The notes beneath the pieces were generated by a model, which was not told where the DNA came from, made no database searches, and saw only the letters and a list, made by a program, of their open reading frames with translations. A DNA stretch of 52,342 nucleotides from a bacterium (GTDB lineage: Bacteria > SZUA-79 > Acidulodesulfobacterales > Acidulodesulfobacteraceae): positions 1 to 52,342 of the forward strand of contig JAKAFU010000010.1 in the NCBI GenBank assembly GCA_021825865.1, in the 5' to 3' direction. Of the stretch, positions 1 to 52,342 are shown one piece after another (position 1 is the first letter of the stretch; each line of letters starts with the position of its first letter). The translations under genes were made by a program, and so were the position numbers.

Positions 1-936
1 TTCCGATCTTCTGCCTTACATTCTAACATTTTTTATTTTATTGATAAAAAAAGCAAACAATCGGTAAAATTTATCTGTTAATCTCTAACATCGACGTCTG
101 TATTTGCAATATAGAGCATAGAGCAAATACAATAAATATTGTTAGAAAATCAATTGAGATAAATTAAGCTGCAGAAAATCGGAGGAAAAAAACTAAATTG
201 ATTATTATTTATATTTAATTTATTATTTGTATTTGCTGATATGCGCTGCCTTAGTTTTAATTTTAATAATTATTTTAAAACAATGACCGCTGCTACTGCC
301 ACCAGGTTCACTTTGCATAAAGCCTCCGTAATAACAAATAATTAAATTAGTTTTTATATTATATGCTGTTTATTATCCTAAGTTAAGTTAAGTCATTTAT
401 GCTTAATAACTATTAATAATAATTTATAATATAAAAAATAGGCGCTATGTGCGCTGCATAACAAATGTTGTCCATTCTAACATATATTAATATAGTTATA
501 CCATTATTTTTTTAAATTATCCTATTATTAAAAATTTATGTCAAGCAAAAATTTTATAAATTTTTATAGCAATAAAATAGCAATAGAATAGCAATAGAAT
601 AATGAAATAAAATAATAGGCCGGTATTGATATTTATTTAAACATATACTATTATTATTTATATATGATAGGCAATTTAGAGCTTGAAAAAAACGGAATTA
701 GTTTTTTTAATTTATATAGTGTATTTATTTATTTATATATATAATTTATCTAATAATTTATTTAGCTATATATATAATTTATGTATGTATGTATTTATTT
801 ATTTATCAAAAAAAAATCGGCAAGAAAACTCACGCTTCTTAGGCTAAAGCGGTTCGCGTATTATTAATGTAAAAGCAACAAAACAATATAAAGTATAATA
901 AAATAATAATAATAAATAATAAATGTTAATTTTACT
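1..936. other. gene-free AT-rich leader region
   Basis: No credible reading frame is visible. The first nine bases match the end of Illumina adapters. A 9-bp perfect inverted repeat (TGTATTTGC at 99-107, GCAAATACA at 123-131) could form a hairpin with a 15-base loop. Low-complexity ATTTATTT and GTAT runs fill about 715-805. A less AT-rich patch at 820-860 has two short possible stems (AAGAA/TTCTT and GCG/CGC) about 80 bases before the antiporter gene; I do not recognise it as a known riboswitch. Confidence 0.6.
567..599. repeat. 11-bp tandem repeat, three copies
   Basis: TAGCAATAAAA followed by two copies of TAGCAATAGAA, head to tail, inside the gene-free leader. It resembles the short AT-rich tandem arrays found in many intergenic spacers of this window. 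No function is apparent. Confidence 0.8.
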
Positions 937-2190
937 ATGAGTCCGTCAATAGCTATAGGGATTATCGGAATAGTTATTCTTCTCGGTTTTGTTGGAGAGA
1001 TGTTTTTCTCCGTTACCAAAATTCCGTCCATTTTATTTTTAATGCTGGCGGGTCTTATTTTAGGTCCGATTTACCATATTTTCAATCAGCAGCTTTTTAT
1101 AGATTTTGCGCCGTATTTAAGTACTTTGGTTCTTATTCTCATAATGTTTTCCGGCGGACTTGAACTCAATTTTATAACTGTTTTCAAAAGTTCCATATAT
1201 TCAATGATTCTGATTCTAATCGGTCTTTTCCTTTCAATAGTGCTTGTAGGCAGTTTTTTTTACATTATGGGAGGCGGAGATGTGATGCAGTCGTTGATGT
1301 TAGGCACTATTGTCTCATGCTCCAGTTCTACCGTTATAATGCCTCTTCTGTCTAATATAAACGCAAGCGCTAAAAATAAAACGGTGATAGCCATTGAATC
1401 TACGTTTAACGATGCATTTGCAATAATAATATTAATAGTTTTAATAAATTTCGCAAAAAATTCATCGGCAGCCGTTAACTATTTATCTACGGCGGGAAGT
1501 CTTCTTTATTCTTTCGGAATTTCATCGGTCATAGCAATTGCATTTGGAATTATATGGTTTATTTTATTGAAATATATTTCAAAAACAAAATATGCTTATT
1601 CCATTACATTCGGAGGCATGCTGATACTGTATCTGATAATCCATTTTGTTAAAGGCAACGGAGCAATAGCTATATTAGTTTTCGGAATAGTAATGGGGAA
1701 TGAAGAACTGCTGACTAAATTGAAAATTAATTTTTACAAAATGAGTTTAAAAGATTCTTCTATAAAACAGTTCAATTATGAGTTCTCGTTTTTAATAAGG
1801 ACGCTTTTTTTCGTATTTTTGGGCGTTGTAGTAGAATTATCGCACATAGGCTGGGAATTTGCCGACAGACTTTTTATTATTATAATAATGATAGTAGCAG
1901 GAAGATATATAAGCGCTTCTTTAACATTTTACTTAGAAAATTTAAAAAAGAAGAAAGAGGATGTGCTTCCGAAAAGAGAAAAATACTTTTTATGGTCAAT
2001 GATAGGGCGCGCCCTTGCAACGGCAATAATGGCCTATATGCCTCTAAATGCCGGAATTGCCGGAACTCAGGACTTTCCGGAATATGCTTTTTTGGTCATT
2101 ATAATTACAAATATACTCCTTACAGGCGGGGTTTATACTTATAGCAGATATGCAAAAAATGAAAATAAAACGGAAGGGCTAGGTGCATAG
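937..2190 (+). CDS. CPA-family cation/proton antiporter (NhaP/KefB-like)
   Basis: A 417-residue, almost wholly hydrophobic protein with about 12 membrane segments. Visible family signatures are FSGGLELN (71-78), the serine-rich SCSSSTVIMP stretch (127-136) and ESTFNDA (154-160), whose Asn158-Asp159 pair matches the ion-binding ND motif of CPA1-type antiporters. It probably exchanges Na+ or K+ for protons across the inner membrane. There is no C-terminal TrkA/RCK domain, unlike full-length Kef proteins, and the hydrophilic tail is short. No Shine-Dalgarno sequence precedes the ATG. It stands alone and converges with tadA. The ion cannot be read from sequence. Confidence 0.85.
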   Translation: MSPSIAIGIIGIVILLGFVGEMFFSVTKIPSILFLMLAGLILGPIYHIFNQQLFIDFAPYLSTLVLILIMFSGGLELNFITVFKSSIYSMILILIGLFLSIVLVGSFFYIMGGGDVMQSLMLGTIVSCSSSTVIMPLLSNINASAKNKTVIAIESTFNDAFAIIILIVLINFAKNSSAAVNYLSTAGSLLYSFGISSVIAIAFGIIWFILLKYISKTKYAYSITFGGMLILYLIIHFVKGNGAIAILVFGIVMGNEELLTKLKINFYKMSLKDSSIKQFNYEFSFLIRTLFFVFLGVVVELSHIGWEFADRLFIIIIMIVAGRYISASLTFYLENLKKKKEDVLPKREKYFLWSMIGRALATAIMAYMPLNAGIAGTQDFPEYAFLVIIITNILLTGGVYTYSRYAKNENKTEGLGA

Positions 2191-2212
2191 CGGAAAATTA
2201 TGGAAATTAGGG

Positions 2213-2272
2213 AAAATTGGGGACAGACCCATTTCTCGGGATACATTTCTCGGGACGGACACCATTTTTCCA
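2213..2272. repeat. REP-like repeat relic (site A)
   Basis: Between the converging antiporter and tadA genes lies AATTGGGGACAGACCCATTT (from 2215) and a related direct copy, GGGACGGACACCATTT (2252-2267). Between them CATTTCTCGGGA occurs twice (2230-2241, 2244-2255). GGGGACAGAC-type sequences are common around REP-associated elements in deltaproteobacteria (recalled, not searched). Sites B (20486) and C (29236-29349) in this window carry related sequence. No transposase gene is nearby. Confidence 0.55.
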
Positions 2273-2286
2273 ATCAATTAAAACGG

Positions 2287-2799
2287 TTAAAACCGTTCCT
2301 GATTGTGTGCGCCATTAATGCGGTTTTCTTTATTTCTTTTTGATTGAAAAAATTTTTTTAATAAAAAAGATGACTCTTCCTTTAAAATACCGCTAAGAAT
2401 TTCCGGATTATGGTTTAATCTTTTGTCGGACAAAGTGTTGTATAAAGAATTTACTGCTCCGGCTTTAGGGTCGTCGGCGGCATAAATTACTTTATCCATT
2501 CTTGACAATATTATTGCCCCGCAGCACATCAAACAAGGTTCTAATGTTACATATAGAGTGCAGCCGCTTAGCCTCCATGAATTTAATATTTTTTGCGCTG
2601 ACATAATTGCTTTGATTTCGGCATGCATAACAGATGATAAATCCTTTTCTACGCTGTTTGAAGAAGCAGAAATTATTTTATTGTTTTTTACTATGACGGC
2701 TCCGACCGGAACTTCCCCCATTTGGTATGAGTTGGCTGCTTCTTCTATTGCGGCTTTCATAAAATATTTATTAAGTTCGTATGTTTCGTTTTCAGTCAT
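2287..2799 (-). CDS. tadA: tRNA-specific adenosine deaminase TadA
   Basis: A 170-residue zinc deaminase that converts adenosine 34 to inosine in the tRNA-Arg(ACG) wobble position. The zinc site is complete: His59-Ala-Glu61 (HAE, with Glu61 as the proton shuttle) and PCLMC with Cys89 and Cys92. Length is normal for bacterial TadA (about 150-170), with a basic C-terminal tail. The gene is divergent from lipA across a long AT-rich region and converges with the antiporter gene; a small palindrome (AACGGTT/AACCGTT, 2282-2297) overlaps the stop codon. No clear Shine-Dalgarno sequence is seen. Confidence 0.95.
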   Translation of the reverse strand: MTENETYELNKYFMKAAIEEAANSYQMGEVPVGAVIVKNNKIISASSNSVEKDLSSVMHAEIKAIMSAQKILNSWRLSGCTLYVTLEPCLMCCGAIILSRMDKVIYAADDPKAGAVNSLYNTLSDKRLNHNPEILSGILKEESSFLLKKFFQSKRNKENRINGAHNQERF

Positions 2800-3296
2800 T
2801 TTTATTTTTTTATTTTAATTTATAAAAAATAGGTATCCGGCCTCAATTAATACTAATTAACCTGATTAATAAAAAGTATTGAAATTAATCAATATATTAT
2901 GATATATATCATAATATGAATCAAGTTTATATAGAAATACACTAAAAAAATATTTAAGACAAAACTTTAGGATAACAAAAATTTGATTTTATTTTTTTGT
3001 TATAATGTTATACAATTGAAGCTAAAGTTTATATTTTTATATTAAACAATTAAATTATAATTATATAAATGTCTATTAAATTTTTTTTATCAGTTATTTT
3101 TTATTAATATATTATTCTTATTAATTCAATTTTTTATTGATTATATCTTGCTTATTAATTTTTTTTATTAATTATATTATTATATTTAACGTCATTATAA
3201 TTATATTACTATATTGTGCGGAAGTCGTATTAATCGCAATAATATTCCATTTATATTTATATTACATTATGTTACATTAAAATTTATAATCTTTTC
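2800..3296. other. AT-rich divergent intergenic region
   Basis: About 500 bases between divergent tadA and lipA. It must hold promoters for both, but the sequence is so rich in TATAAT-like strings that none can be singled out. The right half is dominated by degenerate TTATTAATTTTTT runs (about 3075-3190). No RNA gene or riboswitch was recognised. Confidence 0.6.
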
Positions 3297-4172
3297 ATGA
3301 ATCAGAGAATTCCTTCTCATATCAGAAATGAGATATTAAAAATAAAATCAAGAAAAGATATTTATTCTACCTCTAAAATAATCAAAGAAAAAGGTTTGAA
3401 TACAGTATGCTCGTCTTCAAGGTGTCCTAATTTAAATCTTTGTTTTTCTAATAAAACTGCCACATTTCTTATGCTCGGCGATAAATGCACAAGGCAGTGT
3501 CCTTTCTGTAACATTGGATATGATGAAAAATCTTATGTTGACATGTCTGAACCGGAAAATATAGCATATGCAGTTAAGGCTTTAAAATTGAATCACGCAG
3601 TTATAACAATGGTTACACGGGACGATATATATGACGGCGGGGCATCGATAATTGCTGCGGCAGTTAAAGCTATAAAATCCGAAACTAATTGTAAAATTGT
3701 CGAAGTTTTAACTTCTGATTTTATGGGAAATAAAAATTCAATTAACGTTGTTTTTGGCTCAGGTGTAGATATCTTCGGACATAACATTGAAACCGTTGAA
3801 AAACTTTACGATACCGTAAGACCGCAAAGCTCTTATGCGCGTTCTCTGGATATACTTGATTTTGTTAAAAAAGAACGTCCGCATATACAGACAAAATCCG
3901 GTATAATGGTTGGTCTCGGAGAAAGCAAAGATGATGTTTTTAAAACAATTGACGATATAGCGTCGGTAAATGTCGACTTTATGACTATCGGACAGTATAT
4001 GAGACCTTCAATGAAAAATATCGAGGTTAAGGAATATGTTCCTCTTAAAATGTTTATTGAGTATAGAGAGTATGCAAAAAGCAAAGGGATAAAGAATGTC
4101 TTTTCTGCCCCATTAGTGAGGAGTTCTTTCGGGGCTGAAAAATTTTACAACAACAGCGTTAAGCTTCAATAA
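3297..4172 (+). CDS. lipA: lipoyl synthase LipA
   Basis: A 291-residue radical SAM enzyme that inserts two sulfurs into protein-bound octanoyl groups to make lipoyl cofactors of 2-oxoacid dehydrogenases and the glycine cleavage system. Both iron-sulfur sites are complete: the auxiliary cluster Cys38-x4-Cys43-x5-Cys49, and the radical SAM CX3CX2C triplet Cys64, Cys68, Cys71 (CTRQCPFC). The C-terminal RSSF motif, whose first Ser ligates the auxiliary cluster, is present in VRSSFGAEKFY. No lipB or other lipoate gene is adjacent. The ATG has no Shine-Dalgarno sequence. Confidence 0.97.
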   Translation: MNQRIPSHIRNEILKIKSRKDIYSTSKIIKEKGLNTVCSSSRCPNLNLCFSNKTATFLMLGDKCTRQCPFCNIGYDEKSYVDMSEPENIAYAVKALKLNHAVITMVTRDDIYDGGASIIAAAVKAIKSETNCKIVEVLTSDFMGNKNSINVVFGSGVDIFGHNIETVEKLYDTVRPQSSYARSLDILDFVKKERPHIQTKSGIMVGLGESKDDVFKTIDDIASVNVDFMTIGQYMRPSMKNIEVKEYVPLKMFIEYREYAKSKGIKNVFSAPLVRSSFGAEKFYNNSVKLQ

Positions 4173-4219
4173 TTACTAAATTTAAAAATAATAATAAATT
4201 AAACCGGGTGATATAAATT

Positions 4220-5428
4220 ATGACCGAAGATTTTGAAACAATTAAAAGACTGCCGCCTTATGTTTTTGCTGAGGTTAATAAGATTAAAGCCGAAGCAAGA
4301 AAGAAAGGAGAAGATATAATAGACCTTGGTATGGGAAACCCCGATTCTCCGACTCCGGATTATATTATAGAAAAATTAGTTGAAGCATCACAAAATCCGA
4401 AGAATCATAGATATTCAGTGTCTAAGGGTATTTACAAACTGCGGGTTGCCATATGCAATATGTATAAAAGAAATTACGATGTAGATTTAGACCCCGACAG
4501 CGAAGCGATAGTTACAATGGGTATTAAAGAAGGTCTGAGCCATTTAATGCTGGCTACTATTAACAAAGGGGATGTTGCATTTGTCCCGAACCCGTCATAT
4601 CCGATACATGCCTATTCCGTTATTATTGCAGGCGGCGACGTCAGAAGTATTCCGTTAGTGCCCGGGGAAGATTTTTTTGAAAATCTTATGACTGCTTTAA
4701 AACAAACATGGCCTAAACCTAAGATGATTATATTAAGTTTTCCGCATAATCCGACGACCATTACGGTAGATATAGATTTTTTTGAAAAATTGGTGGATTT
4801 TGCAAAAGAAAACGGTATTTATATTATTCATGACCATGCGTACGCAGACCTTACTTTTGACGGGTACAAATCTCCCAGTTTTTTACAGGCGAAGGGGGCT
4901 AAAGATGTGGGAGTCGAATTTTTTACCATGTCTAAAAGCTATAGCATGGCAGGATTTAGAGTCGGCTATGCGCTCGGCAATCAAACATTGATAAATGCGC
5001 TGTCAAGAATAAAAAGCTATCTTGACTACGGTATGTTTCAGCCTATTCAAATAGCTTCCATTATTGCTTTGAATGAAGAATATAAGTACGATGCAATAAG
5101 CAAGATGGTTGAGCATTATAAGAAAAGAAGAGATGTTTTAATTGAAAGTTTTAATAATGCAGGATGGCATATTGAAAAGCCTAAGGCTACAATGTTTGTC
5201 TGGGCTAAAATACCGGAACATTATTTAAGCGCAGGCATAGGTTCGCTGGAATTTTCTAAAATGCTTTTAGAAAAAGGAAAGGTGGCGGTATCCCCCGGAA
5301 TAGGGTTCGGTGAATACGGCGACCAGTATGTCAGATTTGCCCTTGTGGAAAATGAAATGCGCATAAGACAGGCTGCTAAAGGGGTTAAGCATTTTTTAAA
5401 CAGCCAGTCCGATTTGCATCATGCATAA
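4220..5428 (+). CDS. alaC: AlaC-like PLP aminotransferase
   Basis: A 402-residue fold-type I, class I/II aminotransferase. The N-terminus RLPPYVF and [13 protein letters not shown] (30-42) closely resembles E. coli alanine transaminase AlaC. Active-site residues are in place: Asn177 (FPHNPT), Asp205 and Tyr208 (HDHAYAD) and the PLP-binding Lys239 in [12 protein letters not shown]. The likely reaction is pyruvate plus glutamate to alanine plus 2-oxoglutarate; substrate is inferred from family resemblance only. GGGTGA at about 4205 is a plausible ribosome site. It lies upstream of hom and thrC, an arrangement I recall from deltaproteobacteria. Confidence 0.85.
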
Positions 5429-5604
5429 TCTAGATGCTATTTATTATAGTTAAATTCACTATAAAGGTGCATAAAGAGTATATGAACAAGAATGCAAAAT
5501 CGAGAATAATAAATAAAATTACAATAAACAAATAAATAAATAAAACAACAAATAAAAAATTAACCGGAAGCAGTTATTTTATTAAATTAATTACCTTTGT
5601 AATT

Positions 5605-6948
5605 ATGGAATTTAAAAAAATGGAGAATAAAGATATCGGCAAAGATGCCGGCAACAAGATTAATATAGGACTATTAGGCTTTGGAACGGTAGGCGGAAGC
5701 TTTTACAGGATATTAGATATTCGTAAAAAAGAAATAGAAGCAATGCTTTCCTCCGACGTGACGATAAAAAAGATATTTACGCGGGGTAATAGAAATCCGT
5801 CAATTGATAATGCCGGTCATTTAATGGTCAATAATGCAGATGATATTTTAAATGATAAAAGTATAAATGTAATAGTTGAACTTATGGGTGGAATTACTCC
5901 TGCTAAAGAGTATATCGAAAAAGCCATAAAAAACGGCAAAAGCGTTATAACTGCAAATAAAGCCCTTTTAGCCGAGCATGGGGAAGAAATATTTAAATTA
6001 TGTAAAAAACATAATGCGCATATCGGGTTTGAGGCTGCAGTCGGAGGCGGCATTCCTATTTTAAGGTCGATAAAAAACGGTCTTGCCGGAGATTCAATAA
6101 CGTCCGTGTTTTCTATAATAAACGGAACATCAAACTATATTTTATCAAAGATGACGAATGAGGGCGGAAAGTTTGACGATATACTGAAAAAAGCTCAGGA
6201 AAAAGGCTATGCCGAAGCAGACCCTTCCTTCGACATAAACGGAATTGACAGCGCTCATAAATTAGTTATATTAGGCAGGCTTGCATTTGCGGCTAGCATA
6301 TCGTTAAAAGACGTTATAATAGAAGGAATTAAAGGAGTCAGCGATATAGATATTTGTTTTGCGCGTGACCTTGGATATAAAATTAAACTTTTAGGTATTC
6401 TTAAAAATGATGATTCAAAAATAGAGATAAGAGTGCATCCGACCCTTATCCCCTCAGGCAGTTTATTATCAAATGTTGACGGGGTATTTAACGCATTTTT
6501 TCTGAACGCAAAATTTGCAGGTCCCATAAGCCTGACCGGTTACGGTGCAGGCGGTATGGCAACTGCAAGCGCGGTTATGGGAGATTTTATTGAAATAGCC
6601 GGAAAAATTATAAACAGTGAAAAACATCATGATATTTTTCTTAATGAAAGTTCAAATAAAGTTCAGATAAAAAGAAAAAAGGACATAATATCGAGATACT
6701 ATTTAAGATTTTCAGCAATGGACAGACCGGGCGTCCTTGCTAAAATTTCTAAGATTCTCGGAGACAATTCAATCAGCATAAGTTCGATGATTCAGCAGGG
6801 CAGGAAGATAGACGGTTCTGTTCCTATAGTTATAACCACTCACGAAGCGAATGAAGAAGAATTATTAAAAAGTATAGAATTATGCGACAAATTAGACATT
6901 GTTCTTGCAAAAACTATGATTTTGAGAATTGAAGATAACGTAAACTAA
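5605..6948 (+). CDS. hom: homoserine dehydrogenase
   Basis: A 447-residue monofunctional enzyme that reduces aspartate semialdehyde to homoserine. It has an N-terminal Rossmann motif GFGTVGG (25-31), a catalytic domain with Asp215 and Lys219 in NGIDSAHKL, the NGTSNYIL signature (173-180) and a C-terminal ACT domain (about 370-447, starting DRPGVLAKIS) that implies feedback control, usually by threonine. ATG codons at 5605 and 5620 are both possible; neither has a Shine-Dalgarno sequence. It precedes thrC and the apgM-like gene, forming a threonine biosynthesis group; aspartate kinase is not in the window. Confidence 0.95.
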   Translation: MEFKKMENKDIGKDAGNKINIGLLGFGTVGGSFYRILDIRKKEIEAMLSSDVTIKKIFTRGNRNPSIDNAGHLMVNNADDILNDKSINVIVELMGGITPAKEYIEKAIKNGKSVITANKALLAEHGEEIFKLCKKHNAHIGFEAAVGGGIPILRSIKNGLAGDSITSVFSIINGTSNYILSKMTNEGGKFDDILKKAQEKGYAEADPSFDINGIDSAHKLVILGRLAFAASISLKDVIIEGIKGVSDIDICFARDLGYKIKLLGILKNDDSKIEIRVHPTLIPSGSLLSNVDGVFNAFFLNAKFAGPISLTGYGAGGMATASAVMGDFIEIAGKIINSEKHHDIFLNESSNKVQIKRKKDIISRYYLRFSAMDRPGVLAKISKILGDNSISISSMIQQGRKIDGSVPIVITTHEANEEELLKSIELCDKLDIVLAKTMILRIEDNVN

Positions 6949-7193
6949 AATAATACCTTATATTATAATATTAATAAATATTAATATATTACAAAATTAA
7001 TATTCCATAATATAAATATTTTATAATATTACTATCTTAACTTAGTTATCCAATTAATCATTTGCAGGTTACGGCTTAGTTCAGTTTTTAATTTATCTGT
7101 TATTTTGATTTGATTTAATTTGATTTTAATTCAATTTAATTTTAGTTTGGTTTGAGTTTTACAATATCTTAAATTGGTTATCTAATTAATAAT

Positions 7194-8285
7194 GTGAATC
7201 GTATATGGGGGTTAATTTTGCATCCGCAGAAATATGAAGGCGTTATCAAAAAATATCGTGAATTTTTACCGGAGATAGACGATGAGTTTATTGTAAGCAT
7301 TAATGAGGGCAATACACCGCTCATTAAATCAAGAAATGTTTATAAAACTATAAACCCTGAAATTGAAATTTATTTTAAATATGAAGGGTTAAATCCGACC
7401 GGTTCTTTTAAGGATAGAGGAATGACGATGGCTGTGTCAAAAGCGGTAGCCGACGGTTCAAAAGCGATAATATGCGCATCTACCGGCAATACTTCCGCCG
7501 CCGCCGCCGCTTATGCCGCCAGAGCCGGTATAAAATCATTTGTGCTTATTCCTGAAGGTAAAATTGCTATGGGTAAACTTTCTCAGGCGCTCATGCACGG
7601 TTCTCTTGTCATGCAAATTCAGGGAAATTTTGACGATGCGCTTATTATAGCCAAAGAAATATCGGAAGAATTTGAAGTAACTCTGGTAAATTCGGTTAAT
7701 CCCTATCGTATAGAAGGACAGAAAACAGCCAGTTTTGAAATAGCGGACGAACTTGGGAAAGCTCCCGACTACCATGTACTTCCGGTAGGCAATGCAGGCA
7801 ATATTACTGCATACTGGAACGGTTATAAAGAATATAAGCAAGCCGGAAAAATTCAAAACTTGCCTAAAATGCTCGGCTTTCAAGCTGCAGGAGCTGCGCC
7901 TATAGTACTCAATCATATAGTTAAAGAACCTCACACTATTGCCACCGCTATAAGAATAGGAAACCCCGCAAGCTGGCAAAAAGCGGTTAAGGCAAAAGAA
8001 GAATCGGGAGGACTAATTGAAGCAGTGACGGATGAAGACCTGCTTTCCGCTTACGCTCTGCTTGCAAGAACGGAAGGAATATTTTGCGAACCCGCTTCGG
8101 CTATAACGTTGGCCGGTTTAATTCAGTTAAATAAACGCGGATTTTTCAAAAAAGGCGATGTCTGTGTTTTGACTTTAACGGGGCACGGACTTAAAGACCC
8201 GCAAAATGCAATAAAAGTTTCAAGCGAGCCGATAGTTGTTCCATGTGATAAAAAATCAGTTTTAAAGGCAATGGAGCTAATTTAG
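7194..8285 (+). CDS. thrC: threonine synthase
   Basis: A 363-residue PLP enzyme that turns O-phosphohomoserine into threonine. It resembles the short Bacillus-type ThrC over its whole length: EGNTPLI (38-44), PLP lysine Lys73 in NPTGSFKDRG, CASTGNTSAAAAAYAARAG, and the phosphate-binding PVGNAGNITAYW. The GTG start at 7194 is the only sensible one; the overlapping ATG at 7192 is followed at once by TGA. The 245-base spacer from hom is AT- and T-rich. Its substrate requires a homoserine kinase; no thrB is present, but the next gene may supply that activity. Confidence 0.95.
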   Translation: MNRIWGLILHPQKYEGVIKKYREFLPEIDDEFIVSINEGNTPLIKSRNVYKTINPEIEIYFKYEGLNPTGSFKDRGMTMAVSKAVADGSKAIICASTGNTSAAAAAYAARAGIKSFVLIPEGKIAMGKLSQALMHGSLVMQIQGNFDDALIIAKEISEEFEVTLVNSVNPYRIEGQKTASFEIADELGKAPDYHVLPVGNAGNITAYWNGYKEYKQAGKIQNLPKMLGFQAAGAAPIVLNHIVKEPHTIATAIRIGNPASWQKAVKAKEESGGLIEAVTDEDLLSAYALLARTEGIFCEPASAITLAGLIQLNKRGFFKKGDVCVLTLTGHGLKDPQNAIKVSSEPIVVPCDKKSVLKAMELI

Positions 8286-8363
8286 CAATAGATACTGATA
8301 ATTAATGAATAATAAATGGATAATAAATAACATAAAATAAATAAACATGGAGAGATTGAAAAT

Positions 8364-9608
8364 ATGGAAGAAAAAAAAAAATATATTATTCTGTGTCCTG
8401 ACGGTATGGCTGATTTTCCTTTAACAGAGCTGAATAATAAATCTCCGCTTGATTTTGCGTCAACACCCAATATGGATTATATTGCTTTCAATGGCATTAC
8501 CGGACTTGTTAAAACAATTCCGGACGACTGTCTTCCGGGAAGCGATATCGGTTCTATGAGTATTTTAGGGTATGACCCTGTTAAGTATTATACAGGAAGG
8601 TCTCCTTTAGAAGCTATATCCATGGGTATTGAGCTTATGGACAGCGATGTTGCTTTCAGACTTAATCTTATCAATATACTTGATGAAAACGGAAAAAGAA
8701 TTATGCATGATTATTCCGGCGGACATATTACCACAGAAGAAGCAAAGAGCATATTGGAGACATTACAGAAAGAATTGGGCGGCGCCGATTTTCAATTTTA
8801 TCCGGGCGTCAGCTATAGGCATCTTATGGTTGCTAAAAATGCTCTTGACATAAAAGGGCTGCAGACCGTAGCTCCTCATGATATACCGGACATGCAGATA
8901 GACGAATATCTGCCCCATGGAAATTCATCAAGCGGTATTTTGTTGGAAATAATGAAAAAAGCAGAAAATATACTTAAAAATCATGATGTTAATAAAGCGA
9001 GAATAGCTTCCGGCAAGCTTCCGGCAAATTCTATATGGCTATGGGGGCAGGGGCATAGACCAAGTATGCCCACTATGAAGGAAGAGTACGGAATAGAAGG
9101 TTCCGTCATATCCGCGGTTGACCTTGTAAAAGGAATTGGAAAATATGCAGGACTAAATTCTATTGACGTTCCGGGTGCTACGGGATATCTTGACACAAAT
9201 TATAAAGGCAAAGTCGAATACGGTTTAAATTCGCTGCATTCAGGCGATTTTGTATACATTCATGTAGAAGCTCCTGACGAGGCGTCGCATGAAGGCAGCA
9301 TTGAAAAAAAAATACAGGCTATACAGGATTTTGATAAATATATAGTCGGCGGCGTTCTTGAAGGAGTGAAAGAATATCAGGATTTTATTATAATGATTTT
9401 GCCGGACCATTATAATCCTGTAAAATTAAAAAAACATACAGCAGGACCCGTTCCTTTTTGCGCTTTTTCGCCGTCAATGAAAGATACCCATTTTAAATAT
9501 CATGCGTCTAATTTTTCCGAAAAAAATTCTCAAAACACCGGTTTATTTTTTGACTCAGGCGCTAAACTATTTAAAAATTTTTTAAATTCTTTTAATGAAT
9601 TCTTATAA
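8364..9608 (+). CDS. ApgM-family phosphotransferase: phosphoglycerate mutase or proposed homoserine kinase
   Basis: A 414-residue member of the alkaline phosphatase/2,3-bisphosphoglycerate-independent phosphoglycerate mutase superfamily, archaeal ApgM type. Metal and catalytic residues are visible: Asp13 (CPDGMADFP), Ser60 in LPGSDIGSMSILGYDP, and later EAPDEASHEG and LPDHYNP. One reading is a mutase interconverting 2- and 3-phosphoglycerate. A bacterial subgroup (TIGR02535, recalled) is proposed to be homoserine kinase in species lacking ThrB and to sit beside hom/thrC, exactly as here, 78 bases after thrC. GGAGA at 8350 gives a good ribosome site. Family confident, substrate open. Confidence 0.85.
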   Translation: MEEKKKYIILCPDGMADFPLTELNNKSPLDFASTPNMDYIAFNGITGLVKTIPDDCLPGSDIGSMSILGYDPVKYYTGRSPLEAISMGIELMDSDVAFRLNLINILDENGKRIMHDYSGGHITTEEAKSILETLQKELGGADFQFYPGVSYRHLMVAKNALDIKGLQTVAPHDIPDMQIDEYLPHGNSSSGILLEIMKKAENILKNHDVNKARIASGKLPANSIWLWGQGHRPSMPTMKEEYGIEGSVISAVDLVKGIGKYAGLNSIDVPGATGYLDTNYKGKVEYGLNSLHSGDFVYIHVEAPDEASHEGSIEKKIQAIQDFDKYIVGGVLEGVKEYQDFIIMILPDHYNPVKLKKHTAGPVPFCAFSPSMKDTHFKYHASNFSEKNSQNTGLFFDSGAKLFKNFLNSFNEFL

Positions 9609-9780
9609 ATAAATACATTGCTAAATCATATTACGTTAGCATTTCTATCGTCTAATTAATTTTTACAAATAAATATACAGCTAAATCAGGTTATTTTAAA
9701 ATTTTTAACGGCAAATTGTATTTTTTAGTTGCTTTTAAAAAAATGTTTTATTAAAATATAATCTCTGCAATAACTTAAAT

Positions 9781-9854
9781 TTTTTTGAACTATTTATTTT
9801 TTTGAACTATTTTTTGTTGTACTATTAAATTTTTTGTTATGCTATTAAATTAGG
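9781..9854. repeat. degenerate T-rich tandem repeat before icd
   Basis: Four imperfect units of roughly TTTTTTGAACTATTTA or TTTTTTGTTNNNCTATTAAA, ending at the AGGAGA ribosome site of icd. The spacer also holds two loosely similar copies of AAATANANNGCTAAATCANRTTA (about 9607-9700). A promoter for the carbon operon must lie here but cannot be picked out. Confidence 0.5.
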
Positions 9855-9864
9855 AGAACACGGA

Positions 9865-11121
9865 ATGAACGAAAATGTGTTTAAATGGGATAGTAAAGTG
9901 TGTATTCCGAAAGAAGGGAGTTTTATTAAGCTAAAAGAGGATAAAACATTAGAAATACCCGATAATCCTATAATTCCTTATATTGAAGGAGACGGAATAG
10001 GTCCTGAAATTGTTCCGGTAATGCATAAAGTTTTAAACAGCGCCGTAAAAAAAGCATATAACGGCTCAAAAGTTGTTTATTGGGTAGAAGCGCTGGCCGG
10101 AGACAAAGCTGAAAAGAACGGATTAGAAAGAATGCCCGAAGCAACGTTGGAGATTTTAAAACAAAGCGTTGTTTCTATAAAAGGACCGCTCGGCACTCCT
10201 GTCGGCAAACCTGGAAAATCTCTTAATTCAATTTTAAGGCAGTCCATGGATTTTTATTCGGCAATAAGACCTGTCTACTATCTTGGACAGCCGTCGCCGA
10301 TACCGGATGCCGAACGGGTTAACGTAACGGTATTCAGGGAAAATTCAGACGATGTTTATATGGCTATAGAATATATGCCGAAATCAGACGGAGCAAAAAA
10401 AGTGCGGGAGTTTTTTATCGATGAAATGGGCGTGAAACCGGACGCTATTCCCGAAGATGCGGGTATTACCGTTAAGCCTATGAGTGAATTTAAAACTAAA
10501 AGGCATGTAAGAAAAGCTTTCAGATATGCCATAGATAATAATAAAAAATCGATTGCGGTAGCCGGAAAAGGTAATATTATGAAAGCTACCGAGGGCGCTT
10601 TTATGAATTGGGCTTTTGAAGTAGCGAAAGAAGATGAATTTAAGGATAAAATATCGGCAGGACCGGTTGCCGGCAATCAGATAAAACTTTCCAAAGTCAT
10701 AACCGACCAGATGCTTATGCAGTTAGTTTTAAAGCCTGATGCTTATGATGTTATCATTACCCAGAATTTGAACGGCGATTATATATCAGACCTTGCTTCA
10801 GCTCTCGTAGGAGGACCGGGTTTTGTTCCAAGCGGAAATATCGGAGACGGTTACGCTCTTTTTGAAAGTACCCACGGAGTCGGCATGGACATTGCCGGAA
10901 AAGGCATGGCAAATCCTTTATCTATTACTTTATCGGGCGCAATGATGCTTGAATACATCGGATTCAAAGAAGCTGCAGACCTTATTTATAAAGCCGTAAA
11001 AAGCGTTATAGCGCAGCGTAAAGGTACAAGCGATATGTTTTCCGGATTTAAAAAAATGGGTAAAGATGCAACGGAGCTTAAGACTGCCGAGTTTGGCGAG
11101 GCTATTCTAATTGAAATATAA
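9865..11121 (+). CDS. icd: isocitrate dehydrogenase, probably NAD-dependent
   Basis: A 418-residue homologue of E. coli Icd. Substrate residues are conserved: Ser119 and Asn121 (GKSLN, with Ser119 matching the phosphorylated Ser113), Arg125, Tyr165, Lys235, and metal ligands Asp305 and Asp309. The coenzyme loop reads HGVGMDIAGKG (337-347): Lys344/Tyr345 of the NADP enzyme are replaced by Asp342/Ile343, the classical NAD-type pair, and Tyr391/Arg395 are not kept. In Hydrogenobacter such an enzyme reduces oxalosuccinate to isocitrate. AGGAGA precedes the ATG, and the gene heads the rTCA operon, 29 bases before the osmC-like gene. Confidence 0.93.
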   Translation: MNENVFKWDSKVCIPKEGSFIKLKEDKTLEIPDNPIIPYIEGDGIGPEIVPVMHKVLNSAVKKAYNGSKVVYWVEALAGDKAEKNGLERMPEATLEILKQSVVSIKGPLGTPVGKPGKSLNSILRQSMDFYSAIRPVYYLGQPSPIPDAERVNVTVFRENSDDVYMAIEYMPKSDGAKKVREFFIDEMGVKPDAIPEDAGITVKPMSEFKTKRHVRKAFRYAIDNNKKSIAVAGKGNIMKATEGAFMNWAFEVAKEDEFKDKISAGPVAGNQIKLSKVITDQMLMQLVLKPDAYDVIITQNLNGDYISDLASALVGGPGFVPSGNIGDGYALFESTHGVGMDIAGKGMANPLSITLSGAMMLEYIGFKEAADLIYKAVKSVIAQRKGTSDMFSGFKKMGKDATELKTAEFGEAILIEI

Positions 11122-11150
11122 ACTATGCGACAAAATTTTGGGGGTGAACT

Positions 11151-11561
11151 ATGAAATTATCGGTTAGACAGAAAGAAGATTTTCATTTTATCGGCTCAGG
11201 CGATTCAGGCGAAATAAACATTGACGCGGCAGGATACGTCGGCGGAAAAGGCAGAGGAGTAAGACCGCCTGAACTTTTTCTTTATTCTATTGCAGGATGT
11301 ATGGGTATCCATGTGTACGAAGCCCTTCACAAGAGCGGTAAAAACGTGGAAGATATCATAGTGGATACCGACAGTGAACGAAAAGAAACTTCTCCTAAAG
11401 TTTTCACAAAGATTTCTTTATCTTTTACCATAAAAGCTAAAGAACTTACCAAAGAAGATGTAACTAAGGCTATCGAGGAAGCTCTTAATAAGACATGCAG
11501 CATTGCGTATCTGATAAATCAGGTAGCTCCTATCTCGTATTCCTTTAAGATAGAGCAGTAA
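11151..11561 (+). CDS. OsmC/Ohr-family protein
   Basis: A 136-residue alpha/beta protein with the two OsmC-family cysteines, Cys50 (SIAGCMGIHV) and Cys116 (KTCSIAYL). In characterised OsmC and Ohr proteins these reduce organic hydroperoxides, but many YhfA-like members have no proven role. The Shine-Dalgarno sequence GGGGGTGA is strong. Tight placement between icd and the biotin carboxylase suggests co-transcription with the carbon-fixation genes. A protective role for oxygen- or peroxide-sensitive partners is speculation. Confidence 0.85.
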   Translation: MKLSVRQKEDFHFIGSGDSGEINIDAAGYVGGKGRGVRPPELFLYSIAGCMGIHVYEALHKSGKNVEDIIVDTDSERKETSPKVFTKISLSFTIKAKELTKEDVTKAIEEALNKTCSIAYLINQVAPISYSFKIEQ

Positions 11562-11607
11562 GCAATACTTCTGGATAATAAACAATTATGGAGGGCAATA
11601 TATAATT

Positions 11608-13026
11608 ATGTTCAAGAAAATTCTTGTAGCAAATCGGGGAGAAATAGCCTGCAGAATTATCAGGGCGGCAAAAGAACTGGATATTCCGACGGCTGCGATT
11701 TTTTCCGAGGTTGAGCCTACGGCAAGACACGTAAAAATGGCTGATGAAGCTTATATGCTGGGAGCTAATCCCTTGGATGCCTATTTAAATTACGAGCTCA
11801 TTATTGATCTGGCAAAGTCTATAGGTGCGGATGCGGTTCATCCCGGATACGGATTTCTAGCTGAAAATGCCGAATTTGCAAAGGCTGCCGAGGATAACGA
11901 TATTAATTTTATCGGTCCGTCTTCGGAAGTTATTGCTTTAATGGGTGATAAGGCGCGCTCAAAAGAGGTTATGAAAAGATTCGGGGTTGCTACTGTTCCC
12001 GGAAGCGACGGTATTTTGAAATCTTTAGAAGAAGCTATTGAAATTGCTAAAGAAATTACTTATCCTATCCTTCTTAAGGCTACGGCAGGCGGCGGCGGAC
12101 GCGGTATCAGGCTGTGCAAAAATGAAGAAGAATTAAAAAAGAACTACGAAAGTGCTTATTCGGAAGCCAAAAAGGCATTTGGAAACGGCGACCTGCTTTT
12201 AGAAAAATTTATTGAGAACCCAAAGCACACCGAGTTTCAAATTCTTGGAGATAAATACGGTAATGTGATTCATCTTGGTGAAAGAGACTGTTCAATTCAG
12301 AGAAAAAATCAAAAGATGATTGAAATAGCACCTTCTATAATACTTACCGAAGAAAAACGTAAGTTTTACGGTGATGCTATGGTGAATGCATGTAAGCAGA
12401 TAGGTTATTACAGCGCAGGTACTATTGAGAACGTTTCGGATTTGCAGGGTAATACTTATTTTATTGAAATGAACACGAGGGTGCAGGTTGAGCACCCTGT
12501 TACCGAAATGATTACCGGAGTCGATATAGTAAAAGAGCAGATCAAGATAGCCGCCGGTCAAAAACTTGCGATAAAACAGGAAGATGTGAAGTTGAACGGT
12601 TTTGCGATAGAGTGCAGAATAAATGCCGAGGATTCTAAACATGATTTTCGTCCGAGTATCGGCACGGTAGAGAGATATTATGTGCCGGGAGGCAATAACA
12701 TCAGGGTTGAAAGCGCTGTTTCAGTCGGCTTTGAAGTTACGCCATATTATGATTCTCTGATTGCTAAATTAATATGCTGGGGAAAAACATTTGAAGAAGC
12801 GATACAAAAAACAAAAATAGCTCTGGATTCTTATGAAATAAGCGGCATAAAAACTACTATACCGATTCTTAAACAAATAATTCAGCAGGAAGATTTTAAA
12901 ACAGGTTTATTTACTACAAAATATTTAGAAGAACATCCTGAAGTTTTTAATTATGACGAAGTTAAAGACAAAGAAGACTATGTTGCATTTATAAGCGCTG
13001 CACTTGCAGCCTATCACGGTTTATAG
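11608..13026 (+). CDS. cfiB: biotin carboxylase subunit of 2-oxoglutarate/pyruvate carboxylase
   Basis: A 472-residue ATP-grasp enzyme that carboxylates biotin with bicarbonate and ATP. It shows the N-terminal ILVANRGEIACRI, the glycine-rich ATP loop KATAGGGGRGIR (157-168), metal ligands Glu274 and Glu287, and EMNTRVQVEHP (287-297). Length and the ending DKEDYVAFISAALAAYHGL match, from memory, CfiB (472 residues) of Hydrogenobacter thermophilus, the small subunit of 2-oxoglutarate carboxylase. Pyruvate carboxylase subunit A is nearly identical in design, so the acceptor is decided by the partner. GGAGGG precedes the ATG; the next gene starts 10 bases after the stop. Confidence 0.88.
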   Translation: MFKKILVANRGEIACRIIRAAKELDIPTAAIFSEVEPTARHVKMADEAYMLGANPLDAYLNYELIIDLAKSIGADAVHPGYGFLAENAEFAKAAEDNDINFIGPSSEVIALMGDKARSKEVMKRFGVATVPGSDGILKSLEEAIEIAKEITYPILLKATAGGGGRGIRLCKNEEELKKNYESAYSEAKKAFGNGDLLLEKFIENPKHTEFQILGDKYGNVIHLGERDCSIQRKNQKMIEIAPSIILTEEKRKFYGDAMVNACKQIGYYSAGTIENVSDLQGNTYFIEMNTRVQVEHPVTEMITGVDIVKEQIKIAAGQKLAIKQEDVKLNGFAIECRINAEDSKHDFRPSIGTVERYYVPGGNNIRVESAVSVGFEVTPYYDSLIAKLICWGKTFEEAIQKTKIALDSYEISGIKTTIPILKQIIQQEDFKTGLFTTKYLEEHPEVFNYDEVKDKEDYVAFISAALAAYHGL

Positions 13027-13036
13027 GAGGATATCA

Positions 13037-14962
13037 ATGAGCACTATCGAAACTATTGAAGAAATGTTGAAAAAAGGTAAGATTGAAGCGGCAAAGCCAA
13101 AGAAAATATTTATAACCGATTTAACGGCAAGAGACGGGATTCAATGCAAGTTAGCAACAAGGGTTAAGACCGATGATTTAATTCCGTTATGCGAAAAAAT
13201 GGACAAAGCCGGTTTGTACGCTTTTGAGATGTGGGGAGGAGCTACATACGATGTTTGCCTCAGATACTTGAAAGAAGACCCGTGGGAAAGACTGAGACGC
13301 ATAAAAGAAGTAATGCCTAAAACAAAACTTCAGATGCTGTTCCGCGGTCAGAGCATAGTCGGCTATAGACCCAGAGCGGATAAAGTAGTGTATAAGTTTG
13401 TGGAAAAAGCGCTCAAAAACGGGATAACAGTTTTTAGAGTTTTCGATTCGCTGAACGATAACAGAAATATTGAAGTTGCCTGCAAGGCGGTAAAAGAACT
13501 GGGCGGTGAGTGCCACGCCGAAATAAGCTACACGAAAAGCCCTGTTCACACTTACGAAAAATGGATGCAATATGCCGATGAGCTTATCGAAATCGCTCCG
13601 GACTGGATATCATTCAAAGATGCAACAGGTATCATGATGCCTTTAGATACATATAATATTATAAAAAGTATAAAAGATAAAGTCGGCGATAAAATAAAGG
13701 TTTTACTCCATAATCACGATATGAGCGGAACGGCAATAATGAACCATATGATGGCAATCTATGCAGGCGTGGATATGCTGGATACGGTTTTATCGCCTTT
13801 AGCTTTCGGTTCTTCTCATCCCGCAACTGAAAGCGTTGTTGCAGCTTTGCAGGGTACGCCTTATGATACCGGCATAGATATTAAAATTTTAGAAGAAGCA
13901 GCTGCTATAATGTCGGGGATAAGGAAGGATTATAGAAAATACGAAACAGAATACGGCGGGGTAAACGCTAAGGTTTTAATCCATAAAATCCCCGGCGGCA
14001 TGATTTCAAATATGGTGGCACAGTTAAAAGAAGCTAATGCTTCAGACAGGATTGAAGAAGTTTTAAAGGAAACCCCTATAGTGGAAAAAGACCTCGGCTA
14101 TCCGCCTCTTCTTACTCCGTCTTCTCAGATAGTCGGCGTTCAGGCTGTTTTGAACGTTATTTCAGGAGAAAGATATAAAATTATTACAAAGGAAGTCAGA
14201 GACTATGTAGCCGGAAAATATGGAATGCCTCCGGGAACCGTGTCTAAGGAACTCGTCACCAAAATTTTAGGACCGGACAAGAAACCTGATTACAGCAAAA
14301 AGCCCAGCGAAAGCGCGGATGCAAACGAATGGGATAATGCCGTTAAGGAAGTCGGAATATTAGCAAAATCAGATGAAGATATACTTTTATATGTACTTTT
14401 TCCGATGCAGGGAATGGAATTTTTAAAGGCGAGAGAGAGCGGAGGTCTTGTGTCTGATGTTATTGCCGGCGCTGAGGAAATTATAGAAACGCAGCCTGGT
14501 GTTATGGAAAATGCAGCCCCTGTAGAGTTTGACATTACATATCACGGCGATAAATTCAGCGTTAAAGTAGAAGGCGTTTCTCCAAGCCAGGAACAGGGAA
14601 AACCAAGAAAATATTACGTGAGAGTACAAGGCAAACTTGAAGAAGTTCAGCTTTATTCAAAAGTTGAAGCTGCAGTAGGCGGCGGCAATTATTCCCAGTG
14701 CAGAACACCGGGAGCACAATCAACGGCGCAGCGTAATGTTCTTCAGGAAGGGGACGCTACTGCCCCTATATCCGGCAGAGTCGCAAAAATTCTTGTAAAA
14801 GAAGCCGATAAAGTTGAAAAGGGTCAAACAATAGCAATAGTGGAAGCAATGAAAATGGAAAATGAAATTCATGCTCCGATATCAGGGACGGTAAAAGCTA
14901 TTTATGTTAAAACCGGCGACAATATAACCCCTGCAGACGCACTTCTTAGAATAGAACCCTGA
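13037..14962 (+). CDS. cfiA: biotin-carrying carboxyltransferase subunit (CfiA/PycB-like)
   Basis: A 641-residue protein from the ATG at 13037, which has an ideal AGGAGG site; an ATG at 13004 lies inside cfiB and is rejected. Order: HMGL-like barrel with TDLTARDG (Asp28), MLFRGQ (101-106), probable carbamylated Lys194 (SFKDATG) and metal histidines His225/His227 (HNHD); PYC/OADA domain; C-terminal biotinyl domain with EAMKM (Lys606). It transfers CO2 from biotin to 2-oxoglutarate (giving oxalosuccinate) or pyruvate (giving oxaloacetate). MLFRGQ and the icd/ccs neighbours favour CfiA, but a phylogeny is needed. Confidence 0.85.
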   Translation: MSTIETIEEMLKKGKIEAAKPKKIFITDLTARDGIQCKLATRVKTDDLIPLCEKMDKAGLYAFEMWGGATYDVCLRYLKEDPWERLRRIKEVMPKTKLQMLFRGQSIVGYRPRADKVVYKFVEKALKNGITVFRVFDSLNDNRNIEVACKAVKELGGECHAEISYTKSPVHTYEKWMQYADELIEIAPDWISFKDATGIMMPLDTYNIIKSIKDKVGDKIKVLLHNHDMSGTAIMNHMMAIYAGVDMLDTVLSPLAFGSSHPATESVVAALQGTPYDTGIDIKILEEAAAIMSGIRKDYRKYETEYGGVNAKVLIHKIPGGMISNMVAQLKEANASDRIEEVLKETPIVEKDLGYPPLLTPSSQIVGVQAVLNVISGERYKIITKEVRDYVAGKYGMPPGTVSKELVTKILGPDKKPDYSKKPSESADANEWDNAVKEVGILAKSDEDILLYVLFPMQGMEFLKARESGGLVSDVIAGAEEIIETQPGVMENAAPVEFDITYHGDKFSVKVEGVSPSQEQGKPRKYYVRVQGKLEEVQLYSKVEAAVGGGNYSQCRTPGAQSTAQRNVLQEGDATAPISGRVAKILVKEADKVEKGQTIAIVEAMKMENEIHAPISGTVKAIYVKTGDNITPADALLRIEP

Positions 14963-14983
14963 TACTAACGGAGGTATTTACTT

Positions 14984-16225
14984 ATGAAACTTTATGAATA
15001 TGAAACATACGACGCGATATTTAAAAAATACGGTGTTCCTACTCCTAAATATTTAGTAGTTCAACATCCCGGGCAAAATGTCGAGGATTTTGTTGACCAG
15101 TATGGCGATGTTGTTTTGAAATCTCAGGTTCTGGTCGGGAAAAGGGGCAAGGCGGGAGCCGTTAAATTTGCGTCAACCGGAGACGAAGCAAACGAACAAG
15201 TGAAGGCTTTAATGTCCAGCGATGTTTATGGGGAAATGCCTGTAAGCGTTATTTTGCAGGAAAAGGCTTCAATATTGAAAGAACTTTATGTAAGTTTTAC
15301 ATATTCTTCAAAGCATAGAAAGCCCGTGCTTGTAATTTCCTTGCAAGGCGGTATGGAAATTGAAGAACAGGAGCCTGCAAAAATTTTTACGTTTGATATC
15401 GACCCGCTGGAAGGGCTTTTTGCTTATAAAGTGAGAGAGATTCTTCTTGAAATCGGATTGCAGGATAAAGAAATATTAAGACAGCTTTCCGAAGTTATCG
15501 CAAATATGTATCACGGTTTCTGGAGTTCGGAAGCAAGGCTGGTAGAAATTAATCCGATAGCTATCGTTGAGGATAAAAAAGTACCCGGAAAACAAAAAAT
15601 ACTTGCTCTTGATGCTGTAACAATAATTGACGACGACGCACGAATTGCACCGTCAAAGATATATTCGGCAAGAGGCTCAATGGGAAGACCGTTAACGGAA
15701 AGAGAATCGGCAGCCCATCTTATAGACAGGGACGACCATCGGGGAAAAGCAGGTTCTTATGTCGAACTTGACGGTAATATTGCTCTTATGACTTTCGGCG
15801 GAGGGGGCTCCACAATTACGGCCGAAACGGTTATTGCACTCGGATTAAAACCGGCAAATCTGACAGATATCGGCGGCAATCCGCCGGCGGAAAAAATGAA
15901 TAAAATAACCAAAATAATTTTATCCAAGCCGGGATTAAAAGCCGTCCTCGTCTGCGGAGGCACTGCTAGCAATACCAGAATTGACGTGACGCTTGGAGAA
16001 GGTCTTGTTTCCGCCATCGAAGAAATGATAAAGGAGGGAACTTTTCCTCAAGGAATAATATGGGTTGTAAGAAGGAGCGGTCCTGAATACAAAAAAGGAT
16101 TACAGATGTTAAACGACTGTTTTGTAAAAAATAATATAGAAGCTGTAATTTATGATTCTGAGCTTCCTTTAACCGCTGCTCCTCAAAAACTTTATGATAT
16201 ATTAAAAGAAAGAAATATTATTTAA
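14984..16225 (+). CDS. ccsA: citryl-CoA synthetase large subunit (SucC/ACLY-like)
   Basis: A 413-residue protein with an N-terminal ATP-grasp domain (about 1-210, including KSQVLVGKRGKAG at 45-57 and VEINPIAIV) and a C-terminal ligase domain with FGGGGSTITAETV, resembling succinyl-CoA synthetase beta and the N-terminal part of ATP-citrate lyase. Directly before a SucD-like subunit and near a citryl-CoA lyase, the best call is CcsA, the subunit of Hydrogenobacter citryl-CoA synthetase (citrate + CoA + ATP). Ordinary succinyl-CoA synthetase is less likely given ccl. GGAGG precedes the ATG, 22 bases after cfiA. Confidence 0.85.
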   Translation: MKLYEYETYDAIFKKYGVPTPKYLVVQHPGQNVEDFVDQYGDVVLKSQVLVGKRGKAGAVKFASTGDEANEQVKALMSSDVYGEMPVSVILQEKASILKELYVSFTYSSKHRKPVLVISLQGGMEIEEQEPAKIFTFDIDPLEGLFAYKVREILLEIGLQDKEILRQLSEVIANMYHGFWSSEARLVEINPIAIVEDKKVPGKQKILALDAVTIIDDDARIAPSKIYSARGSMGRPLTERESAAHLIDRDDHRGKAGSYVELDGNIALMTFGGGGSTITAETVIALGLKPANLTDIGGNPPAEKMNKITKIILSKPGLKAVLVCGGTASNTRIDVTLGEGLVSAIEEMIKEGTFPQGIIWVVRRSGPEYKKGLQMLNDCFVKNNIEAVIYDSELPLTAAPQKLYDILKERNII

Positions 16226-16261
16226 ATATCAGACTATAACAGACATGGAGACAATTAAATT

Positions 16262-17263
16262 ATGAAAGGCACTAAATATTTAAATGACGAGACGGGCATC
16301 ATAGTTATCGGGATTACAGGAAGGGAAGCTTCGCAGGTTGTAATAGAATCTGAAAAACTTTATCCGGGAATGGTAAAATGCGGAGTTACTCCGGGTAAAG
16401 GCGGAATTCCCAACGATGCTCTGAAAGTTCCTGTTTTTGATACAGTTAAAGAAGCGCTCGCAGTCCCGGAATTTAAAAAAACAGTAAATACAGGGCTTAT
16501 ATATGTGCCGCCTACTTCCGTTCTGGATGCGGTAATGGAATTGATTAACCACGGTATAAAACTTATGTATATAATAACGGAGCACGTTCCTATAAGAGAT
16601 TCTATTATTATTTATGAAATAGCTAAATCCAAGGGAGTGACCGTAATAGGAGGCACTTCGTTAGGGTGTTTCGTGCCGTCGGTGGGCAGAATCGGCGCAA
16701 TCGGCGGAAAAGACCCGAGCATTGCTTTTAAAGAAGGCTCCGTAGTTGTATTATCAAAAAGCGGGGGGCTTACGGTAACTACTTCCGAAATGATTAAAAG
16801 ACGCGGATACGGCATATATATGGCTCTCGCATTGGGAGGAGATATTATATCCTGTACTACTTTTGCGGATGTGCTGCCGGAACTGGAAAAAGATACGAAT
16901 GTTAATGCCTGCGTAATTCTTGGTGAACCGGGAGGAACATACGAAGAACAGGTTGCGGAATTAATATTAAAAGGCGGATATACTAAGCCTCTTGCGATAT
17001 TTGTTTCAGGTGTATTTCAGGAAAATATGCCGGACGGTGTTGCATTCGGTCATGCCGGTGCTATTGTTGAAAGGGGTATGGGTAAAGCTACCGATAAGAT
17101 TAATTTACTTGAACAAGTTGGAAAAAAAACAGGTACTATCAAAGTAGCGCGATTCTACCACGAGTTAGTCAATTGTCTTATGTCTCTCGGAGTAAAAAAA
17201 GATTTTGAAGACACTTCTTCCGATAATGTAAAACCTCTTTACAGTACTCTTAAGGCTTCTTAA
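16262..17263 (+). CDS. ccsB: citryl-CoA synthetase small subunit (SucD-like)
   Basis: A 333-residue SucD-like subunit with an N-terminal CoA-binding Rossmann domain (IIVIGITGREASQVVIES, 13-30) and a C-terminal ligase domain containing the phosphohistidine His264 in AFGHAGAIVERGMG; Glu222 in GEPGG is the usual partner acid. It is somewhat longer than E. coli SucD (289), as expected for CcsB, and has a C-terminal extension rich in Ser and Lys. GGAGA gives a ribosome site. The gene ends a run from icd; a strong terminator-like hairpin follows at 17304. Confidence 0.87.
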   Translation: MKGTKYLNDETGIIVIGITGREASQVVIESEKLYPGMVKCGVTPGKGGIPNDALKVPVFDTVKEALAVPEFKKTVNTGLIYVPPTSVLDAVMELINHGIKLMYIITEHVPIRDSIIIYEIAKSKGVTVIGGTSLGCFVPSVGRIGAIGGKDPSIAFKEGSVVVLSKSGGLTVTTSEMIKRRGYGIYMALALGGDIISCTTFADVLPELEKDTNVNACVILGEPGGTYEEQVAELILKGGYTKPLAIFVSGVFQENMPDGVAFGHAGAIVERGMGKATDKINLLEQVGKKTGTIKVARFYHELVNCLMSLGVKKDFEDTSSDNVKPLYSTLKAS

Positions 17264-17303
17264 CTTAATTAAATATTTTTAGCTTTTAGCGTAATAAATT
17301 ATA

Positions 17304-17350
17304 ATTAACACCTTGATATTTTTCGATGATATTAAGGTGTTAATTTTTTA
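17304..17350 (+). terminator. Rho-independent terminator after ccsB
   Basis: ATTAACACCTT (17304-17314) pairs perfectly with AAGGTGTTAAT (17334-17344); the 19-base loop can itself pair ATAT with ATAT, and a T-run follows at 17344-17349. This would end the icd-ccsB transcript and separate ccl into its own unit. Confidence 0.8.
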
Positions 17351-17468
17351 TTATTTTATGTTTGCAAAATGTAAGAAATAGTATTATATTATAGGAATTA
17401 TAAGAATTATATATAATTATTAATTATTAAAATTAAAAAATTATACAAAATCCTGGAGCAAATCTAAC

Positions 17469-18266
17469 ATGTCTGATGAAAAACCGAAAGAATGGCGCAC
17501 TGCTATAACGTCAAATCAGGACGGTAAAATTCTAATTCGCGGATACAATCTCGATAATCTAATTGGAAATAAGTCGTATGCCGATGTCTGTTTTCTTCTC
17601 TTAAAAGGAGAAATGCCGAATCAGGCTGAAGCAAAAATGCTTGATGCTATATTGGTTTCAAGCATTGATGCAGGCATTGCTCCGCCTTCCGCCGTTGCGG
17701 CAAGAACCATATTTTCAGGCGGGAATTCTCTTAATGCAGCTGTTGCCGGCGGTATACTTACACTTGGAGATGCGCACGGCGGCGCCATAGAGAAAGCTGC
17801 CAAGTTATTTCAAGATGAATTAAAAGGTAAAGATGTTAAAAATATTAATGTAGGCGAAACGGCCAAAAAAATAGTCGATGATGCGCTTAAGAATAAAAAA
17901 AGATTGGCAGGTTACGGTCATAAACTGCACTCAATTGACCCTCGAACTACAAGACTGCTTACAGTCGCAAAATCATTAAATTTTGGCGGTGCATATGTCG
18001 AGCTTGCCGTTGCAATTGCCGAAGAATTTAAAAATAAAAAGCCTGAACAAAAATTGCCTCTCAACGTTGACGGAGCAATAGGCGCAATAATGTCCGATAT
18101 GGGTTTAGATTATAGACTCGGAAAAGGATTGTTTATTATAGCAAGGTCTGCGGGATTAGTCGGACAGGTGTTTGAAGAATGGCTCAGAGAAAAACCATTT
18201 AGAAGATTAAGGTCTGACCTGCATGAATACGACGGAGTTCCAGAGCGTCCTCTGCCGCTTGATTGA
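17469..18266 (+). CDS. ccl: citryl-CoA lyase
   Basis: A 265-residue citrate synthase-fold protein, far shorter than citrate synthase (about 430) and matching the lyase part of ATP-citrate lyase. Catalytic positions are visible: His103 (DAHGGAIEKA), His151 (GYGHKLHSIDPRT) and Asp201 (LNVDGAIGAI). It cleaves citryl-CoA into acetyl-CoA and oxaloacetate, the second half of citrate cleavage in the rTCA cycle of Hydrogenobacter-type autotrophs. It follows ccsAB but lies beyond a terminator, so it probably has its own promoter in the AT-rich 17351-17450 stretch. GGAG lies upstream of the ATG. Confidence 0.9.
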   Translation: MSDEKPKEWRTAITSNQDGKILIRGYNLDNLIGNKSYADVCFLLLKGEMPNQAEAKMLDAILVSSIDAGIAPPSAVAARTIFSGGNSLNAAVAGGILTLGDAHGGAIEKAAKLFQDELKGKDVKNINVGETAKKIVDDALKNKKRLAGYGHKLHSIDPRTTRLLTVAKSLNFGGAYVELAVAIAEEFKNKKPEQKLPLNVDGAIGAIMSDMGLDYRLGKGLFIIARSAGLVGQVFEEWLREKPFRRLRSDLHEYDGVPERPLPLD

Positions 18267-18407
18267 AAGTGTTAAAAGTGTTAAACCGATGATTTTTTAA
18301 AGATTATACATTAAAATATTTATTATATTAATTAATGCACTATGTCGATTTATATATTAATTAATGCGCTGATTAATAATATATTAATTATATAAGGGTG
18401 GTTAAAA

Positions 18408-19364
18408 ATGGATGATAAGACCTTAACAATTGAGTTTGTACGTGTTACAGAACATGCTGCTATCGCATCTGCAAAGCATGTAGGAAGAGGAGATGAAAAA
18501 GCTGCCGATAAAGCTGCGGTGGATTCAATGAGAAGTTCGCTTGACTGGATAGATATTGACGGCACAATTGTTATTGGCGAAGGAGAGAGAGATCAGGCGC
18601 CTATGCTTTTTATAGGCGAAAAAGTCGGAACAGGCAAGGGACAGGCAGTAGATATTGCGGTTGACCCGTTGGAAGGAACGACAATTTGTGCTCAGGGCGG
18701 ACAGAACAGCATCTCGGTTATGGCTATAGCCGACCACGGACATTTTTTACATGCGCCGGATACATACATGGATAAAATAGCGGTCGGACCAAAAGCAAAG
18801 GGAGCGATAGATTTAACCCTCAGTCCTTCTAAAAATCTTCAGAGAATTGCCGAGGCTCTCAACAGATATGTTGAAGACCTTACCGTCGTAATTCTCAATA
18901 GAGAACGTCATCAAAATTTAATTAGCGAAGTAAGAAAGGCCGGCGCAAGAATAAAATTGATTCAAGACGGCGATATCTCCGGCGCTATTGCTGCGGCAAA
19001 AGAAGATACCGGCGTTGATGTGCTTATGGGAATAGGCGGAGCTCCAGAAGGGGTTATCAGCGCTGCCGCACTCAGATGCGTCGGCGGCGATATGCAGGGA
19101 AGACTTACATTTAGAAATGAAGAAGAAAAAGAACGCGCTAAAAAAATGGGCATTGAGGATTTCGATAAAATATACGGCATAGATGAGCTTGCTTCCGGCG
19201 ATGTTATTTTTGCCGCTACAGGGGTTACAACCGGCGAATATTTGCCCGGCGTAGTTTTTTTCCCCGGCGGTGCAAAAACCAGTTCCGTCGTTATGAGGTC
19301 AAAAACAAGAACTGTTAGATATATTGAAGCAGTTCATTATTTTGATTATAAGGATATATCCTAG
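18408..19364 (+). CDS. glpX: class II fructose-1,6-bisphosphatase GlpX
   Basis: A 318-residue metal-dependent sugar phosphatase. Metal-site motifs are complete: GRGDEKAAD (27-35), GEGERDQAP (57-65) and DPLEGTT (86-92), plus the C-terminal FFPGGAKTSS. It hydrolyses fructose-1,6-bisphosphate to fructose-6-phosphate, the committed step of gluconeogenesis, which fits a cell making sugar from acetyl-CoA produced by the neighbouring citrate-cleavage genes. GGGTGG lies 7-12 bases before the ATG. A sedoheptulose-bisphosphatase activity, as in some GlpX proteins, cannot be excluded, but no Calvin cycle gene is present. Confidence 0.95.
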   Translation: MDDKTLTIEFVRVTEHAAIASAKHVGRGDEKAADKAAVDSMRSSLDWIDIDGTIVIGEGERDQAPMLFIGEKVGTGKGQAVDIAVDPLEGTTICAQGGQNSISVMAIADHGHFLHAPDTYMDKIAVGPKAKGAIDLTLSPSKNLQRIAEALNRYVEDLTVVILNRERHQNLISEVRKAGARIKLIQDGDISGAIAAAKEDTGVDVLMGIGGAPEGVISAAALRCVGGDMQGRLTFRNEEEKERAKKMGIEDFDKIYGIDELASGDVIFAATGVTTGEYLPGVVFFPGGAKTSSVVMRSKTRTVRYIEAVHYFDYKDIS

Positions 19365-19527
19365 CAAAAAATCATATGTCCTGTCGGGATATATGCTAAT
19401 TGGATATATCTTAACTATATATATTAAATAAAGATTTAAGATGTTAAGATATACGGTTTGAGATTTTATAAAAATTTGATAATTTAACATTTATAATTAA
19501 ATATTTTTTACGTTTAAAACAAAAAGG

Positions 19528-19570
19528 ATAGTTCTCCTATTCAGCATAAATATGCTGTTCTTGGAACTAT
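19528..19570 (+). promoter_or_regulatory. two-tier hairpin in the leader of the NDUFA9-like gene
   Basis: ATAGTTC (19528-19534) pairs with GAACTAT (19564-19570), and an inner CAGCATA (19542-19548) pairs with TATGCTG (19551-19557), separated by a 7/6-base internal loop. It ends 8 bases before the ATG at 19579, where it would cover the ribosome site. The following AAAATTTT is too weak to call it a terminator with confidence. Confidence 0.5.
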
Positions 19571-19578
19571 AAAATTTT

Positions 19579-20493
19579 ATGAAAGTTTTTATTACGGGCG
19601 GTACGGGTTTTGTCGGTTCGATAATCAGCGGTGAAATAAAAAAGAGCGGAGCGTCGGTTGTTTTACTTGAAAGGAATAGTAAAAAGGCTTCGGCGTTGAG
19701 ACAGACCGGTTTCGAGGTTTTTGAAGGAAATTTGGAAGACATCAATCCTCTGGATGATTTTTTTGCTGAAAATAAATTTGACGCTATAATAAATCTTGTC
19801 GGTATTATAAAACAGCAGTCCGATTTTTCTTTCCAAAAAGTACATGTTGAATATTCTGAGATTTTATTACAACTGGCAAGGAACCACAATATAAAAAGGT
19901 TTGTCCACATGAGTGCTAACGGGGCGTCTGAGAAATCAGAATCCGTTTATTATACGTCTAAGTATGAAGGACAGAAGTTAGTTGAAAACTCCGGATTGGA
20001 TTGGACAATTTTTAAACCTTCGTTGATATTTGGAGATAATGCGGCTTTTTTTGATGATTTGATTAAATTGATTAAAGGACGGCTTTTTGTTCCTATTATT
20101 GGAACCGGCGAAGACAAGTTTGCTCCGGTAGATGTCTTGTCTGTCGCCAAATCATACGCGGGAGCTTTATTTAACGAAACGGCATATCATAAAATATATA
20201 CTCTGTGCGGACCGGATATTTATTCTTTTGAAGGTATTATAGATTTAATAATGGAAATAATGCCTCCTAAAAAAATAAAAATTCATGCACCGTCGTTTAT
20301 AGTTGAAAATGGGATTGAATTTGTAGAAAAATTTTTTAGGGCAAAAGGTCTGCCTGTAACGTCAGACCAGATTAAAATGCTTAAATACGATAATATCTGT
20401 GAAAACGATATGAAAGAAATTGACGATTTATTCGGACTTAACAGACTGCATTTAAAAGACTGGCTCGCTGATTACTTAAAATTAGAAAATTAG
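19579..20493 (+). CDS. NDUFA9-like NAD(P)-binding SDR-family protein
   Basis: A 304-residue atypical short-chain dehydrogenase/epimerase-like protein: Rossmann motif GGTGFVGS (7-14), then YYTSKYEGQKLVENSGLDW, where Tyr and Lys occupy the YxxxK positions, and FKPSLIFGD. This pattern is typical of bacterial NDUFA9-like or YbjT-like proteins annotated as NAD-dependent epimerases. Substrate is unknown; some relatives associate with respiratory complex I or quinone metabolism, but there is no such neighbour. The leader contains a strong hairpin. A REP-like repeat relic overlaps the stop codon. Confidence 0.75.
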   Translation: MKVFITGGTGFVGSIISGEIKKSGASVVLLERNSKKASALRQTGFEVFEGNLEDINPLDDFFAENKFDAIINLVGIIKQQSDFSFQKVHVEYSEILLQLARNHNIKRFVHMSANGASEKSESVYYTSKYEGQKLVENSGLDWTIFKPSLIFGDNAAFFDDLIKLIKGRLFVPIIGTGEDKFAPVDVLSVAKSYAGALFNETAYHKIYTLCGPDIYSFEGIIDLIMEIMPPKKIKIHAPSFIVENGIEFVEKFFRAKGLPVTSDQIKMLKYDNICENDMKEIDDLFGLNRLHLKDWLADYLKLEN

Positions 20494-20640
20494 AGACAGG
20501 CATTTTGTTTCCATTCCTAATATTTGAAAAATTAAAATTTACGAAGCAGCCGGAACCGGTTCACATTTGTAATTCTATTAATCCATCAAATATTTGAACA
20601 AGATGGTGTCAGCAGGGTGTCCGTATTCTAACTTAAATTA
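20486..20640. repeat. REP-like repeat relic (site B)
   Basis: AAAATTAGAGACAGGCATTTTG starts inside the last codons of the preceding gene and resembles site A (AATTGGGGACAGACCCATTT). At about 20605-20626 the spacer contains GGTGTCAGCAGGGTGTCCGT, whose GGTGTCCGT is the inverse complement of ACGGACACC in site A. The rest of the 170-base spacer shows no other structure than a small CCGGAACCGG. Confidence 0.4.
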
Positions 20641-20664
20641 ACTTAAATGTAATTATTAAATTTT

Positions 20665-21060
20665 ATGGAAGAAGAAAATTCTAATATTCTTATTGTTCAG
20701 CTGTCTGATCCTGAAAAAGAACCTGAAAAATGTATTGCCAGTTTAATATTTGCCAGAACATTAGCGGTTATGGAGCAGAATATTTTCATTTTCAGTATGG
20801 CAAGGTCACCCCTTCTTTATACCAAAGACTTGAATAAAAGCGATAAAATAGAAACCGGATATTTGCAGCTTATGAATGAGAATATTTCTTATCTTACAAA
20901 TGACGTTGAATATATTAATATTTATATCTGCTCTAAAAGCAAAGAACTTCTTCATCTTGAAGAAGATATGCTTGTGGATTCCGTAAAACCTATCCAGATA
21001 GCCGGAATGCTTACGCTGCATTCGCTTAAAACATCAAGCGCTCATGCGTATTTTTTTTAA
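20665..21060 (+). CDS. hypothetical protein, possible DsrE-like fold
   Basis: A 131-residue soluble protein I do not firmly recognise. Its layout (a beta strand NILIVQLSD, helix with two cysteine-free turns around ASLIFARTLAVMEQ, strand NIFIFSMAR, a Cys in strand YINIYICSKS, C-terminal helix IQIAGMLTLHSLKTSSAHAYFF) resembles small DsrE/DsrF-type alpha/beta proteins, which in sulfur metabolism carry or shuttle sulfur on a cysteine. Cys23 and Cys90 are the only cysteines. No Shine-Dalgarno sequence is seen. It sits alone before the dcw promoter region. The fold guess is weak. Confidence 0.55.
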   Translation: MEEENSNILIVQLSDPEKEPEKCIASLIFARTLAVMEQNIFIFSMARSPLLYTKDLNKSDKIETGYLQLMNENISYLTNDVEYINIYICSKSKELLHLEEDMLVDSVKPIQIAGMLTLHSLKTSSAHAYFF

Positions 21061-21418
21061 TTTCCAAATATAGTCGGTTTATATCTTATAATTTTGCTGC
21101 AAATTAATTTCTTCAGCCCTCATTTTAGTATATTTTTATTTTTATATGCCTTCCTCTCCGTCATCCCATTCTGTTCAATACATTTTAATTTCATTATTAA
21201 TTCTATTCTTAATTCGTTCTTATTCTAAAAATGAGGTCGTTAATTTTATTCTAATCTATTTTTAATTTTATTATTATTCTAAAAATGACCTCATTGATGC
21301 TATTATATTCCATTTTTATTACGTTCCTATTTTAAAAATGCCATACGTAATAATTTTATATATTCAATAAAAAATAAAAAATACCATCCGTATTTTAAAA
21401 AAATTATTTTCTTAGTAC
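21061..21418. other. AT-rich region before the dcw promoter
   Basis: No gene is visible. It holds three related units at about 54-base spacing (21221, 21275, 21328) described separately, and simple T-rich sequence. A 9-base inverted repeat AATGAGGTC (21230-21238) and GACCTCATT (21287-21295) lies within the first two units. Confidence 0.6.
21221..21341. repeat. three diverged units with 54-bp spacing upstream of mraZ
   Basis: TATTCTAAAAATGA occurs at 21221 and 21275, and TATTTTAAAAATGC at 21328, each preceded by a C/T-rich TTAATT- or ACGTTCC-type flank. The first two units carry, immediately after, the arms of a perfect 9-bp inverted repeat. This could be a degenerate tandem duplication or regulator sites far upstream of the dcw promoter. 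Confidence 0.55.
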
Positions 21419-21447
21419 TTGACTTTTGTTCAAATTACTAATATTAT
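21419..21447 (+). promoter_or_regulatory. sigma70 promoter of the dcw cluster (PmraZ)
   Basis: TTGACT at 21419-21424 and TATTAT at 21442-21447 are separated by exactly 17 bases. The predicted start of transcription (about 21454) falls on the first MraZ box. The leader before the mraZ ATG would be about 150 bases. Confidence 0.75.
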
Positions 21448-21453
21448 TTAATT

Positions 21454-21483
21454 GTGGTAAAAAGTGGTAAAAAGTGGTAAAAA
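21454..21483 (+). promoter_or_regulatory. MraZ operator: three GTGG boxes at 10-bp spacing
   Basis: GTGGTAAAAA is repeated three times head to tail at 21454, 21464 and 21474. MraZ is known to bind direct repeats of a GTGGG- or AAAGTG-type box spaced by one helical turn upstream of its own gene. Here the boxes cover the predicted transcription start, which suits autorepression of the cluster. Confidence 0.82.
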
Positions 21484-21601
21484 ATTATTATGTAAATTAT
21501 TAAAACAAAAAATAATTAATTCATTAAATTAATTAATTTATTAAAACGCAATAATGTTATTATAATTTTAATTTTATATAAATATATTTAATATTTTTAA
21601 A

Positions 21602-22045
21602 ATGTTAAGCGGAAGATACGTTCATTCGATAGACGATAAGGGCAGAATAAAGCTTCCATTAAAAATAAAGGAAGTGCTTGTGTCTAATTATAATGATACC
21701 AATCTTGTAATTACTAATTTAGACAAATGTCTCGTAGTTTATCCTGTCGAAGAATGGAGAAAGCTTGAGGAAAAGGCACTTAAGTTACCGTCAATGCAAA
21801 AAGATGTATTAGAATTTTTAAGATATTTTTTTTCAGGAGGGTTAGAATTAGAACTTGATTCCCAAGACAGGTTTTTGATACCGTCTTCGCTGAGGGGCAG
21901 CGGAGGACTGAATAAAGAAGCGATGATTGTAGGAATTATTAATAAATTTGAAATTTGGGACAAAGGGTTATGGGATAACAATTTTGAAAACGCAAAAGCA
22001 AACTTTGAAACTATATCCGCTACCATGTCGCAAATCGGTTTTTAG
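21602..22045 (+). CDS. mraZ: transcriptional regulator MraZ
   Basis: A 147-residue protein made of two SpoVT/AbrB-like half-domains, with the characteristic start MLSGRYVHSIDDKGRIKLP and the second DSQDRFLIP motif. MraZ forms a ring and represses the division and cell wall cluster that it heads; its target boxes are visible 120 bases upstream. The length is normal (about 143-152). No Shine-Dalgarno sequence is seen before the ATG. The next gene rsmH encodes the methyltransferase that usually accompanies MraZ. Confidence 0.97.
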   Translation: MLSGRYVHSIDDKGRIKLPLKIKEVLVSNYNDTNLVITNLDKCLVVYPVEEWRKLEEKALKLPSMQKDVLEFLRYFFSGGLELELDSQDRFLIPSSLRGSGGLNKEAMIVGIINKFEIWDKGLWDNNFENAKANFETISATMSQIGF

Positions 22046-22087
22046 TTATATTATATTAAATAAATTAAATTATATGAATTAGATTAT

Positions 22088-22987
22088 ATGGACAACATAG
22101 AACATATTCCTGTTATGCTGAAGGAGTCGATTGAGCTGCTGAATATAAAACAGAGCAGTATCTATGTTGACGGCACAGCGGGAGCGGGCGGATTTTCTGA
22201 AGTGATTTTAAAATTATCCGCGCCTGACGGGGTTTTAATAGCTTTAGACAGCGACGAAAATGCCGTTAATTATGTAAAGTTAAAATTAGAAAAAAAGTTC
22301 GAAAAAAAAAGATTTAAGGTTTTCCATTCTAATTTTAGCGATGTTGATTCAGTTATCCGCGATGCAGGTTTTGAAAAAGTCGATGGTATCGTGCTGGATT
22401 TAGGTATAAGTTCTATTCAGCTTGAAAGCGGCAGGGGTTTCAGCTTTAAAGATGAAGGATATTTAGATATGAGAATCAATACCGACGGCAAAACTACCGC
22501 TTTTGATATTGTAAATTATTATCGGGAAGAAGAAATTTCAGATATTCTATGGAATTACGGAGATGAAAGATTTTCAAGAAAAATTGCAAAGAAAATTATC
22601 GAATATAGAAAAAAAAAATTAATAGAAACTCCACTGGAGTTATCCAAATTGATTAAAAATAGCATAGGTTGCAGGCAAAACGGAAGAAATAAAATAGATC
22701 CGGCTACCAGGTCGTTTTTGGCTTTAAGAATCGCCGTAAATAACGAATATGAATATTTAATGCGATTTTTAGATAAATTAAAGAATATTCTAAATCATGG
22801 AGCGGTTGTCTGTATTTTAGCCTTCCATTCAGGTGAAGACAGATTAGTAAAAAATTTCTTTAAAAATAATAAAGATTTTCACATAATGACAAAAAAGCCT
22901 TTAGTTCCATCATTTGAAGAAATTAAGGCAAATCCGAGATCCAGAAGCGCAAAATTAAGAGCGGCGAGTTTTATATGTCAAAAATAA
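22088..22987 (+). CDS. rsmH: 16S rRNA (cytosine1402-N4)-methyltransferase RsmH (MraW)
   Basis: A 299-residue SAM-dependent methyltransferase that modifies C1402 in the ribosomal P site. It shows HIPVMLKESIELL, the SAM motif VDGTAGAGGFSE (28-39), LDLGISSIQLESGRGFSF and the C-terminal NPRSRSAKLRAA. The length is normal (about 310). Its 3' end overlaps ftsL by 13 bases, suggesting translational coupling. The ATG has no clear ribosome site. Confidence 0.96.
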   Translation: MDNIEHIPVMLKESIELLNIKQSSIYVDGTAGAGGFSEVILKLSAPDGVLIALDSDENAVNYVKLKLEKKFEKKRFKVFHSNFSDVDSVIRDAGFEKVDGIVLDLGISSIQLESGRGFSFKDEGYLDMRINTDGKTTAFDIVNYYREEEISDILWNYGDERFSRKIAKKIIEYRKKKLIETPLELSKLIKNSIGCRQNGRNKIDPATRSFLALRIAVNNEYEYLMRFLDKLKNILNHGAVVCILAFHSGEDRLVKNFFKNNKDFHIMTKKPLVPSFEEIKANPRSRSAKLRAASFICQK

Positions 22988-23241
22988 AGCCTTATTTAAT
23001 TATTATGATTTTTATTATTTCATTGACCGGAATATTCTATGTATGGACAAATATGGAAAGTATGAAATTAGGCTACGAAATTAACAAACTTGAGACAATT
23101 AAAGCCGGGTTGGTACACAAAAATAAAAGATTGTTAATAGTCAAAGCTTCTCTTGCTTCCCCGGCGCGTATTTACAGAATAGCTAAAAAAATTGGCTTTG
23201 TTTATCCGAAAGAAGGCCAAGTTATAATGATTCATGAATAA
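22975..23241 (+). CDS. ftsL: cell division protein FtsL
   Basis: An 88-residue bitopic protein: a short cytoplasmic start, one membrane segment (about 6-24) and a periplasmic coiled-coil-like part (YEINKLETIKAGLVHKNKRL). FtsL scaffolds FtsB and FtsQ in the divisome and helps activate FtsWI. Identity rests on size, topology and position between rsmH and ftsI, as the family is poorly conserved. It overlaps rsmH by 13 bases and ftsI by 8 bases, the tightest packing in the cluster. Confidence 0.8.
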   Translation: MSKIKPYLIIMIFIISLTGIFYVWTNMESMKLGYEINKLETIKAGLVHKNKRLLIVKASLASPARIYRIAKKIGFVYPKEGQVIMIHE

Positions 23242-25219
23242 GATATGGAAAACAACAATGAAAGTTCGAATATTAATAGTATTCTCTCTAATTTTTGTTT
23301 TTGGAGGATTATTATTAATTAAAGCTTTCTATTTACAGGTGATAGATGCAGCTCCGCTCCGGAAAATGGCAGATGCGCAGTTTCATACAAAAATTTATTT
23401 TACGCCAAAAAGGGGTAATATTTATTCTGCTAACGGCGGATTGCTGGCAACAAGCATTGACGTGGACGGTATAGCATTAGACCCTTTAATGGTAAAGCAT
23501 AAGTATAAAGTAGGCAAAGAACTATCGCAATTATTAGATATCAAACTTAAAAAAGTTATCAGAGAATTAAATTTAAATTTACAATTTACCTGGTTAAAAA
23601 AAAAAGTGTCTAACAGAACTGCAGATAAAATTGAAAGTTTAGGCGTCGGCGGCATAAGCATAATCAAGCAGCCTGTCAGATATTATCCTGACGGCGATCT
23701 TCTTGCCCATGTCTTAGGATTTGTAGGAATAAACGATAACGGATTATCAGGCATAGAATATAAATATAATAAAATCCTTAAGGGAAATAAAAAAGCTCTG
23801 AAAATTATGCACGACGGTCTTGGGCAGGATATTTTTATAAGAGGTTTCGGTCTTGAAAAAGAAACGCACGGTGATAATATATATTTGACAATAAATAAAA
23901 AATTGCAGTATATAACGGAGCATTATTTAGATAAAGAAGCTAAAGCCGCTGATTCGCGCGGTGCTTTTGCCATTATTATGGATCCGGATACGGGAGCTAT
24001 TCTTGCCATGGCGGATTATCCGGCTTTTAATCCTAATTATTACTGGAGATATAAACCGCGATATTGGAGAAACAGGGCGGTTACGGATGATTTCGAACCA
24101 GGCTCTACGATGAAGCCTTTTATAATATCCGGCGCAATGCAGGATGGTGTTATAAAACCTACTACTATAATAAACGGTCACCATGGCGCTTACTATATAG
24201 ACGGCATAACTGTCCATGATGTGGGTACATCATTCGGACATATGACTATAAATCAGCTGATAGAATATTCATGTAATGTATGCGCCTGTCAGGTAGGTAT
24301 GAAAATGGGCAAGCAAAGACTGTGGTACTGGCTTAAAAGATGGGGATTTTTAGTTCAGCCTCATGCAGGACTGCTCGGGGAATCGTCAGGTATAGACAGA
24401 CCTGTAAGCAAATGGTCGCAGGTCGGACCGTGCGAAGAGGCATTCGGACAGGGGGCGGCTATAACGGGACTCCAAGAAATAACCGCACTTTCCGCAATTG
24501 CAAACGGCGGATTTTTAATGAAACCGTATATAATTAAAAAAATTGTCAATCCCTACGGAAAAGTACTTTTCATGGCAAAATCAAAAGTAATAAGGCGTGT
24601 AATTAATTCGAAAACGGACAGAGAAATAAAATATATGATGCGTCTTGTAGTAAAAGGCGGCACAGGGCAGTACTGTAAGCTGATAGACTATAAAGTTTCG
24701 GGTAAGACCGGAACCGGTCAGATTGCAGACCCTAAAACAGGGACATATTATAAGAATCTGTATACCGCTTCATTTATGGCTTTTGTTCCTTATAAACATC
24801 CTAAGCTTGCTATGCTGGTGGTTCAGGAGAAGCCGTTAAAAATAAGCTACTACGGAGGGGCTGTCAGCGCACCGGTAGTGAGGGAGGTTTTTAAACGAGC
24901 TTTAAATATTTTGAATATTTCTCCGGGCAATAAGGCTTATAAAAAGCAGGTTCATGCAATGGCGCTGAATAATTTGCAGATTGTTTCAGGTGCTGCTAAA
25001 AACAACATCAACAAAAAAAATGTTATTAATAAAAATAATCATAACATTGGTATAATGCCAAATTTACAGGGTGATACAATACTTTCTGCTATAAAAAATA
25101 TCAATGGATACGATGAAAATATAATAGTAAAAGGCAGCGGTTTTTTATACTATCAGAATATAAAACCTGGAACTAAAATCAAAAAAAATCAGATTATTGT
25201 ATTAAAATTTAAACCTTAA
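23234..25219 (+). CDS. ftsI: peptidoglycan transpeptidase FtsI (class B PBP) with C-terminal PASTA-like domain
   Basis: A 661-residue septal transpeptidase: membrane anchor (about 12-32), dimerisation domain starting KRGNIYSANG, and transpeptidase domain with all active-site motifs: SxxK at Ser291-Lys294 (EPGSTMKPF), SxN at Ser346-Asn348 (SCN) and KTGT at 491-494. The last 55 residues (IMPNLQGDTILSAIKNI onward) look like one PASTA domain, a feature of SpoVD/PBP2x-type proteins rather than E. coli FtsI. Start overlaps ftsL by 8 bases. A short Asn/Lys-rich linker (about 590-606) precedes the PASTA-like part. Confidence 0.94.
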   Translation: MNKIWKTTMKVRILIVFSLIFVFGGLLLIKAFYLQVIDAAPLRKMADAQFHTKIYFTPKRGNIYSANGGLLATSIDVDGIALDPLMVKHKYKVGKELSQLLDIKLKKVIRELNLNLQFTWLKKKVSNRTADKIESLGVGGISIIKQPVRYYPDGDLLAHVLGFVGINDNGLSGIEYKYNKILKGNKKALKIMHDGLGQDIFIRGFGLEKETHGDNIYLTINKKLQYITEHYLDKEAKAADSRGAFAIIMDPDTGAILAMADYPAFNPNYYWRYKPRYWRNRAVTDDFEPGSTMKPFIISGAMQDGVIKPTTIINGHHGAYYIDGITVHDVGTSFGHMTINQLIEYSCNVCACQVGMKMGKQRLWYWLKRWGFLVQPHAGLLGESSGIDRPVSKWSQVGPCEEAFGQGAAITGLQEITALSAIANGGFLMKPYIIKKIVNPYGKVLFMAKSKVIRRVINSKTDREIKYMMRLVVKGGTGQYCKLIDYKVSGKTGTGQIADPKTGTYYKNLYTASFMAFVPYKHPKLAMLVVQEKPLKISYYGGAVSAPVVREVFKRALNILNISPGNKAYKKQVHAMALNNLQIVSGAAKNNINKKNVINKNNHNIGIMPNLQGDTILSAIKNINGYDENIIVKGSGFLYYQNIKPGTKIKKNQIIVLKFKP

Positions 25220-25256
25220 GGTTCGAATCAATAAAAAAATAAGATAATTAATCAAA

Positions 25257-25304
25257 CGATAAAATAATAAAATAATAAAATAATAAAACGATAAAACGAT
25301 AAAA
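25257..25304. repeat. 8-bp tandem repeat, six copies, between ftsI and murE
   Basis: Units are CGATAAAA, three TAATAAAA, then two CGATAAAA, head to tail. They sit in a 168-base spacer made almost entirely of AT repeats. The change between CG and TA at the same position shows the array expanded and then diverged. Confidence 0.85.
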
Positions 25305-25387
25305 AATAAAAAATAAATAAGTAATTAATAAAATAAATAAGTAAAGAATTTTAATAAATAAATTAAATAAAGAATTAAATTGCTATT

Positions 25388-27538
25388 ATGAAATTTAATA
25401 AATTGATACAGAATACAGATGATTTCAAAATTATATCTTTTATTGGAAACAGTTCTGATAAAGATATATGTCAAGATATAGAGAATACAAATATAAATAG
25501 AGATATGTATAAAGATTTAGATATAGATATAAAAGGAATATCTAATGATTCGCGAAATATTTCGGACGGCTACCTTTTTGCCGCAAGAAGGGGAAATAAT
25601 ATAGACTCGAATAAATATATAAAGGATGCGGCAGAAAATGGAGCGTCGATTATTCTTACCGATGAGCGGATAGACGGTGCTTTAGAATCTTACATAAACG
25701 AATATAATAAAAATGCTATGAATCGCGGAAAAAACGGCATATCGGTAATTATAGCCGATGATGCGTTAAAGGCGTATGCGGTTATATCAAGGAATTTTTT
25801 TAACAGACCTGCAATGAAATTGAAAATGGCGGGCATCACAGGGACAAACGGAAAAACTACGACTTCCTTCCTGCTTAACTCAATTTTAAACACTGCAGGG
25901 CTTTTTTCAGGTTTAATAGGTACTATAGATTATAAAATAGCATTTAATAATAGCAAGATGGACAAGATGTATAGCGGCTTTAACGCCGCTAATAATCAAC
26001 ATACTAATATTATTGCCGATGCTAATATTAATACTAATGCCAATGATAATGCTAATATTAGCACTGACATTAATACTAACGTCCATACCGAGGTCGATAA
26101 CGGCGACAGATTTAATATTCCTTCAGTAAACACGACGCCGGATTCTTATATGCTTAATGATATGTTAAACACTATGATTTTAAATAATCTTAAATCATGC
26201 GTCATGGAGGTATCTTCTCATAGTCTTATTCAGAGGCGGACATACGGAATTGATTTTGATATAGCGATATTTACAAATTTGACCCGTGACCATTTAGACT
26301 ATCATAAAGATATGGAATCATACTATCAGGCAAAAAAACTTTTATTCACAGAGGTACTATCAAAGAGTTTAAAAAATAAAAAATATGCAGTAATAAATAA
26401 CGATGACGAATATGGAGTGCGGTTAATTAGCGAGCTAAGCGAACCGGAGAGTTTAAATAATTTTAGCGTCATAACTTACGGCTTAACCGAAAAAGCCGAT
26501 ATTTTTGCAAAAGATATAAAGTCCACTACCAAGGGGCTTGAATTTAAATTATATTATAATAATTTAATTAATAAAATGAATTATAATCTTAAAACGCCGG
26601 CGCCGGACGTTCAATTTTTTATCGTGAAATCAAGTTTAATGGGAAGTTTTAATGTATATAATATTTTAGCTGCTGCTGCTTCCGCTTTTGCGCTATCGGT
26701 CGATAACGAAAATATTTCTAAGGGTATTTCAGCTTTAACGAGCGTACCCGGCAGAGTAGAAAAAATTAGAATAAATATTAATAGTAATAACGCGGATAGT
26801 GGCAGCGATAGTGATAACGACAGCGGCAATGACAGCAATAGCAGCTCTGTAAGCGGACATAAAAACGGCATTTGCAATTTGGATAACAATGAGGCAATTC
26901 CCTTGATTTGCGTTGACTATGCCCATACCGACGATGCATTAAACAGGGTGCTGTCAGCCTTGAGAGATATTACATCCAATAACTTAATATGCGTTTTCGG
27001 ATGCGGCGGAGACAGGGACAAGGGTAAGCGTCCTATGATGGGCAGACATGCCGGAAGATTAGCCGATATTAGCGTTATTACTTCAGACAACCCAAGAAGC
27101 GAAAATCCGATGTCAATTATTAAAGAAATAGAAAAAGGAATAAAAGAAGAGAATGTTTTTTTTATATCTTGTGACGGCAGTATAGGAGACATAAAAAGAT
27201 TAAAAAATGAAATAAGAAGGTTTAATATTGATAAAGATAATAACAATAGCAAATATGGCAATAAAGATAATACAGATGAAGATAAAATTCATGGAAACAT
27301 TAAAACTGAGGAATATGCCGAAGACGGTATTAATATTATAAACGGACATAGACGTGCGCATATATATACTATAGTACCGGATAGAGAAAAAGCTATAAAA
27401 ACTGCCCTATCGGTAGCTTGTTCAGAAAAAGATACCGTGCTTATATCCGGCAAAGGGCATGAAGACTACATGATAATAGGCGTAAATAAAACCCATTTCA
27501 GCGACAAAGAAGAAGTTTTAAAATTTTATAAGTTATAA
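25388..27538 (+). CDS. murE: UDP-MurNAc-Ala-Glu:meso-diaminopimelate ligase MurE with large insertions
   Basis: A 716-residue Mur ligase; usual length is about 490. The ATP loop TGTNGKTT (151-158), NTTPDS (248-253), the VDYAHTDDAL region (509-518) and the diaminopimelate-recognising DNPR (567-570) are intact, so it adds meso-DAP to the stem peptide in the cytoplasm. Three low-complexity insertions explain the extra length: about 187-245 (Asn/Asp/Thr/Ile-rich), 463-503 (Ser/Asp/Asn-rich) and 613-655 (Asn/Lys/Asp-rich). They sit between conserved blocks, probably in surface loops, and keep the frame. No ribosome site is evident. Confidence 0.95.
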   Translation: MKFNKLIQNTDDFKIISFIGNSSDKDICQDIENTNINRDMYKDLDIDIKGISNDSRNISDGYLFAARRGNNIDSNKYIKDAAENGASIILTDERIDGALESYINEYNKNAMNRGKNGISVIIADDALKAYAVISRNFFNRPAMKLKMAGITGTNGKTTTSFLLNSILNTAGLFSGLIGTIDYKIAFNNSKMDKMYSGFNAANNQHTNIIADANINTNANDNANISTDINTNVHTEVDNGDRFNIPSVNTTPDSYMLNDMLNTMILNNLKSCVMEVSSHSLIQRRTYGIDFDIAIFTNLTRDHLDYHKDMESYYQAKKLLFTEVLSKSLKNKKYAVINNDDEYGVRLISELSEPESLNNFSVITYGLTEKADIFAKDIKSTTKGLEFKLYYNNLINKMNYNLKTPAPDVQFFIVKSSLMGSFNVYNILAAAASAFALSVDNENISKGISALTSVPGRVEKIRININSNNADSGSDSDNDSGNDSNSSSVSGHKNGICNLDNNEAIPLICVDYAHTDDALNRVLSALRDITSNNLICVFGCGGDRDKGKRPMMGRHAGRLADISVITSDNPRSENPMSIIKEIEKGIKEENVFFISCDGSIGDIKRLKNEIRRFNIDKDNNNSKYGNKDNTDEDKIHGNIKTEEYAEDGINIINGHRRAHIYTIVPDREKAIKTALSVACSEKDTVLISGKGHEDYMIIGVNKTHFSDKEEVLKFYKL

Positions 27539-27788
27539 AATTTCAAAGTAATTTATAGATAATAATAAAAGTAAGTTATGAATAATAAGTAATAAATAAA
27601 AATAAGATTAAATAAGATTAAATAAAATAACATAAAATAAAAAAGAATTAAATAATGAAAATCATTTGATAAACAATGAGTTATTGAGAATAACATTTAT
27701 AGCGATTAGGGAAAAACGATATATAATGGAAGTAATTTAATAAACAATGGTTTTATTTGTTCAGTATAATTAAATAATATTAAATAAT

Positions 27789-29219
27789 ATGAAATTAGAA
27801 TTTAACTTAAACTTAGATGATATCTTAAACGCAACCGGCGGAAAAGCCGTTAAGCTCGGTACGCATCTTGTTTTTAACGAAGTATTTATTGATTCCAGAG
27901 TACTTTTTTCAGAGAATTCTATCTTTTTTGCTTTAAAAGGTAAAAATTTTAACGGTGAAGATTTTGTTGATAAGCTCTTTAAAACAGGATGTCCATGTGC
28001 TGTAGTTTCATGGGATTTTCTGGAAAAAAATAATATTTCAGAATATGCGGAAAAGACAATAATAACTGTTGAAGATACGCTTTATGCTTATGGTTTATTA
28101 GCTAAAAAATATTTGAGTCTATTTAATTTGCAGCATAAAATTGCTATAACAGGTTCATCCGGAAAGACTACCGTAAAAGAGATGCTTTATGTAATATTAA
28201 GCAAATATTTTGGAGAGAATTGCATACTGAAAAATAAATATAATTATAATAATCAGGTAGGTATTCCAAATACTATTTTTGAATTAAACAGCGGTCATAA
28301 ATTATTAATTCTTGAAATAGGCACGAATAAAAAAGGGGAAATCGAAAAACTTTCTAATATAATTAATCCCGATGTAGGGGCAATTATTAATATTGGCAAA
28401 TCGCATTTAGAAGAGTTTATAAATCTTGAGGGAGTCCTGCAAGAAAAGTATTCAATGGTTTCAAATATGCCTTCAGGTTCATATTTTATAATCAATGCTG
28501 ATGATGCGCTTCTTGCAGGCAGGTATAAATATAAAACGGATGCCGGAATAAATTTTATTTCATTCGGGGCAAAAAATGCCGATTTGACATATAAAAATAT
28601 TGAATTCAATGCAGACGCTGAAGGGTTTATGTATTTTGAGCTTGTTTATAACGGAGAAATATATAAAGCAAAATTGAAGCCAAACGGATTGCATTTTATA
28701 TATGACTTTATGTGCGCTATGTTAGCAGCCAATATATGCGGAGTCGATTTCCGCTCAGGGATAGAAGCCATAGAATCTTTTGAATTGCCGAAAGGCAGAA
28801 TGGAAATAATATCTGAAAATTCGAATAATTCTATAATAATAAATGATTCTTATAATTCAAATCCTACGTCTTTAAAGGCTGCATTTAATGCAATAAGGGA
28901 TACATATCCGGACAAGAAAAAAATTCTTGTTCTCGGCGATATGCTGGAGCTTGGAGAATCGGCAGAAACGGAACATTTTAAAGCCGGAGAAGAAGCCGCA
29001 AAAATTGCAGATTATGTTTTTTATACCGGCAATTATAGCAAATTTTTAACTGACGGATTAATATGCAGCGGTTTTAATCCCGATAAAATAATTTTATTTA
29101 ATAATAAAAAAGATTTTCAGGAAAAATTAGCTGCAGCAGATAAAACAGGCAGCGTCATTTTATTTAAAGGTTCAAGAGGAATGCAGCTTGAAAATTTTAT
29201 TGATTTAGTTGAAAAATAA
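27789..29219 (+). CDS. murF: UDP-MurNAc-tripeptide:D-Ala-D-Ala ligase MurF
   Basis: A 476-residue Mur ligase of normal length that adds the D-Ala-D-Ala dipeptide to the UDP-MurNAc tripeptide. The ATP loop TGSSGKTT (121-128), KNKYNYNNQVGIP, LEIGTNKKGEI and NDSYNSNP are typical. Unlike MurE and MurD it has no low-complexity insertion. The 250-base spacer before it contains a 19-base near-direct repeat (ATTTGATAAACAATGAGTT at 27664; ATTTAATAAACAATGGTTT at 27735) and ATAGCGATTAG (27699), which recurs at 30535. Confidence 0.96.
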   Translation: MKLEFNLNLDDILNATGGKAVKLGTHLVFNEVFIDSRVLFSENSIFFALKGKNFNGEDFVDKLFKTGCPCAVVSWDFLEKNNISEYAEKTIITVEDTLYAYGLLAKKYLSLFNLQHKIAITGSSGKTTVKEMLYVILSKYFGENCILKNKYNYNNQVGIPNTIFELNSGHKLLILEIGTNKKGEIEKLSNIINPDVGAIINIGKSHLEEFINLEGVLQEKYSMVSNMPSGSYFIINADDALLAGRYKYKTDAGINFISFGAKNADLTYKNIEFNADAEGFMYFELVYNGEIYKAKLKPNGLHFIYDFMCAMLAANICGVDFRSGIEAIESFELPKGRMEIISENSNNSIIINDSYNSNPTSLKAAFNAIRDTYPDKKKILVLGDMLELGESAETEHFKAGEEAAKIADYVFYTGNYSKFLTDGLICSGFNPDKIILFNNKKDFQEKLAAADKTGSVILFKGSRGMQLENFIDLVEK

Positions 29220-29235
29220 AAATTTCAGAAATTGA

Positions 29236-29349
29236 GGATGGACATCTAATTTTAAAATAGGTACTTGCTTTAGATATTTGGAGCAGGCGCCGGTTTATAG
29301 AATGGAATTTTTGAAAAATATTTATGAAAATGGGTGCCTGTCGCCAATT
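29236..29349. repeat. REP-like repeat relic (site C) inside the dcw cluster
   Basis: On the minus strand, AATTGGCGACAGGCACCC (29349-29332) matches site A. On the plus strand GGATGGACATC (about 29236-29246) resembles GGACGGACACC of site A. The two face each other across about 85 bases that include GCAGGCGCCGG. It occupies most of the murF-mraY spacer. Confidence 0.5.
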
Positions 29350-29388
29350 AAAATTAAATAATAATAAAATCAATATAAGGCGTGATGT

Positions 29389-30447
29389 ATGATTTTTATA
29401 TTTAACCAGATTTTTTTCAGGTTTATAACGTTCAGGGCTTCCTACGCTTTAATCATTGCCTTACTTTTGAGTATAATTTTTGGAAAAACATTTATAAAAT
29501 TGCTTAAAAAATTTCATGTTTCTCAGACAATCAGAGAAGACGGTCCAAAATCTCATATATCTGATAAAAAAAACGTTCCAACGATGGGAGGACTTTTAAT
29601 ATTATTTTCGATATTAATTCCGGTAATTTTATTCACTAATTTATTTAATTTTTATATATACATGGCGGTTATTACAATCGTATCTTTTGCGTTTATCGGA
29701 TTTTTAGACGATTATCTCAAGGTAAGAAAGCAAAATTCTAAAGGATTAAGAGGAAAATACAAGATTTTAATGCAGAGCATATTTGCGCTGATAATTTCCA
29801 TAATTTTATATATCAAGGTTCCGTCGTTAAGTTTTATAGTTATTCCGTTTGTTAAAAATTATTATTTTAATCTTGGACCTTTTTTCATAATTTTATCAAT
29901 GTTTGTGATAGTGGGCTCGTCTAATGCAGTAAATCTCACAGACGGACTTGACGGGCTTGCTATAGGAATATTTGCTATTGCTATTGCGGGCTATCTTATA
30001 TTTTCTTATGCAAGTTCAAATTTTAAGTTTGCAGATTATTTATCTATACCGTTCATTTACAATATAGGAGAAATAGTTGTATTTTGCGCTGCTTTATTAG
30101 GAGCTTCTATCGGTTTTTTGTGGTTTAATGCTTTTCCTGCCTCTGTTTTTATGGGCGATACCGGTTCAATATCGCTTGGGGCTATCTTAGGATATATATC
30201 AATTGCGACGCGGGAAGAGATATTGCTTGTAGTCATAGGATTTGTTTTTGTGATTGAGGCTTTAAGCGTTATTTTTCAAGTAGGTTCTTATAAACTGAGA
30301 AAAAAAAGAATATTTAAAATGGCGCCTATACATCATCATTTTGAAATGGGCGGGGTGCCTGAACCAAAAATAATAATAAGATTATGGATAGTGAGCCTGA
30401 TTTTAACTATATTTGCTCTGTCAACATTAAAACTTAGGTTTTTTTAA
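29389..30447 (+). CDS. mraY: phospho-MurNAc-pentapeptide transferase MraY
   Basis: A 352-residue membrane enzyme with about ten membrane segments that makes lipid I from UDP-MurNAc-pentapeptide and undecaprenyl phosphate. Key cytoplasmic motifs are present: KKNVPTMGGLL (60-70), the aspartate pair Asp107-Asp108 (GFLDDYLKV), NLTDGLDGLAIG, FMGDTGSISLG and PIHHHFE. The length is typical (about 360). Weak ribosome site AAGGCGTGA. A REP-like relic lies between it and murF. Confidence 0.97.
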   Translation: MIFIFNQIFFRFITFRASYALIIALLLSIIFGKTFIKLLKKFHVSQTIREDGPKSHISDKKNVPTMGGLLILFSILIPVILFTNLFNFYIYMAVITIVSFAFIGFLDDYLKVRKQNSKGLRGKYKILMQSIFALIISIILYIKVPSLSFIVIPFVKNYYFNLGPFFIILSMFVIVGSSNAVNLTDGLDGLAIGIFAIAIAGYLIFSYASSNFKFADYLSIPFIYNIGEIVVFCAALLGASIGFLWFNAFPASVFMGDTGSISLGAILGYISIATREEILLVVIGFVFVIEALSVIFQVGSYKLRKKRIFKMAPIHHHFEMGGVPEPKIIIRLWIVSLILTIFALSTLKLRFF

Positions 30448-30750
30448 TGTTTTTTAATAAAATTTATAATATTGACAATGCGGCGCAATAAAAAATATTG
30501 ATATATCTAGAGTTTATAGATTTAGGTGTTATATATAGCGATTAGAAAATATATATAATTAATAGAGTGAATATGCAGTAATAAGAAAATTATTTATATA
30601 ATAAGACAGATTATATATAATATTAATTAAAAAATATTTTTATAATAAAGTTTATTAAAAATATATAAAAAAATATAAAAAATTTGTATTTATGTATTAT
30701 ATAATATAGCAGGAAAAATTATAGCAAAATTAGCAAAATTGGCAAAAATC
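30448..30750. other. AT-rich spacer between mraY and murD
   Basis: About 300 bases with no gene. It contains the 11-mer ATAGCGATTAG (30535-30545) also seen upstream of murF, long ATATAT runs, and a three-copy 9-bp repeat AGCAAAATT/AGCAAAATT/GGCAAAAAT (30723-30749) that runs directly into the murD ATG. No terminator is seen. Confidence 0.6.
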
Positions 30751-32406
30751 ATGGAAAATTTAAATACTCTAATTATAGGTTACGGCAGAACAGGCAGAGC
30801 GGTGTTAGATTTCTTAAAGAAAAATAACGCTAAACATAGTATTGCTATTTATGATGAATTTTTAAATGACGGTAATATAAATAAATTAAATCAAAATAAT
30901 GACGGCGTATTGTTTTTTAATAATAATAGCGCGCATGATTTTTTAAAAAATAAAATTGACGACATAGGCACAACTGTGATAAGTCCTGGGATTCATAGAA
31001 ATAATCATATCGTTTTGCAGCTTAGACAGCGCAGGAAACATATATACAGCGAGATAGAATTCGCCTATAAAAATTTAATGCAGGATTATAACCATTGTTA
31101 TAATGATAAATATGTCCATAGCGGAAACAATTCCGGCAGCAGCAGCAATAATTATAACAGCGATAATAATAACAATGATATTAACAGCGCTAATTATAAC
31201 AATAATAACTATAACGTTCATAGCAATAATAATTGCAACAATAATAACTATGGCGGCAACGAAACTGACGGCGACTGCGGCATGAAGCTTTTTAAACCGC
31301 AGAAGCCAAGAATATTGGCTATCACCGGTACGAATGGGAAAACTACAGCAACATCTATGTGCTCTGCCGCGGCAAGCGTTGCCGGCATTAAAGCTTTTAC
31401 GGGAGGTAATTTTGGAATTCCTTTCATTGACGGCGTCAGAGAAAAAGATTGCAGTAATTTTATTTTAGAAATATCCAGTTTTCAGTTAGAATGGATTTAT
31501 GAATTTAATTCCGATGCTGCCGTGTTATTAAATGTTCAGGATGACCATCTTGACAGATATGAAAATTTTGACGAATACAGGCTGACAAAATATAAAATAT
31601 TTAAAAATCATACTATTAATGATACGGCAATATTAAATTACGAGGATTGTAACACTGCTATAGTTAAAAATATAATAGGTTCTTTGCCTGTTTTGTTCGG
31701 TTTTGATGAAAATAAATGTAATATCTACTATAAAGATGAAAGTATTTATTTTAAATTAAAAGAATTTTACGGTATCGACGATAAAATATCCTTAAAAGAT
31801 TTTAAAGATAAAAGAAAATTCGTGATAGAAGATATGATGGCTGCTTCAGGCGCTCTGATTGCCTTCGGGATACCGTTAGATGCGATAGAAAAGTCATTCA
31901 AAGATTATAAATTACTAAAACATAGAGTGGAATTTATAGGAAATATTGATAATATTAATTTTTATGATGATTCAAAAGCGACTAACCCCGCTGCGGTTAT
32001 AAGCGCCCTTGAATCGGTCAAAAGTCCGGTAGTTCTTATATTGGGCGGTAAAGATAAAGGTTTTAATTACGATATTTTAATTGAGCCGGTAAAAAAGCAT
32101 GTAAGGGCGTGTGTTTTAATTGGCGAGACGGCAGATATAATATATGAGACTTTGAATAGTACTGTTGATATGATACGTGCCTCCGATATGGACGATGCTG
32201 TTAAAAAAGCTTATAATGCGGCATTGTCAGCGTTTGAGCCGCAGGCAAATTCGGAAGCGGCAGGCAGTCTAATTGATTTTCAATGTTCAGTTCTACTTTC
32301 TCCCGCATCATCCAGTTTTGATATGTTTAAAGATTATAATGAAAGAGGAGAAGTGTTTAAAAAATGCTTTAATAAATTAAGAGAAACTAAAAGCATAACT
32401 CTATAA
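30751..32406 (+). CDS. murD: UDP-MurNAc-L-Ala:D-Glu ligase MurD with Asn-rich insertion
   Basis: From the ATG at 30751 the protein has 551 residues; usual MurD is about 440-460. A Rossmann-like start (LIIGYGRTGRAV), ATP loop TGTNGKTT (193-200), EISSFQLEW, NVQDDHLDRY and FYDDSKATNP identify it. Residues about 111-181 are a nearly pure Asn/Ser/Tyr/Asp tract inserted between the N-terminal domain and the ATP loop. A TTG at 30739 is in frame but lies within a 9-bp repeat and has no ribosome site, so the ATG was preferred. A smaller unusual stretch near 505-520 precedes the C-terminal LSPASSSFDMF motif. Confidence 0.95.
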   Translation: MENLNTLIIGYGRTGRAVLDFLKKNNAKHSIAIYDEFLNDGNINKLNQNNDGVLFFNNNSAHDFLKNKIDDIGTTVISPGIHRNNHIVLQLRQRRKHIYSEIEFAYKNLMQDYNHCYNDKYVHSGNNSGSSSNNYNSDNNNNDINSANYNNNNYNVHSNNNCNNNNYGGNETDGDCGMKLFKPQKPRILAITGTNGKTTATSMCSAAASVAGIKAFTGGNFGIPFIDGVREKDCSNFILEISSFQLEWIYEFNSDAAVLLNVQDDHLDRYENFDEYRLTKYKIFKNHTINDTAILNYEDCNTAIVKNIIGSLPVLFGFDENKCNIYYKDESIYFKLKEFYGIDDKISLKDFKDKRKFVIEDMMAASGALIAFGIPLDAIEKSFKDYKLLKHRVEFIGNIDNINFYDDSKATNPAAVISALESVKSPVVLILGGKDKGFNYDILIEPVKKHVRACVLIGETADIIYETLNSTVDMIRASDMDDAVKKAYNAALSAFEPQANSEAAGSLIDFQCSVLLSPASSSFDMFKDYNERGEVFKKCFNKLRETKSITL

Positions 32407-32473
32407 ATGAGTGATAAGCATAACTCTGCATATATATTAATGATAAACATAACGCTATAAGTGACAAACATGA
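32391..32473. repeat. degenerate tandem repeat spanning the murD-ftsW junction
   Basis: AAGCATAACTCT (32391 and 32416), AAACATAACGCT (32445) and a last partial AAACATGA (32466) recur every 21-29 bases with intervening TATAARTGASTGAT-like sequence. The first unit is inside the murD 3' end and the last contains the ftsW ATG, so the whole junction was built by repeat expansion. Confidence 0.65.
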
Positions 32474-33621
32474 ATGTAAAAAATAACCAAATGCTTAATT
32501 ACGGAAGAGCCTTTATACGCAAATATGATACTGCCATGTTTTTGTCCGCATGCATGCTGACGGCGTTCGGGCTTGTAATGGTCTATTCTACCAGCGCTAT
32601 GACATCTATTATAGATTATGGAAACAGCTATCATTTTCTTTTAAGGCAGGGAATTTATGTAATAATTTCAGCCGTAGCCCTGGGCTTTTTTATGAAAAAT
32701 GATTATCATATCCTAAAATCGTTTTATGTAATACTTTTAGTCGCGATAACTATATTAATGATATTAGTTTTTGTGCCTCATGTAGGTTTAACTGCCGGAG
32801 GTTCCAGAAGATGGATTGATTTAAGATTGTTAAATCTTGAGCCTTCAGAATTTTTAAAGGTTATATTTATAATTTTTCTTGCGATATTTCTGGAAAAGAA
32901 AAAAGAATTGCTTAACCAAAACAGGTATTCCCTTATATTTCTTGCTCCTATGCTTATTATGGGATTTTTTGACGTTTTTCTTTTGAAAGAACCTGATTTC
33001 GGAACAGCCGCTGTTTTGTTTGCAATAACGATAATAATGCTGTTTGCCGGCGGAGTGTCTTTGGTATATATTGCGTCTATACTTTTAGTAGGTTCGGTTG
33101 CGGCATATTTTCTGATCTTTAGCGTAACGTACAGAAGAGACAGAATACTTGCTTTTCTTCATCCGTTTAAAGATAAAACAGGTATAGGTTTTCAGATTAT
33201 ACAGTCAATGTTCGCATTTGCCAGAGGCGGCGTTTTTGGCGTAGGTCTCGGCAACGGAAAAGAAAAGCTTTTTTTTCTCCCGACGCCCTACTCTGATTTT
33301 ATATTTTCAACGGTAGGTGAAGAACTCGGTCTGATTGGAGTGACTGTGTTTATTGCTCTTTATTTGATTTTAGCGTATAGAGGTCTAAAAATAGCGCTGC
33401 ATGCGCCTGACCTGTTTGGTACATATTTAGCCTTAGGTCTTACGAGTCTTTTAGTTGTGAGCGCTTTTATAAATATCGGAGTAGTTACCGATTTTCTGCC
33501 TACAAAAGGGCTTGCTTTGCCTTTTGTGAGTTACGGAGGGAGCTCGCTTCTTGCTTCGGCAATAGCTGTCGGCATAATATTAAATATTTCATCCCAATCT
33601 TTAAGAAAAAAAGATGATTGA
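32470..33621 (+). CDS. ftsW: septal peptidoglycan glycosyltransferase FtsW
   Basis: A SEDS-family membrane protein of 383 residues (386 from a GTG at 32461) with about ten membrane segments, which polymerises lipid II at the septum with FtsI. Motifs are typical: FGLVMVYSTS, AGGSRRWIDL, LNLEPSEFLKV, KEPDFGTA, ARGGVFGVGLGNGKEKLFFLPTPYSDFIF and LPFVSYGGSSL. Neither start has a convincing ribosome site; the ATG lies in the last unit of a tandem repeat. Confidence 0.96.
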   Translation: MNVKNNQMLNYGRAFIRKYDTAMFLSACMLTAFGLVMVYSTSAMTSIIDYGNSYHFLLRQGIYVIISAVALGFFMKNDYHILKSFYVILLVAITILMILVFVPHVGLTAGGSRRWIDLRLLNLEPSEFLKVIFIIFLAIFLEKKKELLNQNRYSLIFLAPMLIMGFFDVFLLKEPDFGTAAVLFAITIIMLFAGGVSLVYIASILLVGSVAAYFLIFSVTYRRDRILAFLHPFKDKTGIGFQIIQSMFAFARGGVFGVGLGNGKEKLFFLPTPYSDFIFSTVGEELGLIGVTVFIALYLILAYRGLKIALHAPDLFGTYLALGLTSLLVVSAFINIGVVTDFLPTKGLALPFVSYGGSSLLASAIAVGIILNISSQSLRKKDD

Positions 33622-33717
33622 CGGAACGGAGAATAATTAATGCAGGCAATAATAAAATAAGATTAACAAGATTATTAAGATTAACAAGATTAATAAAACT
33701 AGAATAAATGGAATAAT

Positions 33718-34803
33718 ATGAATTTTGTGATTGCGGGAGGAGGTACCGGAGGGCATTTATTTCCTGGTCTTGCGGTAGCGGAAAAAATAAAAGAAATTGA
33801 CCCTTCTGCCAATATTTATTTTATAGGGACGTCAAAAGGCATTGAAAATAAACTTAAAGACGAATATGGGTTGCAATTATATATAATTAGCGCGACCGGG
33901 TTTTCAGGTAAAAAAATTATGAATAAAATAAAATCTTTTACAGATACCGTTTCCGTGTTTAAGGAAGTGAAAGATATATTTAAAAAGATAAAGCCCGACT
34001 TTGTTTTAGGTTTAGGAGGATATTCATCTTTTGTCCCTGTATTTTATGCCAGAATAACAGGTGTATCTTCGGGCATTATGGAGCAAAATTTAGAACCCGG
34101 TCTTTCAAATAAAATACTTGGATATTTTAGAATAACGGTTTTTGCATCATTTAAAGAAACAAAAAAATATTTTCCGTTTTCTAAATTTATTTTTTCAGGG
34201 AATCCGGTAAGGAAAAATATCTTAAATATCGTTCCAAAACCGCCGGATGTCAATAAAAAAGAATTGATGCTCTTTATTTTCGGCGGTTCGCAGGGAGCAT
34301 CGTCTATAAATAAAGCAGTGATGAATTTAATTTCATCGTTAGATGCGGACATTAAGCAGCAAATAACGATATTTCATCAGACAGGTGAAAAAGATTATGA
34401 TGATATAAATTATTTTTATTCTAATTGCGGAATTAAACGTTATGAGGTTTTTAAATTTACCAATAATATAGAAAAATATTATGAATTATCTGATATAATA
34501 GTTGCGCGTTCAGGCGCAGGGACGGTATCTGAAATTATAGCCGTTAAAAAACCGGCAATTTTAATACCTTACCCTTATGCGGCTAAAAATCATCAATTTA
34601 AAAATGCCGATTATCTTTTAAATATTAATGGAGCTTACCTTATAAAAGACGATGAGAATCTTTCAAAAGAATTACTCCAGACCGTAGAAAAAATATTTTA
34701 TAATAGATACTTATTAAATAATATTTATCGCAGTTTAAATAAAATAAATATTCAGGATTCAGCTTTTAATATTGCCGATATAATTTTAGAAAACAGTAAA
34801 TAA
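33718..34803 (+). CDS. murG: UDP-GlcNAc:lipid I glycosyltransferase MurG
   Basis: A 361-residue GT28 enzyme that adds GlcNAc to lipid I at the inner face of the membrane to form lipid II. The N-terminal GGTGGHLFPGLAVAE (7-21), GLGGYSSF, IMEQNLEPGLSNK, GGSQGASSIN and the UDP-binding RSGAGTVSEI are present. The length is normal. The spacer before it holds an 18-bp tandem duplication (AAGATTAACAAGATTATT, 33659-33694). murC follows after 44 bases. Confidence 0.97.
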   Translation: MNFVIAGGGTGGHLFPGLAVAEKIKEIDPSANIYFIGTSKGIENKLKDEYGLQLYIISATGFSGKKIMNKIKSFTDTVSVFKEVKDIFKKIKPDFVLGLGGYSSFVPVFYARITGVSSGIMEQNLEPGLSNKILGYFRITVFASFKETKKYFPFSKFIFSGNPVRKNILNIVPKPPDVNKKELMLFIFGGSQGASSINKAVMNLISSLDADIKQQITIFHQTGEKDYDDINYFYSNCGIKRYEVFKFTNNIEKYYELSDIIVARSGAGTVSEIIAVKKPAILIPYPYAAKNHQFKNADYLLNINGAYLIKDDENLSKELLQTVEKIFYNRYLLNNIYRSLNKINIQDSAFNIADIILENSK

Positions 34804-34847
34804 TAAAAAATTAAAATTAATTATATATAATATTTTTGGAGCAATTA

Positions 34848-36251
34848 ATGGAAAATATCAATAAAAAAATTCATCTTATAGGGATAGGCGGTTCAGGAAT
34901 GAGCGGTATAGCGGAAGTTTTGATTAATTCAGGATACACTGTTACGGGTTCTGATATAGAATATAGCAATACAATCAAAAAAATTGAATCCTTAGGCGGC
35001 AAAGTTCATATAGGACATAATTCGTCCAATATTAACGAAGCCGAAATAGTTGTATATTCTTCGGCTATTAAAGATGACAATATAGAATTAGCTGAAGCTA
35101 AAAACAGGAAACTTACCGTTTTAAGAAGAGCAGAAATGCTTGCAGAATTATTATCGCTGAAAAAAGGCATAGCTATAGCCGGCTCGCATGGAAAGACAAC
35201 CACAACATCGATGATTTCAAATATTTTAGGTTATGCAGGACTTGACCCTACTTTTGTCGTAGGAGGAAAGGTTTTCGGAATAGATATGCATTCAAAAGTA
35301 GGAAAAGGTGATTTTATGGTGGTTGAAGCCGATGAAAGCGACGGGTCTTTCTTGAAACTTAAACCTGATTATTGCGTTGTTACAAATATTGATTATGAAC
35401 ATTTAAATTTTTACGGAGGCATAGAAAATATAAAATCTGCATTCAAAGATTTTATAAATAATATTTCTTTTTTAGGTTTTGCCTCTTTATGTGCAGACAA
35501 TAATATATTGAGGTCTTTATTTCCGGAGTTATCAAGGAAATATTTCACTTACGGAATAGAACAGGAAGCGGATTATTACGCTTTAAATATTGAACTTGAA
35601 AAAGAATTTTCCAGATTTGACGTATATTGCAAAAATAAATTTATAAAGAAATTTAAACTTTCAGTTCCGGGTATGCATAATATATATAATGCGTTAGGTG
35701 CTATAACTTTAACAATGGAACTCGGCATAGAAACAGATTCTATTTTCGAAGCGTTAAAAGATTTTCATGGGGTAGAAAGAAGATTTCAGATAAAAAAAGA
35801 AGATGAAAGGCTTATAATAGTTGATGATTATGCTCACCATCCTGTTGAAATAACGGCAACGCTTAAAGCGGCTAAAAATTGGGACAGGAAGATAATCGTA
35901 GTTTTTCAGCCGCATAGATATTCGAGAATGCAGGGATTATTAGATGATTTTTGCAAATCATTAGAGATTGCCGATAGCGTGATAATAACCGATGTTTATT
36001 CCGCCGGAGAGATTGCTATAGAGTCGGCTTCGTCTTTAATATTGAGTGATAAAATGAGGCATACGGGTTATAAAAATGTTTATTATGTTCCGGATAAAAA
36101 AGATATATCATTAAATTTAAATAATCTGCTTAAAGGCGGCGAAATGGTAATTTTTTTAGGAGCAGGCGACATAACAAAATATTGCGATGATTTTGTAGAT
36201 TCTAAAAATGTTAAAACAACTAATGCCGGCAGTGCAAGACTCAATCAATAA
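34848..36251 (+). CDS. murC: UDP-MurNAc:L-alanine ligase MurC
   Basis: A 467-residue Mur ligase that adds L-Ala to UDP-MurNAc. The start at 34848 has GGAG six bases upstream and gives the family-typical MENINKKIHLIGIGGSGMSGIAEVL opening; an in-frame TTG at 34836 lies inside that ribosome site. The ATP loop AGSHGKTTTT (111-120), EADESDGSFL, VTNIDYEHLN and DDYAHHPVEI are intact. Length is normal, with no Asn-rich insertion. Confidence 0.97.
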   Translation: MENINKKIHLIGIGGSGMSGIAEVLINSGYTVTGSDIEYSNTIKKIESLGGKVHIGHNSSNINEAEIVVYSSAIKDDNIELAEAKNRKLTVLRRAEMLAELLSLKKGIAIAGSHGKTTTTSMISNILGYAGLDPTFVVGGKVFGIDMHSKVGKGDFMVVEADESDGSFLKLKPDYCVVTNIDYEHLNFYGGIENIKSAFKDFINNISFLGFASLCADNNILRSLFPELSRKYFTYGIEQEADYYALNIELEKEFSRFDVYCKNKFIKKFKLSVPGMHNIYNALGAITLTMELGIETDSIFEALKDFHGVERRFQIKKEDERLIIVDDYAHHPVEITATLKAAKNWDRKIIVVFQPHRYSRMQGLLDDFCKSLEIADSVIITDVYSAGEIAIESASSLILSDKMRHTGYKNVYYVPDKKDISLNLNNLLKGGEMVIFLGAGDITKYCDDFVDSKNVKTTNAGSARLNQ

Positions 36252-36386
36252 GAATAATAAAAGCGAATTGAGAATTAATAAAAATAGCATAATAAAATTA
36301 GACAAATAAGTAAAAGTAAACAAAAATAGAAAAAACAAATTAATCAAAACAGAACAATAAAAGTAAATCAATAAAAGTAAATTAAA

Positions 36387-37310
36387 ATGATTGAAAATAT
36401 GGCAGTTATAAGAGAAATACTTAATAAAAACGGTGTATGTTACATTGAAAATGCGGATATGTCTTTGTATAGCACTATGAGAACCGGAGGTTCCGCTGTT
36501 TTAATGATTTTTCCGAAAAATACAGCAGAACTTTATGCCGTCTGTAAAATTATTAAAAATTACTGCCGGGATTTTTATATAATAGGAAGCGCTTCAAATA
36601 CGCTGTTTAAAGACGGCATAATAGAGCTGCCGATTATTTCATTTAAAAATGGATTTAAGTATATAGATTTCGATGTTAACAATAATTATTATACTGTCAA
36701 AGCAGGAGCGGGAGTTTTGCTGTCAAAAATGCTGAATTTTTCATTAAAAAATAATCTTGAAGGATTAGAATTTGCTTACGGAATTCCCGGAACAGTCGGC
36801 GGAGCAGTTAAGATGAACGCCGGTTCTAAAGAATCAAATATTGAAAATATAATCAGCAGTTTAGATATTATTACCAAATACGGTGAAAAATTTAATTTTA
36901 AGAAAGAGCAGTTAAAATTTTCATACAGAAATCTTAAAATAACCGATTTTGATGAAGATAATTATTTTATTACAGGTGTTGAATTTTTATTAAAAAGTTC
37001 TACTAAAAGTAATATAGCTGAAAAAATGGATTTATTTAAATCAAGAAAAATGACTCAACCATTAGGCAAGAGATCATTAGGATGTATATTTAAAAATCCG
37101 GAAGGGCATTTTGCAGGGAAAATTATAGACGATATAGGTTTAAAAGGTTCAACTAAGGGAGGTGCCGCTGTTTCGGAAAAACACGCTAATTTTATAATAA
37201 ATAAAGGTAACGCAAAATCCTCCGATATTTTAGATTTAATTAAAGAAATTAGCGAAACTGCATTGAGAGAAAAAAATATACGGTTAGATACCGAAATTAA
37301 AATAATTTAA
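36387..37310 (+). CDS. murB: UDP-N-acetylenolpyruvoylglucosamine reductase MurB
   Basis: A 307-residue FAD enzyme that reduces the enolpyruvyl group to make UDP-MurNAc. FAD-binding motifs RTGGSA (32-37), IGSASNTLF (66-74) and YGIPGTVGGAVKMNAG (131-146) are clear; SYR (179-181) and Glu303 match catalytic positions. At the proton-donor site, GSFFKNP in E. coli, this protein reads GCIFKNP with Cys233 in place of Ser. Short type-II-like form, without the E. coli C-terminal insertion loop. ATG at 36387 or 36399. Confidence 0.95.
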   Translation: MIENMAVIREILNKNGVCYIENADMSLYSTMRTGGSAVLMIFPKNTAELYAVCKIIKNYCRDFYIIGSASNTLFKDGIIELPIISFKNGFKYIDFDVNNNYYTVKAGAGVLLSKMLNFSLKNNLEGLEFAYGIPGTVGGAVKMNAGSKESNIENIISSLDIITKYGEKFNFKKEQLKFSYRNLKITDFDEDNYFITGVEFLLKSSTKSNIAEKMDLFKSRKMTQPLGKRSLGCIFKNPEGHFAGKIIDDIGLKGSTKGGAAVSEKHANFIINKGNAKSSDILDLIKEISETALREKNIRLDTEIKII

Positions 37311-37329
37311 TGTTTTTGAGATGTTAATT

Positions 37330-38256
37330 ATGAGAGAAAAAATAAAAAATTTAAAAATAGGCGTGTTGGCGGGAGGCAGTTCCGCAGAGAGGGAGATATC
37401 TCTTAAAACGGGAAAAGCTGTTGAGGATTCGCTTGCCGGCATGGGTTATAATGTCATAAAGTTTGATTTAGACGAAAATTTTTTTGATGAGTTAAAAAAA
37501 ATTGATATTTGTTTTAACGCTCTTCACGGGACATTCGGAGAGGACGGCAAAGTTCAGGGAGTTTTAGAACTTTTAAAGATTCCTTATACAGGTTCAAATG
37601 TCGAAGCCAGCGCAATTGCCATGGATAAAATAAAATCAAAAATAATTTTTAAATATTATGGATTAGATGTTCCCGATTTTTTTTCGGTTAAAAAAAGAGA
37701 GACTAAAGAGCAGATAGAAAATAAAATGCAGAATATGCCATTGCCGTATTTCATAAAGCCTAACGCTCAAGGTTCAAGTATCGGCGCGTCCATTGCTTAC
37801 TCTGCGAGCGAATTGTATTTAGCGCTGGAGGATGCTTTCCAATATGATGATGAAGTTATTGTAGAAGAATATATTGCAGGCAGAGAAATACAATTTGCGG
37901 TTTTTTCGGGAAAACCGCTCGGCTGCGTTGAAATAAAACCTAATGACAGTTTTTATTCATATTCTGCAAAATATACAAAAGGGAAAACGCAGTATATTTT
38001 AGAGCCTGATTTAACTGAAGAAGAATACCAGGCATGCGAATATGCGTCCGTATCAGCCCATGCCTCTTTAGGCTGCAGAGGCGTAACAAGAACCGATATA
38101 ATACTAAGTGATTCAGGGAAGGCATATGTTTTAGAAATTAATACGCTGCCGGGATTAACTGAATTCAGCTTAGTTCCAATGATTGCGCAGAAAAAAGGCA
38201 TTAAGTTCGGCAGTCTTATAGAAGAAATTATTGAAGACGCCATAACTTGCAAATAA
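37330..38256 (+). CDS. ddl: D-alanine:D-alanine ligase Ddl
   Basis: An ATP-grasp enzyme of 308 residues (311 from an ATG at 37321) that makes D-Ala-D-Ala for MurF. GVLAGGSSAEREISLKTG, ALHGTFGEDGKVQGVLE, KPNAQGSSIGAS, and the metal-binding EINTLPGLT are typical. GAG nine bases before the ATG at 37330 and the usual family start favour that codon. It lies 19 bases after murB, suggesting coupled expression; the following spacer is a simple repeat. Confidence 0.96.
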   Translation: MREKIKNLKIGVLAGGSSAEREISLKTGKAVEDSLAGMGYNVIKFDLDENFFDELKKIDICFNALHGTFGEDGKVQGVLELLKIPYTGSNVEASAIAMDKIKSKIIFKYYGLDVPDFFSVKKRETKEQIENKMQNMPLPYFIKPNAQGSSIGASIAYSASELYLALEDAFQYDDEVIVEEYIAGREIQFAVFSGKPLGCVEIKPNDSFYSYSAKYTKGKTQYILEPDLTEEEYQACEYASVSAHASLGCRGVTRTDIILSDSGKAYVLEINTLPGLTEFSLVPMIAQKKGIKFGSLIEEIIEDAITCK

Positions 38257-38330
38257 TTAAATAACTAAATAATTAAATAACTAAATAAAATAAATAGATG
38301 ATTAAATAAATAACTAACTAACTAAATAAA
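38257..38330. repeat. AT-rich tandem repeat between ddl and ftsQ
   Basis: A degenerate array of TAAATAAC/TAAATAAT units, with a 16-base higher-order copy near its start and ACTAACTAACTAA near its end. It puts stop codons in every plus-strand frame after ddl. Similar arrays fill other dcw spacers here. Confidence 0.7.
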
Positions 38331-38390
38331 AAAATTATTGACCGTTCATATAACTTTTATATAACTGTATAAATTTATATTTGTTATCTT

Positions 38391-39458
38391 ATGTTTAATA
38401 AAAATAATAATAAAAAAAAAGGAGATATAAAAAATTACGGTGCAGGTAACTTTCATATACAAAATGAAAGTATAAAAAAAAAGAAAGAGAATAAAAAAAA
38501 TAAAAAAATTAATGGGGTTGGAAAACTTGTAAAGAATAACAATAATAACAAGAAGAGCAGGAATAAAAATAAAAATATCAATAATAATTCCACTAATGAT
38601 AGCAATAGTAATAACTATATTAATATTAATAAAAATAAGAATAAGAATAGTGATTTTAATTTTATTAAAACTATATATGTTATTGGATTTATCGTAGCAA
38701 GCGCGGCTATTATTTATTTTGCATACAATAAAATAAATTATTATTTTTTTAATAAGAAAATATTTAAATTAAAAAAAATTATTATTACAGGCGTTAAGAT
38801 TAATAAAAAAGAAAAGCTGAAAATATTGAAATTGTCCAGTCTTTATTACGGTGAAAATTTAATTAATATAAATTTAAAACGTGTTACACGGCTTGTTGCG
38901 TCGGACAGATGGTATAAAGATATTACAGTGTATCGTAAATATCCTGATGAGATTTTTATCTTACTAAAAAGAAGAAAGATAGGAGCAATTTTGAACGACG
39001 GTAAATTATATTATTTAAGCAGAGCAGGGTTTGTCGTCGGGAAGATTAACGGGGAAGCGGGATATGATTATCCAATTATTACCGGAATTACAGGTAACAT
39101 TACATCAAAGAATGTCGGCTATTATTTGTCCGGTATAAATAAAGCGTTAAGTTTTTTAAGGACTATAAAACATTCTTATCTGAAAGGCAAGCTGAATGAA
39201 ATACATATTCAAAAAGATAAAGGGATTGTGGTTTATACAAATAGCGGCGAAGAAATAAAATTTGGAAACGGAAACATTAAAAATAAATTAAAAACGTTAA
39301 AAATGCTGCAGTATGAAATAAAAAAAATTAATCTTAAATATGACGGGTATATAAATCTTGAATATAAAAATGAAGCGGTAGTAAAAGTTAATAGCGGTTC
39401 CAGAGTTTTGCCGGCTAATTATAAAAAGATTATAATACCGCCTGATATATGGAAATAA
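38391..39458 (+). CDS. ftsQ: cell division protein FtsQ with long Lys/Asn-rich cytoplasmic tail
   Basis: A 355-residue bitopic protein; FtsQ is usually 250-290. Residues 1-88 are a hydrophilic Lys/Asn/Ser-rich tract, followed by one membrane segment (about 90-112) and a periplasmic POTRA domain (FKLKKIIITGVKINKKEKL onward), then the FtsQ beta domain with DRWYKDITVYRKYPDEIFI. It links FtsL/FtsB to the divisome. The N-terminal tract is coded by A-rich AAT/AAA codons and would normally be short. Position between ddl and ftsA supports the call. Confidence 0.9.
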   Translation: MFNKNNNKKKGDIKNYGAGNFHIQNESIKKKKENKKNKKINGVGKLVKNNNNNKKSRNKNKNINNNSTNDSNSNNYININKNKNKNSDFNFIKTIYVIGFIVASAAIIYFAYNKINYYFFNKKIFKLKKIIITGVKINKKEKLKILKLSSLYYGENLININLKRVTRLVASDRWYKDITVYRKYPDEIFILLKRRKIGAILNDGKLYYLSRAGFVVGKINGEAGYDYPIITGITGNITSKNVGYYLSGINKALSFLRTIKHSYLKGKLNEIHIQKDKGIVVYTNSGEEIKFGNGNIKNKLKTLKMLQYEIKKINLKYDGYINLEYKNEAVVKVNSGSRVLPANYKKIIIPPDIWK

Positions 39459-39633
39459 ACAATGATAAAAGGTTAGTAATTTAATCGATATTAATTAAGT
39501 AAGTTCTTAATTAAAGAATTAAAGGAGCAAATGATTAAATAAATAATTAAAGGATTAAATAAATTTAATTAAATAAATACGAATTTATATTTATATATTA
39601 TAAGAAGCGGTTTAAATTTAAAAGAGGGTTAAA

Positions 39634-40866
39634 TTGGAAACCAGTAATAATATTATAGTGGGATTAGATATCGGTACAACGAAAGTCTGTGCTATCGTCG
39701 GCGAATTTAAAAACGGCAATCTGGATATTATAGGCTTAGGTTCCAGTGTTTCTACAGGTTTGAGAAACGGAGTCGTAAATAACATTGAAAATACCGTGGA
39801 TGCTATTGCAAAAGCGGTAGAGAATGCCGAACTGATGGCAGGTTACCAAATCAATGAAGTTATTGTCGGAATTGCCGGTTCGCATGTCAGAGGGTTTAAT
39901 TCGCGCGGTATAGTTGCCGTCAAGAGCAGGGAAGTAACGCAGCAGGATGTGGACAGGGTTCTTGAGGGAGCCAAATCTATAGCTATTCCTTTAGATAATG
40001 AGGTTATTCATACAATTCCGCAGGAATATATAGTAGATGAACAGGATGATATAAAACAGCCGATAGGTATGAGCGGATTAAGGCTTGAAGCAAGAGTGCA
40101 CATAGTTACCGTTTCAAGTATTGCCGCTCAAAATATAGTCAAATGCGCAAATAAAGCCAATCTGGATGTGTCTGATATTGTGCTTGAGCAGATAGCCTCA
40201 AGCGAGGCTGTTCTTACCGATGATGAAAAAGAATTAGGCGTAGTACTGATAGATATGGGAGGCGGAACTACCGATATAGCGGTGTTTTCAGGCGGAACGA
40301 TTATACATACTTTCGTTATTCCCAAAGGCGGGCAGAGCGTGACAAGCGATGTTTCTCTGGGTACTAAAACAATTCCTCAGGAGGCTGAGAAAATCAAAGT
40401 TCAGTTCGGAATAGCCAAAGAATCTCTTGCAAGAAAAGATGAAATAATTGAAATTCCCGGTATAGGCGGAAGACCGCCGAGGACCATTGCAAGGCAGGTT
40501 CTCGGTAATATTATTGAGCAAAGAATGGGGGAAATTTTTACATGGGTAAGAAAAAATATTGAAAAAAACGGTTTAGAGAATAAAATACTGTCAGGCTATG
40601 TTATAACCGGAGGCGGAGCATTAATAGACGGATGTGCAGACCTTGCGGAAGACATTTTCGGAGCGCCGGTCAGGATAGGCACACCGCGCGCGGTCGGAGG
40701 TTTAACCGACGTAATTAATTCGCCGATATATTCTACCGGAGTCGGTTTAGTTAAATATGCTTTTAAAAATAATTTAGACAAAGAGCCAATGTTTAAAAAA
40801 AGCAGCAGGAATATATTTGAAAATATAAAAGCAAGACTTTTAAAATTACTCGAAGATTTTTTTTAA
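39634..40866 (+). CDS. ftsA: cell division protein FtsA (TTG start)
   Basis: A 410-residue actin-like ATPase that anchors FtsZ filaments to the membrane. Actin-fold motifs VGLDIGTTKVCAIVGEF, the 1C domain (VVNNIENTVDAI), DMGGGTTDIAVF and YVITGGGALIDG are present, and the C-terminus ends in an amphipathic helix (KARLLKLLEDFF), the membrane-targeting sequence. The start is a TTG: GAGGG lies five bases upstream and no ATG occurs near. Confidence 0.96.
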   Translation: METSNNIIVGLDIGTTKVCAIVGEFKNGNLDIIGLGSSVSTGLRNGVVNNIENTVDAIAKAVENAELMAGYQINEVIVGIAGSHVRGFNSRGIVAVKSREVTQQDVDRVLEGAKSIAIPLDNEVIHTIPQEYIVDEQDDIKQPIGMSGLRLEARVHIVTVSSIAAQNIVKCANKANLDVSDIVLEQIASSEAVLTDDEKELGVVLIDMGGGTTDIAVFSGGTIIHTFVIPKGGQSVTSDVSLGTKTIPQEAEKIKVQFGIAKESLARKDEIIEIPGIGGRPPRTIARQVLGNIIEQRMGEIFTWVRKNIEKNGLENKILSGYVITGGGALIDGCADLAEDIFGAPVRIGTPRAVGGLTDVINSPIYSTGVGLVKYAFKNNLDKEPMFKKSSRNIFENIKARLLKLLEDFF

Positions 40867-41117
40867 AATATTTTTAAATTCGGAAGATTATTTCAATTTA
40901 ATTGCTTTAATTGTTTTGTTGATAATTAAATAATTTGTAATGAATTTGTGATTAATCTGATATTACTTTGATGTTAGTTTGATATTTGTTTATTTGTTGC
41001 CGATTATTTATTTTATTTGCTGATATGTTTGTTGATTTATTAATTTATTGATTATTATAATTTTGTAAATTTTATTTGAATGTAAAATATATTATACTAT
41101 ATCAGGAGGAGGATATT

Positions 41118-42422
41118 ATGCTGGAATTTATTGAAGATGCGGAATTATCTGCAAATATAAAAGTGGTGGGAGTCGGAGGAGGCGGCAGCAATGCCGTAAA
41201 TACTATGATTCAGTCAGGTTTAACAGGAACTGATTTTATAGTAGCCAACACAGACGCGCAGGCTTTGAAAACTAACAGCGCAAGCATAAAAATTCAGCTT
41301 GGCGAAAAAATAACAAAAGGTTTAGGCGCAGGCGCTAATCCGGACGTAGGCAAACGTTCGGCATTAGAAGACAGAGATAAAATCTTTGAGACCTTAAACG
41401 GTGCGGATATGATATTTATTACTGCCGGACTCGGCGGAGGTACAGGGACCGGCGCCGCCCCTATTATTGCGCAAGTTGCTAAAGAAATCGGCGCTCTCAC
41501 GGTTGCGGTAGTTACTAAACCATTCGCTTTTGAGGGAAAAAAAAGAATGATACAGGCGGAAGAAGGTTTGAGAGAATTAAAGGCTATAGTTGATACAGTT
41601 ATTACTATACCTAATCAGAGATTGCTTGCAGTTGCCGGAAAATCCACAACTATGATAGATGCATTCAGGAAAGTAGACGAAGTATTGCTTCAGGCAGTTA
41701 AAGGCATATCCGATCTTATAAATGTTCATGGAATGGTAAATGTTGATTTTGCCGATGTTAAAGCTATTATGTCGGAGATGGGTATGGCTCTTATGGGAAC
41801 CGGCATTGCCGAAGGGGACAATAAAGCTTTAGAAGCAGCTCAAAAAGCAATCGCAAGCCCTCTTCTTGAAGATATAAGTATTGAAGGAGCAAGAGGATTA
41901 TTAATAAATGTTACAGGCGGCACGGATTTATCTTTATTTGAAGTCAATGAGGCTATCGAGATGATAAGCTCCGAAGCTCATCCCGATGCGACTATAATTT
42001 ACGGACAGGTTATAGATGAAAGTATGAACGGGAAAATAATGATAACTGTAATAGCAACCGGATTCGGCAAAGAAAGTAATACAGCTACTGGAAATGCTTC
42101 AAATATTACTAATATTGTCAATATAAAAAGACAGAGCAGCGGTGCCAATATTTCCGATATAAATAATTTTAATGTAATTGAAGATAAAATTAAAGAGCAG
42201 CCTATGGCTTTAGATTCTTCAGATTCAGATTTTGAGATTCCTGAAACATTAGAAATACATCAAAATCAAAATGGCAGAAGAAATGATGTCGTCAAAAATA
42301 TTGCCGCTAAAAATGAAAGAAATGAGTATATTTCAAAATTCAACGAAAATGATGAAGAAGATGATGATTATGAAGACCAAAAATATGATATACCTACTTT
42401 TTTGAGAAAGCAGGCTGATTGA
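41118..42422 (+). CDS. ftsZ: cell division protein FtsZ
   Basis: A 434-residue tubulin-like GTPase that forms the Z ring. The ATG at 41118 has AGGAGGAGG just upstream, the strongest ribosome site in the dcw cluster; an upstream TTG at 41076 gives an unlikely leader peptide. GGGGSNAVN (20-28), the GTP-binding [10 protein letters not shown] (106-115) and the T7 region [11 protein letters not shown] are intact. A flexible acidic Asn/Asp/Glu-rich linker (about 320-420) leads to the conserved C-terminal peptide [11 protein letters not shown], which binds FtsA. Confidence 0.98.
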
Positions 42423-42581
42423 TTGTTGTTATTATTATGTTTTTACATCAATATTGTGGATTGTTATTCCTGAGAAAACAGGTTTATTGATTTATTGATT
42501 ATTATTGTTATTGTGCCGGCTATTTTATTTTATATCACCCATTAAATTATAATTAATTATAAATTAATTATATAATGTTAT

Positions 42582-44357
42582 ATGACGCAGCGTATTAATA
42601 TACTTTATGATATTTATCTTAATTCTGAAAAGTCGGCTATTAGTAAAAATAAGCATTCTGATGTAAACGCATTATTAGTTTTTCCGAATTATTATAATGT
42701 GGCAATGTCCAATCTAGGATTTTTAAGGGTTTATGAATTACTTAACGCCCCTGATTTTATGTCATGCGACAGGGCTTTTTTACAAGATTTTAATAATGAT
42801 GAACGTACTGTTTATAATAATAGAGGAATAATTTCTATTGAAAGAAGGAAAAACATATTAAATTATGATTTAATTTTCTTTTCTTTAAGTTATGAAAATG
42901 ACTTTATCAATATTTTAAAAATACTTCATGCGGAAAATATTCCGTTTTTATCTAAAGACAGGCAGCAGCCTGATATAAACGGCAGCAGCTATTATCCGCT
43001 AATTATGGCAGGCGGAGTAATTTCATTCCTTAATCCCGAACCTGTAGCTCCTCTTTTTGACATTATGTTTGTCGGGGAAGCCGAAGCTATTTTTCCTGAT
43101 TTTCTACAAATTGTTCAAAAACATTTTCAATCTTTAAAAAAAAATAAACAGACCGTAAAACAGGACATACTTGAAGAATCATCAAAGTTAGAAGGTATTT
43201 ATGTTCCATCGGCATACGATTTTATTTTTAGTAAAAGAGGCGTATTAGAAATACCTCTAATAGAGAATGTAATTGTCAAAACATCTTATCCTGAGAAAAT
43301 AAAAAGGAAATGGCTGGATTACGGATTTACTCCTTCTATTAGTTCTATAACAAGCGAATATGCAGAATTTAGTTCAATGAAACTTATTGAAATAGCTAGA
43401 GGCTGCAAAAGAGGATGCAGATTTTGTTCGGCTGCTTTTATATATCTGCCTGCAAGAAAATCATCGATAAAAGATGTCATATCAGGAATTGCGAAGGCGG
43501 AGGAATTTGAAAAAATAGGTTTTGTAGGGCTTGATACAATGGACAATGAATATATAAAAACATATATGCAATTTTCTTTAGAAGAAAAAAAAACCTTTTC
43601 GCTGTCATCCGTGAGATTTGACTGTTTAGACGAATCTAATATAGACATAATGAACAGAGCGGGGCTGAAGACTGTTACTTTAGCAGTTGAAACCGGTTCT
43701 GAACGCCTTAAAAAAATTATAAATAAAGATATAAAAAATGAAACAATTTTAGCCACAATAAAGAAAATAATAGAAAGCGGAATAATGAATATTAAGGCTT
43801 ATTTTATGATTGGATTGCCTACGGAAGATATATACGACATACAAGAGACCATTGCTTTAATAAAATTAATGAGAATTCAGTTTGTTGAATCATCGAGAAA
43901 AAATAAACGTATAGGAAAGTTAACTATAGGTTTAAGTCCGTTTGTTCCAAAGGCATGGACGCCGCTTCAATGGGAAAATTTTGAAAATGAAAAAACACTG
44001 TCAAAGAAGATAAATTTCATTTATAAAGAATTGAATAATTTGCCGAATATCAGTTTAAATATAAATTCCGTTAAAAGTGCTTTTACCGAAGCTTTTTTTG
44101 CAAGAGGCTCAAGACTCTCACTAAATATTTTAATTAACTCGTTTAATAATAATTCGACTATAAAAAAAGCTATTATTGCTTCAGGATATAAGATAGATGA
44201 TTTTATGAGAAAATATTCAACTGAAGAGATACTGCCGTGGGACATTTTAGACCAGGGAATAACCAAAAACTATTTAAAAGAAGAATACGACAGAGCGCTG
44301 AAATATAAAACAACCCCCGGATGTTTTGAAGGCTGCAAAAGATGCGGAATATGTTAG
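42582..44357 (+). CDS. radical SAM protein, TIGR03960-like (unfused)
   Basis: A 591-residue radical SAM protein with an N-terminal B12-binding-like region (ALLVFPNYYNVAMSNLGFLRVYELLN; MAGGVISFLNPEPVAPLFD) and the cluster motif ARGCKRGCRFCSAAF (CX3CX2C). The C-terminus ends in a cysteine-rich GCFEGCKRCGIC. This matches the uncharacterised family TIGR03960, often fused to or followed by a DUF2344 domain and next to ribosomal L21/L27 or RNase G genes. Here no DUF2344 domain or partner is present. The reaction is unknown. Confidence 0.85.
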   Translation: MTQRINILYDIYLNSEKSAISKNKHSDVNALLVFPNYYNVAMSNLGFLRVYELLNAPDFMSCDRAFLQDFNNDERTVYNNRGIISIERRKNILNYDLIFFSLSYENDFINILKILHAENIPFLSKDRQQPDINGSSYYPLIMAGGVISFLNPEPVAPLFDIMFVGEAEAIFPDFLQIVQKHFQSLKKNKQTVKQDILEESSKLEGIYVPSAYDFIFSKRGVLEIPLIENVIVKTSYPEKIKRKWLDYGFTPSISSITSEYAEFSSMKLIEIARGCKRGCRFCSAAFIYLPARKSSIKDVISGIAKAEEFEKIGFVGLDTMDNEYIKTYMQFSLEEKKTFSLSSVRFDCLDESNIDIMNRAGLKTVTLAVETGSERLKKIINKDIKNETILATIKKIIESGIMNIKAYFMIGLPTEDIYDIQETIALIKLMRIQFVESSRKNKRIGKLTIGLSPFVPKAWTPLQWENFENEKTLSKKINFIYKELNNLPNISLNINSVKSAFTEAFFARGSRLSLNILINSFNNNSTIKKAIIASGYKIDDFMRKYSTEEILPWDILDQGITKNYLKEEYDRALKYKTTPGCFEGCKRCGIC

Positions 44358-44434
44358 CGTAATTTTTTTACTTCGGTTGAGACCATTCAAAATTTTGTGT
44401 CAATTATGTATAATTAAATTATAATTAATAATTA

Positions 44435-44785
44435 TCAAATTAATTTTCCGCCTAATTGTTTGACGAATGTATTTTCTTCATTTAATATCATTTTATAATC
44501 TGCCATCAGTTTTTTTGCATCTTCGGTTAAAATAGAGCCGCCGCCGTTTTTGCCTCCTATTTTTTTATTGACTAATTGATAGCCGAATCTTTCCTCCATA
44601 AGGTTAATGTAGCTCCATGCTTTTTTGTATGAAAAGCCAAGGTCTTTAGCAGCTTTATTGATAGACCCGGTAGATTCTATTTTTTGCAATAAAAGCAGCC
44701 TGCCTGCCCCAAAGACCGGCTCGCCGTTTTTTTCAAACCATATTTTTGTCTTAATATCAAATGGCGGTTTGGCATCGTTATTCAT
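44435..44785 (-). CDS. ModE-type winged-helix regulator (DNA-binding domain only)
   Basis: A protein of 116 residues from the ATG at 44785, which has GGAG five bases upstream; ATGs at 44788 and 44812 are also in frame. KIWFEKNGEPVFGAGRLLLLQKIESTGSINKAAKDLGFSYKKAWSYI matches the N-terminal LysR-like helix-turn-helix of ModE, followed by GGKNGGGSILTEDAK. It lacks the molybdate-binding Mop domains of full ModE, so how it senses ligand is unknown. No modABC or molybdenum-cofactor gene is nearby. It may control molybdenum or tungsten genes elsewhere. Confidence 0.85.
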   Translation of the reverse strand: MNNDAKPPFDIKTKIWFEKNGEPVFGAGRLLLLQKIESTGSINKAAKDLGFSYKKAWSYINLMEERFGYQLVNKKIGGKNGGGSILTEDAKKLMADYKMILNEENTFVKQLGGKLI

Positions 44786-44864
44786 CATGACTCCGTTAAA
44801 ATAAATTTCCATTTATTTTATTTATTGAGCATAATTGTTTAGCAGGAATAAATATTTTTTTTAG

Positions 44865-45242
44865 TTACGCCGATTTCAAAGTTTCAATCTTTTCTGTCAC
44901 AAGTTCAGCCAATCTTTCGTCAATTCCAAGATATTCACCGTATTTAATGTTTATATCCGGATATTTGATAGAAAATTCTTTTATAATATCAGGAATATCA
45001 CGTGATACATGATTTCCTGAGTATAAAAAATAAGGCATTACATAAATTTTTTTTGAATTATTTTCATTAATACATTTTTCTATAACATCTTTTATATTAG
45101 GTTCAGCCAGTTCAAGAAACGCAAATTCTATTTTTTCTGCAGGAAATTTAGGCTGAATTATTTTTGTCATAGTTTTCAATATCTCGTTAGCTTCATTCCT
45201 TCTGGAACCGTGACCTAATAATATTATACTTTCTTTATTCAT
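44865..45242 (-). CDS. cbiX: CbiX-type sirohydrochlorin chelatase (short form)
   Basis: A 125-residue small class II chelatase starting MNKESIILLGHGSRRNEAN; an in-frame ATG at 45284 would add 14 residues. The active-site His in GHGSRR and the second site in MPYFLYSGNHVSRDIP are both present. Short CbiX proteins work as homodimers and insert Co2+ (or Fe2+ or Ni2+) into sirohydrochlorin on the way to cobalamin, siroheme or F430. The metal cannot be told from sequence. It is encoded with the ModE-like gene on the minus strand and divergent from the ABC ATPase. Confidence 0.9.
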   Translation of the reverse strand: MNKESIILLGHGSRRNEANEILKTMTKIIQPKFPAEKIEFAFLELAEPNIKDVIEKCINENNSKKIYVMPYFLYSGNHVSRDIPDIIKEFSIKYPDINIKYGEYLGIDERLAELVTEKIETLKSA

Positions 45243-45382
45243 ATTTTTTAATTTATTTAAGTAAGTTAAATATGGTAAAATCATAAACAGTATAATTTTA
45301 TCATAATTTAATAATAAAAAAATATAAAAATTTAATTTTATCCTTAAAAAACGATGCTGCTAATATTAAAGGAGATACTGCT

Positions 45383-46216
45383 ATAAAAGACGATAATGTT
45401 ATTATCAAAGATAACACCGCTATTAAAGTAGAAAGGATTGTTAAAAATTATAAAGACATCGTTGCGGTAAACGATATATCTTTTGAGGTCGAAAAAGGGG
45501 AGTTTTTTGCCTTTTTAGGTCCTAACGGAGCCGGCAAGACAACAACTATAAAAATTCTTTGTACATTAATCAGGCAAAGTTCAGGAAATGCTTTTATAAA
45601 CGGATATGATAATATTAAAGAAAAGCAGAATGTAAGAAAATCTATCGGGCTTGTATTTCAAGACCCTACATTAGATAATGATTTGACTGTTTACGAAAAT
45701 TTAATGTTTCATGCAGAACTATATGGTATGGGAAAAAATTTGGCAAAAGAAAGAATTGAGTATTTGCTTAATTTTATAGAATTATATAATTTTAAAAATA
45801 AGCTTATAAAATTTTTGTCCGGCGGTATGAAGCGGAGGTTGGAAGTCGGCAGAGGACTTCTTCATTCGCCTGCCGTATTATTTTTAGACGAACCGACTGT
45901 TGGGCTTGATATTCAGACAAGAATAAACATGTGGGATTTTATTGATAAATTAAGAGATAAAGAAAAAATTACAGTATTTTTAACTACCCATTATATAGAA
46001 GAAGCTGAGAATTGCGACCGCATTGCAATAATAAACGATGGTAAAATAGTAGCAATAGATTCGCCGTCAAATCTAAAAAATTTAATTAAGCATGAAGACG
46101 GAGGAATTCCCACGCTTTCAGATGTATTTATATATATGGTGGGTAAGGAAATAAGAAACGAAGCGGGAACATCTATAGACCGCATGAGAGAATTCAGCAA
46201 GATAATAAAAAAATAA
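45383..46216 (+). CDS. ABC-2-type transporter ATPase with a non-standard (ATA) start
   Basis: The frame is open from 45296 to 46216. It encodes a full DrrA/NatA-like ATPase: Walker A GPNGAGKTTT (45521-45550), Q-loop VFQDP, signature LSGGMKRRLEVGRG, Walker B VLFLDEPT and H-loop TTHYIEEAE. Yet no ATG, GTG or TTG precedes Walker A; the first in-frame TTG (45683) would lose it. AGGAGA at 45370-45375 is 7 bases before ATA at 45383, taken here as start (277 residues). N-terminal residues repeat a D-x-A-I-K pattern. No permease gene is adjacent. An assembly error is possible. Confidence 0.75.
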   Translation: MKDDNVIIKDNTAIKVERIVKNYKDIVAVNDISFEVEKGEFFAFLGPNGAGKTTTIKILCTLIRQSSGNAFINGYDNIKEKQNVRKSIGLVFQDPTLDNDLTVYENLMFHAELYGMGKNLAKERIEYLLNFIELYNFKNKLIKFLSGGMKRRLEVGRGLLHSPAVLFLDEPTVGLDIQTRINMWDFIDKLRDKEKITVFLTTHYIEEAENCDRIAIINDGKIVAIDSPSNLKNLIKHEDGGIPTLSDVFIYMVGKEIRNEAGTSIDRMREFSKIIKK

Positions 46217-46377
46217 TTATTTTTTATTATTATATTTGTGATTTATGGAGCCGGCGCAAAAATAAATTGATAATATAATATAATATAATCGATATAACGC
46301 AATATGATTAAAATAATATAACATTATTCATATACTTGGCAATCAATATATGAAATTGAAATAACAATTTGCCTGAT

Positions 46378-47160
46378 TTATAATGTATTAAGCATATATA
46401 ATATCTTCGACGATGATTCAAGCATCATCGTCCATCTAAGGGCATCCAAAGCAGTTTTTCCCCACGCAAAGCAGCCGTGATACTTTATTACGAATATTCC
46501 GTTATCTGTAAATAGAGCGCTTATTCTGAAATTAATATTTTTTTTATTATTTAATTTAATATCATCAATAAAACTTAACGGAAAAATATAAATAAGAGGA
46601 AAAAAATATGACGCTTCAAAATCGGCAGGTTTTAAAATTTTTAATTCAGGGTAACTTTCAAATAAATTAGATATAATATCAATATTTAAATTTTTTGTAT
46701 CTGCATTTTTTTTGAACAACGTTAGCAGGGCGTCTTTATTTTTATTAAAATCCTCAAAATTATATATATATTTATTTTCACTATGTCTGTAATTGTCGTT
46801 AATACTTAGCGCTATTGCAGTTTCGGGATGAGTATGAAGAATGTATGAATCGGGATAGCTCTGCGCAATAAATCTGTGTATCGCTATCTCGGAAGACGGG
46901 GAGCCCCCTTTCCAAATATCGGATGGATAATGGCCGTCGTTTGCAGTATCGGCTATTTTCAAAGGCGCAATAGTAAAATCATTAACTTCAAGGTTTATCA
47001 GGCTTGCCCCTGTTTTTGTAATAATAATATCATTATTAAGAGAGTCGCCGCAGCTTATATTGCCGCTATGCGTATCTATGAGATTTTTGCTAAATGCGAT
47101 GTCGCAGGCTTTCTGCATTTCTTTGATTTTTTTTAAATATACATCTGATAAAGATTTCAT
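46378..47160 (-). CDS. class II aldolase/adducin-family protein
   Basis: A 260-residue member of the zinc-dependent class II aldolase family (fuculose-phosphate aldolase, ribulose-phosphate epimerase AraD, MtnB). Visible are THSGNIS (31-37), GSPSSEIAIHRFI with the catalytic Glu, zinc histidines in HTHPETA, and the C-terminal YHGCFAWGKTALDAL. Between them lies an unusual Asn/Lys/Asp-rich stretch (about 120-160). The substrate is unknown: fuculose-1-phosphate or methylthioribulose-1-phosphate are the usual choices. No pathway partner is adjacent. (TATAA)n runs flank the gene at about 46270 and 47235. Confidence 0.85.
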   Translation of the reverse strand: MKSLSDVYLKKIKEMQKACDIAFSKNLIDTHSGNISCGDSLNNDIIITKTGASLINLEVNDFTIAPLKIADTANDGHYPSDIWKGGSPSSEIAIHRFIAQSYPDSYILHTHPETAIALSINDNYRHSENKYIYNFEDFNKNKDALLTLFKKNADTKNLNIDIISNLFESYPELKILKPADFEASYFFPLIYIFPLSFIDDIKLNNKKNINFRISALFTDNGIFVIKYHGCFAWGKTALDALRWTMMLESSSKILYMLNTL

Positions 47161-47368
47161 TTTATTTTTTTATTATGTATTATGCTTATTAAATTTTATT
47201 GTGTTTCCGATAAAATATTTGATATATTTATATGATATAATATAATATAATGTAATTGATAAAATAATCAATGTATTTTATAATATGAGCATAAAATAAT
47301 CGGTTTCATATAAGCATTTTTAAATAATTATTCAGGTGTTAAACAAATTAAAAAGATTTAAATTAATA

Positions 47369-47374
47369 TATAAT
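47369..47374 (+). promoter_or_regulatory. -10 element of the tmRNA gene
   Basis: TATAAT ends nine bases before the mature 5' end of tmRNA at 47384. No good -35 hexamer lies at 16-18 bases; TTAAAA at 47348 leaves 15. Confidence 0.45.
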
Positions 47375-47383
47375 TAACATATT

Positions 47384-47742
47384 GGGGGCGCAAAGGTTTC
47401 GACGGAGAAACTAAGACTTTTGGCTGCATGTCGAGGATGTCTTGTAGGCTCGTTAAATATTCAAGGCATAAATATAATCGCAGAAAACTACGATTACGCA
47501 TTAGCCGCTTAATCCCGGTTAACGTTCTTGAGACTGAAACCTGTAGGTTTTAAGAACGACATTTACAGGTCAGGACGTTTAAATATCCTTTGTTTAAATG
47601 TCTTAAACTTTAGAGGACTGCTAAAAAAAGGTCTTGTTTATTCTTTGCTTTTTTAAGCGGGTGCTCAAAAGAATAAAATAAACATGTAGATGTCTGAGTT
47701 AAAGCTCTTCGGACGCGGGTTCGATTCCCGCCGCCTCCACCA
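47384..47742 (+). ncRNA. ssrA: transfer-messenger RNA (ssrA)
   Basis: A one-piece tmRNA of 359 bases. The 5' GGGGGCGCAAAGGTTTCGACGG is the family signature; GGGGGCG pairs with CGCCTCC next to the encoded ACCA end, and the T arm GGGTTCGATTCCC is present. The tag frame runs from GCA at 47480 to TAA at 47510 and encodes AENYDYALAA, ending with the usual protease signal ALAA. It rescues stalled ribosomes together with SmpB, whose gene follows 168 bases downstream. Confidence 0.97.
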
Positions 47743-47910
47743 AGTGAATTCAATGTTATTATGAGTTGTTTAATTACATTAATTACACATTAATTATGAA
47801 AGATATTCGAGAAAAATTTATTTTATTTACGCCTCTTAGGATGGAGTAATTTGCTATTAGAAATATCGTATTTAGGATAATTCCTGATTTTAAATTTTTA
47901 TTTATAACAT

Positions 47911-48396
47911 ATGAGTCAGTCTGCAAAAGCGATAAAAATAGTTTCAGATAATAGAAAAGCTTCATTTCTTTACGAGATTCTAGAGAAATATGAGGCAGGT
48001 ATAGCATTGTACGGTCCTGAAATAAAGTCTGTAAAAACCGGTAAGGTAAATATTTCCGATGGGTATGTTATTATTAAAAATGAAGAGGCATTGCTCCTCA
48101 ATGTCCATATAAGCCCTTACACTCAGGCAAACAGAGAAAATAAAGACCCGTTGAGAACACGCTCGCTTTTACTGCATAAACATGAAATACTACGACTTTT
48201 AGGAAAAGTAAAAGAAAAAAATCTAACTATAATTCCGTTAAAAATGTATTTAACGCATGGAAAGGCGAAAATTGAAATCGGGCTCGCTAAAGGAAAAAAA
48301 CTTTATGACAAAAGAGAGGATTTAAAAAAGAAAGACCAGACCAGGGAAATTGAAAGGGCGCTCAAAAGTCATCATAAAAAGTCGATAGTTGTTTAA
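47911..48396 (+). CDS. smpB: SsrA-binding protein SmpB
   Basis: A 161-residue OB-fold protein that binds tmRNA and delivers it to stalled ribosomes. It shows NRKASFLYEILEKYEAGIALYGPEIKS near the N-terminus, DGYVIIKNEEALLLNVHISPY, and the basic C-terminal tail KLYDKREDLKKKDQTREIERAL that enters the decoding site. Normal length. It directly follows ssrA. No clear ribosome site before the ATG. A short CTATAG...CTATAG inverted repeat (about 48412-48442) follows the gene. Confidence 0.97.
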   Translation: MSQSAKAIKIVSDNRKASFLYEILEKYEAGIALYGPEIKSVKTGKVNISDGYVIIKNEEALLLNVHISPYTQANRENKDPLRTRSLLLHKHEILRLLGKVKEKNLTIIPLKMYLTHGKAKIEIGLAKGKKLYDKREDLKKKDQTREIERALKSHHKKSIVV

Positions 48397-48539
48397 TGAG
48401 TGCCACTCTCCTATAGTGCTTAGCGGTCTTAGTCGGTCTATAGCGCAGAATAATATTTTAATTAATAACTTATTTAAATAAGTTGAGGAAGATAAATCTA
48501 ACAAACGCCCAGAATTACTTTCAGGAGAGATTATTGAAT

Positions 48540-49088
48540 ATGAAATTTTCATTAAAATCAAAAAAATCAAAATACGTATATAAATTTATTTTTTTATTAT
48601 TATTAATTTTTATTGTATTTATAAATCTTAATTTGCCTGAAGCAAATGCATCATCTATTGTGAATGCGCCCAATTTTAGTTTAAAGGTGTTGAATAGAAA
48701 TGCATCCGGCTATAACGTTTTTTCTCTCAAAAATTATAGAGGGCATATTGTAATACTTAATTTCTGGGCAACATGGTGTCCTCCGTGCAGAGCAGAAGTG
48801 CCTATGCTTGTAAAGTTTTATAATTTGTATAGAAAAAAAGGGGTTGTCGTCGTAGGAATAAATGTTAATCAGAATGTAGGCGGAGTGTCGGCATTTGCAA
48901 AATTGTACGGTGTCTCTTATCCTGTAGTTTATGCAAATTCGGATATATTAAGCGAATATGGAGGCATTAATGAAATTCCTCAAACATTTTTTATTTCAAA
49001 AGACGGAAAAATAATGTTTCATTGGGTCGGACAGATATCCTATAGCGCTTTATATGGCATAACTAATAAATTATTAAAAATGAATTAA
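48540..49088 (+). CDS. TlpA/ResA-like periplasmic thioredoxin
   Basis: A 182-residue thiol-disulfide oxidoreductase with an N-terminal basic stretch and signal peptide or anchor (about 13-33, with an ANA-SS site), then a thioredoxin fold with the active site WATWCPPC and cis-Pro loop EIPQTFFI. It is predicted to work outside the inner membrane, reducing disulfides, for example in cytochrome c maturation. AGGAGA at 48521 serves the ATG at 48540 or the in-frame TTG at 48534; a longer frame from 48483 has no support. No cytochrome c maturation genes are adjacent. Confidence 0.88.
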   Translation: MKFSLKSKKSKYVYKFIFLLLLIFIVFINLNLPEANASSIVNAPNFSLKVLNRNASGYNVFSLKNYRGHIVILNFWATWCPPCRAEVPMLVKFYNLYRKKGVVVVGINVNQNVGGVSAFAKLYGVSYPVVYANSDILSEYGGINEIPQTFFISKDGKIMFHWVGQISYSALYGITNKLLKMN

Positions 49089-49148
49089 AGAATTGAAAGA
49101 ATTAAAAAGGAATCAAAAGAATTAAAATAAAAGAAGAGGAGAACGTTG

Positions 49149-49715
49149 ATGGGCATTGAAGATATGATATCAGAATTAAAAGATTTAGCTAAAAACGTGG
49201 ATGAAGCGACCCAAAAAATATCCGATTTTAAAAAACCCGTCAAAGAAAGTTCCGATACCATTCCTCTTGCTCAGGAAGGTATAAGCGACATTATAAGAGA
49301 GACGGAAAAAGCTGCAAATAATATAATGAATTTATTAGATGAAATTAACGACAATTCAGCTGTAATGGATAAGAGCCTTGCCGATTTAATTGAATTTAAT
49401 CCGATTAAAAAAATTAAGGACAGTCTTGTAAATCTTAAAGAACTTAATAAAAAAAATATTTCCATGATAATGGATGTATTGTCATTGCTTTCGTTCCAAG
49501 ATTTAACAGGACAGAAATTATATAAAATTCAGAATACATTAAACGACACAAAAATTAAACTGTTAAAGGTGCTTGTTAATTCCGAGGTTAGTTCTAAAGG
49601 ATTGCCGGATGAGAAAAAAAGGGAAATATACGGAAAACTTAATGATATTGTTCTAAACGACGATACAGTTGCGCAGAATGATGTAAATTCAATATTAAGC
49701 GAGTTAGGGCTTTAA
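49149..49715 (+). CDS. cheZ: CheZ-like phosphatase
   Basis: A 188-residue, almost fully helical protein. LSFQDLTGQKLYKI (114-127) carries the CheZ catalytic signature, with Asp118 and Gln122 matching the catalytic pair, and the C-terminus QNDVNSILSELGL matches the CheY-binding tail of CheZ. It should dephosphorylate a CheY-type response regulator. AGGAG lies seven bases before the ATG; an overlapping TTG at 49146 is less likely. No other chemotaxis gene is in the window, but two roadblock-like genes follow tRNA-Glu. Confidence 0.82.
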   Translation: MGIEDMISELKDLAKNVDEATQKISDFKKPVKESSDTIPLAQEGISDIIRETEKAANNIMNLLDEINDNSAVMDKSLADLIEFNPIKKIKDSLVNLKELNKKNISMIMDVLSLLSFQDLTGQKLYKIQNTLNDTKIKLLKVLVNSEVSSKGLPDEKKREIYGKLNDIVLNDDTVAQNDVNSILSELGL

Positions 49716-49768
49716 ACAGATATCTTAGTTGTTAGTCAATTTGTGCTTGATTTTTTTTAAATATTTTC

Positions 49769-49797
49769 TTGCAATTTAAAGAAAAGTTTTATATAAT
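49769..49797 (+). promoter_or_regulatory. sigma70 promoter of tRNA-Glu
   Basis: TTGCAA (49769-49774), a 17-base spacer and TATAAT (49792-49797) lie 24 bases before the tRNA 5' end. Confidence 0.7.
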
Positions 49798-49821
49798 TTA
49801 TTCTCTTGTATGTTGTTTTAT

Positions 49822-49898
49822 GTCCCTATCGTCTAGACGGCCCAGGACATCGCCCTTTCACGGCGGCAACGCGGGTTCGAATCCCGCTGGGGACGCCA
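49822..49898 (+). tRNA. tRNA-Glu (TTC)
   Basis: A 77-base cloverleaf with encoded CCA. Acceptor GTCCCTA pairs with TGGGGAC (one G-U), the anticodon arm is TCGCC-CTTTCAC-GGCGG with anticodon TTC at 49857-49859, and the T arm has GGGTTCGAATCCC. Confidence 0.97.
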
Positions 49899-50316
49899 TA
49901 AAACATTTTGTAGTTATTTTTGTAAACAAAAACAGATAGTAAGTAGAAAAGATAACGTAGAGAAAAAATTCATAAAATATTTGTAATTTTTTGACGAATT
50001 GACGCTGATATTTTTGACAATAATATTTAAAGATATTTAAATCCTTGCTTCTATAACAATGTTGTCGCGTTGATATATTATTGCGATAGTTTAAATAACC
50101 CCGCTTAACGAACTTTCGGAGCTTTGCTTTTTTTATGTATTTAGAATATAGTTCGGTCTTATAGAAACAACCTTAAAAAAACAACTTTCGCACTTTTATC
50201 TTGCAAAATATAATTTAATAGTAATATAATAAAAATTGCTTTAAAACGAAGCTCATTTAATTTATAATTATAAGTTAAATAAATAAATAATTTTACATTT
50301 ATAGGCTTATTATATA
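49899..50316. other. intergenic region after tRNA-Glu
   Basis: About 420 bases without a gene. A weak T/A hairpin (TTTTTG/CAAAAA, about 49916-49931) follows the tRNA and may end its transcript. A more GC-rich patch (ACCCCGCTTAACGAACTTTCGGAGC, about 50098-50122) precedes a T-run at 50128-50135 but forms no clear stem. I recognise no RNA family. Confidence 0.55.
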
Positions 50317-51021
50317 ATGATACTTGAAGATATTAGATATCAGTTGGATCAGTTTTCCAGCTTTGACGATGTCAGGCTTTCAATTAAAATAAATAATAAA
50401 ACGGGTATTATTTATTATAACGCAGGTATGATTGTCGGTGCTATTTTTGATGATAAAAAAAATATTGATGTTTTTAAAGAACTGAAAGAATTGGAAGGTC
50501 AGGCTGAAATTGGCGTAAGCATTGGAGAGCCAATGCCGAATAGTTTTGACGAAGATAAAATAGATAAATCTTTAGATGAAATTCTAGAAATAATTAATAA
50601 ACCAGAAACAGTTGAATCTATCAGCGACGATGACGATAATTCGGATATAAATTTAACCGACGACACGATTTTTAACAGTGAAATTACTAACGAGGCTGTT
50701 GCTGCTATAGGAGAGAATCTATCGCTAATAACAGGCGTTGAAGGAGTTCTTGTCTTAAAAGCTTCAGGGGAAGTTATCTATTCTAAAAGCGTAGACGATC
50801 CTGATTTTGAATCTGCAGATACATTATTTTTATTCAATCAAAGTAAAGAATTGGGAGATATGTTTAATTTTAAGAATCTAAAAAGCATTATATGCGAAGC
50901 CAATAATAATTATAGAAAAATAATTATAAATAATAAGAATATAACTTATAGCCTTATCGTTTCTTCTTCCGTGCAAGCTCTTAAAACGCAAACTGAAGCG
51001 GTAAAACTTTTAGAAGGTTGA
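50317..51021 (+). CDS. two-part protein with DUF4388-like N-terminus and roadblock/LC7-like C-terminus
   Basis: A 234-residue soluble protein. The first about 75 residues (ILEDIRYQLDQF... GIIYYNAGMIVGAIFDD) resemble the DUF4388/PATAN-type domains of bacterial signalling proteins. An acidic Asp/Asn linker (about 95-120) leads to a roadblock/LC7-like domain (LSLITGVEGVLVLKASGEVIYSKS onward) that ends in an alpha helix. Roadblock proteins act as activators or scaffolds of small Ras-like GTPases such as MglA. No GTPase gene is in the window. Domain calls are by pattern only. Confidence 0.6.
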   Translation: MILEDIRYQLDQFSSFDDVRLSIKINNKTGIIYYNAGMIVGAIFDDKKNIDVFKELKELEGQAEIGVSIGEPMPNSFDEDKIDKSLDEILEIINKPETVESISDDDDNSDINLTDDTIFNSEITNEAVAAIGENLSLITGVEGVLVLKASGEVIYSKSVDDPDFESADTLFLFNQSKELGDMFNFKNLKSIICEANNNYRKIIINNKNITYSLIVSSSVQALKTQTEAVKLLEG

Positions 51022-51198
51022 AAGCGCAGGCTAATATTCTATACTGCACCAATATTTATTATATATAATACAAAACAACCGTTTTATTAAATTATTATTG
51101 TATTGCAATATAATAATATGCTAATATTTTATACATTAGCAGTTTTATAAAAAAGCAGTTTTATAAAATTATAAAAGCATCTGTCTGTCTGTCTAATT

Positions 51199-52017
51199 AT
51201 GCCAATTATGGACAATAAAGATAAGAGTATCATTGAAAAATTACTATCTATTGCAGGGGTTGAGGCTTGCGCAATATCATCGATAGACGGAGATGTTCTG
51301 CAATTTAGCTCCAATAATGAAGATTTAAATGAAATTACTATTAAAAAAGTTTCGGCAGAAATAAGTAAACTTTTTTCGTCCTATTCAATATCCTCAATTG
51401 AAATTTCTTCTTTGTTTTTAAGTTTTGAATCTCACAATATTATTGTTAATAGTTTTGGCAGCGGATTTATTTTTATAGCAAGTAAAAAAAATTCCAACGT
51501 AAATTTAGTAAAAATGGAAAGTTCCTATCTTGAGAGCGAGTTTGTAAAAATAGTTTCTAATTCTTTGGAAAATTTATCATCCAAATCTTTATTGTTTAAT
51601 AATAACAATGCACAGACTGCAAATGATAATAATAATATAAACGACATTTATCCATCGTTCGGTGAAAATCAGTTTGAATCTAATATTTCACAGCATGCAG
51701 CAATTCAACATTCTTCAGATAATGCATCCGGCGGTTCTAATCAACAAAATAATAGTAATAATACGCATAATGAAGTTACCGATATAGTTCCTATCAATGT
51801 TATAATAGCCATAAAAGATTTATTTGCAAATAGTCTTGGACCTATATCGTCCATGATATTTGATTCAAAAATGAAAGAATTAAATCAGGGTATGGAAAAT
51901 TTTAACCGTAAAAAAATAGAAGAATTTGTTAAATTATTATCTAAAGAAATAGAAGACGAAAATGACAGAATGTTATTTTTCAAAAATATAAATAATATTC
52001 TAAAAACTATCAAATAG
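51199..52017 (+). CDS. roadblock-like protein with Asn-rich linker and C-terminal helical domain
   Basis: A 272-residue protein (an ATG at 51208 is also possible). Residues 1-120 form a roadblock/LC7-like domain (IAGVEACAISSIDGDVLQFSS; IVNSFGSGFIFIASKK). A linker rich in Asn, Gln and Ser (about 131-195) follows. The last about 75 residues (VIIAIKDLFANSLGPISSMIFDSKMKEL onward) are helical and contain the LGPIS-x2-IF pattern of a small domain found at the end of various bacterial signalling proteins (DUF8082-like, from memory). Likely a partner of the preceding roadblock protein; function unknown. Confidence 0.6.
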   Translation: MPIMDNKDKSIIEKLLSIAGVEACAISSIDGDVLQFSSNNEDLNEITIKKVSAEISKLFSSYSISSIEISSLFLSFESHNIIVNSFGSGFIFIASKKNSNVNLVKMESSYLESEFVKIVSNSLENLSSKSLLFNNNNAQTANDNNNINDIYPSFGENQFESNISQHAAIQHSSDNASGGSNQQNNSNNTHNEVTDIVPINVIIAIKDLFANSLGPISSMIFDSKMKELNQGMENFNRKKIEEFVKLLSKEIEDENDRMLFFKNINNILKTIK

Positions 52018-52043
52018 ATAATAACAATTCTAAATGTATAGGG

Positions 52044-52106
52044 GCATGGCATAATGAAGTATTTTTATATATTAATATTAAATTAAATGCATGGCATAAT
52101 GAAGTA
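52044..52106. repeat. 18-bp direct repeat
   Basis: GCATGGCATAATGAAGTA occurs identically at 52044-52061 and 52089-52106, 45 bases apart, between the last protein gene and tRNA-Thr. The rest of the spacer is AT-rich; TATAAT at 52231-52236 is a possible -10 element for the tRNA. Confidence 0.85.
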
Positions 52107-52260
52107 AATACTTTTTATTTTTTTTATTATTTTATTTTTATCCAGTTTTATTGTATTATAATTATATCTTTAAATTATTGTATTATATTTATATTAATGC
52201 TTTTAAGGGTATTCCAATAAGTTGGAAACATATAATAGTCTCTTCTTTGTGATAAATAAC

Positions 52261-52335
52261 GCCGGCGTGGCTCAGGGGTAGAGCAGCTGATTCGTAATCA
52301 GTTGATCGTAGGTTCGATTCCTATCGCCGGCTCCA
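52261..52335 (+). tRNA. tRNA-Thr (CGT)
   Basis: A 75-base cloverleaf with encoded CCA. Acceptor GCCGGCG pairs with CGCCGGC, the D arm is GGCTCAGGGGTAGAGC, the anticodon arm GCTGA-TTCGTAA-TCAGT gives anticodon CGT, and the T arm has AGGTTCGATTCCT. The window ends seven bases later. Confidence 0.96.
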
Positions 52336-52342
52336 TTAAAAA

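Follow-up and report, generated by a model that had tools for sequence, protein, structure and literature searches.

An acid-mine bacterium of the order Ca. Acidulodesulfobacterales (GTDB SZUA-79) carries in one 9.5-kb cluster the genes of what we regard, with good confidence, as a symmetric, doubly two-step arc of the reductive TCA (rTCA) cycle, in which the ccsAB-ccl-glpX part is old and the icd-osmC-cfiB-cfiA cassette was acquired from Hydrogenobaculum-like Aquificota of hot springs. The host had been called deltaproteobacteria-like in a preliminary description of this DNA. The locus lies at positions 9865-19364, on the forward strand, of the window, the 52,342-nucleotide stretch of DNA that we analyzed.

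The cluster opens with icd-A (icd, 9865..11121), a member of the isocitrate dehydrogenase (ICDH) family (PF00180) whose product has the NAD(H)-type coenzyme motif HGVGMDIAG. It is followed by an OsmC-family gene (11151..11561; PF02566, 62 bits), then by cfiB (11608..13026) and cfiA (13034..14962) for the predicted 2-oxoglutarate carboxylase, ccsA (14984..16225) and ccsB (16262..17263) for the large and small subunits of citryl-CoA synthetase, ccl (17469..18266) for citryl-CoA lyase, and glpX (18408..19364) for a class II fructose-1,6-bisphosphatase (above the TIGR00330 cut-off). All are intact open reading frames (ORFs). The preliminary description named these genes correctly and in order but overlooked the OsmC-family gene between icd and cfiB. 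The cfiA ORF opens with a TTG at 13004 (652 amino acids [aa]); since AGGAGG precedes the alternative ATG at 13034 (642 aa), the latter is the likelier start. The exact length match to Hydrogenobacter thermophilus CfiA, one of the grounds on which CfiB and CfiA had been named, is thus partly accidental, but the names held up, that of CfiB against a solved structure and that of CfiA in a tree. In the ccsB/ccl gap, a consensus scan placed a terminator-like hairpin of 18 pairs followed by a T run (17303..17345, forward strand). Such sites numbered 8 against 9.4 expected in shuffles, so they are not significant as a set, and the promoter and terminator scans gave results close to chance level. The gene order recurs in other genomes of the family and is therefore neither chance nor an assembly artifact, with glpX after ccl in every family locus examined in full. 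An assembly or binning artifact was also ruled out by the position of the cassette between conserved neighbors in many MAGs, including on a 501-kb contig, and the GC3 of the cassette resembles that of its neighbors.

The best PDB matches of CcsA, CcsB, and Ccl are the solved citryl-CoA synthetase and lyase of H. thermophilus: 6hxq_B, the large subunit, for CcsA (536 bits versus 145 for the best succinyl-CoA synthetase), 6hxq_A for CcsB (431 versus 173), and 6hxp for Ccl (236 versus 67 for the best citrate synthase). CcsA has the PF16114 ATP-citrate-lyase citrate-binding domain above the gathering score, and CcsB has the phosphohistidine loop FGHAGAIVERG. Ccl, about 260 aa long, is a stand-alone protein resembling the C-terminal part of citrate synthase and is closest to known Ccl; it passes the citryl-CoA lyase models NF004869 (294 bits; cut-off, 212) and NF004866. 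Aligned with 6hxp, it keeps the citrate-synthase-like His/His/Asp positions in DAHGGA, GYGHK, and NVDGA. CcsAB do not group with the succinyl-CoA synthetases (SCS): the genome has its own SucCD on contig C57, which pass the SCS cut-offs that CcsAB fail. Profile searches of the genome found no ATP-citrate lyase. These comparisons support CcsAB and Ccl as a predicted citryl-CoA synthetase and citryl-CoA lyase, the two-enzyme citrate cleavage that the preliminary description had proposed in place of ATP-citrate lyase.

Icd-A is the only ICDH in the genome; the sole other match is LeuB-like and adjoins leuC-type genes on contig C7. It scores below the cut-off of the NADP-IDH equivalog TIGR00183 (439 versus 567 bits), and its best PDB match is 1iso, an NAD-specific engineered E. 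coli isocitrate dehydrogenase. In the tree, it falls in a clade with the Icd of Aquificaceae, and the two have in common a one-residue gap after RPV and the DIAG motif. We propose that Icd-A is an NADH-type oxalosuccinate reductase and infer that it would be non-decarboxylating; since it keeps the usual ICDH catalytic positions, the sequence alone gives no sign against decarboxylation. A second type, icd-B, has an NADP motif and passes TIGR00183 (654 bits; cut-off, 567). In the family, 14 genomes have NAD-type icd-A together with cfiAB and 13 have NADP-type icd-B without cfiAB, and among these genomes the co-occurrence of cfiA and icd-A has no exception. Both kinds of locus occupy one syntenic chromosomal position. 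The OsmC-family protein is a constant member of the cassette, its gene lying upstream of cfiB in 29/29 Aquificota clusters examined.

The genome, which is 90.5% complete and in which gene absences refer to profile searches, holds a reductive TCA gene set. Both ferredoxin-dependent synthases, one of the checks set out in the preliminary description, are present: pyruvate synthase (POR) on contig C13 and 2-oxoglutarate synthase (KOR) on contig C57. Together with the CcsAB and Ccl comparisons above, this means that none of the refuting conditions named in that description arose. So are SucCD, fumarase, aconitase (contig C22), PycAB (contig C11), and an FrdA/SdhA-type flavoprotein assigned by PF02910, a model that does not separate FRD from SDH. 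In 13 genomes, no citrate synthase domain was found besides Ccl, in a search that did not cover Re-citrate synthase. The autotrophy that had been suggested fits this gene set but is not new, since Tan et al. 2019 (PMC6776010) had already published an rTCA cycle with ccsAB for the order, reporting rTCA genes in 4/4 genomes as well as expression of ccsAB.

The possible ATP-driven carboxylation of 2-oxoglutarate gained support as a predicted activity. CfiB is closest to the solved 2-oxoglutarate carboxylase small subunit (7kct/7kbl, 776 bits). CfiA, with HMGL-like, PYC_OADA, and biotin_lipoyl domains and the biotin site EAMKM, falls in one clade with Aquificaceae CfiA (support, 100/100), apart from PycB. 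A comparison of 24 CfiA with 36 PycB gave fixed differences in or near the carboxyltransferase center: S37C, W61Y, S62A, L102F, A197T, T229M, and T259S. Clade membership and this covariation suggest that CfiAB is a 2-oxoglutarate carboxylase. A rival reading takes CfiAB for another pyruvate carboxylase, or for an enzyme like oxaloacetate decarboxylase, that just happens to adjoin an ordinary icd. CfiAB does have the domain architecture of two-subunit pyruvate carboxylases, the NCBIfam name is pyruvate carboxylase subunit B, and among solved structures CfiA is closest to M. flagellatus PycB (5ks8_C), the PDB matches including no 2-oxoglutarate carboxylase large subunit. We nevertheless consider this very improbable, given the closeness of CfiB and CfiA to their 2-oxoglutarate-type counterparts, the substitutions, the strict tie of cfiA to a different icd type, and a distant, separate PycB in 27/30 family genomes. 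This genome is among them (C11:111311-113185), and its PycB passes the oadA model (816 bits; cut-off, 756) while CfiA fails it (668). The direction of the arc has to be weighed as well, since the enzymes are reversible and the genes do not prove reductive flux. Because there is no citrate synthase, Ccl and CcsAB would, in an oxidative arc, form citrate with a gain of ATP, and Icd-A would oxidize isocitrate with NAD+. Ccl being the only protein with a citrate synthase domain, the reversibility in principle of the reactions, an NAD-type motif suited to catabolism, and the published portrayal of members of the order as autotrophs that are facultatively anaerobic and metabolically versatile (PMC6776010) are all consistent with this. 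An ATP-driven 2-oxoglutarate carboxylase would, however, be useless in the oxidative direction, reductive use fits the ferredoxin-dependent POR and KOR as well as glpX, and transcripts of ccsAB have been reported from AMD (PMC6776010). We consequently regard an oxidative arc as improbable.

The two halves of the locus appear to differ in origin. The icd-osmC-cfiB-cfiA genes are collinear with a cassette of the acidophile Hydrogenobaculum that holds these four genes in identical order, at 77-81% identity (Icd, 80%; OsmC, 80.9%; CfiB, 79%). For icd, osmC, and cfiA, Hydrogenobaculum and Hydrogenobacter are only 69-74% identical, below the SZUA-Hydrogenobaculum values; for cfiB, the two comparisons are equal (79% versus 81%). 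A four-gene tree groups the SZUA cassette genes with Hydrogenobaculum (99/99). CcsA shows the reverse pattern, with 62% identity between SZUA and Hydrogenobaculum versus 83% between Hydrogenobaculum and Hydrogenobacter; it is about 62% identical to that of all Aquificota, and both ccs genes, ccsA and ccsB, stand at equal distances from all of them (61-67%). This equidistance rules out a single transfer of the whole locus from Aquificae, so the Aquificae-type donor of the preliminary description stands for the cassette and falls for the locus as one module. In AU tests, Aquificota monophyly in the cassette tree was disfavored but not rejected at 5% (p = 0.064 concatenated, 0.114 for icd, 0.098 for cfiA), and for ccsA, a grouping of SZUA with Hydrogenobaculum was not rejected either (p = 0.248). 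A CcsA scan of genome contigs matched Aquificota, SZUA-79, and distant archaea, with no Leptospirillum or Nitrospirota CcsA. The ccsAB genes are a deep, family-wide possession, and only the cassette looks recently derived; transfer from a Hydrogenobaculum-like donor in the Aquificota is the favored direction (AU p = 0.064). Alternatively, the cassette may be ancestral in the SZUA-79 family and repeatedly lost, with icd-B in its place, and be shared with Aquificota through an old common origin or a transfer in the opposite direction. The SZUA cassettes do form one clade, their g1-g6 divergence (76-82%) is similar to that of ccsA and ccsB (83%), and Aquificota monophyly survives at the 5% level. 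We think this unlikely: the cassette is closest to Hydrogenobaculum, not equidistant like ccsA; icd-B is one clade across four genera, with a branching order largely matching that of the backbone; and in the backbone tree, where cfi-less groups separate the cfi-bearing ones, the g6 genomes, which bear cfi, branch from among cfi-less genomes. We read the pattern as a horizontally acquired, predicted 2-oxoglutarate carboxylase/oxalosuccinate reductase having replaced the one-step ICDH in the family.

The two-step (symmetric) rTCA cycle is that of H. thermophilus and Aquificaceae, reportedly described by Aoshima and Igarashi (2004-2008). The SZUA genome resembles that system in having both citryl-CoA synthetase and lyase, a predicted 2-oxoglutarate carboxylase with an ICDH (about 420 aa) of the oxalosuccinate reductase type, and separate PycAB and SucCD copies. 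Its ccsA, in contrast, comes from a different deep lineage, and in the Aquificota loci compared, cfi and ccs are never together; in Hydrogenobaculum, ccsAB-ccl-glpX does not come after cfiA. The doubly two-step variant has been described as used by only one family, Aquificaceae (Braakman and Smith 2014, PMC3917532). Outside that family, Sulfurihydrogenibium azorense is reported to possess an additional biotin carboxylase, of the 2-oxoglutarate type, along with a short ICDH (PMC3917532); unlike the SZUA bacterium, it uses ATP-citrate lyase, and its carboxylase is possibly related to the G463/G483/G484 cassettes. Leptospirillum ferriphilum is likewise an acidophile with CCS/CCL citrate cleavage; solely E. 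coli-like ICDH genes were identified there, as in the cfi-less SZUA genomes, and an H. thermophilus-type route was concluded against (PMC2607301). Tan et al. 2019 (PMC6776010) studied the same order, their AP1 being our locus L160, and in their main text the word "carboxylase" does not occur and no division of the family by presence or absence of cfi is made. We found the carboxylation half, icd-osmC-cfiB-cfiA, to be the unreported part in this order.

In the proposed arc, CfiB would use ATP and bicarbonate to charge the biotin on CfiA, which would carboxylate 2-oxoglutarate to oxalosuccinate; Icd-A would reduce this to isocitrate, and aconitase would yield citrate. CcsAB would then convert citrate with ATP into citryl-CoA, which Ccl would cleave to acetyl-CoA and oxaloacetate. 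The ferredoxin-driven carboxylations would fall to pyruvate synthase and 2-oxoglutarate synthase and the anaplerotic one to PycAB, while GlpX would act in gluconeogenesis. The cassette, probably received from an acidophilic donor, sits where the one-step NADP-type isocitrate dehydrogenase of the family stands.

According to a published argument, the rTCA cycle in its doubly two-step form is ancestral and persists in Aquificaceae alone, other lineages having given it up to spare ATP (PMC3917532). Here a second phylum would hold it, and close relatives have either the ATP-driven module or the one-step enzyme at the same position, a natural comparison. We give about even odds to a mobile cassette that left the Aquificota for an acidophilic phylum and displaced a functioning one-step isocitrate dehydrogenase there, possibly on two occasions. 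If so, this would be the reverse of the accepted view, which treats the two-step form as a relic of the ancestral state that was later simplified away. Spending the extra ATP would then pay under certain circumstances, such as usable HCO3-, poor CO2, or a need to avoid back-decarboxylation of isocitrate, and the OsmC protein would be an unrecognized part of the carboxylation module. The cassette data suggest that the costly two-step solution is open to gain and not only to loss, and that carbon-fixation cycles may be reassembled piecewise via transfer between acidophiles.

The citrate cleavage and carboxylation genes of the window lie on the plus strand in the order icd (9865-11121), an OsmC-family gene overlooked by the preliminary description (11151-11561), cfiB (11608-13026), cfiA (13034-14962), ccsA (14984-16225), ccsB (16262-17263), ccl (17469-18266), and glpX (18408-19364). 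Intergenic gaps are 7 to 46 bases from icd to ccsB, 205 bases ahead of ccl, and 141 ahead of glpX. Between ccsB and ccl lies a hairpin of 18 pairs followed by a T tail (17303-17345), which suggests that ccl and glpX may form a separate transcript. The locus is flanked upstream by a threonine-synthesis/phosphoglycerate mutase group (5605-9608) and downstream by a cell-division cluster (MraZ, FtsA, FtsZ, and others; 21602-42422); open reading frames at 20665-21057, 50317-51018, and 51199-52014 gave no Pfam match at 1e-5. The window (33% GC) is contig C66 of a 1.9-Mb metagenome-assembled genome, 90.5% complete, whose closest relatives are 29 genomes, all of one family. Since a CcsA search recovers named family members including Candidatus Acididesulfobacter diazotrophicus AP1 and SZUA-79, we place the organism in Ca. 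Acidulodesulfobacterales, for which a reductive TCA cycle with ccsAB has already been published (PMC6776010).

The preliminary description proposed citrate cleavage by citryl-CoA synthetase and a separate lyase, and this reading holds. With the solved citryl-CoA synthetase of H. thermophilus (6hxq), CcsA scores 536 bits and CcsB 431, compared with 145 and 173 bits for the top succinyl-CoA synthetases, and a distinct SucCD on contig C57 passes the SCS models that CcsAB fail; CcsAB do not group with ordinary succinyl-CoA synthetases. CcsA also carries the citrate-binding domain of ATP-citrate lyase (PF16114) above the gathering score. Ccl matches the solved citryl-CoA lyase 6hxp, passes the NCBIfam citryl-CoA lyase subfamily models, and aligns at the citrate-synthase-like His/His/Asp positions. 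Among 14 family genomes searched, the only citrate-synthase domain was that of Ccl, and one genome, G008, had none; ATP-citrate lyase, whose large subunit carries this domain, was therefore likewise undetected. In G008 (genus g3; 99% complete, 1.4 Mb), ccl, ccsA, and icd were undetected, with only a LeuB-like protein found and PycB kept; this genome may have lost the cycle. On Heimdallarchaeota contigs L180, L182, and L187-L191, distant homologues of CcsA (24-28%), CcsB (28-32%), and Ccl (33-36%) occur together, and most of these contigs also carry an IDH-like gene.

The ferredoxin-dependent synthases on which the preliminary description made its cycle depend are encoded on other contigs of the genome: grouped pyruvate synthase genes on C13 and, on C57 together with fumarase and a ferredoxin, an alpha subunit of the 2-oxoglutarate synthase type. 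C59 encodes an FRD/SDH-class flavoprotein, and C22 a protein of aconitase size.

The top solved relatives of CfiB are small-subunit entries of 2-oxoglutarate carboxylase (7kct, 7kbl, and 7kc7). CfiA groups with the CfiA proteins of Aquificaceae at 100/100 support, and the PycB sequences of SZUA-79, Aquificota, and other taxa fall outside this clade. Between 24 CfiA and 36 PycB sequences, 22 columns show fixed or nearly fixed differences, several of them in conserved carboxyltransferase motifs: RDGxQC in CfiA versus RDxxQS in PycB, YA versus WS, LFRGQ versus LLRGQ, KDATG versus KDMAG, HNHDMSG versus HxHxTSG, and GSSHP versus GTSHP. These motifs presumably line the active site, as in pyruvate carboxylase. 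A second biotin carboxylase/carboxyltransferase pair, on contig C11, is about 55% identical to CfiB and 41-42% to CfiA; the large subunit of this pair scores 816 bits with the oadA model and so clears the 756-bit cut-off, which CfiA (668) does not reach, and we take the pair to be the pyruvate carboxylase. PDB entry 1ulz was deposited as the N-terminal domain of pyruvate carboxylase. Its sequence and that of CfiB from an Aquifex aeolicus MAG (L250:5665-7080, minus strand) are nearly identical, so the entry probably belongs to a 2-oxoglutarate carboxylase.

The family offers a natural experiment, being split between two types of icd. An icd-A accompanies cfiA in 14 of 30 genomes (7/7 of genus g1 and seven of g6), and 13 of 30 have icd-B, 45-47% identical to icd-A, without cfiA. 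Neither arrangement was found in G008, G025, whose contig stops at ccsA, or G029, which is 59% complete. In loci with flanks read, both layouts occupy the same slot, between apgM and ccsA. The icd-A product has the NAD-type coenzyme motif HGxxxDIAG, with 1iso as its top PDB match, and fails the NADP-ICDH equivalog model; icd-B, with the NADP-type motif HGSAPKY, does pass that model. A distant PycB is present in 27/30 genomes, covering both layouts, so the cassette (icd-osmC-cfiB-cfiA) is not accounted for by pyruvate carboxylation, but by a changed step from 2-oxoglutarate to isocitrate. A backbone tree built from five linked genes places the cfi-bearing genomes of g6 within groups that lack cfi, and the cassette/icd-B changes number at least two from well-supported branches and three by parsimony. 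Because these genes are linked to the cassette, the tree does not serve as an independent species phylogeny.

The cassette points to Aquificota. For the carboxylation module, matches above 49% were found in 59/136 Aquificota genomes, the nearest in Hydrogenobaculum (75-77%), and in none of about 355 sampled genomes outside Aquificota and SZUA-79. Every one of the five Hydrogenobaculum genomes read keeps the gene order of the cassette, with measured gaps of 15, 4, and 12 bases; in other Aquificota the arrangement is looser. An osmC lies upstream of cfiB in 29/29 Aquificota clusters examined (L247-L254, L256, and L320-L339), and an OsmC/YhfA-like gene accompanies cfiB in SZUA-79 too. Identities between the window and Hydrogenobaculum, versus Hydrogenobaculum and Hydrogenobacter, are 80% versus 74% for icd, 81% versus 69% for osmC, 79% versus 81% for cfiB, 77% versus 74% for cfiA, and 62% versus 83% for ccsA. 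A four-gene cassette tree joins SZUA to Hydrogenobaculum (99/99), adjoined by Aquificota genomes G463, G483, and G484 (100/100), and Hydrogenobaculum is again the neighbour in single-gene icd and cfiA trees. The ccsA tree sets SZUA apart from all Aquificota (99/99 and 95/90), although a grouping with Hydrogenobaculum is not formally rejected. When icd-B and PycAB serve as outgroup, SZUA falls within Aquificota in the best cassette tree; the test disfavours the alternative root without rejecting it (AU p = 0.064).

The simplest account starts from an old locus for CCS/CCL citrate cleavage whose ICDH was of the one-step NADP type. This locus would have received a ready-made cassette for ATP-driven 2-oxoglutarate carboxylation from an acidophilic member of Aquificota, inserted so as to displace the ICDH. 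The advantage of the cassette may be bicarbonate use, an NADH-linked irreversible step, or something else. In the open-access literature searched, neither the cfi cassette nor its split distribution nor its affinity to Hydrogenobaculum was reported. Braakman and Smith regarded the two-step route as ancestral, with Aquificaceae its sole survivors and losses elsewhere saving ATP; their single exception was S. azorense, which has 2-oxoglutarate carboxylase beside ATP-citrate lyase (PMC3917532). The complete cassette also occurs in G463 (L325), G483 (L333), and G484 (L326), possibly S. azorense-like Hydrogenothermaceae; if so, they would represent a second export of it. Our results suggest that the two-step route can be gained as well as lost.
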